Positions 1 through 64,000 of a stretch of DNA of 64,000 nucleotides are shown piece by piece. Source of the stretch: Styela clava (taxonomy: Eukaryota; Chordata; Ascidiacea; Stolidobranchia; Styelidae). The translations under genes and the position numbers were made by a program. The stretch is from assembly GCF_964204865.1 (NCBI RefSeq), contig NC_135250.1:5084001-5148000 (forward strand), read 5' to 3'. Positions within the stretch are counted from its first letter, which is position 1. Every line of letters begins with the position of its first letter. Below the pieces are notes generated by a model. The model had not been told where the DNA came from. It did not search any database and was given only the letters and a program-made list of their open reading frames with translations.

Positions 1-271
1 ACTCTACAAATAAAGTGAACTCGAATTAATAGCATCGTATAAAACTATATAATATATACAATATGTAAAATCAGGATATACTCTATAATGTTGTAATAAT
101 TATGCACTTCGACGCAACTATGGCTATAACATATAAATGCTACTAATGCGTTTACAGATATAACATAGAAATTATTTTCCCAACAATATCTAATTTAAAA
201 GGAATTCAACAAATGTAAAAGCCCATTGACTTCATAAAAATAAAAAGTCTTGCAATTTTATAGGATTCGCA

Positions 272-1262
272 TTACCAGTCTAAAATAATATCGTTATCAG
301 CTTCGTCATTTGTAAGAGTCAAGAATGCAAATGAAGAGAGTAATGTGTCTGCATTAAGAGTTCTGAACCTTCCGCTTCGTACATTAACAATTCCTGACCG
401 TCCTCTGCGAACTCGTATACTTTCGCCGGCTGTTTTTGTCGTAAAATATCTTCCATTATGCGGCTTTTCTCCCACGTAGTCAACTACAATTTCGTCTAAA
501 TGCCCCCGCTTTTGCAGCTCCTATGACACGAAAATAAAACAAATAGATTTTAAGAGTAACATCAAGGACTTATATGAAAATATTTAGTGATGATTTAGCC
601 TGGTTACAGGCTCACAGTATTTTTGAATCCACTTGCCAGATTTACAGAATTGCTTGTTTCGTTGTTTATTGAATCCACTGGTACTAAAATACAAAAGTGT
701 CTCACTGCCCGGACTGCTTTGTAATATAATGCAGGGTGGTCGCTAGAAAAGCAGAAAATTTGAAGTCAGATGAGATCACGAATAATATACGTGCTGATTT
801 CTTTTTCGATACGTTTCTCTTCTCTCCAGGATCTAGGTTGCTTTAGTTTGATACCCTTTATGTTCTATTCAATTTAATAATATTCTGACACCCGCATCAT
901 GGAAGAAAGCAAGAAACAGCTTTGTAAATGTTATTTTTTGTAAAAATAAATAGCTTTTTGACATATTTTCTATTTTTCTAGCGACCACCCTGTCTAATAA
1001 TACATGAACGATAACATCACACACAATAAGCACAACTTAGAAATTCACTTACTTTCATAACGTACAGTCTCCTATTGTTTCGACACCAAAATTTATCATC
1101 AAATCGATAAACTTCCATTCGAGGAAAAACATCAACTGATAATACCCCGACAGCAACGTCATTAATGGCTTCGTCGATACTTCCGCCATTTTTGAAGTTT
1201 GAACTTATTGAAACTTGCGTGTATCGCAGTTTATCTGGAGTGGTAGCCTTAACCCTTTTCAT
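272..1262 (-). CDS. Small two-exon protein, family copy 1 (LRYTQ..NRRLYVMK family)
   Basis: Exon 1 is 1053-1262 (70 codons, ATG at 1260-1262) and exon 2 is 272-520 (82 codons plus TAA). The intron starts GTAAGT, ends ATAG and is phase 0. The protein is about 152 residues. Exon 1 has KLRYTQ near the start and NRRLYVMK at its end; exon 2 has GHLDEIVVDYVGE, then RVRRGRSG and an acidic tail. The arrangement (RYTQ.SI, then a Pro-hydrophobic strand, then NRRL) recalls small ParB/sulfiredoxin-fold-like proteins; this is resemblance from memory, not a search result. The same two exons recur at 5035-5766 and 9935-11018, which supports the model. The intron holds a MITE (732-992). Function unknown. Confidence 0.65.
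732..992. mobile_element. MITE with 19-bp terminal inverted repeats
   Basis: The left end CAGGGTGGTCGCTAGAAAA (732-750) is the exact reverse complement of the right end (974-992). The 261-bp element has no coding capacity and lies in the intron of family copy 1. No clean target-site duplication is visible. The CAGGG-type end suggests the hAT superfamily (inference). Confidence 0.7.
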
Positions 1263-2753
1263 TATTGAAAAATCGATTTAACAAATATGAGAAATTTGTA
1301 TAAATCAAATGCATTACGCTTTCGGTACCTGCACAATACCTAAGTTGCGCCCTCCGTCTCATTATGAGGCTTCACTCTTCCTATTTCCCCGTATAGGAAA
1401 CATGGTAATTCCCCATAACCTCCCCGTGTTCTACATCATAAAAGGGGTTACCTAGCTTCATTCGCACGCAATGAACTACCAGAACCGCGTTCCAGAACCT
1501 TCTATCGTAAAATTTATGTTTCATTTTAGTAAATGTATAACGAGCTATACGTTAAAGTACAAAGGATTGGATGGTGAAATATACTGTACGAAATACATAA
1601 AACTTTTGTCTCGGAAAAGCCCCCGATAACACTCAGGTTACGTTATCGTAGCGAATAAATAAAATGAACAGCAAAGGCAAATAATACAGAAGTGCAGAAT
1701 AAATATAAAGTGGAATAACGTCACTAAAGCCCAGAATGATGATGTATATGTCTGATGCTTTAATCAAGGTCCAGAATTTAAATATGACGATGTACTAAAA
1801 ATAGGAAACAATCAAAAATAGAACACGGATTATGATTTATGAATATTTCTTTTTCATAACCCAGTAAACGCACCTCATTCAACGTCTGTTCAACGAGTAA
1901 ATAAAACGTTGTGCAACGTCATTTTAGCACGGAGTGACGTGTCTGATACTTTGGGCCTAGGCCAATGATTTGAATGTGTAAATGTAATACGGGTTTTTAT
2001 TAGCCAAGTCAAGTTCAAGACATTTATCACATTTATGATTTTCCATTTATAAAGAGACCAATACACTGGCCATTACGTTGAGTACATTTTATAGATAAAC
2101 TGTAACACACTTCACTCTTCGATTTTTATTTTCGTTATCAGAGCGATGGACTACTAAAATGGGTTGCAGGCTTGAAGTGAACGTGGTTTAGCTTGAAATA
2201 AACCCTATCAGATTCAAGTTTCGCTTTGCTGTCGTTATCCGTGCTTTTACTGATACATGATTTGAAATGTAGCAAGCCTTTATCGGAGCAGCAGAACTTC
2301 CGAATTAAACTGCAATGTTCGATTTGTATTTCCACAGGGTCTTCTGAAATATTCTTGATAGGTCAAGCTTTGACTCTATTTTAAAAATATTTTTTTACTG
2401 TGACCTCATAATTATAATACATAACACACAAATTAGGCATTATATCGAATTTGCACATTTTCTTTTAATAATCATTTCTGAATTGATAATAGATCAATTC
2501 ATGTAGTCTATTAGCGTACGGTAGCCTATAATAATCATTTGGAAAAATTATTTTATCAATTCGAAGACGTCAACAACAAAATCAGAAAGCCAGAACAAAT
2601 GTTCCATGAAGCCCATCGTGTTTACAAATGGAATGCTTGACAGTCCTTTGAATGATGAATTTGTGAAAGTATTGAAGACTTGTGAGACCGGAATGAATAC
2701 AAGGTTATTGTTACAAAATTAGCCAAAATTGGTTACGATTCGCAATACGAAAA

Positions 2754-2969
2754 AGTACGCTCCAGAAGTGTGTATAACAATAAGGAGGTAACTAATTTTG
2801 TTCGCCTATTTTACATCAAGTTGTGTAAAGGGACTGGAACCTATGGGCAGGGGGTATATTTACTTGGCTAACACAGACATTCCTAAAATTCATAATGTAA
2901 CTGAAATAAGGAAAAACGGAATCAAATTATGGCCTAACCCTAACCTGGTAAACACACTACGGGAGTACC
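2754..2969 (+). mobile_element. MITE-A copy
   Basis: Starts with a version of GCGCTCCAGAAGTGTGT, has the internal landmarks GGGACTGGAACCTATGGG and CCTAACCCTAACCTGGTA, and ends CACTACGGGAGTACC. About 216 bp. Shared with the duplicate at 15621, so it was inserted before the segmental duplication. Confidence 0.8.
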
Positions 2970-3427
2970 CCAAAAGTGATGAACTGACGTTTTCTCACTA
3001 GACCTAAATTTAATTAAGATCTAAATTTAAACATGATCTATAGATTTTGAATAAACGAGCGTTAACTGAAAACAAATCTAACATTGACTCGGAAGTCGGA
3101 TTTAAATTCGATAACCAAATCTATAAGGACAAATCTGGAAGTAAAAGAAATTTTGTTTCCTGCAGTCTGAAGTAGGCACCAAATAGGTTTGGTTTCATAA
3201 TAAGTTCAAGTTTTTCCAACTTAGAACTTCTAATCAGGGGCGTATCTAGGCCTCCTAAGGTATGACAGCTAGTACAAAAGTTCTAATCGTGAAATGTTTC
3301 AATAAAATAATTTCAAATTGGGAATTACTGAAACTGGTTTTATACTCAAATAATAATGTACGAGTAATATCACTTCAAAAACAGTCGTGAAAATTGTCAT
3401 TTGAAGAGGCGCATTATTAAACTTTGC

Positions 3428-3523
3428 GGTGCTCCCGAGGTATGTGCACCAACCTGAACTGCAACCTGGTACCATGTTCAGGTTGTGCGCCATCATGGTG
3501 CACATACTTTCGGAGCTTTATCA
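3428..3523. mobile_element. Short palindromic MITE-B relative
   Basis: The left arm (GCTCCCGAGGTATGTGCACC) and right arm (GTGCACATACTTTCGGAGC) are near-perfect inverted repeats around an internal CAACCTGAA/TTCAGGTTG palindrome. Same short subfamily as 48786-48883 and 60351-60463. Confidence 0.65.
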
Positions 3524-3825
3524 TGGGCGCAATTTTATCTTGATACGCCACTGCTCTTAGCCAATCTCAATGGTTAGAAGTTGGATAGCAAATTTTTCCA
3601 TAACCCTCGGTCATTAAGAAACAACCTATTCTGAGAGCAGATTTGCAAAAATTGTGGCTCACGTTGAAACAGTGAGAAAAGATTTTACAAAATTACAGAA
3701 GTTGGCTGAGAATGTTTCGGAAAGATATCGGAACAAAGCATCGAACTACTCTGGGAAAATGGACAGAAGGGGTATCCTACAGGCAGAAGTTATAATGTTG
3801 AAAATGAGTATATTTTGATCTTCAC

Positions 3826-4230
3826 ATAATATGACGTTTTCAAATTCTGATTAGTAATTTGTTACATATGTGAGCCCTCAGCGTTTTGTTTGTCTGATCT
3901 CAGTTCAGTAGCAATATGACGAATGATGTGTGCATGATCTGGGAGTTAATTTGTTGAAACAGATAGAATTTTTTGATCACACTCAACACAATATGACGTT
4001 TTAAACGCTGATTGGTAATGTGACACATTCGTGGGTACACTCCGCGTTTTGTTTTCAGCTTTGTAAATAAATATGGCGCACGACGAGTACATGATTTCGG
4101 AGTTAATTTGTTGTAACAAAGTGAATTTTGGTGTTTTCAATTCCTGATGTATTATGTTACATACGTGCGTACACTCCGCGCTTTGTTTGTCTGCTTTCAG
4201 TTTTGCTAAACAATACGGCACATAAGAAAT
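3826..4230. repeat. Three degenerate ~150-bp tandem units
   Basis: Each unit has an AATATGACG-like or TTTTCAAATTCTGAT-like start, a TGTTACATACGTG-like segment, a CTCCGCGTTTTGTTTGTCTG-like segment and GAGTTAATTTGTTG. Copies begin near 3830, 3985 and 4125. No coding signal. Confidence 0.5.
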
Positions 4231-4399
4231 CTTTGTTGCGGCTGCTGTTGTTGTCGCCAAAACAAAAAATCTCCACAACTGAAATTTTTAGAGGTCAAAG
4301 ATTGTTGTTGTCGCTACAATTTAATAGTATCGTATATAAATACACAATATATAAATACATATAATATTTATTCTTTAAAATTATGCCCATTTAAATGAC

Positions 4400-5030
4400 A
4401 GTTGCTAGCATATAAATGATGCTAATGCTTCTATTGATATAGAAGCTGTTTTCTTACGGTAGGTACTCTAAGAATAATATAATAAAGGAAAACAACTATA
4501 GGCAATTAGTTACTTTATACTGGTGATGAGCAAACTTTTATTTTCAAATTTAAATAAAATATCTAAACTATGAATTTATAAAAATAATATCGATGTTTTT
4601 TTCATCTTCAATTCAACAATGTCAGCCTCAATCAAATTCGACACTGCCATAGCAAATAAATTTGTGAAAAAATTTAGTACTTTTCTAAAGGCGGCCGTTT
4701 GCAAAAAAAATTTCCTGAATGTGGCCCTTATTTATCATTCTTACGTAATTGACCTTACTAATAGATTTATGAATATATTGAAACAATCTTCCTAGTCAAC
4801 TATATATTTTTGACGAGTGAAAAATCACATACAAAGTTAAGATTAAATGAGAAAATGGAACACACTTTTATTTGAGAGAAAAATAGGAAATATAAGTAGT
4901 TTTCTACTATATCTACCGAAATAAATTAATACACGCGATGGCCGTTTGACACGCTTTCCGCTCGAGCTTATCGGAGTATGTAACTTGATGCAATATTAAG
5001 TCATACTCCCATAAACGAACTCAAGACAAA
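4400..5030. other. AT-rich intergenic sequence
   Basis: About 630 bases between the duplicated 3'-flank motif (4330-4440, also at 40-140 and 9350-9490) and family copy 2. No exon, RNA gene or clear element was seen. Confidence 0.4.
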
Positions 5031-5034
5031 GTCT

Positions 5035-5766
5035 TCAAAAAGAATCAGAATCCGAGTCGTCCGAACCGTATGCGGAATAGTCAGAGATATCTCCGAAGTC
5101 GAAACTTGCCATTCCTGACCGTCCTACGCGAACTCGTATACTTTTCTTATCTGTTTTTGTTGTAAAATATTCTTTTTCGTGCGGCATTTCTCCCAAGTAG
5201 TATACAACGATTTTTTCAAGATATCCTAGCATTTGCAGCTTCTATGGAACGAAAATAAAAAAAAAGATAGATCTAAAAGTAATATATATGCTTTATAAAA
5301 AAAATTAGAGTTGTTGATGAAAATAAAACATATCTGGCAACTGGAAGTCTACTAGAAATAGAGATATATTTCTTTGTGAAGCTTTCAACTGCAATACATT
5401 GACCCACGGGATGAAGTGGTGGGTGGCATGACGCGTCGTGCTAAGCGTTAGGGATATGCTTGCCGTCGTTTTTTTTCTTTAATTAACCAGCGCGGGTTCG
5501 CGTCCCCCCCTAACCATGCTAAGCCTCAATACCACATACAATACAGCAAAATATACAAATTCACTTACTTTCATAACGTACAGTCTCCTGTTGTTTTGGC
5601 ACCAAAGTTTACCATCAAAAGAGTGAACATCCATTCGAGGAAAATCACCAACTGATAATGTCCCGTCAATAACATCGTCAATGGCTTTTTTGATGCTTCC
5701 GCCATCTGCAAAGTGTGAACCTATCGAATCTTGAGTGTAACGCAGAATATCATGACTAAATTTCAG
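5035..5766 (-). pseudogene. Two-exon family copy 2, start codon ATG changed to CTG
   Basis: Exon 1 is 5569-5766 and exon 2 is 5035-5241, with phase-0 GTAAGT/ATAG intron borders as in copy 1. Both exons are open and keep ILRYTQDSIGS, NRRLYVMK and RVRVGRSGMAS; the end is shorter and acidic (DDSDSDSF). Aligned on the sequence just upstream, copies 1 and 3 have ATG where this copy has CTG (5764-5766), and an in-frame stop lies a few codons further up. It is therefore either silenced, started at CUG, or joined to an unseen upstream exon. The intact frame argues that loss was recent. Confidence 0.55.
5415..5525 (+). repeat. SINE-like fragment
   Basis: GCATGACGCGTCGTGCTAAG followed by CGTTAGGGATATGCTTGCC matches the head of the tRNA-derived SINEs at 35.6-36.3 kb; a GGTTCG box follows. 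It sits in the intron of family copy 2. Confidence 0.45.
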
Positions 5767-6109
5767 TTTTGGAAAATCAGTTCAACAAATATAAATTTGT
5801 ATAAACTGGAACGTTTGGCCTCCGTCACACGAACAAAATAACACCTAAGTTTAACACCCAGCTTGATTATAAAGATTCTTTTTCTTCTTTCCGATAACTT
5901 GGTAATTCCCCATGAACAACCCATGCTTGATCTGTTAGAACAGTGCTCCAGAACCTTCTTTCGACAAATTTCTATTTATTTTAGTAACTCAGCTCTGTAT
6001 AACAGCTTAAAAGGATTGGATTGTTCATTGAATATACTGTACAAAATACATGAAACTTTTGACTCGGAATCGACTTTGCTTTGGAATCACGGATGCCTTT
6101 ATTGGACAC

Positions 6110-9090
6110 GTTAGTGGACATAACGATCGTTTTGGTATTTTTTGGACACGTAGTGGACATAACGATCGTTTCAATATTATGTTGTTGGACACGTAGTGGA
6201 CATAACGATCGTTTCAATATTATGTTGTTGTTGTTCTTGTTGTCCTTGTTGTTGTTCTTGTTCTTTGACACGTTTTTAAAAAGTCGCTTTTCTCTTCGAA
6301 TACTGGACCAATTGCTTTGAAATTTTCAGTGGTTGAAGATAAAATTTTTCTCCAGAAGGCTATTACTTTTTTTTTCGCTATGACGTCATCAAAATTATTG
6401 CCATTGGGTGGCGCTACGTGTCCATATATTTGAGCATAGCTCTCTTGTTGTTGTTGTTCTTGTTCTTGTTCTTTGACACGTTTTTAAAAAGTCGCTTTTC
6501 TCTTCGAATACTGGACCAATTGCTTTGAAATTTTCAGTGGTTAAAGATTAATTTTTTCGCTAGAAGGCTATTACTTTTGTTTATTCTTAAATTTTATATG
6601 AATCCTATGAGATATGATATTTCATACAAAATTTCGCGGTATTTATTTTTACTCATGGGAACACTGTTTTACACTTATTTCAAGCGGTTTCGCGATCGAT
6701 TGTCTTGCTCAGTACTACAGCTACTGTAGGTCGGTACTGGTAAGTTGCCATACAGGTACCGTAACGCAGTGAAATTGACTTATTCCTTCCGCGGTATTAC
6801 TAATGCTGCAATGCAAGTTTTATAGCCTATCGTATGCGGAACGGAATATCAGACCTACAGGTTCGGTACCGGTACTGGTAGCTCAGTACGTAAGTACGAT
6901 ACTGGTACTGGTGCCGGTACCGGTGTCTTACCACAATGAAATTACCGTAACTTATTCTTTCACGGTCCTACCAGTGCAGTAATGCAAGCGTTGTAGCACT
7001 TGTAGCCTACTATATTTGTTTATTTTGATGAGAGTCTACTGGAAACAACATAAAATTTGAAAGGGAAGAATTGTTCTGTGATCAATTACCGGTATCTGTC
7101 CTAAAGTGTAAACAACATAAAATTTGCAAGGGAACAACTGTTCTGTGATCAATTACCGTATATGGCCTACAGTGTACAGATAAGATGCTGGCTGACTGCT
7201 AATTGGTACTGGTAGCTCAGTACGTAAGTACGATACTGGTACTGGTGCCGGTACCGGTGTCTTACCACAATGAAATTACCGTAACTTATTCTTTTACGGT
7301 CCTACCAGTGCAGTAATGCAAGCGTTGTAGCACTTGTAGCCTACTATATTTGTTTATTTTGATGAGAGTCTACTGGAAACAACATAAAATTTAAAAGGGA
7401 AGAATTGTTCTGTGATCAATTATCTGTCCTAAAGTGTAAACAACATAAAATTTGCAAGGGAACAACTGTTCTGTGATCAATTACCGTATATGGCCTACAG
7501 TGTACAGGTAAGATGCTGGCTGACTGCTAACCGGTACTGGTAGCTCAGTACGTAAGTACGATACTGGTACTGGTGCCGGTACCGGTGTCTTACCACAATG
7601 AAATTACCGTAACTTATTCTTTTACGGTCCTACCAGTGCAGTAATGCAAGCGTTGTAGCACTTGTAGCCTACTATATTTGTTTATTTTGATGAGAGTCTA
7701 CTGGAAACAACATAAAATTTGAAAGGGAAGAATTGTTCTGTGATCAATTATCTGTCCTAAAGTGTAAACAACATAAAATTTGCAAGGGAACAACTGTTCT
7801 GTGATCAATTACCGTATATGGCCTACAGTGTACAGGTAAGATGCTGCCTGACTGCTAACTCAGTACCGCTTGACACGTTTTTAAAAAGTCGCTTTTCTCT
7901 TCGAATACTGGACCAATTGCTTTGAAATTTTTAGTGGTTAAAGATAAAAATTTTCTCCAAAAGGCTATTACTTTTTTTTCGCTATGACGTCATCAAAATT
8001 ATGTGACTCTACGTGTCCATATATTTGAGCATAGCTCTCTTGTTGTTCTTGTTCTTATTTGTCTTCTTCTTGGTATCGTTATGAAAAAATCGCTTTCCTC
8101 GTTGATTACTGGACCAATTGCTTTGAAATTTTCAGTGAGTAATGATTATATTTTTCCCCAGAAGGCTATTACTTTTATTTATTCTTAAATTTTATATGAA
8201 TCCTATGAGATATGATATTTCATACAAAATTTCGCGGTATTTATTTTTACTCATGGGAACACTGTTTTACACTTATTTCAAGCGGTTTCGCGATCGATTG
8301 TCTTGCTCAGTACTACAGCTACTGTAGGTCGGTACTGGTAAGTTGCCATACCGGTACCGTAACGCAGTGAAATTGACTTATTCCTTCCGCGGTATTACTA
8401 ATGCTGCAATGCAAGTTTTATAGCCTATCGTATGCGGAACGGAATATCAGACCTACAGGTTCGGTACCGGTACTGGTAGCTCAGTACGTAAGTACGATAC
8501 TGGTACTGGTGCCGGTACCGGTGTCTTACCACAATGAAATTACCGTAACTTATTCTTTCACGGTCCTACCAGTGCAGTAATGCAAGCGTTGTAGCACTTG
8601 TAGCCTACTATATTTGTTTATTTTGATGAGAGTCTACTGGAAACAACATAAAATTTAAAAGGGAAGAATTGTTCTGTGATCAATTATCTGTCCTAAAGTG
8701 TAAACAACATAAAATTTGCAAGGGAACAACTGTTCTGTGATCAATTACCGTATATGGCCTACAGTGTACAGGTAAGATGCTGGCTGACTGCTAACTCAGT
8801 ACCGCACCTACGTTAGGTACCGGTACCGCCGTGAATTCAGCTCTCATCTCTTTGTTGGACACGTAGTGGACATAACGATCGTTTCAATATTATGTTGTTG
8901 TTGTTCTTGTTCTTTGACACGTTTTTAAAAAGTCGCTTTTCTCTTCGAATACTGGACCAATTGCTTTGAAATTTTCAGTGGTTAAAGATAAAAATTTTCT
9001 CCAGAAGGCTATTACTTTTTTTTTCGCTATGACGTCATCAAAATTATGTGACTCTACGTGTCCATATATTTGAGCATAGCTCTCTTGTTT
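6110..9090. repeat. Complex satellite region with ~330-bp units
   Basis: Two intermingled modules are seen. Module 1 (a GGACACGTAGTGGACATAAC start, (TTG)n, then a segment with GACGTCATCAAAATTAT) recurs near 6120, 6450, 7870 and 8850. Module 2 is a GGTACC-rich unit starting GGTACTGGTAGCTCAGTACG at 6871, 7205, 7533 and 8469 (spacings 334 and 328 bases for the first three). A longer block of about 270 bases is repeated at 6600 and 8190. All reading frames here are by-products of the repeats. A reverse-oriented module-1 copy lies at 47300-47600. Confidence 0.8.
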
Positions 9091-9177
9091 TAAATTTGAT
9101 TGAAAATTTTTTTGATAAAGTAGAATAAAATAGAAACATTCTCAATATCATCACATGGAACTGAATCATACTTTAAA

Positions 9178-9310
9178 ACAATGGTGCCCGACCGGGGGCC
9201 CCCGGCCCTACATAAGGGCCACAAAGCAGTTGAAATAAGAAATAGGGGGCAATTAGTGCTAAAAACCTCCGGAAGGGGGCCACGGGATATTAAAGGTTGG
9301 GACTAATGGC
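9178..9310. mobile_element. Short hAT-like element
   Basis: The ends CAATGGTGCCCGACC and GGTTGGGACTAATGG are imperfect inverted repeats around a GC-rich core (GGGGGCCCCCGGCCC). This is the usual look of small hAT-derived elements; the superfamily is inference. Confidence 0.4.
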
Positions 9311-9639
9311 TTAAAAGTTCAATCTAGGATTTACATAGCGGCAATTATGTCAATGTTACACCATAAACAAATATACTCCATAATAAAACCAATACACTTA
9401 ATTTGCTAATCGTAAGATATATAAATTCAGCATATACTTCATAATATTGTAATAATTTTGCACTGTGGCTGGCATATAAATGCTGCTAATGAACTAGAAA
9501 TTGTTTTCTCGACTGCGGGTAATCTAAAGTAATGTAACAAATATAGGCAATTTGTCATCCTTGATGTTTGCACCTAGTGGGTCGGTTGACCTCACTGACA
9601 GGTTTATAAAACATCTCAATATCAATATATTTTTTAATC

Positions 9640-9934
9640 GGTAATGCATATTTTTCAATGCAATGTGCCGAATCAAATATTTTTGGTATATCGTCAGTAT
9701 CTTCGTTACATCTACGTCATCAGTAATCGTCATCGTATTTGTCAGTATTTTCGTCATAATATACGTCAGTATCGTCGTTGCATCTCAGTCATTATGTTTG
9801 TCGTCATCATATTCGTCAGTATCTTCGTCATAATTTCGTCAGTATCGTCGTAACATCTTAGTCATTATGTTTGTTGTCATCATATTCGAGAGTATCATCG
9901 TCATAATTTCGTCAGTATCGTCGTAACATCTTAG
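9640..9934 (-). repeat. Decayed extension of the acidic coding minisatellite
   Basis: CGTCAGTATCTTCGT-like units continue past the stop codon of family copy 3 (9935-9937) for almost 300 bases, with point changes that break the frame. This is the same repeat as inside exon 2. Confidence 0.65.
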
Positions 9935-11018
9935 TCAATATATTCGCCGCCATCTGTAATCGGCATCATCTTCGTCAGAATCTTCGCCATCATATTCGTC
10001 GGTATCTTCGTCATCATATTCGTCAGTATCTTCGTCAGTATCTTCGTCAGTATCTTCGTCATCATAGCCGTCAGTATCTTCGTCATCATATTCTTCAGTA
10101 CCTACGTCATCATATTCGTCAGTACCTACGTCATCATATTCGTCAGTATCTTCGTCAGTATCTTCGTCATCATATTCGTCAGTATCCTCGTCATCATATT
10201 CGTCAGTATCTTCGTCATCATATTCGTCAGTATCTTCGTCATCAGTAATCGTTAACTTTGGAAATGCGAATTGTAAATAAGCAATTCTTGACCGTCCTCT
10301 GCGAACTCTTATACTTTTTCCGGCTGTTATTGTACTAAAATATCTTCTATTATGTGACTTTTCTCCTACGTAGTCAACAATGATTTCTTTTAAATGCCCC
10401 CGCCTTTGTAGCTCCTGTGTAACGAAAATGAAATTCCAAAGTTCATAATATTTTTTCTGTTTTTTGAATAAATCTATGAGAACTAACAATGCTGGCGTTG
10501 AAGCTAGGGAATTACAAAAAGATTGCTCAGACAAAAAGATTATAAAAGTAATGTCAAATGATTTAGGCTAGTTGTTAATGACTAATCCATATAACAGCGT
10601 TTTTATCGTCTTTGTTTAATAAACAGTAGCACGAGCGATTCAATAAAATAAATCTGCAACATAAATTAGAAATAGAGAAAGATATTTCCGAACTTATATA
10701 TATTCGAACTTTTCTACGAAGATGGCAAAGTGTGGTGGATCATAATTTATTTAAGATGCATAAATGATGACCCCACACCACGCACAATACAGGACAACTG
10801 ACGAATTTACTTACTTTCATAACGTACAGTCTCCTGTTGTTCCGACACCAAAATTTTCCAGCAAAACTGTAAACCTCCATTAAAGGAAAATCATGCACTG
10901 ACGATACTCCTTTGGCAACGTCAATAATCGCTCTTTCGATGCCTCTGCCATTTTTGAAGACGCAGCTTATTGAATCTTGAGTGTATCGCAGGTTATCAGG
11001 ACTTATGATAAGACTCAT
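9935..11018 (-). CDS. Two-exon family copy 3 with long acidic DEDTDEYD repeat tail
   Basis: Exon 1 is 10815-11018 (68 codons, ATG at 11016-11018) and exon 2 is 9935-10414 (159 codons plus TGA); the intron is phase 0 (GTAAGT, ACAG). The protein is about 227 residues. Exon 1 keeps NLRYTQDSISC and NRRLYVMK; exon 2 keeps ELQRRGHLKEIIVDYVGE and RVRRGRSRIA. After that comes an expansion of the 8-residue unit DEDTDEYD with variants (DVGTDEYD, DEDTDGYD), ending DADYRWRRIY. The tail is extremely acidic and coded by a 24-bp minisatellite, so repeat number is probably variable between individuals. Function unknown. Confidence 0.65.
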
Positions 11019-11299
11019 TTTTAAAAAATCGGTTCAACAAATATGAATGAGGAGCATTTCGCCTCCGCTGCATGAATAAAAAAGAAACGTAAGTTTCGCC
11101 TTCCTTCTATTATAAAGCCTCACTTTTTTGTATTTCATCGAACAAACTATACCAGAAGTCCAGAACCATGTTCCACAACATTCAGTCGTTAAATTTATGT
11201 TTCATTTTATAGTAAATGTATAACAAGCTGAATCAAAGTACAAAAGAATTGGATGTTGCGATATAGGCTATTGTACAAAATACATAAAACTTTTGCCCT

Positions 11300-12100
11300 G
11301 CCCGCCACACCCCCTAGTGTTTCGAAATCGTAGAGAATAAACCAAAATAACAGCGGGGGCAAATAACAGAAACGTAGATAGTATATAGAATGCAGGATAA
11401 CCTTATTAGTGTGCAAAATAATGATATATATGTCTTATGCTTAGGAATTTACGATTTAAGAATTTTTATCACGGCACTTCCAGGAATGATAAAACCAGGA
11501 CGCATGAATCCCATACCTATAGTTTCGTCACATATATTGATATTAGGGATTCAAATGTATTTCTTCATAATGTATTTCATAATTCAATTCCAGATACACG
11601 AACACATTTATTTTTAAATTTCATTAAAGAATTATTTTATTAAGTAAAATAATATATATATATATATACATTCTCAATACCATCACACAGAACTGAATTA
11701 TACTTCAAAAACAATAAAGACAAAAAATGGAACGAACGCACAGTTATATCTCGGAGGAGATTAAGCTAGCCAAATAGTTTTCTAATATTTATACCTCAAT
11801 AAAGTTATTCACTCTTTGGTAGTTTGGCCAAGCTTTCTGTGTTTAGTACATTACTGGATTTTTAATCGGTACCACATCCCCAATGGTGGGATTCAAAATT
11901 TTGCACAGGTCAGGTTCTATTTCACCACATGAGATTCTATTACGTGACACGCTTAACAAAAATCTAATCCATTACTGCGGTGGTCGTAACTCATTTCTAC
12001 GCTCGCCTGACGTCTATAACAATAATGGGTGGCGGATCATCACGATATTTTTAGAACGAATTCGTGCAAACTTTTGCGAAACCCCATGATCCCACCATAA
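11300..12100. other. AT-rich sequence without a supported gene
   Basis: Contains a (TA)n run near 11650-11670. The short frames overlap on both strands and show no splice-consistent or conserved structure. Confidence 0.35.
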
Positions 12101-12109
12101 CGATTAAAA

Positions 12110-12205
12110 AGCCCAACGACTTCATAAACAGACTCCAATATTTATAGGATTTTGATTACCAGTCTAAAATAAGATCGTTATCAGCTTGGTCATATGTAGC
12201 TTTTT
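12110..12205 (-). pseudogene. 3' relic of the two-exon family
   Basis: The stretch TTACCAGTCTAAAATAAGAT and its flank match the last codons and 3' flank of copy 1 (around 215-310). Nothing further upstream of exon 2 is present, so it is a duplication scrap. Confidence 0.5.
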
Positions 12206-12719
12206 TTGCTTTTTTGTCAATTCTAAAAAATATCGTGTTTTAAAACAAGGGCTTGTGTTAAATCATTTTTTTCTGTATTTTTTATTGAAATACCTCTTTA
12301 ATCGCCGCGAAACTACGCTAAAACATTGCATTCTGGCAGCAACGCAGCACACGCAGCCGGAATTAGAATTTCAAAAATTGAAGTAAAAATTCATATTTGG
12401 CCTTTTCTTCTATTGCGTACATTTATCTCCACCAAAGTCATAAGATTTTAATCGGAATGAGATCGGAAAGCAATGAGATCAAAAGCAGCCTTCGGCAAAC
12501 CGAATGGGTTGCGATAATGAGTAAAATGCTTACATCGGCGGCAATCTACTGATATAAACGATGAGACACCCTAACCTAGCCTATGCTAATTGTAAGAGTC
12601 CTTTGATGCGAAGACGCCACAACTAATCTGATATAACGAAGTCTCGAAACTCGAAGAAAAGAACATCAGCGTGATATAAAACAAAAGAAATTCGAAAAAT
12701 CGGCCATCTCGAAACATGC

Positions 12720-13930
12720 CCTTTCTACGTCAAAGATAAATAAAGCACAACCGGTGTATAGCAAAACGATATAATTTGCCGACGTTTCGAATTTCTATTC
12801 AGAAAAACTTCATCAGGGCATGATGTGAAGAGTACACTATCATATATATATGATATATATATATTATATCATATATATATGATAGTGTACTCTTCATATC
12901 ATGCCCTATATATCATGCCTCTATATATCATATATATATATGATATATATATGATAGTGTACTCTTCATATCATGCCATGATGAAGTTTTTCTGAATAGA
13001 AATTCGAAACGTCGGCAAATTATATCGTTTTGCTATACACCGGTTGTGCTTTATTTATCTTTGACATGAATATACCTGGTGGCAATCATGCGCTATTCAA
13101 GCACATTAAGGAGTCGCATGGCTCTGAAGTACTTAGACTTTGTCGGAAGTACTTAAACATCGGAAATGGTTTAGGGAGACACCGCATTCATTTATATTTC
13201 AACCGTATATATGATAGTGTACTCTTCATATCATGCCCTGATGAAGTTTTTCTGAATAAAAATTCGAAACGTCGGCAAATTATATCGTTTTGCTATACAC
13301 CGGTTGTGCTTTATTTATCTTTGACATGAATATACCTGGTGGCAATCATGCGCTATGCCCTTTCTACAAAACAGATCACAGCATTAATTGGGAAAACAGC
13401 AGGATATTAGAAAATGAAATTCACAACAGGGACAGACTATTTCTCGAGTCATATCACATTAGCAAAGAGAAAAATTCAATGAAAGATAAAGAAAGTGTGT
13501 ATAAATCATTGTTTAGATAGTCGCGTATTTGTTTGAACTTGCGCTAATTCACTCGGATCTATTATCATATTGTCCCTTTTTCAATTTTTTCACGCCCTGT
13601 TAATTTTTTACTTTTTTATTTTTCTACTCTATATATATACGATAGGATAGTGTACTCTTCATATCATGCCCTGATGAAGTTTTTCTGAATAGAAATTCGA
13701 AGCGTCGGCAAATTAAATCGTTTTGCTATACATCGGTTGTGCTTCACTTATCTTCGACATGAATATATCTGTTGATAATAAATGAAGCACAACCGGTGTT
13801 AGCAAAACGAACCGGTTAGCAAAACAAAACAAACCGGTTGTGCTTCATTTATTATCAACATGAGTTTACCTGGTGGCAATCACGCACTATGAATATACCT
13901 GGTGGCAATCATGCGCTATTCACTGAACTA
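12720..13930. mobile_element. Cluster of Penelope-like element terminal repeats with a short ORF start
   Basis: A repeated module holds CCTGATGAAG, a hairpin, GAAACGTCGGC, then a segment coding LYTGCALFIF. It occurs inverted at 12726-12830 and direct at 12940-13115, 13210-13355 and 13640-13770, with scraps to 13930. In the plus direction it reads PDEVFLNKNSKRRQ, a peptide typical of the 3' ends of PLEs. After the second copy, MNIPGGNHALFKHIKESHGS runs into a Cys/Arg/His-rich stretch resembling the start of PLE reverse-transcriptase ORFs. No reverse transcriptase core is present. A long AT palindrome (12840-12960) separates the inverted copies. Confidence 0.6.
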
Positions 13931-14126
13931 CAGCTCGAGAGGTGAGTGTGAGCCTCTATCGATATTTGTGGCGTTTTAAAAGATTTATTGAAAATAAGAA
14001 GCGCTTGGCAAGTTTTTACATTCATTTTTTCAACCTATTTAATACAAAAAATTCAAATAGTACAGCCATTTTGATCAAAATGGGCAAAAAAAAATTGTTT
14101 TGAAGCAATTATTTTCGAACAAATCC

Positions 14127-14318
14127 CTAGTCATCTGTAAGTGTCACGTATGAAAATGAGGAGAGTAATATGTCTGCATTCATATTTCTGAACCGTCCTC
14201 TCCCAACATTAACAATTCCTAATTGTCCTCTGCAAACTCGTATAGTTTTTGCGTCTGTTTTTGCAATAAAATATCTTCTTTTATGGGGCCACTCCCCCAC
14301 GTAGTCAGCAACGATAAC
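14127..14318 (-). pseudogene. Two-exon family copy 4, truncated
   Basis: An open stretch from VIVADYVGEWPHKRRYF to LTDD, then TAG, matches exon 2 of copy 1. At 14318 the homology jumps straight to what lies upstream of exon 1 in copy 1 (about 1297), so exon 1, the intron and the start of exon 2 were removed by one deletion of about 800 bases. The frame has no internal stop. Confidence 0.6.
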
Positions 14319-16460
14319 GTATAAACTAAATGCATTACGCCTTCGTCACATGCACAAAAACTAAGTTTCGCCCCGTTTCATTATAAAGCTTCACTCTTTC
14401 TATTTCACCGTATAGCAAACATGGTAATTCTCCATAACCTCTCATGTTCCACACCATAAAGATAGGTTACCTAGATACAATCGCACGAAATGAACGACAT
14501 GAACCGCGTTCCAGAACTTTCTGTCGTCAAATTTACGTTTTATATCAGTACATGTATAACAAGATCAATCAAAGTACAAATTATTGGTTGGTGCAATATA
14601 CTGGAAACTTTTGTCTCGAAAACGCCCTGGACTGTATCCCCAGTTCAGACTGTGTATCGATTAAATCAAAAAGACAGAGAGGGTAAATATTGGAGAAGTG
14701 CAGAATAAATAAAAAGTGGAATGACGTCAATAAGGCTGTATAACGAGTAAACAAAAAGTTAGGCAACGAACGTCATTTGAGCACGTAACGACGTGTATGA
14801 TACTTTTGGGCCAATGATTTGAATGTGTTAATGTAATACAGGTTTTTATTAGTCAAGTCAAGTTTATGACATTGACTTTTATCACATTTATTTCGGCACT
14901 TAGGACTTTTTTAGCATAAAAAGAGCAATAAACAAACTGTCTATTTCGTTAGGTACATCATTTCAACGCAACGAACAACGAATCATCACAACGAACTTCC
15001 ATTTTTATTTTCGTTCGCAGAGTGATGTACTACTAGCATGGGTTGAGGGCTTGAAGTGTAGGTGGTTTGGCCTGGAATAAACCCTATCAGATTCAAGTTT
15101 CGTTTTGCAGTTGTTGTTCGTACCCATACTTATAAATTCCTCGAATATATATGGGTGGCAAACATCATGCTTTACTGGTAAAGTAGGAGTTCTGAATTAA
15201 ACTTATGTCGTATTTCCTCGGTCAAGTTTTGCCTCAATTTCAAATAATTTTTTTACAATATATAATACTGTGACCTCATAATTATAATACATAACACAAC
15301 AAATAAGGCATTATATCGAATTTGTACATTACCTCCAATAATCATTTCTGAATTGATAATGGATCAAATCATGTATTAGCGTCTAGTAACCTATAATAAC
15401 AGTTGTAGAAGTTATTTTATTCATTTAAAGATGTCAACAACAAAATCGGAAAGCCAGAACAGTTGTTCAGAAAATCCCATCGTTTGTACTAGAGGGATGC
15501 TTGACAGTCCTTTGAATGATGAATTTGTGAAAACATTGAAGATTTGTGAGACCGAAATGAATACAAGGTTACAGTTACATAAATTAGCAGAAATTGGTTA
15601 CGATTCGTACTGCGATAAAGGGCGCTCCGAAAGTGTGTGAAACAATATGGATACTTTACATCAAGTTGTGTAAAGGGACTGAAACTTATGAGCAGAGGGT
15701 ATATTCACTTGGCTAACACAGAAAGTCCTAGAACTCGTAATAAAACTAAAATAAGGAAAATTGGAATAACATTTTGGCCTAACCCTAACCTAGTACATAT
15801 ACTGCGGGAGTACCGAAAATAGTGATGCATTTACTCAAAATCGTATAAACTGAAGTTTTCACACTAGACGTAAATATAAGTGTCATAATATAAGTCGGAG
15901 TCAAAGTTTTTATTTATCCAGATTTGGAGCCAAAATAATTTTAATCCGGAGTCGGCAGTCTAAGAACTATATTTTTGATTATGTTCACTAATACTTCGTG
16001 TATCGACTCAGCAAGGCTGCACAAAAGGTATCTTTATCCGCGTTCTACATTGGTGAAAGGTTCGTGCCTATGCTATAATAAAGGACACAGTTGCACTCTC
16101 GACTCATTGATCAAAACGATTTTGAATAACCGAAGGCCAACTGCGCTATTGAAAACAAACATAACATTGACTTGAAAGTCGTGTTTTGATTTTATTATTA
16201 ATTCAAATGTTTTTCAACTTAGAACTCTTGGTCTTAGTCTATTCTCAATGGCTACACGTTGGCAATTTTCTCCGTAGCAATCAGTCATTAGTAAAGCTAT
16301 TTTGGGTTCAGATTTGCAAAGATTGTGGCTCACGTTGAAACAGTAAGAGAAGATTTTGCAAAATTACAGAAGTTGGCAGAAAATGTATCGGAAAGATATC
16401 GAAACAAAGCATCGAATTACTCTGGGAAAATGGACAGGAAGGGGATCCTACAGGCAAATA
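14318..16460. repeat. Segmental duplication, right copy (partner 1290-3790)
   Basis: Collinear with 1290-3790, including a shared MITE-A insertion. It carries the better preserved copy of the plus-strand gene exons 1 and 2. No gene is supported between 14330 and 15430. Confidence 0.75.
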
Positions 16461-18366
16461 TCCCAAAATTTGCATGCGCATTCATCATAGGTCGGATCAG
16501 AAGCCTATTGATGGATTGATTATGTCGTATAGTTAACGAGTTATTAATTAATTAGTGGTGTCACTATGGAGTAAGACCACTGTTTTGGGGGATCCCCTAA
16601 CCTTCGATCGATAAGTCTTCGGTTTCCAACCGAATTCTAGTTTGTCTGTTGTCACTTCAGTGAAACAATCTGGCACGTAATCTGTACATAGGAATTGGTT
16701 TGCCGAATTGTCAATGCGGGTGCTGTTGTTGATGTCGTGACAAAAATTCTCCACAACTGATGGACTAATTGCCTTGAAATTTTTAGTGATCAAAGATTGT
16801 TGTTATCTGAGTTCTACGAGGCCCGTAATTTCATCCAAACATTTTCTTTTTATTTTACTCCGTGGGAACACTATATATGACATCTTACAATACATTTAAA
16901 TGATCTTTGACCTTCATGAGCACATATTTCATCATTGCTTATGTGTAAAACAAAGAATAACAAACCACCTGCTTATGCTAATTCATCGGTACTCCCGTAT
17001 TGTGTATACCAGATTAGGGTTAGGTCATAATTTTATTCCGATTTTCCTTATTTTAGTTTTATTACGAGTTCGGGACTGTCTGTGTTAGCCGAGTGAATAT
17101 ACCCCCTGTCCATAGATTTCACTCCCTTCACACAACCTCATGTAAACTAGGCAAACAAAATCAGTTACCTCGATATTGGTACACATACTTCTGGAGCGCC
17201 TACTCATCCGCATATGCATAACTTTTAGAGGCGGATATCATGCTGGATACATGTGTATATCCCATGATTACCAATTTTGAATAATAGAAAATAAAACAAA
17301 AAATTAAACATTTTATTCCAGGCGATTCTAGACCACAAGTTGAAAAGTGATGACGTCAGATTATTTTGCATGTTGATCGAACAAGCATTTGAATATTTAG
17401 TCACAAGAATAAACAATGCTGTCAAAGTAATACCGCCATTGAAATCCATTGTCGCCATTCATCACGCAAGAGCCGTAAACAAGTAAGTTTCATTTAATTA
17501 GTTTTTCCCATTTTCAAAATATAGGCATTTAGTAGTAGATTAAATACTATTCTTGATTTAACACTAACATTCCGTGTCGAAAATGTACGACAGAATTATA
17601 TTTATACAAGAATGCCATGATTTGTAGCAAATCAACCGTTGTTTCGTTCATTTACCCATAAGAAAATCTCGAAGTCAAAATTGGTCTAGTACTTTCTTGC
17701 TTGCAAATCCGACACCCAGCACAGTTTACGATCAGTTGCGAAACAGTGTACCAGGTTCACAATCCTTCTCTGTGCAAGTACGACGCCACATTGGAAGTTA
17801 TAGATGCCGTAGAGATTTGGGAATTTGTTTTGATTGGCACACATATATATCTATTTCTCACATAAAGTATCAAATTATATTTGACATCTTGCACTTAAAC
17901 GCTACTCAGTCGCCACTTGTAATTTTATTACGCAAGTAGATAAAGATTTGAAGCCTTCAATTTTACAACACATATCAAATTATAATAATTTTTATACATT
18001 TTTTATTTTTTAATTTTTAGACAAATTCTGTTTGCTTATGATAACTTGGCGCATGAGTTTGGAATGACAAACAGCGGCAAGGTTGGAAGCGACATTTATA
18101 CCATGTTCGTATTTCGACAAGATTTTGCTTATACTTTGAAAGACACCGAGTGGATGCAAAAAACAAAAGACTTTTTCGGTCCACTGGTACAAACTGTCAG
18201 CCACAGTGAAAAGCGTCGACAGAACTTAGATGAACCTGACATTTTGGTTTATGCAAAAACGAGAATAATAGACGGGGTGGACGATACCGAACTTGCTAGC
18301 GCTCTAGATGCATGTATACGGATTGTAAATGCAAAGTTTGGAATTCAAAATAATAACATACGATGA
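15431..18366 (+). CDS. Plus-strand multi-exon gene of unknown function
   Basis: Exon 1 begins with ATG at 15431 (MSTTKSESQNS, then MLDSPLNDEFVKTLKICETE) and is open to about 15620. Exon 2 is 16312-16453 (FAKIVAHVETVREDFAKLQK), exon 3 is 17322-17482 (CCAG acceptor, GTAAGT donor) and exon 4 is 18021-18366 (TGA at 18364-18366, ending FGIQNNNIR). Phases of exons 2-4 agree: exon 2 ends phase 0 into GCG ATT, exon 3 ends AA|A. Exons 3-4 are well supported. The exon 1-2 link is weak because a MITE-A abuts exon 1, and the exon 2 donor would be GC (CAG|GCAAAT). The protein looks helical and soluble with no signal peptide. I do not recognise the family. Confidence 0.5.
15621..15814 (+). mobile_element. 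MITE-A copy abutting exon 1
   Basis: Starts GGCGCTCCGAAAGTGTGTG directly after the codons YDSYCDK of the plus-strand gene and ends CTGCGGGAGTACC. The same insertion is in the duplicate at 2754. Confidence 0.75.
16548..16810. repeat. Interspersed repeat R3 fragment
   Basis: Shares TCACTATGGAGTAAGACCAC and the CGATCGATAAGTCTTCGGT-like stretch (inverted) with 62370-62660; part of it also resembles 59700-60010. Lies in intron 2 of the plus-strand gene. Confidence 0.45.
16988..17200 (-). mobile_element. MITE-A copy (reverse)
   Basis: Begins GGTACTCCCGTATTGTGT and ends CTTCTGGAGCGCC. The flanks ATTCATC and ACTCATC may be a 7-bp target duplication. Sits in intron 2 of the plus-strand gene. Confidence 0.75.
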
Positions 18367-18419
18367 AACGATACTGGTACTGTGTTTTCTGAACGATCGG
18401 AATTTTGCCCGTATGATAT

Positions 18420-18660
18420 AGCCCAGGGGTGTGCAACATGCGCCCGCAGAGAAGTGCCAATTTTAAATGGTGTGGAGTCCAATTTAGCTATGCATATGAC
18501 TTTATACTTGCCCGAACAGCTAGAACATACTTAGTTTTGCATCGACTAGGTATGTGTTATGACCTTCGCAGCCGACAAGAATCCACTGATACGTCTCGAG
18601 GTACTGCGTTTTTTGAACGATCGGAATTTTGCCTAGTTGGTATAGCCTACCAATTTTGTT
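18420..18660. mobile_element. Possible hAT-like insertion flanked by ~45-bp direct repeats
   Basis: CCAGGGGTGTGCAACATGCG is a hAT-like end. The sequence GAACGATCGGAATTTTGCC is present on both sides (18394 and 18617), so the interval could be an insertion or a local duplication. Confidence 0.35.
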
Positions 18661-18834
18661 ACATCGTGTATTTATTAAAAAATCTTTAGTTTTGTATTGT
18701 TCACATGATGCAAATTTACGTAGAATTTCAAATATGTTCTCACGGGCAGCGAAAAAATCGATTTATTACATGGCGAACTACGACAGTTCACCAAGTTTGG
18801 GTATAGGAATAGATAATGAACGTAGCAGATGTAC

Positions 18835-19073
18835 ACAGAATCAATGGTTAGGCCATAATTTTATTTAGATTCTCCTCATTTTAGTTCCATTACGAGTTCG
18901 GGGACTGTTTGTGTTAGACAAGTGAATATACCCCCTGCCCATAGGTTTCAGTGCCTTCATGCAAATTGATATAAAGTAGGCGAACAAAATTAGATACCTC
19001 CATATTGGTACATATACTTCTGGAGAACAAAATAAGATACATCCATATTGGTACATTATACTTCTGGAGCACC
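18835..19073 (-). mobile_element. MITE-A copy (reverse, internally duplicated)
   Basis: Carries the AGTGAATATACCCCCTGCCC landmark and ends CTTCTGGAGCACC. The CATATTGGTACA end segment is present twice (near 19000 and 19045), a small internal duplication. Confidence 0.6.
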
Positions 19074-19304
19074 GACAAATGTACCCCAATGGCTTAATTC
19101 CTAATACATATCAATCGAAACAGCCAAAAGAAGAATTCTGTATCTATCTGGATAGTGGAACCACTGGGTAAAGTCATCCACACAATGTTCAAACACTTTT
19201 TACTCATAGAGGGTTCGATTTGCTAAGTGCAATATCAGAGTAATATCCAGGTTATATCAATAAGTATGGCAGTGAAACGAACATATTCTATAACAGTGAT
19301 TTTT

Positions 19305-19397
19305 TCAAGGGCAATTGCTTGTTTTCATTCCACACGATGACTCGCGATAATAATCTTCACCAGGATATTCATCACTGCATCTTCTAGGGTTGACGTC
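19305..19397 (-). CDS. Last exon of the mosaic protease
   Basis: Phase-0 exon (AAAG acceptor) coding 30 residues from DVNPRRCSDEYP to MKTSNCP and TGA. It supplies three cysteines that complete the six of the final TSP1 repeat begun in 19667-19824, which is the main reason to splice rather than read through to the TAG at 19655-19657. Confidence 0.6.
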   Translation of the reverse strand, partial: DVNPRRCSDEYPGEDYYRESSCGMKTSNCP

Positions 19398-22300
19398 CTT
19401 TAATAATAGAATTAAAACAAATTTTAAGAAAAAAAAGGCAGGAATGTTTCCAATGAGTATGAAAATATTTTAATACAAGCTTTTATAAGATGTTAATTTA
19501 TGATTTGGAAGGATCTTATCTACAAAGTTTAAGTAACAGATTCAGGCAACTGGGTGTGATTGCTAGTCTGGGAATCAAAACTTTTTAGAACAGTTGAGGT
19601 CTATTGGGCTATCAGTCTACCACGAAGAAAAAATTCATGATTTCAAAGCAAACGCTAATCTTCCACGATGATATTTTCGCCAAAAAATATCTTCACCTCT
19701 GATCCGATCAAACAGTCCCGAGTAGATGCTTTAAATCCGCTGCAAATATTACCAGAGCCTATACGACGACGACAAGGCGACCATGACCCCCATTGACCCC
19801 AGTTATACGGTGTTGAGGATTCTTCTGAAACAAGAGAAGTAATTTGCGACGTGAAAAAAGCTTCGCACATAAAAACCAGAGAGGCTCTTTTTTCTCTTGT
19901 TTATTCCTTGCGGCGTGAAAAAGGCTTTGCACACAAAAACGAGAGAGGCTATTTTTCCACTAATGGAGCAATCAGCAAGATAATAGATTAAGCAAACAGT
20001 TCGAATCATAATGTGTGATAGGATTGCTGGACTCCTCACCGTCGGAAGGTGACATCGCCAGACAAGATGCCGTTGTTCGTCATATGAATACACTGTCTTA
20101 TCAGTTTTCCTCTCCCGGGATAAATATGTAAATCCTAAGAGCACGGTTTCAGGTTGTAGTATTTGTTTAAATAATATTGTATACCAAGCTATACTGTACT
20201 GTAATTGGCTAGCGCGATCTAGTGTGACTTTGTTGTGACGGACTGTCCTTGCTAGAACATTCAATAAAGCTCAAATGTCCATCATCATGTAGCAGCATTT
20301 GGATTTGTAAAAAATAATCTAAAATATACAACTCACCATCTGCCTTTATTGTACATGGTAAATAAGGGCAATTTCCAACTTCTACGCGTTTGCCTCGTTT
20401 GCACTTCCCATAATCAGAAACAACTTGCCCAGAATCGTCATAACATTTCCTTGTCTTTAACCGCATTCCGCCATTACCACAGGTTACTGAACACCATGTA
20501 GACCAAGAACCCCATGAAAAACCTTGAAATAAGAACAGAAAAACTGTAAGAATAACATCTTATACTGTGGCTCTTATTTTTATAGTATTGACCCTCTCTA
20601 CGCGACCACGGCCACAAACCACCCTGATAGCCAACCAGAGACATGGTATGTGAATCGCATGATTAATTAAATACACATCATTGAAATGATATAATATTAT
20701 GTCAGTTATTTAACATAGAAAAATAAATGACAAGTCAGGGCGATCAAGTCAAAAAACGCCTCAAAATTGTGAAGATGGCGGACACCAGAACGTGGTATGT
20801 GTACCAGGTGAGGGTTAGGCCATAATTTCAGATACAAATACTACGGGAGTCACTTGGCTAGTCCCCGAAGTCGTAAGAGAACTAAAATAAGAAAAATTGG
20901 AAAAAAAATTATGACCTAACCCTAATCTGTTACACATAGTATGTTCCGGTATCAGCCATCTTGGTTCACATACTTCGGGAGTACCCATAATCGACTGAAC
21001 AACGATAATCGAAATGATATAATATTAGGTCAGTTTTTTAACATGGAAAAATGAATGACAAGATCATATAAATAAACGTCACACAACTGAGTAAACGTCA
21101 CTTGCGTAAGACACCCATATAGTTTTGGGCGCTCCAGAAGTATGTGTACCAATATGGAGGTAACTAATTTTGTTCGCCTACTTTACATCAAGTTGTATAA
21201 AGGGACTGAAACCTACGAGCAGGGGGTATATTCACTTGGCTAACACAGACAGTCTCCGAACTCGTAATAAAACTAAAATAAGGAAAATCAAAATAAAATT
21301 ATGGCCTAACCATAACCTGGTACACACGCTACTGGACTAACAAGTTTTAGATAGCTTTCCACACACCAAGCATAGATCACTACTTACTTGTTTGCACGGG
21401 GCAAGGCTTCAAAACACAGGTATCTTTTTCGACAGATTTTTCAGGTCCACAAAATAAAACATGCTGAGCAGTGTTTCCATTTTGATCGACACAATTTCTT
21501 GTCTTAGTCAAAACACCAGTTCCACACGTGACGCTACAACTTGTCTTCCATTGACTCCATTTGTAAACTACATGTTGTAAAGTAAAGGTATGTTGCATCA
21601 AACGTTCTTGGCTGGCTCAATTTTAAGCAACACGTTAAAACTGGCTCGGACTTAAAATATTGAATACAAGTCGATTAATAGTTAATTTTTTTAAACGTTT
21701 TTTTTATTCTGAGTGGGTAATCGTATGTACGTACGGTAATCGTACCAACCGTGCCTAATCTATAACGGCTCTCCCTAAAACGACGCGTATTTCAAGATTT
21801 CTTAATAGGTATAGGCATTCATTTTTTTCAATTTAACATTTTACAGCGACTGGATATCATATTTATGCTCCATAATATCGAACTTTTTCCACAAAAATTC
21901 TGCATCAAATTTAAGCTGAGGATACTTGACTGGCTGTTATCAAATTTTGACTAAAAATTATCTCACCTGGACATGGTTTTAGATTGCAAGTGCGAAGTTT
22001 AACATCTTTCCCGGGATTACATTTACTTGAATCAAGAACTTCTACGTTGTCAGAATCAAGACATTTTCTCTTCATTTCGATTTCTCCAGTTCCACATGAG
22101 GCGCTACATTCAGAGACATTAGACCATTCTCCCCAATGGTATTCTAAAAAATAGATGGAAAAGGGGCAATATGAGGAAATTCCAAACATTTCCACAAATA
22201 ATTATTATAATCGATATATTTTAACATTGCTACAGTCATATCAATGATCAATTATTCACTCAAAATTGTCTACAAAAAACTCAAAAAGCTTTACTACGTC

Positions 22301-25300
22301 TTCTTTACATTATAGTGAAGAAGTCTTGAAAAATACTAATTTTTTTATCAAAATTGATTTCTCGGAGTTCGGATCTAGAGTTGGAGTCACGATTTTTACA
22401 ACCCGGAGTCGAGTCGAGTCGAAATTTTATTTATCCGGAGTCTGAGCCAAAATAATTTCACTCCAGAGTTGGAAGTCCAAGTCAATTTTAAATTGTACCC
22501 GGACTCATAGCCCTGTAATATGCGAGGTCTGAAGGTGGAAGATTCAATACAATGCAAAGAATAAGAAGTCAGAATCTCAAGACACAAAAAATTCACTTAC
22601 TCATCGAACAAGGCGGCTCTGTACAGTCGATATATATGACTCTATCTCCAGGACATCTCCTAGTGGCCACATTCTTATTATTATTGTTCAAACAAGATCG
22701 AATTTTTACGCCTCTCGCTGTCCCGCATGTTACAGAACATATTGATGACCAAGTACTCCAATGATAAACTGAAAATAATAGTGAATAATGAGCAAAAATT
22801 GGTAAAATTATTTTGTTTGCCGAATTAACATTCATTTTTATATTACTTATAACTCTCAGTCAGCAGCTATTGAAATTTTCGGCGAATTCATCTCTTGCCA
22901 CTTCGTATTTAAACTACATGTCTAAACTCCGCTAATTAACAATTTAGCTCAGCCGAATCAATATGCATTTCGTCTCGTAGTTTCCAACCCTTGCTCAATA
23001 AATTTTGAATTTGAATAGTAGAAAATATCATTATCACGGATCTGTTCTCTAGGGGCTGCGAGCGATGACCTCCACTATAGTCTTTGAAAGGCGGTCACAG
23101 GTCATAAAAGTTTAAGAACCACTGGACTATGCTATCACACAGAGTATGTTTCTATAGTTCCTTCCCCCTCCAAAACATCCACACAAGAGGTGCTAGAACA
23201 CTATCCTCTGAGCCTCTTGTTTTTCAAGATTGCATTTACTTCTGAACGCCTCTTAGGTTGCTTTGGAATTTACGAATACTACGAAAGTGCCTAGTTTAAA
23301 TAATCGATGCGGTTTTATATTTCAATAATCTTGAAAATTTTTCTTATATGACGAGTTATTTGAGAAACAAAGTAAACGAAATGAAGTACAAAATGAAAGT
23401 GAAATATTATTCAAAATCTAGGACCTAGGTATATCAATAGATTTCTTTTTTCAGACGTCATTACCGGTATTTATTTATTATTTAAATTTATCTGCGTCGG
23501 TCACACGTCGAACCGTAAATAATATTTAGTACTAGTCTAGTCTGACAGTACTCTATTACTTGAATATAAAACAAAATGGAGGTTTGAATATCTTTCCTGT
23601 CAAGTATTTTAACGTCGGCTCAGTAGAAATCGCGACTTCATAAATGAATAAATAACACATAAAGCAGTGATTTCCAACCTTTTTTGCCACATTCCTTCCT
23701 TGAGCTATTTTTATTTTCCTAATTTCCTCTACACATAAAATTTGGTACACCCATAGTGTGTGTAAGGGGTTAGGGTTAGGCCATAATTTTATTCAGATTT
23801 TCCCTTTTTAAGTTCTATTACGAATTACGATTTTAGGACTGTGTTAGGCAAGTGAATATAGACCCTGTCCATAGGTTTCAGTCCCTTTACACAACTTGAT
23901 GTAAAGTAGGCAAACAAAATCAGTTATCTCCATATTGGTACACACACTTCTGGAGCGCCCATTTCGATACATGCAACTTATAATAAATGCGTTACAATAA
24001 TAATGAACAAGTAAAAAAAAATTTGTGATGCGGCACATAAATACCAAGTAAAATTTCCTCCTTTCTGGGGTGAAATTCGTCCCCTGTTAGCAAACGTTAA
24101 CATAAACTAAGAAAGAAAAACTGAGCATGATACTTGTCTTGATATCGTCTCGTTTGAGGACTAATTTACTTTTCTAATATTTAATAGTAATATTTAAAAA
24201 ATAAACGCTAATCACCAAAATTTATAGAAATAAAAGGTGAAATAAATGTTAAAAATAAAAGGCGCCCCTAAAATGTGTTACCAATATGGAGGTAACTTAT
24301 TTTGTTCGCCTACTTTACATCAAGTTGTGTAAAGAGACTGAAACTTATGGGCAGGGGTATATTCACTTGACTAACACAGACCCGAAGTCGTAATAGAACT
24401 AAAATGAAAAAAAAAAATCAGAATAAAATTAAGGCCTAACCTGGTACACGCACAACGCGAGTAACAAATAAAACCTATTTATGAAGCTTACCTGGTTTAC
24501 AGTCTGGTTTGACACATTTATCGGTTTTCCTGGATTTACCAACGCAGTTGTCCGGTTTTGATGGATTGTTTTTATCGTCCACACACTTTCGAGTGCTTGT
24601 TTCGTTTCCTTCACCACATGTTACGCTGCAAGTTGAGACCCAAGGTGTCCAATTATATTCTGTTATTAAGATAAAGAGCAAATTTGGATAAGTAGGATAA
24701 TATAGGATTGCCACAAAATAAAGTTGCAAGACAACAAAACTTCGGACATTACTGAAGTAGAGGTTGCAGATTATTGATGGCTTGCTAACAAATAAAATAT
24801 AGATAAATACCGGTAAAGCTCGAATATATAGACAAGAAAGTATAATGTCATAAAAAATGTTCCCATTAATTAAAATAAATCCTCGAATTGAGGGTAAAAC
24901 ATGGGATCGTGTAAAGCTCGTATGTACCCTGTAATTAATACTTTTTTCATTTACAATTACTGAAAATCGGATTTGTTTGTTTGATTCCAACTTGAGCTAC
25001 AAACTTTGGAAAAATTAAATTTTGATGAAAAAACTTTGAAGTATGCAAGCCGACTTTGATATACTATTAAGAATGATCAGAACACAATTTTTAGTTTGAT
25101 ATTACAGAAACCGGACAATGCAACATATTCTCCAAATACTTTTTTTTTGCAGTTTCATAATTATCATTTCAGTAAGGGCGGAATTAAGTTAGTATATAAG
25201 TGGAAGGGCTGATTACGATAGTTACCAATGCAGTTCGGTTTGACACATTTTCCAATTTTCCTGGATTTACCAACGCAGTTGTGCGGTTTCGATGGATTGC

Positions 25301-28300
25301 TATTGTCGTCTACACATTCCCGAGTGCTCCTTTCAGTTCCTTCACCACATGTTACGCTGCAAGTTGAGACCCAAGGTGTCCAATTATATTCTGTTATTAA
25401 GATAAAAAGCAAATTTGGATAACAGGATAATGTAGGATTGCCACAAAACAGGATTGCAAGACAACAAAACTTCGGACATTACTGAAGGAAAAGATTGATG
25501 ATTGATGACGTGCTAACAAATAAAATATAGATCAATAACGAAAAGTAAATCTCGAATATGTAGACAAAAAAAAGGTAATGTCCTAAAAAATGTTCCCATT
25601 AATTAAAATAAAACCTCGAAATTGTGGGTGAAATATAGGATCGTGTAAAGCTCGTATGTACCCTGTAATTAATACTTTTTTCATTTTCAACTACTGAAAA
25701 TCTGATTTGTTTGTTTCATTCCAACTTCAGCTACAACACGTAAAACTCCGACTCTACGGTCATGACTTCAGTCGATATAAACATTATGTTCGATGCAACA
25801 TATTCTCCAAATATTATTTTTTTTCGCAGTTTCATAATTATCATTTCAGTAAGGGCGGAATTAAGTTGAGTATATAAGGTGTGAAAGCTGATTACAATAG
25901 TTACCAATGCAGTTCGATTTGACACATTTTCCAATTTTCTTGGATTTACCAACGCAATTGTCAAGTTTCGATAGATTGTTTTTGTCGTCCACACATTTCC
26001 GAGTGCTCGTTTCGGTTCCTTCACCGCATGTTACGCTGCAAGTTGAGACCCAAGGTGTCCAATTATATTCTGTTATCAAGATATAAAGCATATTTGAATA
26101 AGATAGGATAATGTAGAATTGATTGAAGTAGCAAGACAACATAAATGAGTAAAAATTGTTAAGTTAAAAAAGTTAATAAAATATAGATAAATACAGATAA
26201 TAACGAAAACTAAAATTCAAATATATAGACAAGAAAGTCCAATGGCATAAAAAATGTTCCCATGAATGTAAAATGTCAAAGCAAAGTCACGATCTGACTG
26301 GAATGATTTACAAAACATTATTTTGCATTTTAAATATTGAATAAATTAATATAACCTTACTTACCAATGCACTTTGGCATTACACATGGTTCATACTTCT
26401 TTTCTTGGCCCGGACAGTTGTTTGGAAACGTCGGTGCCTTGTTTGCATCAGCACAATATCGAGTGCTAGTTGCGACTCCTTCGTTACATGTTACACTACA
26501 AGTTGTTTTCCAAGGTGTCCAATGATATTCTGTAAGCAATGAAATACAGTCACCTAACCTGACATGGGCAAACCAAGGCCCGCGGACCAAATCCACCCCG
26601 CTTGGTAATTCAATCCGGCCCACCTGATGCTGCCACAATTAAACTAAAACCAAATTTTGATGTTTTAGCTAAAAAATAGCACAAGAAATTTTGTGACTAA
26701 ATTCAGTTTTGGCATGAGGATTATTGTTTTCTACTTTTGCATTTGTAACACTGTGAATATTGTTCATAAAATGTAAAATGACCGGCCAATCTAAGTGGGC
26801 AAAATTTTTGACTGCTGTTCATCATTTAAATCATTTAATACATTTGACTGTATATCACGAGCCACTAACATTAATTATATTTCGTTGGGGGGGTTGGCCT
26901 AGTTAGATAAGCAACATCATTTTTATGTAAATATTTTCATAAAATGTTCCAATTTATTTCTTTACTTAGATCAATTTATATTTATGTTTATAAATACTGC
27001 TTTTACCCTTCTACTTGCGCCCAGTGTTACTGGAGAAGGTACCTTTATAAATTATAAAATACTTGAAGTTAAAAATATTTCCCTTGTTTATTAAGCTATC
27101 ACGGACACCAAGTCGGTCAAAGTTTAACGTCATTATATCAAATTGCTATGCCTAATTGGTTTCCAGTCTGTTGGTATATTTAAGTAGCATTCACGTACGG
27201 CGTGTCATACTTATATATAGAAAAGTTGCAACAAATAGGGAAATAATCTTGGAAACTTTCAAAACATTGTGATTTGAATATCAGGTTTCATACCAATACA
27301 AGGTGCGTTTCGACACGGAATATTTCGTGTGGAAATTCCGTCACATTCTGTTGCAGGTTTCTCATCTTTGTCTAGACAAGTTCTTGTCTCTGTTCTTTGT
27401 CCTCTACCACATGTCACACTGCATTTATTTCTTTTCCATTTGGACCAATGATAACGAAATCCTGATAAAATAATTACAGAAAAAATAAACCTTTCAGTAT
27501 TAAACACCATAGACATGCTAAAATTTCGAGCGGTGCACCAAGGAAGTGTATTTTGACCTCCACTGTTTTCAATAGTGTTATAGCTACGATTTAAAACTTG
27601 TACGTGTTTATCAGATCTTATCATAATGACTACATATACTTACAACTCCCAACGCTTTTTTCAACCAGGTGGATATTTTTTTTATCTCAAACTAATACTT
27701 CGATTAATTTCATATTAGTCGACAGTAGACTGTTGCTTCCAATTTCACAAATTTCTTTTGAGTCTTGTGAAGTTTTATGTGATGATGTCATCAAAATTAT
27801 CAAATACCGCACCGTGTGGCGACTGGCGATTAAATTTCAGCAAAGTCCGACATTTTGGTACTCCCGAAGTATGTGAACCAAGATGGCGGACACCGGAACG
27901 TAGTATGTGTAACAAGTTAGGGTTAGGCATCATCCAATTTTTCTTATTTTAGTTTTATTACGAGTTCCCGGACTAGCCAAGTGACTCCCGTAGTTTTTGT
28001 ACCTGAAATTATTGCCTAACCCTAACCTGGTACACATACTACGTTCCGGTGTCCGCCATTTTGGTTCACAATTCACATACTTCGGGAGTACCAACATTTT
28101 AAATAAGGAGCGATTTTTTGTCAGTCGAAAACCACCTTTATAGTTACCTTCTATTGTTCTTCCAATCCATGTGACAAAATCGCTGACTCTTGTGTAAATA
28201 CCCGGTTTATTTTTCTTCCCACACTCAGCTGGACCACTGCTTGTTATTCCATGCACAATGTATTCCCCGTTTTCCTTGCACACAAGTGGTCCGCCGCTGT

Positions 28301-31300
28301 CACCCCCGCATGTATCTTTCTTCCCTTCAAGATGGCTGTGTAAGATGAATCGGTACGTTTATACAGGATGTCCATATAGACCAGCAATGGGCACGGTTTT
28401 TGGACTGGGGGCCACAAATTTTGCCCACCTTAGACTAGTGGGCCATGTACGAATGACGTAAAAAGTTACATTTTACGAAAAATATTTATAGTAGTACAAA
28501 AGCCTAAGTAAAAACCAATGAGCCTCATTACAAAACTAAATTTAATTGCAAAATCAACAAATTCCTTGAGTTATTTCATAGCTTAATAACATCAGAATTT
28601 GGTTGTGGCAGCTTATAGTTTGCCCATGTCTATAAAGGCCCTTTACAATTTCAATTTTGTTACCAAGTCAGGTTTTAAAAAATCCTAACCAGGTTTGTCA
28701 TTTTTTAATCAGTAATTGTTTAAGTATTTTCACTTCAATTAATAAATCTGTGAGGGCGAAAACAATTTATGGTATCGATAAATTCCCTTTGCAATTTCAA
28801 ACAATTTTAGGACTTTGTGGACACCCTATATTTATCAGTGTTACAATACAATTTTATTATAGTATTTCATCTATATCACAGTATGGCATATTGAAGTTAA
28901 TTTAACACTCAATTATAGTACGTTCAATGATTCAATATATTTTGTGATGTAGGTCTTCATTAGTAATTGAGCTGTCTCAACAGTAAGTGCAAGCAGTTAC
29001 CCAGCACAAAAATGACTTTTCGTGTATGAACCATCCACTCCAGGAGTGTGATGCATCTTTCTGCAATCTTCATCTGTGAATATATTCACGTCCACTTCTT
29101 GCAACTTATCTGGTATTGATTCTGTAAGTATAAAATAATCAATTTTCCTTTTTATTAATATATACCGGTAGGTAAAAAGAAAAGGGGTGCAATTCTGGGG
29201 ATGTAATGAACTGGCCGCCGAGAGCTATGACAGAATTGAAAGGGTAACAGCGTTCAAAACGTTCCGACACGAGATCACTTCACAAAAAAAAATTGAAGGA
29301 TTAACCTCGACCTTTTACTGACAGAAAAAAGATGGCGCGATTCGAAATTTTCATCTGGATTGTTTCGAATAATTTACTATTCGATTCGAAATGTCCAGCC
29401 CTACTCGTCGGCTATTACTTGCAACTTCATTAATGACTGAATTCCTAGTGATCTTTTCTATTGAATGATGCTTTCCCACCTAGAGAATATTTACCTTTAC
29501 TCCCTGTTGAGTTCGTTGCACCCCAGCCAGTAACAACACACGACGTTCCTTCCGTAACTGCTACATTGGCCTTGGGAAGTTTTGCTGGTTTGATATATCG
29601 TTTCAGGACCACGGGAGAAGGGAGTTTGACTAAGGATATGTCGTTAACATATATTCTGTTGTCGAAGTCTGAAACAAAAATGTTTTTTATTGAAAGAAAC
29701 ATTGTGGATAAGATATATTTTCTAATCTTTGACGCTGTAGACTGGCTCAAAACTGAATGTTTTTGCAGGCGGACATTTAAAAACACTCGTTGATTGAACT
29801 GTTTTGAGGATCGACAACATTTTTTGCACTTCGGAACAAGTTGAAGTTTTTTTGCCGGCCAGACTTAAAAAATTTGCAAGACCGGGCTGTTTAGGATAGA
29901 TTATCAAAGCCATAACTTTTGAGTTATAAAATATTGAATACCTCCATAATTATTATACTGTTCCATACATAATAATTATAAATTACGTTCTTAAGTTACG
30001 GATCTCAAGTTACGCAATCAAGGTAAATTAAAACGTTCGATAAATATCAGAAAAGGGATAGAAATTATCAACACCACAAATCCACTCTCAAATCTCACTT
30101 TCGTGTGTATGGACAATATCTGCCTCTGAATACTTGACGACTCCTCGTCCGATCCCCGCCCTGCTTGTTGTTCCCAACATGATGCTTTCAATGTTCCATT
30201 CATTTCTGTTAAAAGTATTGTTTAAATAATTCGCTTTCACAGAATAGCCTGGAAGCTACAAAGTCAAATTTACGATCTCACACGTGAGAAGAAACGAAAA
30301 AAAAAGAACTTGTTCCAGAACCAATTCAGGTAATGAGAAACCTGGTCGACGCGATGACCAATCACAGTGGATCCCAACTTTTCATGGCTCGTGGACCCCT
30401 TTCGGAGGATTTAAGCACTCATGGCTCTCCTATGTATCATTCCAGTGGAATTTAGAGTGTTATCATGATTACTAGATTCCAAATCCCATTATGATCAAAC
30501 AATCCATACTCAACTAAATGAAAACACCATGTGAAACAACCTTGTTAAGCAATGAAAGTGGGAAGAACATGGAGTTTTCTTGTAAAGAGAAATGTGAAAT
30601 CAATTCTCACCTAGCATTGTGGCCCCCCGTGCCCCCTTTGAAGGGCCACAAGCCCCCGATTGGGAACCTATGACTAAAGTGTTAGGTTTATCTATGTGGG
30701 TGACTGGGTGTCGTATATTACATACCTCAGGTTCAATTACCATTCCCCCACCTCGACTAGGTGTTAAGTAAAGATTTCACTTCTTCAAAAATATTGTAGC
30801 TTTTTACATAATATCAGTGCCTGACTGCAGGGCGAAACACGTGATTAAGAGTCGTACAAAAAAAACGCCAACCTAAACTTGATTCTCTATACTAAGAGTT
30901 CTTATATTCAGAAAAAACTGATATAGGGCGGATGGTGGTTGCAGTTTGAAACTGTTTATATACCTGAAATGTTATCACGATTCTAAAAATTGTATACTTA
31001 TATATTATTTCATAATGATTTTGTAGTTTAGGTAATTTCAGACACATCGATTTATTTCGTGTGTCAACTCAGTCCAATAGACACTGTTATGCTAAATATA
31101 TTAGAGCGAAGACAAATGATCGAAGTTGGGAACCGTGGCACAAGAAACAAAGTACAATATTTGAATCATACTACAAGCAGGGGCGGACACTTTCCATAAT
31201 TTTGGGAGGGGCGAACTTGGATCGCCTACCGAAAAACACCGTGCCGTGTATTGTCACGTAACAATAACCTGTCGATGTCATTCTCTAATTATTAGAATGT

Positions 31301-34300
31301 CATTTTGCTATTCATATATCGAATACCTGGGCTGCTTTGCTTGGACACGGAACTTGCGCGTCACTGAACCGATTTCTTGAACGTAAGCGCACGGATCTTG
31401 TTAACAAACAGAACGACAAATTTGAGGAGTCATATTGGATTATTTGTATCAATTCCTAGTTCTGCATAAAGCGCACTAACGCCGTTTCGTAAAATTAGAA
31501 ATGCAAAACAAGGTAACAAGCTATTGTGCAAATTTTTTCCCAAATTTTACCAAGGAATTATCATTTGATGATTTGACTAGTAGAATTTCCATTATTGCCG
31601 ATTTATCAAATCATCATTTGAACTCGAAATAACATTCAGGATTCACGCAATGACTTTGCAGGGTTTTTATTCATAATTTAATACGAAAATAAACAGGCAC
31701 GAGTTCAGGCGCGCAGCCAGGATTTACTGAAAAAAAAAGAGGGGGGGGGGGTCAAAGTCGGAAATTCCCATAGCCGTCTGTAACAGTCACCGCGATTACG
31801 CGCTCGTTAAAAGAGTCGCCTTTTTAAGCGTGTAATGATTTTTCTGTCGCGTAAAATATTCAATCCATGTCAGCTACGAGATTCTAAAATGTCCTTATTT
31901 ATTAATTTAATTGTGTGCAACGTAACTCGCGGTTGCGACTTCTTACGACGTCAAAATAAAAATATTCGTGAACAATTTGTGGACATAAGCATATGAAATA
32001 AGCTGATATCGTTATCGCCGTTACAAAAATCTCGATATCTGATATGAAATCCCGTATAGTACAATTTTACTTTATACAATGAAAATAATTATAAAGTATA
32101 CAAGTAAATCAAAAATACAAATTCACCGCCTCGAAATCCCCGCCGAACAGTGCGATTACGCCACTTGTTAAAAGAGCCGACTTTTCAACGAAAAATGATT
32201 TTTCACTTGTTCAAAGTAATCAATCAAAGACCGATACGGGCATATTTAAAATGTCTTGATTTATTAATTTAATTGTCTCCAATTTAAATTGCGGTTGCGT
32301 CGACAAAACAAGAGCCACTCTAAAATACTACGGCAATCCGCGGACATAAAAATGTGTGGTAAACTGCCCGTTTATATATTGTTTTAATCCGTATTTTTGC
32401 TATTTTGCGAATTCGATAAATTTGAGATGTACTTGTAACACTGACTCCGCTCAATCGCAATGTTGCCACTCGAATTATTTTCAAAAATAAAACCTTTCGA
32501 AAAATATGTATATTTTCTGTCAATTCTCACGGAATAAAATTTATTTCAGTACAATAAAAATTAATCGAATATACTTTAATTATCTTATATATCATCACAA
32601 ACCGGGAAAAAGTCGCGTACTCAACCTTGTTTAAAGTCAACACGAAAATTTTCGACGTCAATTTAAAAGTAATGGATAAAAAGGCAAATCCCGCCCACAA
32701 TTAACCGTGTTTCGATTTTAGTAATAAAATGTATTTGAAGGCCAACCAACTATAATGTGTGCCGTAGGAACACGAAACTTTGTGCGATTTTCGATGCCTA
32801 GAAAAGCGTTTTTAGACTGTCGCGTGCCTCAACAAAACGTATATTATTTACGGTTTTATTTTTAGTATTTTATATTGCCGCTTTTCAATCAAAAAATATA
32901 GATCTCGGATTTTACTCCTTCATTTTTCCTTAGAATCTCACCGCCGATGAACTTCTAAGAATTCTTGCCGGGTTAATAATTCCGTGCTAGTACAAAAAAA
33001 ATAATCAGCATAGTCATCGTGTCACAAATTTGTGGAAAATTTGTGATTTAATGAGAATAAACGCCAACGTAACAGGTCACAATGATGAAAACAATCGGCG
33101 ATTTTAGCAAAAGGCAATTGAACGCGTTATTGGCGACTTTTTCAGTTTTTAAAAAAATTCGAAAGTGGGGTGTAATTTTTTCAGATAGTTTCTGTGGTCT
33201 GAAAAGTCGAATAAGCGTTTTGACATAGTAATTGCTTTGATATTTGCCCGCAAATTAAGCTGGGCCTTGCACGAAATCCATAACGTGAAAAGATACGTCC
33301 ATTGGTGAAAGATTTATGTTTTAGCGATAATGATTAATTGTTGTAATGAAATACAGTTTGCCTCTTTCACTTCTCTCGCAAGTGCCAATAATAACACTAT
33401 TGAAAAATTTTGACAATGAGAAAACCATATCAAATTGTAATTAGTTGTGCAAAACCGTGGCGCGTGATCGGCCGTGCGTTTGAAGACGTAGTATTACCCG
33501 TGCGGGTGCGCATGTTTCACGAAAATGTAAGGTGCTCCGAAGGCGCTCTGGTCTACATTATTGTAAGAAAACAGTTATAATATCGGTAACTATTAACCGT
33601 TTAATCGCCCCCCCCCCCCCCCCCCCCCCCCCCCAAGTGTCAAAACATAAATCCCACAAATTCAATTAAAACTTGTGTGATATATCGGAACCCGAAAGTT
33701 TTTGAAAAACTTTCAAAAAAAGTAATGGCCTTCTGGCAAATTTTACCATTATCAAGTGCTGAAAGGTGAGACCAATTTGTCCAATTGCTGCAGAAGTATA
33801 CATTCCGTGAAGTATTTTGGGTCGAAATAAATGTTTTCATTATTCAGCAAAAAGATTGGTACTCCCGTAGTGTGTGTACCAGGTTAGGGTTAAGCCATAA
33901 TTTTATTCAGATTTTCATTATTTTAGTTCTATTACTAGTTCGGGGACTGTCTGTGTTAGCCAAGTAAATATATATACCTCCTGCCCATAGGTTTCAGTCC
34001 CTTTACACAACTTGATGTAAAGGAGGCGAACAAATTTAGCTACTTTCATATTGATACACACACTTCTGGAATGCAAAAAGTTCCCACTTCGTTTTGAATA
34101 AAACTCACCCAAAGGGATCCAAAAAGCAATGTGCTGCCGAGAGTATCCAAGAGCTTGATATTAAAGTCCCACCACATTGTTGCCACTGACCATCAAGGTT
34201 AGTGATGATAAGAACTTGCCAAGGCCATTTCGCTGGTTCTGACGCAAACCCACCGACAACACAATGGCGATCATTACAGGATTTTACTTCAACTGCATCG

Positions 34301-37300
34301 TTGCCACATTCTTTATTTTCAAGTGGCTGTCTATCCTTTGAGCTTGAACATTGTCTAACTCTCATCTGCATGCCCGAACCACATACTGTAGAACACAAAT
34401 TCCATGGACTCCAAGGTTGCCATGTGGAACCTGTGAGTATGAGATTCTGAATGATAATTTTCAGAACAATAGAGTAATTAATGCTCAACATATATGCCAC
34501 ACATCAATAACGGGACAGTCTGAGAGCAACGAGTTTGCCGAAAAGATTTACGGAAAATAGCAATAGAGCATAAAATCCATACAGGACTTCAATAAACTGG
34601 TGTAAGTGCTGAAGTGAGAAACTCATTTATACTAAGGCTACAAAAGTTCATTGTCCAACCTTGCTCATCATTTCCAATCTCCTTGCATGGTTTTCCACAT
34701 TCTCGTTGTTCTCTTTCTGGTTCTTGGCATTTATTATTGAGACAAAGTCGTATTCTCATTTGTTGTCCTCTTCCACAGGATACCGTACAGGCTGACCAGT
34801 CGCTCCATGGCAACCAAGGTTTTTTCGTTACTGTAAGATAAAAAAGAAATGCTCATATATATAAATGAAAATGAAAGTCCTAGGAGTAGCGGTATGCTGG
34901 TATGACTAATCACAGTCACAGAGTAACAAGGGCCTACGACTAAAATCAGTTATCAGTCATTCAAAACCACTAAATCGAAATTGCAAAGCCCAAGGCTGCG
35001 CGGTACCGTAGCAGTGGAAACTGGCGAGGACAGGAAATGATTTTCATCGTGTCCGGAAAGTTCACCGCATATGAAAATTCGCGGCATGAAAAATCGCCGC
35101 AAGGGCATTTTGCTTTAAAACAACTATTTGTGATAAAAACAGTTAGGTTTTTAGGGTTAGGGTTGTGATGTCACTCGTTTGTAATATTTATATTATAGGG
35201 CCTTATATATTATAAAAGAACGAGCTTTGAGAACTTGCTTTTAGGGCAGCACGGTCCGCTGAATGCACCAGCTTTAAATATCGAATTTTTCTCAAATAAA
35301 AAGGTACTTCAAAAACCCAACTGTTTTTATCACAAATACTTGTTTTACAGCAAAATGCTCTTGAAGCGATTTTCACGTGGCGACCCTCACTATGCAATGA
35401 AATTTCCTGCGGCGAGATTTCTTACGCAAATTTTCCTAGAACCGATTTTAACATTAATTCGGGTAGAGGAAACCCTATAAAACGGCTTACCCATATGTTA
35501 GACGTTAGGCGTAGGCTACCAATAAACTACCAAGGCCTTTCGTCAGGTTAATACCGGTAGTCTATACGGCTCGGCGGTGTGGCGCATCGTGCTAAGCGCT
35601 AGGAATACGCTGGCCACCGCATCTCTGATTACCGTTCGTGGATTCGCAGATTCGAATCCCATGCAGGGATGATCATGTGCGAGATGATTGCTGGACTCCT
35701 CGCCGCCGTAGGGGAGTTCACTTAACTTCTTGTCGGTTACGGCTTCCTCTACCAGGATAGGATAGGATAGGATTCACATATTTATCCCGGGGGAGAGGAA
35801 AGCCGATATGACGGCTTATCCATATGGCGAACCACGGCCTCTCGTCCGGTTACCATTCCAAGTCGGGTATGGGATTAGCTATTTTGTTTGTTTTCGGAAG
35901 CATGGACTTGGTGGTGGAGGAAGCCGTAACCGACCAGCGGTTACGTGAACCACCCAACGACGGCGAGGAGTCCAGCAATCCTCTCGCACATAACCATCCC
36001 TGCCTGGGATTCGAACCTGCGAACCCACGCAGAGTAATTAGAGGTGCGGTGGCGAGCGTATTCCTAACGCTTAGCCCGTTGAGCCACACCGCCGCGCCAC
36101 CAAGCTTCTTGCTTCCGAAAACAAATAACTGGCTGACTAATCCCATACCCGACCTGGACTGGTAACCAGACGAGAGGCCGTGGTTCGCCATATGATTAAG
36201 CCGTCTTATCGGCTTTCCTCGCCCCCGTGATAAAAAAGTAAATCCTACCCCATCCTATCCTATATCGGGTATGAGATTAGTTACTCAGCTACTGGCGAAC
36301 TAGTATTACGTGTGTGTCACGTGTTCGTAACATTCATAGAGATTTGACATGGATTGATCCGTTAGTTGCGGAGGAAACACTAAAAGAACGTTTTTAGAGC
36401 TCTGAGAACTTGCTTTTAAGGCACCAGGGTCCTCTGAATGCAGTAGGCCAACTGCACCTCGTTTTTTTTTTTCTAGAGTGGCAGCAGCGATGTGAAAGTC
36501 ACATTACGAATGTCAAATTAGCGCTGTAGAAATACGGTCAGTGTGTATCAAATTCAGGTTGGCGAACTAGAGTTAGTGAGGCAAATTACGGTTCTCCCAT
36601 TTCAGAATTTTCAATTATATTTAATCAGGCGGATTTTATGTTGTATTTTGTCAAATTGTGCATGTGAGAGAGAAAGAGGGAACTGGGGTTAATTGGGAAT
36701 CTTACTTGTTCGCTGGCCCTTGTCCTTTTCTTGTGGACAGGGTTTTCCGCACTCCTGTTCTTGTCGCTCTGGTTGCTGACACGTGTTACCGGTGCAAATT
36801 CGGACTCTCATTTGTTTTCCTTTGCCACACGAAACGGAACAAACCGACCAATCGCTCCACGGTCTCCAATTGACTTTTACGGCTATGAAAATATTTCAGG
36901 ACTGGAAATTAATTAAAACTAGAAATTAAGTCGGACACGTGGGACACGACATATTGGAGACACCCTCAATTAATCAGATGTTGAGTGAATTTAATAACTT
37001 ACCTCAAAAAATTGCCCTTTCAATGAAAGAGCCGAGCTTCTTGCTGTCTTACTATGGGAGTACCCAATTTAACGCTAAAATAACCGCGGTAAAACGTAAC
37101 TATCTTTTGACACCAAATTTATCTAATTTCGTCATATATATTCTCCGTTGGAGCGTGTAAATGGATTTCGACATACCAATGCCCTTATCAGTATAGGCCA
37201 GTGGTTTTTCACCCGGGTTTCGCCCGTACAGTCCAGAGGTTCCTTAAGTTTCCATTCATAAGCGAGAGGCCGTGGTTCGCCATATGATTAAGCCGTCTTA

Positions 37301-40167
37301 TCGACTTTCCTCGCCCCCGTGATAAATATGTAAATCCTACCCCATCCTATCCTATATCGGGTATGGGATTAGTTACTCAGCTACTGGTGAACTACTATGA
37401 CGTGTGTGTCACGTGTTCGTAACATTCATAGAGATTTGACATGGATTGATCCGTTAGTTGCGGAGGAAACACTAAAAGAACGTTTTTCGAACTCTGAGAA
37501 CTTGCTTTTAAGGCACCAAGGTTCTCTCAATGCAGTACTGTACCTCGTTATGCTCTTTTTTTCTAGAGTGGTGGCAGCATTAAAGTCACATTACGAATGT
37601 CAAATTAGAGCTGTAGAAATACGGTCAGTGTGTATCAAATTCAGGTTGGCGAACTAGAGTTAGTGAGTCAAATTACGGTTCTCCCGTTTCAGAATTTTTA
37701 ATTATATTTAATCAGGCGGAATTTATGTTGTATTTCGTCAAATTGTGCATGTGAAAGAGAAAGAGATAACTGGGGTTAATTGGGAATCTTACTTGTTCGC
37801 TGGCCCTTGTCCTTTTCTTGTGGACAGGGTTTTCCGCACTCCTGTTCTTGTCGCTCTGGTTGCTGACACGTGTTATCGGTGCAAATTCGGACTCTCATTT
37901 GTTTTCCTTTGCCACACGAAACGGAACAAACTGACCAATCGCTCCACGGCCCCCAATTGACTTTTACGGCTATGAAAATATTTCAGGACTAGAAATTATT
38001 TAAAATTAGAAATTAAGTCGGACACGTGTGACACGACATTTTGGAGACACCCTCGATTAATCAGATGTTGAGTGAATTTGATAATTTACCTCAGATAATT
38101 GCCCTTTCAATGAAAGAGCCGAGCTTCTTGCTGTCTTACTATGGGAGTACCCAATTTCACGCTAAAATAACCGCGGTAAAACTCAACTATCTTTTGACAC
38201 CAAATTTATCTAATTTCGTCATATATATTCTCCGTAGGAGCGTGTAAATGGATTTCGACATACCAATGCCCTTATCAGTATAGGCCCGTAGTTTTTAACC
38301 GGGGTTTCGCCCGTACAGTCCAGAGGTTCCTTAAGTTTCCATTCATAAGCGAGAGGCCGTGGTTCGCCATATGATTGAGCCGTCTTATCGGCTTTCCTCG
38401 CCCCCGTGATAAATATGTAAATCCTATCCCATCCTATCCTATATCGGGTATGGGATTAGTTTCTCAGCTACTGGCGAACTACTATGACGTGTGTGTCACG
38501 TGTTCGTAACATTCATAGAGATTTGACATGGATTGATCCGTTAGTTGCGGAGGAAACACTAAAAGAACGTATTTCGAGCTCTGAGAACTTGCTTTTAAGG
38601 CACTTAGGGTCCTCTGAATGCAGTACTGTACCTCGTTTTGCTCTTTTTTTTCTAGAGTGATGGCAGCATAAAAGTCACATTACGAATGTCAAATTAGCGC
38701 TGTAGAAATACGGTCAGTGTGTATCAAATTCAGGTTGGCGAACTAGAGTTAGCGAGTCAAATTACGGTTCTCCCGTTTCAGAATTTTTAATTATATTCAA
38801 TCAGGCGGAATTTATGTTGTATTTTGTCAAATTGTGCATGTGAGAGAGAAAGAGATAACTGGGGTTAATTGGGAATCTTACTTGTTCGCTGGGCCTTGTC
38901 CTTTTCTTGTGGACAGGGTTTTCCGCACTCCTGTTCTTTTCGCTCTGGTTGCTGACACGTGTTATCGGTGCAAATTCGGATTCTCATTTGTTTTCCTTTG
39001 CCACACGAAACGGAACAAACTGACCAATCGCTCCACGGTTCCCAATTGACTTTTACGACTATGAAATAATTTCAGGACTAGAAATTAATTAAGACTAGAA
39101 TATAAGTCGGACACGTGGGACACGACATTTTGGCGACACCCTTTGTCAATCAGGCCTGGTCAGGCCTTCTCAATGAAAGAGCCGAGCTTCTTGCTGTCTT
39201 GGCAGCGGTGATATTTTATGTAGGCTATGCGTGTTTGCAGTTATCTGCATATTCAGTACTCCTTCGGTTTTGTGTATGACCGATTAGTCGATCGCGGGCT
39301 ATTTTGAAAATTTTAGTCTATCGCAGTCGAAAGCCACCCCTGGATATTACCAATGACTTACCTTGTTGTATGTCACTTTTTCCATCATCGCATGGTTTTC
39401 CACATTCTCTCAGCTGCCGTTCAGGCACTTCACAACTATTGTCAAGACAGATGCGAACTCTCATTTGTTCACCTTTGCCACATGATACAGAGCACGCCGA
39501 CCAATCACTCCATGGTGACCAAACTCCTAAGAGAATAAATTTTCGATACAATTTAGGGCGCTCCAGAAGTATGTTTACCAATATGGAGGTGACTAATTTT
39601 GTTTCGCCTACTTTACATCAAGTTGTGTAAACTGTAAAGGGACTGAATGTATCGACTCAGTAACAACAAGTTCCCTCAATTTATAAAATGTATACATATA
39701 TATATATGTAACTACGTAAGCTGCATTTACGTGACACGCTTAACGTAAATCTAATACATAACTTCCAAAACTCCGAATATAAAGCTGGTCGTCAGCTACA
39801 CTGCACGCTACTCATTTTCTGCACTTGTATAAAGTCTAAGTCAATAACAGGTTCGCTAATGATCACCCCATTCTAAGAAGGGGTTCGCGCGAACCCCCTA
39901 CATCCCACCACTGCACGTATTTCAAAATGATTGTACAAAATATGTTTAACATATCAGAAAAGTATGGGTCAAAGATGGTGTTTTATATTTGCGTATTTGT
40001 TATTATTTTGCATATTGAGCTACAGTACTTCTTTCACGTCTCAATGATTTCCTCCAATCTACATAATTTATTGTTTTAAAACGAAACTCACCTGTTGTTT
40101 GCAATATTAGAGTTGAGAATGTGAACAAAAGGATTTCACTGCAAGTTAAAATGGATTGAATCCGCAT
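19305..40167 (-). CDS. Secreted mosaic serine protease: signal peptide, 6 TSP1, trypsin domain, 10 TSP1
   Basis: Assembled by hand from 22 exons. Order on the minus strand: 40092-40167 (signal peptide); TSP1 at 39362-39526, 38882-39058, 37793-37969, 36706-36882, 34660-34830; TSP1 plus protease start 34109-34430; protease 30099-30205, 29495-29668, 29001-29121, 28148-28335; TSP1 at 27294-27461, 26365-26529, 25905-26069, 25226-25390, 24492-24659, 22601-22768, 21967-22143, 21388-21567, 20337-20522, and a last repeat split over 19667-19824 and 19305-19397 (TGA). Every junction has GT..AG and phases match throughout. The product should be extracellular, with no membrane segment seen. TSP1 repeats suggest binding to matrix or glycosaminoglycans; the protease should cut after Lys/Arg. 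Substrate unknown. The gene resembles no TSP1 or protease architecture I can name. Confidence 0.8.
19667..19824 (-). CDS. First half of the final, divergent TSP1 repeat
   Basis: Starts EESSTPYNWGQWGSWSPC and contains SGNICSGFKASTRDC. It lacks the CSxTCG O-fucosylation motif of the other repeats. The proposed donor is GTGGAA (weak) at phase 0. Reading through would stop at TAG (19655-19657), giving a three-cysteine half repeat. Confidence 0.55.
19825..20120. repeat. Intron with a tandem duplication and SINE tail
   Basis: A unit of about 65 bases (CGTGAAAAAAGCTTCGCACA-like, GAGAGGCT) is repeated at 19845 and 19910. From 20020 the sequence GGATTGCTGGACTCCTC and then CTCCCGGGATAAATATG match the body and tail of the SINEs at 35.6-36.3 kb. 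Confidence 0.5.
20337..20522 (-). CDS. TSP1 exon of the mosaic protease
   Basis: Phase 1-1, 186 bp. SWGSWSTWCSVTCGNGG at the start, then RLKTRKC, GKCKRG, GNC and YLPC: six cysteines, tandem Trp for C-mannosylation and CSVTCG for O-fucosylation. Longest spacing of the C-terminal set. Confidence 0.75.
20768..20985. mobile_element. MITE-B copy
   Basis: Contains AAGATGGCGGACACCAGAAC on the left and GCCATCTTGGTTCACATACT on the right, in inverted relation, and ends CTTCGGGAGTACC. The left terminus is truncated. Intronic. Confidence 0.7.
21128..21338 (+). mobile_element. MITE-A copy
   Basis: GGCGCTCCAGAAGTATGTG start, AGGGACTGAAACCTACGAGC middle, GGTACACACGCTAC near the end. Lies in the intron between TSP1 exons 20337 and 21388. 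Confidence 0.75.
21388..21567 (-). CDS. TSP1 exon of the mosaic protease
   Basis: Phase 1-1, 180 bp. VYKWSQWKTSCSVTCGTG, then RNC, LFC, DTC, KPC. Donor GTAAGT. Confidence 0.75.
21967..22143 (-). CDS. TSP1 exon of the mosaic protease
   Basis: Phase 1-1, 177 bp. YHWGEWSNVSECSASCGTG, then KRKC, SKC, RTC, KPCPG. Donor GTGAGA. O-fucosylation motif CSASCG present. Confidence 0.75.
22340..22520 (-). repeat. GGAGTCGGAGTC-type interspersed repeat
   Basis: A run of GGAGT/ACTCC motifs with GAGTCGAGTCGAGTCGAAAT. Related stretches are at 15890-15960, 49315-49640, 52010-52280, 60070-60120 and 62730-62830. Intronic. Confidence 0.5.
22601..22768 (-). CDS. TSP1 exon of the mosaic protease
   Basis: Phase 1-1, 168 bp. 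VYHWSTWSSICSVTCGTARG, then RSC, RRC, IDC, PPC. Donor GTAAGT after ATGA. Basic patch around VKIRSC. Confidence 0.75.
23744..23959 (-). mobile_element. MITE-A copy (reverse)
   Basis: GGTACACCCATAGTGTGTG to CACTTCTGGAGCGCC, with the TTAGGGTTAGGCCATAAT landmark. Intronic. Confidence 0.75.
24261..24464 (+). mobile_element. MITE-A copy
   Basis: GGCGCCCCTAAAATGTGTTA start; GAGACTGAAACTTATGGGCA middle; AACCTGGTACACGCACAAC end. Lies just upstream in + coordinates of TSP1 exon 24492. Confidence 0.7.
24492..24659 (-). CDS. TSP1 exon, recent triplet member 3
   Basis: Phase 1-1, 168 bp. EYNWTPWVSTCSVTCGEG, then RKC, DNC, DKC and PDCKPG. Nearly identical in sequence and flanking intron to 25226 and 25905. 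Confidence 0.8.
25226..25390 (-). CDS. TSP1 exon, recent triplet member 2
   Basis: Phase 1-1, 165 bp. EYNWTPWVSTCSVTCGEG, then REC, HNC, GKC, PNC. Donor GTAACT. Confidence 0.8.
25905..26069 (-). CDS. TSP1 exon, recent triplet member 1
   Basis: Phase 1-1, 165 bp. EYNWTPWVSTCSVTCGEG, then RKC, DNC, GKC, SNC. Donor GTAACT, shared with 25226. Confidence 0.8.
26365..26529 (-). CDS. TSP1 exon of the mosaic protease
   Basis: Phase 1-1, 165 bp. EYHWTPWKTTCSVTCNEG, then RYC, NNC, EPC, PKC. The usual CG after CSVT is CN, a small change next to the O-fucose site. Confidence 0.8.
26555..26640. mobile_element. hAT-like terminal fragment
   Basis: GGGCAAACCAAGGCCCGCGG and GGCCCACCTGATGCTG match the end of the element at 56910-56985 and look like hAT-derived repeats. 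Confidence 0.4.
27294..27461 (-). CDS. First TSP1 exon after the protease domain
   Basis: Phase 1-1, 168 bp. GFRYHWSKWKRNKCSVTCGR, then RTC, TEC, IPC, APC. Joins in phase to the end of the protease (IGRTIEG). Confidence 0.8.
27857..28092. mobile_element. Complete MITE-B copy
   Basis: GGTACTCCCGAAGTATGTG at the left, its reverse complement at the right, and AAGATGGCGGACACCGG inside each arm. The flanks ACATTTT and AACATTTT suggest a 7-8 bp target duplication. Intronic, beside the catalytic-Ser exon. Confidence 0.8.
28148..28335 (-). CDS. Protease exon with catalytic serine
   Basis: Enters at phase 2, leaves at phase 1. GHLEGKKDTCGGDSGGPLVC carries Ser195 and, six residues before it, Asp189, which predicts cleavage after Lys or Arg. 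SSGPAEC and KPGIYTRV give Gly216 and Gly226, so the S1 pocket is open. Ends DFVTWIGRTIEG, the normal C-terminal helix. Confidence 0.88.
28375..28640. mobile_element. hAT-like short element
   Basis: AGCAATGGGCACGG at the left and TTGCCCATGTCT at the right, with GGGGGCCACAAATTTTGCCC inside. Intronic. Confidence 0.4.
29001..29121 (-). CDS. Protease exon (Cys168-Cys182 loop)
   Basis: Phase 1 to 2. IPDKLQEVDVNIFTDEDC to YTKSHFCAG: the strand before and loop of the Cys168-Cys182 disulfide of S1 proteases. Confidence 0.85.
29495..29668 (-). CDS. Protease exon with catalytic aspartate
   Basis: Phase 1 to 1. IYVNDISLVKLPSPVVL holds Asp102 in the usual NDISLVKL setting; TSCVVTGWG holds Cys136. Donor GTAAAT. 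Confidence 0.88.
30099..30205 (-). CDS. Protease exon between His and Asp
   Basis: Phase 2 to 1, 107 bp. The frame is NEWNIESIMLGTTSRAG, then VVKYSEADIVHTHEN, which fits the LG....V..I..H pattern of S1 domains. Acceptor AACAG, donor GTGAGA. The longest open frame here is a different one; phase and homology choose this reading. Confidence 0.78.
30361..30672. mobile_element. hAT-like non-autonomous element
   Basis: AGTGGATCCCAACTTTTC at the left and GATTGGGAACCTATGAC at the right form imperfect inverted ends around about 310 bases; inside lies GGCCCCCCGTGCCCCC. Intronic. Confidence 0.5.
31170..33640. mobile_element. Probable decayed repeat block in the large protease intron
   Basis: GGGGCGGACACTTTCCATAA (31180) and GCGCGCAGCCAGGATTT (31702) look like transposon ends. 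A segment of about 150 bases (CGATTACGC..GTTAAAAGAG) is repeated at 31790 and 32150. Poly-G lies near 31741 and poly-C at 33606-33634. Parts resemble 42.6-43.3 kb. No coding frame; boundaries uncertain. Confidence 0.35.
33606..33634. repeat. Poly-C homopolymer
   Basis: About 29 consecutive C. Length may be an assembly estimate. Confidence 0.85.
33858..34073 (-). mobile_element. MITE-A copy (reverse)
   Basis: GGTACTCCCGTAGTGTGTG to ACACACACTTCTGGA; right terminus degenerate. Thirty-six bases from the donor of the His exon. Confidence 0.75.
34109..34430 (-). CDS. Sixth TSP1 fused to start of protease, with catalytic histidine
   Basis: Phase 1 to 2, 322 bp. The TSP1 repeat (GSTWQPWSPWNLCSTVCGSG, RQC, KEC, KSC, RHC) runs without a linker into VVGGFASEPAKWPWQV, the protease N-terminus, then QQCGGTLISSSWILSAAHC with His57. 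The residue before VVGG is the sixth TSP1 cysteine, not Arg or Lys. The repeat also has CSTVCG, which lacks the Ser/Thr required for O-fucosylation. Donor GTGAGT. Confidence 0.88.
34660..34830 (-). CDS. Fifth TSP1 exon of the mosaic protease
   Basis: Phase 1-1, 171 bp. VTKKPWLPWSDWSACTVSCG, then RLC, NKC, REC, KPC. Donor GTTGGA is weak but keeps phase. Confidence 0.78.
35573..36265 (+). mobile_element. tRNA-derived SINE, split by a second SINE
   Basis: The head (GTGTGGCGCATCGTGCTAAG, GATTCGAATCCC as B box, body GATTGCTGGACTCCTC) runs to about 35750 and its tail resumes near 36106 (CTTCCGAAAACAAAT to TAAATCCTACC). Between them is a reverse SINE. Confidence 0.7.
35751..36105 (-). mobile_element. 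Complete tRNA-derived SINE (reverse), inserted in another SINE
   Basis: On the minus strand: tRNA-like head with A-box-like GTGTGGCTCAACGGGC and B box GGTTCGAATCC, a conserved body (GGATTGCTGGACTCCTC), a tail CTCCCCCGGGATAAATATG and a (TCCTA)n end at 35752-35772. About 355 bp. RNA polymerase III type promoter by sequence. Confidence 0.75.
36706..36882 (-). CDS. Fourth TSP1 exon (tandem unit 1)
   Basis: Phase 1-1. VNWRPWSDWSVCSVSCGKGK, RIC, NTC, QEC, KPC. Six cysteines; O-fucosylation motif CSVSCG. Confidence 0.82.
37793..37969 (-). CDS. Third TSP1 exon (tandem unit 2)
   Basis: Phase 1-1. VNWGPWSDWSVCSVSCGKGK, RIC, NTC, QEC, KPC. Differs from unit 1 by a few bases. Confidence 0.82.
38882..39058 (-). 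CDS. Second TSP1 exon (tandem unit 3)
   Basis: Phase 1-1. VNWEPWSDWSVCSVSCGKGK, RIC, NTC, QEC, KPC. Confidence 0.82.
39362..39526 (-). CDS. First TSP1 exon of the mosaic protease
   Basis: Phase 1-1, 165 bp. GVWSPWSDWSACSVSCGKGE, RICLDNSC, REC, KPC. Very close to the exons of the second locus at 50449 and 54989, more so than to its own neighbours. Confidence 0.85.
39557..39650 (+). mobile_element. Truncated MITE-A
   Basis: GGCGCTCCAGAAGTATGT to TGTAAAGGGACTGAA, then homology stops. Lies in intron 1. Confidence 0.65.
40092..40167 (-). CDS. Signal-peptide exon of the mosaic protease
   Basis: ATG at 40165-40167, then MRIQSILTCSEILLFTFS and TLILQTTG: short basic start and a hydrophobic core, ending at phase 1 with GTGAGT. 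Its twin is at 58138-58213. The start is supported by conservation in both copies. Confidence 0.85.
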
Positions 40168-40341
40168 ATTGTTGAAAGCTATTTACACGTGAGAAATCTG
40201 CTGATGTTTGTATTTAAATGTACCTTTTGCACGATTGTAAACAGAACTCTGTAGCCTATATAGTTAGAATTAAGGCACTATCTCTAAGACTTGAAACGCT
40301 ATTCATGAATCTTCCAGGGTGCGATGGAATCAGACTTAACG

Positions 40342-40576
40342 GGGCTCCCGAAGTATGCGAACCAAGATGGCGGACATCGGAACGTAACACGGGTAACAGG
40401 TTAGGATTAGGCAATAATTTTTTCCAATTTTCCTTATTTTAGTCCTATTATCAGTTCGAAGACTAGCCAAGAGCCTCCCGTAGTATTTATACCTGAAATT
40501 ATGGCCCAACCCTAACCCAGTGCAGATATTACATTCCGATGTCCGCCATCTTGATTCGCATACTTCGGGAGCCCCC
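40342..40576. mobile_element. MITE-B copy
   Basis: GGGCTCCCGAAGTATGCGAA and its inverse at the right end, AAGATGGCGGACATCGG in the arms. Confidence 0.75.
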
Positions 40577-40688
40577 CGAAATCTTTCCTGTTCAGCATTG
40601 CCCACTCAATTTATTACACCTGGGCGAGGTGCTGGGCGTGGTATTCGAACCCAAAATTTTCAATGTGCCATGCCAATATAATTAAGTC

Positions 40689-40770
40689 GGGGCTCCCGAA
40701 GTATGCGAACCAAGATGGCGGACATCGGAATGTAATATCTGTACTGGGTTAGGGTTAGGCCATAATTTTA
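40689..40770. mobile_element. Truncated MITE-B
   Basis: GGGCTCCCGAAGTATGCGAA to GGGTTAGGGTTAGGCCATAA; right half missing. Confidence 0.65.
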
Positions 40771-41267
40771 GGTATTCGGTTCTTCCAAATTACAGTAGCC
40801 CCTCATAGTAATTTCTCTGCACCCTCCTTGAAATTTCAAAATATTCACCACCCCCTAAATATATATACAATAATTAAACTTCTAGTGATGATTTTATCTC
40901 ATCATAATTACGGTGGTATTTGTGACTCATTACTTGTTATTTATCAGAAACTTCGTCGCATTTTCAAAGCGCGGTTTCCCTGACTGAGATACGTTCTTTC
41001 AAATACTGTGATCATTTGAATTCAATCCTCTGATTAAACCCTATTTTCTCAAAGCCTAAGAATAAAAGGACTTAGTAAACAAACTGACCTAATTTATATA
41101 TCTTACTGAAATGCTATAATATTTACTCGAATAACTCATTACAATGATAATTATGCCAGTGTAATTAAATTTAGATTGTCCTGTTAAGCTATAAACTCAT
41201 TACATAACACTTAACACCAATCATTATTGCTGGTATAATTAAATGTAGTTTATTCTGCTTAGAGCAT

Positions 41268-41535
41268 TGATTCTCAAACGGTGCGCGCGCCCCACAAGGG
41301 CGTAGACAAATTTTGAGGGGACGTGTAGCTAATTGAAAATGAAAATATTTGTTAGATTTGATCTTGCTCGCCTTATTCTGGATATTTACATTTCAAAACT
41401 TTCCATTCATTTTCGTTCCATCCACGTATTTTCAACGTGATTTAGAATAAAACATACTTTTACTTTGCTATCTGGCTATCTGCTATTTATAACTTATTAC
41501 TAGAAAACGGGCGTTTAGTGTGAGAACCACTAGTT
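41268..41535. mobile_element. hAT-like element
   Basis: GATTCTCAAACGGTGCGCG at the left; AGTGTGAGAACCACTAG at the right. Absent from the duplicate segment near 58.3 kb, so it was inserted after the duplication. Confidence 0.55.
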
Positions 41536-42334
41536 TAGAGTGTAACCTTAGACTGTCCAAGCCACACACTGCATTTCTACCGAACGTGATTAACTGCACG
41601 TATCTTACACTTCACTATCTTGTTTACTATTTTTATTATAACTAAAGTTGATTTTTATAGCTCGCGGGGATTTGCGATATTTTCACACTTACGTAAAATG
41701 TCAATTTGAACTGATAAATAATATTAAATGCCGTTTATTAACATAAAACCCAATTTTAAAAAACATACATTGTTATTTCTCCCATTAAACTAAGAGCTTT
41801 CTTGACCCAAAACAGTCGGTTAATTGCTGTAATTAGAAACAACTATTAATTATGAGTTTTGAATTTAATAAGAGTAAAATGAGAAAACTGTCTGGCACTT
41901 ACTGTATAATAATCATGTACTCTAGCATTATTAGAAAAAATAACAACAAACCTGGTTAAGATATATTGAGAATTGACTTCATAACAAAATTGAAATTGTA
42001 AAGGGACTTTATGGACACCCTGTATATTACAATATGTACGAGGTTGCTTTTATCTGAAAAAACAGGAATATTTCTGTTTTGGCAATTGACGATTATTTAG
42101 CTATTTCGCTCGGAACAAAGCCTTATACAAGCAGCCACTGTTATCTCACAATGTGTAAGAGGTTACTCTTGTTCTGAAGAAGAGGAAACTTTGTTACCCA
42201 ATTATTACACTCTGAGTAAGAGGGGGGGGGGGGGCAATCTGCAATGCCAATGCTGTGAAGTCCAACAAGATTTATCAGCTTGGCCATCTCGGATTGTAGG
42301 CCATCTTGGTAAAGTTAGGATTGTTCGGGAGGGT

Positions 42335-44455
42335 GGTCGGGTTGGATTATCCGGATAGCGGTTAACCGTATAACCGGTTAACCAAGAGGTATTTTGCTAT
42401 CTGATAACCGGATATTATTGTAACGGTTTACCGGATAATAGAGCAGTATAAATAATGCATATGCGCATTAGTGATTTTTATATTTTTTGTTGAGTGGCCA
42501 ATGACATCTCTCAGAGCATATAATATTCACTTATATCCACACCACTCTGCATATATTTTAGTCATCCGTGTAATGCTGGAGTGAACTTGACTATAGTATT
42601 ACATCACAAAACACGCAGAAAAATGTGATTATTGCGTATTTGCGGTATAGAAGAGCCCGACTTACCTTAAAATAAAAGCATTTCTACTCTAGATATGAAA
42701 ATAAATGGTAAGCTGCACGAACAAATCCAATTTCCTATTTTTGCGATCTTGAAAATTCATCAAATTTGAGCTATTATTGCAATTCCATTGAGTATAATTT
42801 ATTTAGTACAATAAATGCAGATATTAATTAGCTTATAGTTATATATCAACATTTTCGGGAGAAAAGTCGGGTTCAGTTTCGTCGGTATATAACGCCGATA
42901 ATTGTTTTATTTCGCCCGGAACTGAAATGGCCGCAGTATGTTATCTATCGTCGTATCTATCTATCGTTAAGAGAGTAGATCTGAAACACACATTTTTGAC
43001 TGAAAATAGGGAAGTGAATGCTAACGAAAATACCACGACTCTTAATTTATGAGCCAGTGATAGATAAAACAAGACTCCATTTTAGGCGCTGTTGAATCTC
43101 CAAATTTCGTAATAATCGTATTTACTGAATTTACAACAAGGGTAACTTTTCACGGGATGTAACTTCTTTTCAAATTAAAACTGGCATAATGTCGATGTTA
43201 ATTCCCCAAATAATCACGCGACGCGGAAGAAAACGAACGGCGATGATAACAAAATTAGCCTGTGAAATTCGACCGCCTTTATTAGTGACGTTTTCAAAAT
43301 TTTCAAAACGAGGAAGAAAGGCTGTTATTACATTTATGGTTTTCATGGAACTTTCACAAACAAATTTGTTTGCAAAATGGTCTATAATATTTCAGAAAAG
43401 TTCAATGTGACAGACTCTGTATCGTGTCATGCTTTTCGTTTACTCATTTAGGGTGGTAAGTAAAGTTGTTCAAAAACTGGCGCAGCATTGTTTTGGCTCT
43501 GTTAATTTAGTTTAAAAGGTATTCGAATGGAAATAGATTTAAAGTTGTGGCCTAATTAGTTCAAACGTGAGAATATTCACAGTGACATGTTAAATAGGTA
43601 AAGTTTTCAAATTAGAAGAAATTTCTGACCACTTCGGTTTTTTCATAATCATCAATTTGCTTTGTTATTAAAATTTTTGTTCAAATTACTTATATTTTCC
43701 TATACACTTCACGGAATTTGTTCCCCCTATATTCTATTTTTTTTTTGGATACTTCTCTCACCGAAATAAAATGTTCGAAATGCACGATTTTTTGTGTTCA
43801 TGATTTCATTTATATGTATGCTCTTGTGGTATAATTAACAAAGTTTATTTCGTCGTGCAAGAAATCACCAAATATTATAGAAAACAAAATACTATACATG
43901 ACAATATTAAATTTCATTGCAATTGATAGGACGGTGCGGATGATCAGAAATGATCATTGTGAGTCTGCGACACTAAAATTTAGTACGAGTCAAAATTTAA
44001 AGAAAAGAGGCTCTGGACACAAAAAGAAACTTTTAAAAAACTTTACAATAAAGTAGAAATAATATAAATCTTTACATATTATTTGAATAGGAGAAAATAA
44101 CTTAGCAGTCGGGGAAAAAAAATTAGGTCACAATATTTTCAAAAAATGTTTCATTTTATTATTCCGCTGTACATCGGTACGACTACTGAGCTTAAATTAT
44201 TATTTATTGACACATGCAATATTAAAATGCACAATAATTCATATTCAAGAAAAATAATACATATGTGAGTATTTACAACAGAACTGTGTGGTGGTATTCG
44301 GTCAATTCACCGCGAAAATCCTGCGAAATCGGTTCTCTAAAATCAGCAGTAACTATCCGGTTAACCGTATATTTAAAATACGGAATACCCGGATATATCC
44401 GTTATCCGGATAGTGAAAATTATAGGTATCCGAACTAACCCTAGAGGGTAGGGTA
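42335..44455. mobile_element. ~2.1-kb non-autonomous DNA element with CGGATA/GGTTAACCG ends
   Basis: Left end GGTTGGATTATCCGGATAGC, then GGTTAACCGTATAACCGGTT; right end has CTATCCGGTTAACCGTAT, TTATCCGGATAGTG and GTATCCGAACTAACCC. These are inverted, sub-terminally repeated ends. The duplicate segment lacks it. No transposase frame is visible. Confidence 0.55.
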
Positions 44456-44459
44456 GTGA

Positions 44460-45180
44460 ACGTAATTTTTTTGTATTTTTTATATCAAAAGACCTTGGAA
44501 TTTTATTTGGACTGCATTCCTTTCACCAAAAAAGTTGAACTTTCACCCAGGTTTTTGATGGTTTTTAAAAAATGGCCTAAAATGTAGAAATTTTGGTATA
44601 GTTGACATATTTTGTACATGATGCTTGGTGACACAAAGTGTTTTATTGTGTGATACGGTTATTTCATATGAAATAACGCACTGAATTTAAGTTAATAAAG
44701 TTTAAATGTTTGCAGTGCTGTAGGATATTTCTTCACCCATTCAACGATTTATTACCAAAATTTTAAGAAATGATAGAGGCCGCTGTTCTGAAGTGGAAAA
44801 ATGTCCTGTAGTGTCACATACAATAAGCACATTATTGGCATGGATTTACAGTGTTACATTAAGTAACTTGAGCAACACATAGAGGGGTCTTTCAGCTACT
44901 GCACCAGAAAATATTATGGGCTCTTGCTGTACCATCGCAAAAATTTACAGCACAACACAATGTACAGTTAATGCATCGTGGAGTTGACGTCCTGTAGGCT
45001 GTAGCGTCACGCTAGATTTTACTATATTTTTTATATCCACTAAGTAAGTCTTGGGTGTAACTTTTGTGCAATTTTTTCATATTCAATAAAGCAACTGATT
45101 GGACAATGAAACAGAACATGTAGCTGAAATTTAACAACATGCCAAATTCTTGGATTTGTCCTGTAGTGTCACTTGGAATA
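44460..45180. other. Intergenic DNA, nothing recognised
   Basis: AT-rich. Two copies of a GTCCTGTAGTGTCAC phrase (44803, 45158) hint at an old local repeat. Confidence 0.35.
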
Positions 45181-45469
45181 GCCCATATATGCAAGAGATG
45201 TAAAAAAATATACGCGCATAAAATACAGGTAACAGGTATAAAATAATACTACTAAAATTCTAGATAGCCTTGGGACTACGATAATATATGTGCTCGCATA
45301 TAGCTGTGACATGAAATATGTAACAAAAAAAACACAATGCAACTTTTCGCAAAAACAATAAAATTGTAAATAATATCTTAACTATAGAAGATGAACGATT
45401 AAAGCATTATATAAAACTTGAGTTTGACCTTTTGAAACCTTCCTTCTAAATTGCCGGAGTCGAAAATTT

Positions 45470-45677
45470 GGCGCTCCAAAAGGGTGTGTACTAATATGGA
45501 GGAAACTAGTTTTGTTCGTCTATTTTACATCAAGTTCTGTAAGGGGGCTGGTCCCTATGGGCAGGGGGTATATTCACCTCGCTAATACAGACAGTCCCCG
45601 AACTCGTAATAAAACTAAAATAAGGAAAATCGGAATAAAATTATGGCCTAGCCTGGTACACACACTACGAAAGTACC
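45470..45677 (+). mobile_element. MITE-A copy
   Basis: GGCGCTCCAAAAGGGTGTG to ACACTACGAAAGTACC. Confidence 0.75.
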
Positions 45678-46130
45678 AATTTGTTTTTAAAAACAGTTAA
45701 ATTGGCATGACTTTTCAACAATATATTAAAAGAAGGCATGCATACTCCAGAGTTTTTATTATCAATATTTCATTTCATAAGCAGTACAGGGTTGAAATTT
45801 CTACAGCCCCGACTTGTGGAGACAATAAGACTTTTTTTCTTAACGATAGAACCAAGCGTTTCTAGACTCTCCCTGAAATGTCGTATTTATTTTTCATCTT
45901 TTTCTATAATTCCTTGTTAACCCGCATTATACTGTTTTATGAAATTTAAAGAGGACCGACAAGGCGTAAACTTCAATTTCGCTTGTGATAATGAACCTCA
46001 TTTCAGAGAAGTCGTGTCTGTTTGCGGTTTGCTCCGTACGTGATACAATTTATGTTACATAAATATTCATCATTTATGTTTGACGAAGCTGGGAAAACAA
46101 CACGCAAACGAAACAAAAAATACGCGTAGC

Positions 46131-46331
46131 GGCGCTCCAGAAATTTGTGTACCAATATGGAGGTAACTAATTTGTTCGCATATTTTACATCAAGTTGTAT
46201 GAAGGGACTGAAACCTATGGGCAGGGGGTATTCATTTGGCTAACACAGACAGTAATATAACTAAAATAAGAAAAATCGGAATACAATTATGGCAATTAAC
46301 CCTAATCTGGAACACACACGACGGGACTACC
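46131..46331 (+). mobile_element. MITE-A copy shared with 60716
   Basis: GGCGCTCCAGAAATTTGTG to CACGACGGGACTACC. The flanking CACGCAAACGAAAC matches that at 60716, so the insertion predates the segmental duplication. Confidence 0.75.
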
Positions 46332-46636
46332 AAAATAGCGACTTTCCAAAAGTATCCCAGTGCTTGGAAATTCAAAATAAACAATCGCTCTAGTAATAAA
46401 ACAATACGTATTATAATCGTTAAATTTGTAACTGTATAAATAACCAGCGGCCAATATGTCAAAGAAAATGACGTAAATATTTTGACGTCATATTTCAAAT
46501 TTTTTTTTATTATTTCTTAATTATATTTCTTTCATCTTAATTAAAATAAAGTTATATAATTTTGGCTACTTTATTGTTTAACAAGCAAAGGCTTGAATAA
46601 ATATATTTACAAATGAAATACCCATAACAATGATAC

Positions 46637-47295
46637 ACGGTGGTCGCAAATTGGTTGACAAAGATATTATCGACATATTAGGATAGGATTTACATATTTA
46701 TCCCGGGGGAGAGAAGAAACTTTCAAAGATGGTTAAAAGAAACACAACTCTACCCACCTGCCAAGTTTCATCTTTTTATCTCCTATATTTGTATGGATTT
46801 TCAAGCTTTTGACAGCTACGAGTTAGTTCAGTGTCACCGCGCTGTGTTACGGTACCAGAACTTCTCTATCTTTAGAAGTTCCTGTCTTGTGACAGCGTGA
46901 AAACATTGGGCTTCTAATTGCATTTCTGGCCGTCATATATTTTAAGAACACGGTTATTTCGGACAAAACTTGTCAAATTATAAACAAAGCACCACATCAC
47001 AGCAATCAAACAGACAAAATCACGGTGGTCGCAAATTGGTTGACAAAGATATTATCGACGTATCGGAAATGCGCGCCCCCCTATCCCCCCTCCTTTGAAT
47101 GTAGAAACGCGAAACCTTCAAATATGGTTAAAAGAAACACAACTCTACCCACCTGCCAAGTTTCATCTTTTTATCTCTCATATTTGTATGGATTTTCAAG
47201 CTTTTGACAGCTACGAGTTAGTTCAGTGTCATCGCGCTGTGTTACGGTACCAGAACTTCTCTATCTTTAGAAGTTCCTGTCTTGTGACAGCGTGA
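46637..47295. repeat. Two ~270-bp copies, period about 385
   Basis: CGGTGGTCGCAAATTGGTTG at 46639 and 47023, then CAAGCTTTTGACAGCTACG and TTCCTGTCTTGTGACAGCG in both. The first copy contains a SINE-tail patch (TTTATCCCGGGGGAGAG). Frames here are not conserved as protein. Confidence 0.65.
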
Positions 47296-47299
47296 ATTG

Positions 47300-47610
47300 A
47301 AATTGCAAGAGAGCTATGCTCAAATATATGGACACGTAACCCCACCTAATGGCAATAATTTTGATGACGTCATAGCAAAAAAAAAGTGATAGCCTTCTGA
47401 AGAAAATTTTTATCTTTAACCACTGAAATTTTCAAAGCAATTGGTCCAGTAATCAAAGAGAAAAGCGACTTTTCAAAAACGTGTCAAATAAGAACAAGAA
47501 CAACTACAACATAATATTGAAACGATCGCTATGTCCACTACGTGTCCAACAAGAACAACATAACAAAACGATCGTTGTGTCCACTAAACGTGTCCAACAA
47601 GCAAAAAACT
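47300..47610 (-). repeat. Reverse copy of satellite module 1
   Basis: Contains GACGTCATAGCAAAAAAA and CGATCGTTGTGTCCACTAAA, inverted relative to 6120-6420 and 8850-9090. Confidence 0.65.
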
Positions 47611-48535
47611 AAGATTAGTGATGCCCATTTAGAAAATCTTCCAATCTTGGCGTCGTAAAGCTGTCAAGCGTGATGCAGCAACAAGACAGTGTCATATTGA
47701 ATGTCATTGTAATAACTTTTTAATAAGACGACTGAGTTGAGTTCACGAATTGTCGCAGTTTTCGCACGATGTTCCGTTATTAACTTTCAAAAAATATATG
47801 CAATGCGCAAAAGAATAGCAACCCTAAATTTTGTCCCACGAGCGACGTAAAATTTGTGGACCTCTGGGCCATCCGAGTCCACGAATCCAAAACAAATGGT
47901 TGATTGATTCTATGGACTGGAGGACATGGTAGGAAAAGGAATCGGGGAAGATTTTTACCGAAGACCGTTATATATCATGTGTTTTGGTGAAGGTCATCAG
48001 GCTGTAGGGATCAATGAGATGTACGAAAATCAATATTATAAGTTTTGGAAAATTAATTGGCGATGAAGTTGTATAAACTACTGTAGGGGGGCGATGGTAC
48101 GAAAAGTTTGGGAACCACTGGTCTAGAGTTAGACAACGGGTATTATGACGTCACCGTTTGTGGTAGCATGACGTTTTAATGACGTGGTGGGTGTACATAT
48201 CCTTTTTTGTATTTCATACAAATGTTAAACCAATGGATAATATCATAAAACGTGTTACAGCACGTATATTGTATCCATTATGACGTCAAATGACATAGAC
48301 AATAAATCTATTATGGCATCATAACGTCTTACCGTGGACGTCCATGACGTCACAAATTATTCCATGATGTATAAAAGCATCTTAGAATAGCTTCACAATT
48401 AGGGTTTTTCATTTATTAAATACGACCATTTGAACCGTGGGCGAATATTGAAGTAAAAAAAATGCACCATACAATGATAGCGATGAAATATAGTTTGGCA
48501 GAATGAACCATGTTGAATTGATTTGTCAATAAACA

Positions 48536-49087
48536 TTATATTGCATATGGTGGGGGACTTTCGGGCGAATCTCTTCTATTTGCATCATTCGATTCAGTAA
48601 TCGTATTATCAGATGCCAGATCAGGTTGAGAATCGTAGATCCCATTGCTCTGATTCATAGATAAACTAGTTATTGCAATCGGATTCAGAACCGACTGTTT
48701 TCTTTGTACACTATCCATTGCTCTTTCGCGTTTTATTTCCTTCAAACGACGAAATTCTATACATCCAGCGCCTATACAACATAATGGGACCTCCTGAAGT
48801 ATGCGCACCAAGATGGCGCACAACCTGAACCAGATCAGGGTGCAGGTTGTGCGACATCTTGGTGCGCATACTTCAGGAGTACCGAATATTGCCCACAAAA
48901 ATAAAACCACTCCTGGTAAAGTTGATCCAAGGATATCATAATAATATCCAATAAATATTAGAGTTCCACCTATACATATCAATAATATTCCAATTGTCAT
49001 CAAGATGTAAGACCAAACATTGATAGATCGAAACTCTTCAAAACTGTAGATCCTAAATTTAAAAACGACAAACGTTAAAGCACGCAT
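48536..49087 (-). CDS. Two-helix membrane protein with PPPY tail, copy B, MITE-disrupted
   Basis: Open for 183 residues. First helix YILMTIGILLICIGGTLIFI, second around STLPGVVLFLWAIF, then a basic stretch and a cytosolic-type tail ending SPPPYAI, a PPxY motif for WW-domain binding (typical of NEDD4-family partners). Compared with copy A (61741-62184), about 35 residues coded by a short MITE-B (48786-48883) interrupt the end of helix 2 without breaking the frame. ATTTAG|GATCTAC near 49064 could be a splice acceptor, so the first 8-10 residues may not be coding. It may be a pseudogene or have a changed second helix. Family not recognised. Confidence 0.5.
   Translation of the reverse strand: MRALTFVVFKFRIYSFEEFRSINVWSYILMTIGILLICIGGTLIFIGYYYDILGSTLPGVVLFLWAIFGTPEVCAPRCRTTCTLIWFRLCAILVRILQEVPLCCIGAGCIEFRRLKEIKRERAMDSVQRKQSVLNPIAITSLSMNQSNGIYDSQPDLASDNTITESNDANRRDSPESPPPYAI
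48786..48883. mobile_element. Short palindromic MITE-B inside a reading frame
   Basis: GGACCTCCTGAAGTATGCGC and TGCGCATACTTCAGGAGTACC-type end are inverted; internal GCGCACAACCTGAACC. Absent from copy A. Confidence 0.8.
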
Positions 49088-49831
49088 ATGAATAAAATAG
49101 GGAGGTTTTATTATACGAATGAAATTTTTTGTTATATCGATAGATCGAACCTCTTAAGACCTGCAAATCCTAAATTTTTAAACAGGAAAACGATGAAGCA
49201 TGTAAATTAAAAAAATGAGAAGGTTTTATTCTATGAATGCAGAAACAGTAAAAAAAAAAAAAGTTAAAAACCACCAAAAACGGTGAAAAACCGTCAAAAC
49301 TTTGCAAAACGTGTCAATCGGGACTGTGGAGGCTGAGTCGGCGTTTGGCATGCTTTTTCTGGAGTAGGAATCAAAATCCTGATTACCCGGAGTCAGAGTT
49401 TTAAACCTTTGATTGCGATACATGAAGTCAGAATTTGAAATGAAAACTCAAAAAGCATCGAGTTTAGAAAGCGTTCTTAATTGTCTTTCGAGAAAGGATC
49501 CATTCGCTAAAGTTTTTGTTAGCAAAATTTGATTTTTCCAAAGTTCGAGGCTGGAGTCGAAGCTTTTAGCAACACGGGTACGGGAGTTGGAGTCAGATAA
49601 AAAAATTCTTAACACGATGTCGGGGCCAAAATTTTTTCCACCTGACTACTTCGTTTGAAAAATGTAAATATGTATCAAATAACCCAATGATCATTTCGTC
49701 TCTCAAAGAAAGTCAAGCGATTGGAGACAAAAATGAGAGATAGGAAAAATTGAGTAGAAATGTAGACGGCATTTTAAAATAAAAATATGTGACTGTACTG
49801 GAATAAACAGTCAATAACACGAATGACTTAC

Positions 49832-49990
49832 CTATTTCACTTTTCTCATCATCGCATGGTTTTCCGCATTCTCTCGGCATAATTTTCAGCATTGTAAAAC
49901 TATTGGCACTATTAACGCGGATTCTCGTTTGTTCACCTTTTCCACAGGATACCGAACACGCCGACCAATCGCTCCATGGTGACCAAGCTC
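49832..49990 (-). CDS. TSP1 exon f, four cysteines
   Basis: 159 bp. GAWSPWSDWSACSVSCGKGE, RVNSANSFTMLKIMPREC, KPC. Six bases shorter than its paralogs at the 3' end. An alternative acceptor six bases upstream would add two residues. Confidence 0.65.
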
Positions 49991-52900
49991 CTAAGCCTAA
50001 GGGGATAAATTTTTGACACAAATTAACGTTTTAATATAACCGTAAAGATACGTAACTAACTATCTTTTAACGCCAAATTAACTAATTTCTCCACATAATT
50101 GTATTATACACATTAGGCTTCACGTTGTGATTAAACATTCTACACTTTACGGTCTATCCCTGACCTGGTACACATACTAAGGGAGTACCAAAAATGGGGT
50201 CATGTTCACAACACGACGTAAGTACCACTAGTATGCGTGACACAACCAAATTTACATGGCATTGGATGGCATAGCCAGGTGTGGGTTAGGAATAAGATAT
50301 GCAAAAATAGCTGTGCCAGGCCAAAGAAGAAGTACTTACGTCGTTAAGTGAACATGCGCCGTATACTAATATAGAAATGTAGACGGCATTTCAAAATGAA
50401 TATGTGCAACTGTACTGGAGTAAACAGTCGATAATACGAATGACTTACCGTGTTGTATTTCCCTTTTTCTATCATCGCATGGTTTTCCACATTCTCTATG
50501 CTGCCTTTCAGGCACCTCACAACTATTGTCAAGACAGATACGAACTCTCATTTGTTCACCTTTGCCGCACGACACCGAGCATACGGTCCAATCGCTCCAA
50601 GGTGACCGATTTACTAGAATGATGAATGTTCGACACAATTTAACGTTACTAAAATACCTGCAGAAATACGTAATTAAATATCTTTTAACGCCGAATTAAC
50701 TAATTTCGCCATACAATGTGTAATGCTACAAATATGCGCATTAGGCTGTACGCCAGTGGTTCTCAAAACTTGTTTCGCTCGCGGCGCGATAAACAAATAA
50801 AAATCTTTAGCGGCACACTTGTAAAAAATAAAACTAGCTTTAGGCAAATTTATTCTGCAAATGGTAATGCGATGTGTTTGCCAGTTTTAAGAATCAATTG
50901 AAACGAGGTTCCGTCGCTCCCGTTTTTGCTTTTATTAATTTCAGTCAGAGCAGAAAATCCGTGTTCCCCGATGATTGAATAGACTTTGTAAACAGATAGC
51001 CAAAACTCGTACAAACTTGCTTTCCTGTAGGCCAACTAATCGCGCAAGTCAACAATCGACATGGTGGAGGGTGAACGTCTCTTTTGAAAATATATATAAC
51101 CTGACAACCCAACCTACAACGACAACCCAATAAAAATGGATAGTACTCACTCAAGTCTCACAAGCTCCCCGTTGCATTCATGCCTATAGCTTATTTTCAA
51201 AAATTTCAAAAAGCCCCGAGGCACACCTGAGATTCTCTCACAGCACACAGTTTGAGAGACGCGTTTTACGTTGTTATCAAACTTGCCACACTTTATGGCC
51301 AAACCCTAACCTGGTACACATACTATACAGGAGTACCAAAAATTGTATAGAAATGTAGACGGCATTTCAAACTGTAAATCTGCGACTGTACTAAAATAAA
51401 CAGCCGATTATACGAATGACTTACCTTGTTCTATTTCACTTTTTCCATCATCGCATGGTTTTCCGCATTCTCTCGGCATAATTTTCAGCAATGTAGAACT
51501 ATCGACACTATTAACACTATTAACGCGGATTCTCGTTTGTTCACCTTTTCCACATGATACCGAACATGCCGACCAATCGCCCCACGGTGACCAAGCTCCT
51601 AAGACGATAAATTTTTGACACAAATTAACGTTTTTAATATAACCGTAAAAATACGTAACTAACTATTTATTAACGCCGAATTAACTAATTTCTCCAAATT
51701 AAGATGTAAGACCGAACATTGATGGATCGAACCTCTTCAGAACTGTATATCCTAAATTTAAAAACGACAAACGTTGAAGCACGTATATGAATAAAGTAAG
51801 GAGGTTTTATTATACGAATCAAACTTTCGGTTATATCGATAGATCGAACCTCTTGAGACCTACAAATCTTAAATTTTTGAACAGGAAAACGATGAAGCAT
51901 GTAAATGAATAAAATGAGAAGGTTTTATTCTATGGATGCAAAAACAGTGATAAAAAAAGGGAAAAAACTATAAAAAAACGTTAAAAACTTTGCAAAAACG
52001 TGTCAATCGAGACTGTGGAGGCTGAGTCGGCATCCTGATTACCCGGAGTCAGAGTTTTAAACCTTTGATTGCGATACATGAAGTCAGAATTTGAAATAAA
52101 AACTCAAAAAGCATCGAGTTTACTAAGCGTTCTCAATTGTCTTCCGAGAAAAGATGCATTCGCTAAAGTTTTTGTTAGCAAAATTTGATTTTTCCAAAGT
52201 TCGAGGCTGAAGTCGAAGCTTTTAGCAACACGGGTACGGGAGTTGGAGTCAAATAAAAAATTCTTAACACGATGTCGGGGCCAAACTTTTTTCCACCTGA
52301 CGAATTTGTCTCCAAAATGTAAGTATGAATCAAGTAACTCAATGATCATTTCGTCTCTCGAAGAAAGTCAAGCGATTGGAGACAAAAATGAGAGATATGG
52401 AAAATTGAGTAGAAAAGTAGACAGCATTTTAGAATAAAAATGTGTGACTGTACTGGAATAAACAGTCAATAATACGAATGGCTTACCTTGTTCTATTTCA
52501 CTTTTTCCGTCATCGCATGGTTTTCCGCATTCTCTCGGCATAATTTTCGGCATTGTAGAACTATCGACACTATTGACGCGGATTCTCGTTTGTTCACCTT
52601 TTCCACATGATACCGAACACGCCGACCAATCGCTCCATGTTGACCAAGCTCCTAAGAGGATAAATTTTTGACACAAATTAACGTTATTAATATAACCGTA
52701 AAAAGACGTAACTAACTATCTATTAACGCCGAATTAACTAATTTCTCCATTTCTACAGCATAAGTCAGGGGTTCTAAACTTAGCGAATGGTTCACTATTT
52801 CGAATACATTCGAACTGATTATTTTCGAATATGAAATTTTGAATACGAATTCGTCGCAACCATGGGTTATGTTAAACAGACTTGAATTCATACCGCAAGG

Positions 52901-54222
52901 CTGCATCATTATTAAAATTAGTTGCCAAAAAGTGAAAAATAAGTATAAACTATATTTCCTAATATTTCTGACTAATTTATTGGGTATCGTAACAATCGTG
53001 GCTTTAAATAATTTCAAATTTTTCGACTTATTGAAAATAAATGTGTAAATTAGAAGGCTTGCAGGGTAGTAGGCGTAGCTGCAATGCCAATCACGGAATC
53101 GTGCAACAATATGAGGCGCACGTTCGTACAAAAGATCACAAACAATTAAAGTGCCGATTATATTTCATTGTGACTACAATACGGTACAAAGCGCGGAAAT
53201 CGTTTAGGGGTTCACTTGGAAGCGAAACACCTCGCTGAAGGCAAAAAGTTGCTACTATTCGTAAATATTCGAAAATCAACCAAATAGGTATTCGAATGTT
53301 TTTGAATATTCGATTCATTTTGGACAACCCTGAATATATAATCAATTATAAAATATTCAATTGGATACAACAATGCAAACGCGGCGCACATAAATTATAA
53401 AATGTCATTTAAGCAAAGAACGGGATTGAGCACATTGTTACATCACAAGTAATATAGATAATACAGGCACGTGTCTGGGTTGATGATTTCGGCTGTCGTG
53501 CACCAAAGCGACTATTACCATTATATTCACTTTGACGTGCACGTCGCTTTATTTACGCTGAATATTATTCTCGTTGACGTTAGGACTGTCAGTCAAATTT
53601 ACACCGTTTACAACTTGCGGACAATAGCCCATTAGATTGCATGATATTCCGAAGAAACAAAAATAAGTACCGGGAACGTGACGGGAGTCCATATAAACAT
53701 TAACGAAAGAATAAGTTGTAAATCAAAAAATGTTATTTATCTAATAAACTGTAAGAAATGTGGGATGCAGTATATCGGCGAGACCGGAAGGTCGTTAAAA
53801 TATCGTATAATAGAACATCTGAGAAGTATTACGAAAAGGAGATATGATTTAGTAGTGGGAGAACACTTCAACAAACTGGGACATTCAATAAGTGACTTTT
53901 CAGTAACTGGAATAAAAAAACTATTCAGAGACCAGGGCTATCGCCAAACAGTAGAAGCATACTACATCAACAAATTCGGAACATTGGAACCACAAGGACT
54001 CAATTCACGGGAGAAATAGACTATAGACTCATCTAAGAATTATTATTTAATAATAATTTTCATTTCAACGTCATATAATATTTAAATTTAACAATCACTC
54101 TTTTTCTTAAGTTTATATTATTACTCGCCCCTTGATTGGCGTTTTATTTTACTATTATTTTCAAGTGTCCCAAGTTTAATTTTAATTATAATTCGAAACC
54201 TTGGAGTTATGTGCTTGCGATA

Positions 54223-54253
<31 letters not shown>

Positions 54254-57200
54254 TATTTATTTTTATTTTTTGTCCTACTCGAAATATGCTAGATGGTTAA
54301 TTTATTCATTTATTATTATGAATTAATATTATATTTTAACGCTATTTAAGATCAAAATTCAGCAATAACTTTAAACCTTTTTTAATTTTGGAATTGGTCC
54401 TCACCAGACTAATCCTTGATTTATGTTTAAATGTTGGTTTACTTCCTCGTGGTTCTTTAAGTGCCCATAATTTCAATTACATTTAGTTACCCATCATTTT
54501 CGTAAATGCAATAATAAAACTTTTACATTCAATTACATCTAAAATGAGCTCCACTGATATTTGTGGTTCTAATCTTCCCATCATTACTTCTACGGCTAAA
54601 TGCAAATTAAATGTTTATGCATTGTTACGTCATACTTGATTTGATATTTCAAATTCATTTAGCAAATTTATTTCTTGCCATTGTTGTAAACTGCTTGTCT
54701 GAGGAAGTCTGACTCTGGTCGGACGAAACGTTACAGAAATACATTTGTGTTAGTGTGCAGCTGGACTCTTTAATTGAATGAAATTGCAGTATCGTCAGTT
54801 TTATGTTTTTTTTACAATCGGTGCTTGAAATTTACCGGTAATGTTTATTTAAACTTTAATTAACATTGGTATTTGTAATGTATACAGAGTTCTTATGCGC
54901 CTATACTTATATAGAAATGTAGACTGCATTTCAAAATGGAAATGTGCGAATGTACTGGAATAAACAGTCGATGATACGAATGACTTACCTTGTTGTATTT
55001 CACTTCTCTCAGCATCGCATGGGTTCCCACATTCTCTCTGCTGCCTTTCAGGCACTTCACAACTATTGTCAAGACAGATGCGAACTCTCGTTTGTTCACC
55101 TTTGCCACATGATACCGAACATAACGACCAATCGCTCCAAGGTGACCAAATAACTAAGATGATAAATGTTCGACCATATTTAAAGTTATCAGAATAATTG
55201 TAAAAATACGTAACTATAACTATCTTTTCCAAATGATTCGAGAGTCTTGCTGCACACTAACACAAATAGATTTGCAACCAACGTCAGACTTCTTCAGACA
55301 TACATAGTTCAACCATGAAGTCTGGCTCTGATCAGGCGAAACGTTACAGAAATATATTTGTGTTAGTGTGCAGCAAGACTCTTGAATCACTTAGGATATT
55401 TATATTAACTCATGCTACAGCATCCTTGCATATGCATACAGATCCACCGACACAAAAGCATAGAAGAATGACAAAAGGCTAGTCTCGCAGAAACAAATCA
55501 TTAGCGCAAGTTAACTATCTTTTAACCCGGAATAAACTACTTTGGGCATATAATGTATATTGTTCAATAATATACACACTAGGCTTAACGTTGTTATTAA
55601 ACTTGCTACACTTTATGAGTTTATGGCCTAACCCAGGGGTCTCAAACTTAATTTACTTGGGAGCCGCTGGGGCAGAGTTTGGATGAGTCCGGGCCGTATC
55701 AGGTTTTTCACACTAAAAGCTTAGCAACTTGTTTAAATTGTATTCATTGTGCACTGCAACTTTAACTGTGCAGATAAAACATGTCGGGAAGCTCCCATGC
55801 TCAGCAAAGAAATATTGCATTTCCCAGTTATTTGAAATTGTCTGTGCTCATCACCAACCTTGCTGTTTACTGAAACTTCACTTCCGACGACACGTTTGAG
55901 GATGTGCAAAATTATAAAATTTTTATTGGCGTGTTTACAAATTTAGGCTGTGGTAGATATTTTGTTATTAGTGTTAAACTATTTGTAACTTATAAAAATG
56001 TATTATGTATTTGGCTGATCATTCTCATCGGCACAGGAGCCCCTTTCTGAAGGGGATTTTAGTAGTGGGGGTGTTCACCCCCTACAGGAGGGTTTGGGAA
56101 AATCACTGCCTGGTACACATTCTACAGTCCCACCAAATATTGCATAAAAAAGTAGATGGCATTTCAAAATAAAAATGTGCGACTGTAATAAACACAAAAC
56201 TGTCGATAAAATGACTTACCTTGTTGTATTTCACTTTTTCCATCATCGCATGGTTTTCCACATTCTCTCGGCATAATTTTCGGCATTACAGAACTATCGA
56301 CACTACTGATGCGGAATCTTGATTGTTCACCTTTGCCACATGATACAGAGCACGCCGACCAATCGCTCCATGGTGACCAAATTCCTAAGAGAATAAATGT
56401 TCGATACAATTCAACTTAAGGCGCCCCAGAAGTATGTGTACCAATATAGAGGTAACTAATTTTGTTCGTCTACGTTACATCAAGTTGTATAGACCAGGGC
56501 TACTCAACTGGCGGACCGCGGTCCGAATCCGGACCTTTCGAGTATTTGATTCGAACCGCAACTAATTCTTTATTTTAGATCATTAGTCCCACTTTTTAAA
56601 TTCCTTTTTATAAAATGATTTTATAGTTTTAAATATATATGAAAATAACTATGACACTATAATGAACAATCTTGATTATCTAATAATCGTCAGCCGGCCG
56701 AGAAAGTGCGCGTTTAAGGATGCCGAAATATAATTCCTGGAAAGACCGGACCCAAATATTATATATTGAAGTTTTGTACAGGACTGAAACCTATGGGCAG
56801 GCGGTATATTCACTTGGCTAACACAGACAGTCCCCAAACTAAAAAGAAGAAAAAACGGAACTATTCATCCATAACTATTCTATTCATAAGCGAGAGTCTA
56901 TACCTGGCAAAGGCAAACTGCGGCCCGCGGGCTAAATCCGGCTCGTCGGGTGAATCAATATGGCCCGCTTGATGCTGACACAACCAAACTAAACAAATAG
57001 CCCAAGGAATTTGTTGAGATTGCGCTTAAATTTAGTTTTAAAATAAGACTTAGTGTTTTTTGCTTTTGATACAATGTAAATATTGTTCATGAAATGTAAC
57101 TTCCTACGTCACACTTACATAGCCCGCCAGTCTAGGTAGGCTAAATTTTTGGCCCCTGGTCGCTCAGACGTTAAAAAATTGCGCAGGGGTTCCCCGATTC

Positions 57201-58213
57201 TCTGGAATGCTACACTAAAAATGTTGAAAATACTATAGCCTGTTTGAAGAATAGTAACTGTCATATATGTCAGGCCTTGGCAACACGTCGATCACTGTCG
57301 ACTTTCTTAAATGGAAGAGCCGAGCTTCTTGGCAGTGGTGGAATTTAATGTATGCGTGTGTGAAGTTATCTGCATCTGCAGTAGTCATTCGTTTTTGTGA
57401 ATCACTTTGTTACCGATCAGTCTATCGATGAGCTATCTTGAAGATTTTAGTCGATCCCGGTCGGAGGCAAGTTGGCCACCCCTGATATATATGGATAGAT
57501 CTCAAAGCTCAGTTCTAAACAAGCAGAACCTCTGAAAGCATGGTTGCTGTTGGTGTCATTTTTGAAAACCGCTCGCGGTCACAATCGAATTCCGTCAGTT
57601 ATGAAAAACGTAAAACGAAGTTTTGAAAATTATGTGGATGGATATGTAGTCAGTGGGATTTGAAATTAAAAAAACGAGTTCTCTTATGTATCGACTCAGT
57701 AACAACAGGTTCCTTCTTTTCATAAAAAGTGTATATATATATATATATATATATATATGTAACTACGTAAGCTGCATTTACGTGACACGCTTAACGTAAA
57801 TCTAATACATAACTTACAAAACGCCAAATATAAAGCTGGTCATCAGCTACACTGTACGCTACCCATTTGCTGCGCTTGTATAAAATCTAAGTAAATAACG
57901 GGTTCGCTAATAATCACCCAATTCCAAGAAGGGCGCGAACCCCCTACATTCTACCACTGCACGTATTTCAAAATAACTGTACAAAATATGTTTAAAATAT
58001 CAGAAAAATATGGCTCAAAGATGGTGTTTTATATTCGCGTATTCGTTATTATTTTGTATATTGAGCTACAGTAATTTTTTCACGTCTCAATGATTTCCTC
58101 TAATCTACATAATTTATTGTTTTAAAATGAAACTCACCTGTTGTTTGCAATATTAGAGTTGAGAACGTGATCAAAAGAATTTCGCTGTGGGTTAAAATGG
58201 ATTGAATCCGCAT
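49832..58213 (-). CDS. Second TSP1 locus: signal peptide plus six TSP1 exons
   Basis: Exons on the minus strand: 58138-58213 (signal peptide, MRIQSILTHSEILLITFS), then TSP1 at 56220-56384, 54989-55153, 52487-52651, 51425-51598, 50449-50613 and 49832-49990, all phase 1-1 with GT..AG borders. The product would be secreted. Two repeats (54989, 50449) have all six cysteines. Four (56220, 52487, 51425, 49832) keep CSVSCGKGEQ, REC and KPC but have lost the two middle cysteines. No protease exons and no stop exon are seen before 48.5 kb. It may end in an unseen exon, be decaying, or act as an alternative 5' part of the 19.3-40.2 kb gene, because any phase 1-1 exon can join any other in frame. Confidence 0.65.
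50207..50354. mobile_element. Small inverted-repeat element
   Basis: CATGTTCACAACACGACG with TAAGTAC at the left; GTACTTACGTCGTTAAGTG with AACATG at the right. About 148 bp; intronic. Confidence 0.5.
50449..50613 (-). CDS. TSP1 exon e, six cysteines
   Basis: 165 bp. SPWSDWTVCSVSCGKGEQ, RICLDNSC, REC, KPC. Its first Trp is replaced (VNRSPW). Confidence 0.7.
50750..51265. mobile_element. hAT-like element
   Basis: CCAGTGGTTCTCAAAACTTG at the left and CAGCACACAGTTTGAGAGAC at the right, with GCGGCGCGATAAAC inside. Typical of hAT-derived repeats; intronic. Confidence 0.5.
51425..51598 (-). CDS. TSP1 exon d, four cysteines, 9-bp duplication
   Basis: 174 bp. GAWSPWGDWSACSVSCGKGE; RVNSVNSVDSSTLLKI has an extra NSV; REC, KPC. 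Confidence 0.68.
51685..51900 (-). pseudogene. 5' fragment of the two-helix membrane gene
   Basis: Holds both tandem 5' segments: FKICRSQEVRSIDI and FKFRIYSSEEVRSINVRSYI; homology stops at the start of helix 1. Comes from a duplication that also copied a spacer and a TSP1 exon (51690-52740). Confidence 0.6.
52487..52651 (-). CDS. TSP1 exon c, four cysteines
   Basis: 165 bp. GAWSTWSDWSACSVSCGKGE, RVNSVDSSTMPKIMPREC, KPC. Confidence 0.68.
53640..54790 (+). mobile_element. Penelope-like element, 3' fragment
   Basis: Contains the GIY-YIG endonuclease frame (53678-54019), a long AT-rich 3' region with a poly-A run near 54230, and the terminal motif CTGAGGAAG, a hairpin and GAAACG at 54699-54729. 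The same terminal motif is present inverted and direct at 55240-55390. The reverse transcriptase part is missing. Confidence 0.65.
53678..54019 (+). CDS. GIY-YIG endonuclease domain of a PLE (113 aa, 5'-truncated)
   Basis: VIYLINCKKCGMQYIGETGR is the core: YLI for GIY, QYIGETGRSL for YIG, with the paired cysteines found in PLE endonucleases. YRIIEHLRSI follows with Arg and Glu/His, then GEHFNKLGHS and EAYYINKFGTLEPQGLN near the end. In PLEs this domain nicks target DNA for reverse transcription. The start shown is the first in-frame ATG; the true ORF began in the lost reverse-transcriptase part. Confidence 0.8.
   Translation: MTGVHININERISCKSKNVIYLINCKKCGMQYIGETGRSLKYRIIEHLRSITKRRYDLVVGEHFNKLGHSISDFSVTGIKKLFRDQGYRQTVEAYYINKFGTLEPQGLNSREK
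54989..55153 (-). CDS. TSP1 exon b, six cysteines
   Basis: 165 bp. WSPWSDWSLCSVSCGKGE, RICLDNSC, REC, GNPC. Confidence 0.72.
55635..56100. mobile_element. hAT-like repeats
   Basis: CAGGGGTCTCAAACTTAAT followed by GGGAGCCGCTGGGGCAGAG is a common hAT-derived end. The right limit is unclear; GGAGGGTTTGGGAAAATCAC near 56085 may be the other end. Confidence 0.45.
56220..56384 (-). CDS. TSP1 exon a, four cysteines
   Basis: 165 bp. GIWSPWSDWSACSVSCGKGE, RISSVDSSVMPKIMPREC, KPC. Confidence 0.7.
56420..56850 (+). mobile_element. MITE-A interrupted by a hAT-like insertion
   Basis: GGCGCCCCAGAAGTATGTG to ACATCAAGTTGTAT is the left part (to about 56490); ACAGGACTGAAACCTATGGG resumes at 56775. The intervening sequence starts CCAGGGCTACTCAACTGG and includes GCGGACCGCGGTCCG. 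Confidence 0.65.
56905..57150. mobile_element. hAT-like element fragment
   Basis: GCAAACTGCGGCCCGCGGGC at the left; GGCCCGCTTGATGCTG inside. Related to 26555-26640. Confidence 0.45.
58138..58213 (-). CDS. Signal-peptide exon of the second TSP1 locus
   Basis: ATG at 58211-58213. Same length and phase as 40092-40167, with Cys9 changed to His and Phe15 to Ile. Confidence 0.8.
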
Positions 58214-59142
58214 ATTGTTGAAAGATAAAAATTCTGATGATGTTTGTATTTAATTGTACCTTTTGAACGAGTATATACAGTATATAGTTATAAATAATGC
58301 AGCATTTCTAACACGAAAAATGCTATTTTTGAATCGTCGAGTTTAGACTGTCTTGCCAAGCCACACACTGCATTTCTACCGAACCCAATCAACTACACGT
58401 ATCTTGACTTCACTCTCTTGTTTACTATTTTTAAAACAACTAATGTTGGTTTTCATAGCTCGCGGGGTTTTGTGATATTTTCACACTTACGTAAAATGTC
58501 AATTTAAACAGATAAATATCATAAATTGCCTTTTATCAATATAAATCGCAAAGTGAAGAAATACACTTTGTTATTTCTCCCATTAAACTAAGAGCTTTCT
58601 TGACCCAAATCAGTCAATTAATTGCTGTAATTAGAGACAACTATTAATTATGAGTTTTGATAGGAATAAAATAAGAAAACTGTCTGATGGCGCTTACTGC
58701 GTAATAATCATGTACTCTAGCATTATTAAAAAATCACAACAAACCTGGTTAAGATATATTGAGAATTGACTTCATAACAAAATTAAAATCTTAAACGAAC
58801 TTTATGGACACCCTGTATATCACGATATGTGAGAAGTTACTCTTATCTGAAAGAACAGGAATATTTCTGGTTTCGCAGTTGACGATTATTCAGCTATTGA
58901 AGCTATTATTCAGCTCTGAAGAAAGCCCCTGTTATCTCACAATATGTAAGGGGTTACTGTTGTTCGAAGAACAGGAACCTTCGCTACCAAATTTATCACA
59001 CTCTGAGTAAGAGGGGGAGAGAGGAGGGGGCATGAAATTTGGCATCGAGATGTTTAATCTGCAATGCCAATGCTGTGGAGTCCAACAAGATTTACCAGCT
59101 TGGCCATCGCGACGCCCTAAGATTAAGAATTATGGATTGCCG

Positions 59143-59371
59143 GGTACTCCCGAAGTATGTGAACGAAGATGGCGGATAGCGGAACGTAATATGTGTACCA
59201 GGTTATGGTTAGGCCATAATTTCAGGTACAAATACTACGGGAGTCACTTGACTAGTCCCCGAACTCGAACTGAAATTGGGAAAAATGGAATAAAATTATG
59301 GCTAAACCCTAACCTGGTACACAACTACGTTGTAGTGTCCGCCATCTTGGTTCACATACTTCGGGAGTACT
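59143..59371. mobile_element. MITE-B copy
   Basis: GGTACTCCCGAAGTATGTG to CACATACTTCGGGAGTAC. Flanks GATTGCCGG and GATTGTCGG suggest an 8-9 bp target duplication. Absent at the paralogous place near 42290. Confidence 0.8.
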
Positions 59372-59704
59372 GATTGTCGGACATCTTGGTGAAGTTAGGA
59401 TTGTTTGGGATTGGCGCCATCTTATCGCCATTTTGAATGCAGTCATGTTAAATATTTGCTACAATACTTGATACAGAATTTTTATTACTTTGCATATATA
59501 TATATTGCATATTGTGCGTTATCAATATATGAAGAGAATATGTACAAAAATATACTCGCATGAAATACAAGTAACAGGTATAGAAATACTATCATTACAA
59601 TTCCACGGGACCACAATACATGCTCGCACATAGCTGTAATATGTCACAAAAATACACAAGGAAACTTTTGCAAAACAATAAAAATTGTGAATAACATCCT
59701 AACG

Positions 59705-60005
59705 AGATATCGATCGGAGACCGACGACTTATCGATCTTCAGCAAAAACAAATATTAATTTAAATAATTACTTGCTAATTATGCGACTCAATTCATCCAA
59801 AATTGATAGGCTTCTGGTTCGAGATATGATGAAAACACATGCAAAATTTGGAGGAGATTCAACCTCGCCTTCGTGAGATATCGCGTTCATTTAACAGACA
59901 AACATACAGACAGACGAATACATATCAACATACTTACGGATCTTAAGATCGATAAGTAACAAATACATATCAACATACTAACCGATCAAGATCGATAAGT
60001 GTCTA
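59705..60005. repeat. Interspersed repeat R3
   Basis: ACCGACGACTTATCGATC, GAGATATCGCG, AACAGACAAACATACAGAC and TACTAACCGATCAAGATCG recur in 62371-62660. Confidence 0.55.
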
Positions 60006-60350
60006 GAGTAGATAAACGATTAAAACATAACATAAAACCTGGGTTTGACCTTTTGAAAGCCATCCCCAAAATCTTCGGAGTCGGAGTCGACAATTTGAAT
60101 TATCCGGACCCAGAAGTAGGACATTTTTGACTTTTAATAGTTGGAAAAAGGTAAATATGGCATGGCCTTTTTAATAGTCTATTAAAGAATGTCTGCATAA
60201 GCCAATGTTTTTCTTATCAAAATCTGAGTTCTTCAGGGGAACGAATTTAAAAATTCTACAGCCTTGACTGGTTGGGACAAAAATGCTTTTTTTTACAATG
60301 GGAACAAGCGTTTTCAGACTATCCCTAAATAAGTGTATTATTCAAATTTC

Positions 60351-60463
60351 GGTGCCCCAGAAGTATACGCACCAAGATGTCGCACAACCTGAATCCTAAC
60401 CGGTACACCCATATTATTTTCAGGTCGTGCGCCATCTTGGTGTACATACTTAAGGAAGTCCCA
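60351..60463. mobile_element. Short palindromic MITE-B relative
   Basis: GGTGCCCCAGAAGTATACGC and CATACTTAAGGAAGTCCC, internal CGCACAACCTGAA. AAATTTC on both sides looks like a 7-bp target duplication. Confidence 0.75.
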
Positions 60464-60715
60464 AATTTCACTGTATTCCCTTCTAACCCCGCATTTTACT
60501 ATTTTGATAAGTTTTGAATTATAAAAAAGAAATATATGAAGTGGTCAAATCAGGGCGTAAACTTCAATTGGGCTTGAGTTAATGAAACCCATTTCTGAGC
60601 AGTTGTGTCTGTTTGCCGTTAGCTCCGTACGTGATACAAGGTATATTACATAAAATTCATCATTTATTTTTGACGAAGCTGGGGAAAACAACACGCAAAC
60701 AAAATAAAAAATAGC

Positions 60716-60925
60716 GGCGCTCCAGAAGTGTGTGTACTAATATGGAGGTAACTAATTTTGTTCGCCTTCCTTACATCGAGTTGTGTAAAGGGACTGAAAC
60801 TTATAGACAGGAGGTATGGTATATTTACTTGGCTAACAAAGGCATTCCCCGACCTTGTATTAAAACAAAATAAGTGAAAATAATCAAATTATGTCCCAAC
60901 CTGGTACACATACTACGGAAGTACC
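60716..60925 (+). mobile_element. MITE-A copy shared with 46131
   Basis: GGCGCTCCAGAAGTGTGTG to ACACATACTACGGAAGTACC. Confidence 0.75.
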
Positions 60926-61139
60926 CAATATTCTGTTCAGCTACATTATGAAATCATATACTCACTGAAAATATTAAAAATTAAATCTTCGAGTTCTGAT
61001 AAAGGCAGTAGTCTATGGTGGTGCCATTTTGCTTTCAGCTATCTTAATTAAAATAAAATTATATAATTTTGGCTATTTTATTGTTTAACAAGCAATGGCT
61101 TGAATAAATATATTCACAAATGAAATACTAATACCAATG

Positions 61140-61735
61140 AGTAAATACATAATTTAGTAATAATTGATTATAAACATAAACTAAAAAGGCACAAAAAAAT
61201 CAAAATGCAACGAATTACTTTTACGTGGTTAATTGAATGTTCAAAATGTATACCGGTATTTTACAGTGACTATCCGAATAAGACACCAGCCAAGGAATCA
61301 CTACGTAAGAGGCTGCGTGTGCCAGTAAATCCCACCCTCACGTTTAGAAACGGGTATTATGGCGTCACCGTTTGTGGTAGCATGACGTGGTGTGTGTACA
61401 TATCCTATTTTATATTTTATACAAATGTTCAACCAGTGGATAATATCATAAAACGTGTTACGGCAAGTATATATTGAATCTATAATGACTTCAGATGACA
61501 TAGACAATAGATCTATTATGGCGTCATAACGTCTTTCCTTGGACGTACATGACGACACCAATTATTTCTTGATGTATAAAAACATTTTATAATGGCTCCG
61601 CATTTAAGGTTTTCTATTTATTGAATACGACCATTAAATTCGTGGGTGAATATTGAAGTGATAAAAACCCACCATACAATAAAAGCAATGAAATATAGTT
61701 TGGCAGAATGAACCACGTTGAATCGATTTGTCAAT
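61140..61735. other. Intergenic DNA, 3' flank of membrane gene copy A
   Basis: Collinear with 48120-48535 (GGGTATTATGACGTCACCG-like start). The frames on both strands at 61205-61561 are not conserved between the two copies, so no gene is called. Confidence 0.45.
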
Positions 61736-61740
61736 AAACA

Positions 61741-62184
61741 TTATACTGCATATGGAGGGGGACTTTCTGGCAAATCTTTCGTATTTGAATCGGCCGATCT
61801 TGTAACTGCATTATCAGATGCCATATCAGGTTGAGAATCGTAGATCCCATTGCTCTGATGCATAGATAAACTCGGTAATACAATCGAATTCAGAACCGAC
61901 CCATCTCTTTGTACGCTAGCCATTACTCCTTCACGTTTTATTTTCTTCGAACGACGAAATTTCAAACATCCAGCGCATATACAGAATATTGCCCACAAAA
62001 ACAAAACCACTCCTGGTATAGTTGATCCAATGCTATCATAATAATATCCAAGAACTGTTAGAGATCCTCCTAAACCAATCGATACTGTTCCAATTGTCAT
62101 CAAAATGTAAGACCGCGCAATGATAGATCGAACCTCTTCAGAACTGTAGATTCTAAATTTATATACGACAATAGTTAAAAACAT
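61741..62184 (-). CDS. Two-helix membrane protein with PPPY tail, copy A (147 aa)
   Basis: Helix 1 at about residues 26-49 (YILMTIGTVSIGLGGSLTVL), a short loop YYYDSIGST, helix 2 at about 54-76 (IPGVVLFLWAIFCICAGCLK), a basic stop (RRSKKIKRE) and a 65-residue tail with QSNGIYDSQPDM and a final ESPPPYAV. The PPxY motif suggests WW-domain binding on the cytosolic side, so both ends are probably in the cytosol. ATTTAG|AATCTAC near residue 10 could be an acceptor, so the ATG at 62182-62184 is not certain. Copies: disrupted (48536-49087) and fragment (51685-51900). Family not recognised. Confidence 0.65.
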   Translation of the reverse strand: MFLTIVVYKFRIYSSEEVRSIIARSYILMTIGTVSIGLGGSLTVLGYYYDSIGSTIPGVVLFLWAIFCICAGCLKFRRSKKIKREGVMASVQRDGSVLNSIVLPSLSMHQSNGIYDSQPDMASDNAVTRSADSNTKDLPESPPPYAV

Positions 62185-62204
62185 GTAAATGAATAATATA
62201 AGGA

Positions 62205-62345
62205 GGTTTTATTGTACGAATCAAACTATCGGTTATATCGATAGATCGAACCTCTTAAGACCTGCAAATCCTAAATTTTTAAACAGGAAAACGATGAAGC
62301 ATGTAAATGAATAAAATGAGAAGGTTTTATTCTATGAATGCAAAA
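62205..62345. repeat. Tandem copy of the membrane gene 5' segment
   Basis: TCGATAGATCGAACCTCTTA and GAGAAGGTTTTATTC repeat the exon start and its flank (62110-62210). The same doublet is at 49064-49250 and 51700-51950. Confidence 0.6.
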
Positions 62346-62370
62346 ACAGTGAAAACGAGAATATTGTTCA

Positions 62371-62660
62371 GAGACCGAAGACTTATCGATCGAAAGTTAG
62401 GAGATCCCCCAAAACAGCGCTCTTACTCCATAGTGACACCTTGTGTCCCATCACGAATTAATTAATAACTCGCTAATTATACGACATAATTCGCCCAAAA
62501 TCATTAGGCTTCTGGTCCAAGATATGATGAATGCACATGCAAAATCTGGAGCAGATTTAATATCGATTTCGTGAGATATCGCGTGCATCTAACAGACAGA
62601 CAGACAGACAGACAAATACCTATCAACATACTTACCGATTAAAACCGATAAGTAACAAAA
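62371..62660. repeat. Interspersed repeat R3 with (ACAG)n
   Basis: GAGACCGAAGACTTATCGAT to CGATTAAAACCGATAAG, with an (ACAG)n tract at 62592-62614. Confidence 0.55.
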
Positions 62661-63138
62661 TCGATAAGTAAAAACGTCAAAAACTACCAAAAACGGTGAA
62701 AACCCGTCAAAAACTGAAAAATCGAGTCAATCGGGACTGTGGAGGCTGAGTCGGCGTTTGGCATGCTTTCTCTGGAGTTGGAGTCAAAATCCTGATTACC
62801 CGGAGTCAGAGTTTTAAACCTTTGATTGCGATACATGAAGTCAGAATTTGAAATAAAAATTCAAAAAGCATCATGTTTTCTAAGCGTTCTTAATTGTCTT
62901 TCGAGAAAGGATGCATTCGCTAAAATTTTGTTAGCAAAAATGTTAAATTTTCCATTGCTGCACAGCCCTAGCGGCAATGCCTATTTTCGCAATGATTTCC
63001 ACATTATTGAGCCATATTTTGTTATTTTTAAACTATTGTCCTGAGATACTCGTTTCAAAATATCTCGAAGGGGAAGTTTTTTGTATGATTTTGTAACGAT
63101 GATTTTGTAACAAATTTACCTCGTAACGTTCTAAATTA

Positions 63139-63353
63139 GCGCTCCAGAAGTATGTGTACCAATATGGAGGTAACTAATTTTTTTCGCCTATTTTACATCA
63201 AGTTGTGTAAAGGGACGGAAACCTATGTGCAGGGGGTATATTCACTTGGCTAACACGGACAGTCCCCGAACTTGTAATAGAACTAAAATAAGGAAAATAT
63301 GAATAAAATTATGGCCTAACCCTAACCTGGTCCACACACTACACGGGAGTACC
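63139..63353 (+). mobile_element. MITE-A copy
   Basis: GCGCTCCAGAAGTATGTG to CACTACACGGGAGTACC. Confidence 0.78.
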
Positions 63354-63472
63354 GAATAAAGACATTCATTTCGCCGAAGTTTAAAAGATAGAGCATGGCA
63401 ATGTTTACTACCGAGAAATAGATTTTCATCCACGCAATATAAATTTGAGAGAATTAATATTCAAAATCTTAC

Positions 63473-63597
63473 TTATTCTCGCCGTCAGAGTCCTCACTAT
63501 TGTCGTCCTCAAAAACAATGGAATCGTGAATAACACTCGACATATGGCGACGACGTTTAACGACATCAACTTCAGGTTTTTCGTCAGTTTCCCCCAT
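63473..63597 (-). CDS. Candidate first exon of a small acidic, probably nuclear protein
   Basis: ATG at 63595-63597, MGETDEKPEVDVVKRRRH, then an acidic run EDDNSEDSDGEN, ending at a good GTAAGA donor (phase 2). KRRRH could be a nuclear signal. No following exon was found in the window; without splicing the frame stops at once (TAA). Family unknown. Confidence 0.4.
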
Positions 63598-63679
63598 CGT
63601 GTGTATTGTATGAAAAGTACTCCGCAGAAAGTTTCAGTATTTTTTATTGGTATTTTATCTTCTGAATATAATTTCAAGT

Positions 63680-64000
63680 AGAAACATTATCGATTACATA
63701 TTTAGATATCGGAATCACCAATTCTGAAAGCAGGAAGAAACTATTTTGAAGCTGCCAGACCGTTCAAAGTGCTTGGTTGAGTGTTTTGCTAATAGAAATA
63801 GCGGGCGGGGATTTTTAATGTAGCACAAATACTGCAAAGAGGGTAATATTCATTATGCTGATTTCAAAACTTTATTGGCTGTAAGCTTTGAAGCATGGAT
63901 ATGGTTTATGGGTGCACTTACTCCTAGTTAGACGCCAAATGAAGGTTTAAGTACTACTGGAGCGATTGCCTTAATAGCCTACCGATAAGTCTACCATCCA
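63680..64000. other. Window end, nothing recognised
   Basis: AT-rich sequence without an exon or repeat that I can support. Confidence 0.3.

Follow-up and report, generated by a model that had tools for sequence, protein, structure and literature searches.

A Styela clava gene that appears to set a trypsin-like protease between two TSP1 arrays, and paralogues without the usual tryptic activation residue

In the 64,000-nucleotide stretch of Styela clava DNA analysed here (the window; bases 5084001-5148000 of contig C1, 376.6 Mb assembly), a signal peptide, six TSP1 modules, a complete S1 protease and ten further TSP1 modules appear, judged by gene structure, to constitute one gene. This gene belongs to a family with at least five members in the genome, of which five were examined: the window gene and paralogues A, B, D and E. 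What is new is that none of these members carries the usual Arg or Lys immediately ahead of the first residue of the mature protease. From these features we lean towards reading the product as a secreted, matrix-tethered, Arg/Lys-preferring S1A peptidase with 16 TSP1 modules, which would work mainly as a single chain and without the usual tryptic switch-on. The paralogue family, the missing tryptic site, recent amplification of part of the N-terminal array and a set of upstream exons at 49.8-58.2 kb were all absent from the first-pass annotation of this DNA.

Gene structure

The gene was rebuilt from raw sequence on the minus strand (40167-19305) as 22 exons, with the start codon at 40167 and the stop at 19305. 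All 21 introns are GT-AG with consistent phases, and the spliced frame comprises 1205 codons plus a stop codon, its sole stop lying at the end. The 22 phase-compatible exons reported in the first-pass annotation, and their outer limits, were thereby re-derived exactly.

Exon 1 (40092-40167) contains the start codon and a putative signal peptide (MRIQSILTCSEILLFTFSTLILQTT) and ends in phase 1. TSP1 modules 1-5 follow on exons 2-6 (39362-39526, 38882-39058, 37793-37969, 36706-36882 and 34660-34830, respectively). Exon 7 (34109-34430; phase 1 in, phase 2 out) encodes TSP1 no. 6 together with the start of the S1 protease (VVGG..AAHC, including His57). The protease continues through exon 8 (30099-30205; the segment between His57 and Asp102), exon 9 (29495-29668; Asp102), exon 10 (29001-29121) and exon 11 (28148-28335), which contributes Asp189, the GDSGGP motif with Asp194 and Ser195, and Ser215, and has a phase-1 donor. 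Modules 7-15 are carried by exons 12-20 (27294-27461, 26365-26529, 25905-26069, 25226-25390, 24492-24659, 22601-22768, 21967-22143, 21388-21567 and 20337-20522), and module 16 is split between exon 21 (19697-19824; phase 1 in, phase 0 out) and exon 22 (19305-19397), which supplies its remainder and the stop codon. The donor of exon 6 is weak (GTTGGA), and omitting this 171-nt phase 1-1 exon, with TSP1 no. 5, keeps the frame.

Fourteen of the 16 modules each occupy a separate exon with phase-1 boundaries on either side; such exons could be joined by accident, in which case two or more separate genes would have been wrongly chained. This is very improbable. Exon 7 is uninterrupted, so that TSP1 no. 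6 reads directly into the protease within a single exon (..CNDRHC-VVGGFASEPAKWPWQV..AAHC). Exon 11 completes the S1 domain (..WIGRTIEG) and stays open up to its donor, and by eye a donor occupies the same position in paralogues A and B. In both paralogues the whole layout recurs, from the signal-peptide exon through to the terminal exon: exon 12 (TSP1 no. 7) has a counterpart in the same place, 89% (A) and 78% (B) identical, and terminal exon 22 has one that is 87% (A) and 77% (B) identical, with the stop at the same position. At the other end, the signal-peptide exon is matched upstream of A at 60% over 25 residues (E 0.019, with a DNA E of about 1e-8) and upstream of B at 52% over 25 residues (E 1.9, weak by itself as protein), the DNA match in B covering 29-36 bases (E 1e-5 to 9e-5). 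Because of the shared exon 7, the absence of a stop before the exon 11 donor and the layout repeated in A and B, the separate-genes reading was rejected, and the single-gene claim made earlier for this locus was borne out.

Domain organization and catalytic residues

By eye, the protein contains 16 TSP1 modules, six before the protease and ten after it; the Pfam TSP_1 match has an E of 4e-98, with 13 stretches passing individually. Pfam Trypsin (E 8.7e-56) covers residues 372-613 and its entire profile (1-220 of 220). Seven Pfam families match at E <= 0.001, namely TSP_1, Trypsin, four further TSP1 models and DUF1986, the last of which overlaps the protease domain and does not reach its cut-off. 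No metalloprotease family, ShK domain or astacin match was found in the protein by Pfam at E up to 0.001. By eye, on an alignment with plasma kallikrein, the protease has His57, Asp102, Ser195, Asp189, Gly216 and Gly226, and its eight cysteines fit the four S1 disulfides, also by eye. The triad and the full-length Trypsin match place the domain among the S1A peptidases, with Asp189, Gly216 and Gly226 providing a trypsin-like S1 pocket. Both the complete trypsin-like domain and the order signal peptide, six TSP1, protease, ten TSP1, as originally proposed, are upheld.

A frame scan of 194 kb around the window, with an HMM of these TSP1 repeats and the protease as queries, yielded 49 scoring reading frames for TSP1 and 19 for trypsin; the chance control gave none for either query, whether in the reversed sequence or in one block-shuffled copy. 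WxxW, the C-mannosylation motif, is present in all 16 TSP1 modules, and the O-fucosylation motif C-x-x-S/T-C-x-x-G in 13 of the 16.

Hydrophobicity in 19-residue windows peaks at 1.21 after residue 40, compared with 1.57 in the signal peptide. As nothing downstream of the signal peptide matches it in hydrophobicity, a membrane anchor was rejected, which leaves the 'surface-anchored' option of the first-pass annotation without support. From the putative signal peptide and the lack of any other stretch as hydrophobic, we infer that the protein is secreted.

A paralogue family with a TSP1 tail

Paralogue A lies about 47.7 to 36.4 kb left of the window (plus strand), B about 14.0 to 26.9 kb left of it (minus strand), D about 49.6 to 67.7 kb right of the window end (plus strand), and E at C1:15.68 Mb. 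In all five members the protease is followed by TSP1 exons; scans gave 10 modules after the protease in the window gene, 6 in A (one broken-looking), 8 in B, 12 in D and at least 8 in E. In four of the five (window gene, B, D and E), a single exon holds both a TSP1-type segment and the beginning of the protease. The corresponding exon of A keeps only a very short TSP1-type start (FQWGTW) and is preceded by one TSP1 exon. No TSP1 exons were found upstream of the shared exon in B and D, and a long N-terminal TSP1 array is confined, among the members, to the window gene, the upstream scope for E being 1.6 kb.

The reading frame of A is broken in the last protease exon, so not every family copy is intact; this could reflect either decay of A or an assembly error at this point. 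No signal-peptide exon was detected in the 5.6 kb before D, whose terminal exon and two protease exons were not matched by window-gene exons.

The repeat units of exons 3-5, introns included, show 93.0-95.5% DNA identity over 768-1089 aligned bases, with 95.5% between the units of exons 3 and 4 (1089 bases). Judged from this identity, the N-terminal TSP1 array is partly a recent local amplification. Since these units are near-identical and only the window gene has a long N-terminal array, the two-sided arrangement looks recent, like an elaboration of a family rule in which TSP1 is joined to S1 and a TSP1 tail follows.

Selection was assessed by Nei-Gojobori dN/dS on strict one-to-one exons (12 for A and 10 for B, with non-1:1 repeats excluded). 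Against A, the protease gave a dN/dS of 0.16 (223 codons; dS 1.01, dN 0.16), and the TSP1 and terminal exons 0.29 (337 codons). Against B, the values were 0.27 for the protease (241 codons; dS 0.64, dN 0.17) and 0.29 for the TSP1 and terminal exons (239 codons). Substitutions are thus mostly silent (dN/dS 0.16-0.29), indicating that the protein sequence has been kept in both the protease and the TSP1 parts. Silent sites between D and the window gene are too divergent for a ratio.

The activation site

The activating cut of trypsin-like cascades follows Arg/Lys15. In the window gene, the sixth cysteine of TSP1 no. 6 directly precedes Val16 with no linker. The residue before position 16 is Cys in the window gene, Trp in A, Leu in B, Gly in D and Ala in E, and in none of the five is it Arg or Lys; the usual Arg/Lys15, which membership of S1A does not require, is therefore missing throughout. 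Other S1 genes of the genome with a readable site have Arg in four of five cases (L001, L022, L023 and L024) and His in one (L002), a small comparison of five genes against five from which L003-L008, having no readable activation site, were excluded. Three of the four Arg-site genes adjoin TSP1 exons. L024 (C9:15911001-15921000) has six TSP1 exons followed by a trypsin domain, and L022 and L023 (C3:11380001-11390000 and 11400001-11410000) show trypsin before TSP1, each of these being a 10-kb stretch and not a chained gene model. In L002 (C2:27000784-27001569), the S1 domain lies in one open frame, with His before the mature start.

His57, Asp102, Asp189, Asp194, Ser195 and Val/Ile16 are kept in all five members, in an alignment that is incomplete for D and E, where some protease exons stand as X or gaps. 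Cys122, which holds the propeptide in two-chain enzymes, is absent from all five. Position 215, a Trp in most trypsin-like enzymes, is Ser in the window gene, A and B and Phe in D and E, and this replacement may mean lower or changed activity. Another residue takes the place of His40 in the family; by eye, His40 is also lacking from several other S1 genes in this genome, and for that reason nothing is concluded from its loss here.

Proposed readings: a single-chain, matrix-tethered enzyme or a locked zymogen

Matrix binding is a general property of TSP1, and the modules, with their C-mannosylation and O-fucosylation motifs, would tether the protein to the extracellular matrix; anchoring of this kind is plausible. 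Asp189, Gly216 and Gly226 predict a preference of the catalytic domain for Arg/Lys. As residue 15 is never Arg or Lys in the members examined, the usual tryptic cut after this position would not switch the enzyme on. Residue 15 of the window gene is the last TSP1 cysteine, which places the zymogen bond next to a disulfide-bonded domain. The enzyme would then be mainly single-chain, and its activity would depend on conformation, a binding partner or a non-tryptic activator. S1 zymogens are normally cut, and the freed Ile/Val16 pairs with Asp194, according to an excerpt of PMC13194640. Precedent for activity of single-chain forms nevertheless comes from factor XII, which still activates prekallikrein when blocked at its cleavage site (excerpt of PMC5773063), and from tPA, whose single-chain form uses Lys156 (cited in the same excerpt of PMC13194640). 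Residue 156 of the window protein, numbered by eye, is not Lys, so the route of single-chain tPA is not evident here. A more specific version, which we advance only tentatively, is that the zymogen bond has been relocated onto or beside TSP1, in the window gene straight onto the last cysteine, with loss of tryptic activation but not of the triad, Asp194 or Val/Ile16, and that these single-chain, matrix-tethered proteases are switched by conformation or ligand through the flanking TSP1 modules, with no upstream protease.

The strongest alternative, unlikely on balance yet a serious one, is a pseudoprotease or permanently locked zymogen, in which the triad is kept and the domain serves as a folded spacer or binding module of a TSP1 adhesion protein. 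The loss of the tryptic activation site and the replacement of Trp215, each in all five members, fit such a protein. Human PRSS23 is an example: its triad is kept, its Ile16-Asp194 switch is gone and it has no detectable protease activity, as given in the excerpt of PMC13194640. The present family departs from a PRSS23-kind pseudoprotease, which in that text has lost Asp194 and Ile/Val16, by retaining both Asp194 and Val/Ile16 in five of five members. The triad, Asp189 and the GDSGGP motif are likewise kept, and the protease exons are under purifying selection. On these grounds an enzyme seems more likely than a locked zymogen, though not by much.

An ordinary cascade protease, cut before Val/Ile16 by a non-tryptic (elastase- or chymotrypsin-like) enzyme, is rather less probable. 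Such an activator could accept the Trp, Leu, Gly and Ala found at P1 in four members, and the hydrophobic residue 16 and Asp194 on which the switch depends are kept. However, no two members have the same P1 residue, so a single activator would not serve them all, and P1 of the window gene is a cysteine expected to be disulfide-bonded within TSP1 no. 6. The five paralogues, with five different non-tryptic residues at the zymogen bond, offer a natural series on the function or retention of S1 domains without the standard cut.

Relation to known TSP1-bearing enzymes

The first-pass annotation could name no described protein with this domain order. None with a TSP1 array, S1 and a second TSP1 array was present among the matches listed from the open-licence literature, from which subscription papers and database annotation may differ; that part of the claim holds. 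TSP1 and trypsin in one chain are nevertheless known from cnidarians, as in the window gene, and the two also lie together in the 10-kb stretches of this genome described above, so that the first-pass annotation gave too little weight to precedent. Ap_Trypsin-like has two ShK domains, four TSR and a C-terminal trypsin (PMC5446238, excerpt), and trypsin-TSP_1-ShK proteins of four cnidarians appear in a figure legend of PMC6767649. The arrangement of Ap_Trypsin-like, as that excerpt gives it, differs in that trypsin follows four TSR with two ShK in front, whereas the window gene has no ShK and ten TSP1 modules after the protease. Trypsin-like and TSP1 domains also stand together in the figure key to a panel on ctenophore SRCR proteins (PMC11797021) and in different legends for Oikopleura house proteins (PMC3390340).

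Within ascidians, protease and TSP1 are also combined in the Tast proteins, astacin-like metalloproteases of the Ciona sperm surface, four of whose five genes are contiguous (PMC9265791, PMC11673157). As the excerpts describe them, these are type II membrane proteins with astacin, two or three TSP1 and no signal peptide; the window gene has S1, a signal peptide and 16 TSP1. Tuphoxin, a tunicate tyrosinase with TSP1 for which its authors propose tunic matrix binding (PMC9395347, excerpt), likewise joins an enzyme to TSP1, but the enzyme is a copper phenol oxidase with one TSP1. If expressed and active, the product of the window gene would add an S1 enzyme to these TSP1-bearing tunicate enzymes (astacin Tast, tyrosinase Tuphoxin). 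A tunicate host agrees with, though it is not proved by, one glycoside hydrolase family 6 (GH6) match above the Pfam cut-off (E 1.5e-6), in a locus whose frames by eye look membrane-spanning, GH6 being a hallmark of tunicates; a search of the assembly for COX1 gave no match.

ADAMTS enzymes are matrix proteases with TSP1 modules and a zinc metalloprotease domain, a domain that Pfam does not find in the window gene. Among solved structures, TSP1 nos. 1-5 best match thrombospondin-1 (E 2.5e-24) and properdin (E 4.2e-23), neither of which is known to have a protease domain; properdin-like proteins consist of TSP1 only, whereas the window gene includes a complete trypsin domain. The best solved-structure matches of the protease domain are plasma kallikrein (E 7.5e-48) and plasminogen (E 6.7e-45), which carry other accessory domains and are activated after Arg.

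Upstream exons and neighbouring features

Upstream of the gene, on the minus strand, the window contains a second signal-peptide exon (58138-58213), 92% identical to exon 1 over 25 residues, and six further TSP1 exons (49832-56384; starts at 56384, 55153, 52651, 51598, 50613 and 49990). Each of the six is an open, phase 1-1 exon flanked by AG and GTAAG splice sites. Cysteines 3 and 4 are lost together in four of them, all with the same altered segment, which probably reflects one event; in thrombospondin-type TSP1 these two cysteines pair together, so their joint loss may be tolerated.

A small-protein frame also occurs in two copies on the minus strand (48536-49153 and 61741-62208); each shows two hydrophobic segments on visual inspection and ends in a PPPY tail at the C terminus (..SPPPYAI / ..SPPPYAV). 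Neither has a Pfam match above cut-off, and the 48536-49153 copy has an extra inserted segment, palindromic by eye. The position of these membrane-protein frames, at 61.7-62.2 and 48.5-49.2 kb, suggests tandem duplication of a block containing both such a frame and a signal-peptide exon, and the upstream signal-peptide exon is probably part of this 5' duplication. The upstream block may be an independent gene or a remnant, or it may supply the protease gene with alternative 5' exons. Joining of its TSP1 exons to the 48536-49153 frame is unlikely, as the two acceptors with fair tracts need a phase-2 donor and the exons end in phase 1.

A longer transcript, in which the signal-peptide exon at 58213 and the six TSP1 exons splice into exon 2 to give up to 12 N-terminal TSP1 modules, is improbable. 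The open, phase 1-1 exons and their AG/GTAAG sites would permit it, since joining to exon 2 keeps the frame, and the two signal-peptide exons are near-duplicates. Yet each block has a signal-peptide exon of its own, and the small membrane-protein frame at 48.5-49.2 kb lies between the blocks, an arrangement that fits a tandem duplicate better than one gene.

Between the upstream TSP1 exons, a plus-strand frame at 53645-54016 encodes a GIY-YIG endonuclease domain (E 2.7e-06) and looks like part of a mobile element. A dispersed repeat of at least about 45 bases (for example at 39556-39600, 21117-21171 and 23916-23960) has at least about 30 matches, on both strands, in the 194 kb around the window. 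At 6868-7859, a 328-base tandem unit is present in three copies, 97% matching, and at 9691-10567 a long 12/24/48-base tandem repeat includes a minus-strand frame encoding an acidic DEDTDEYDD run.
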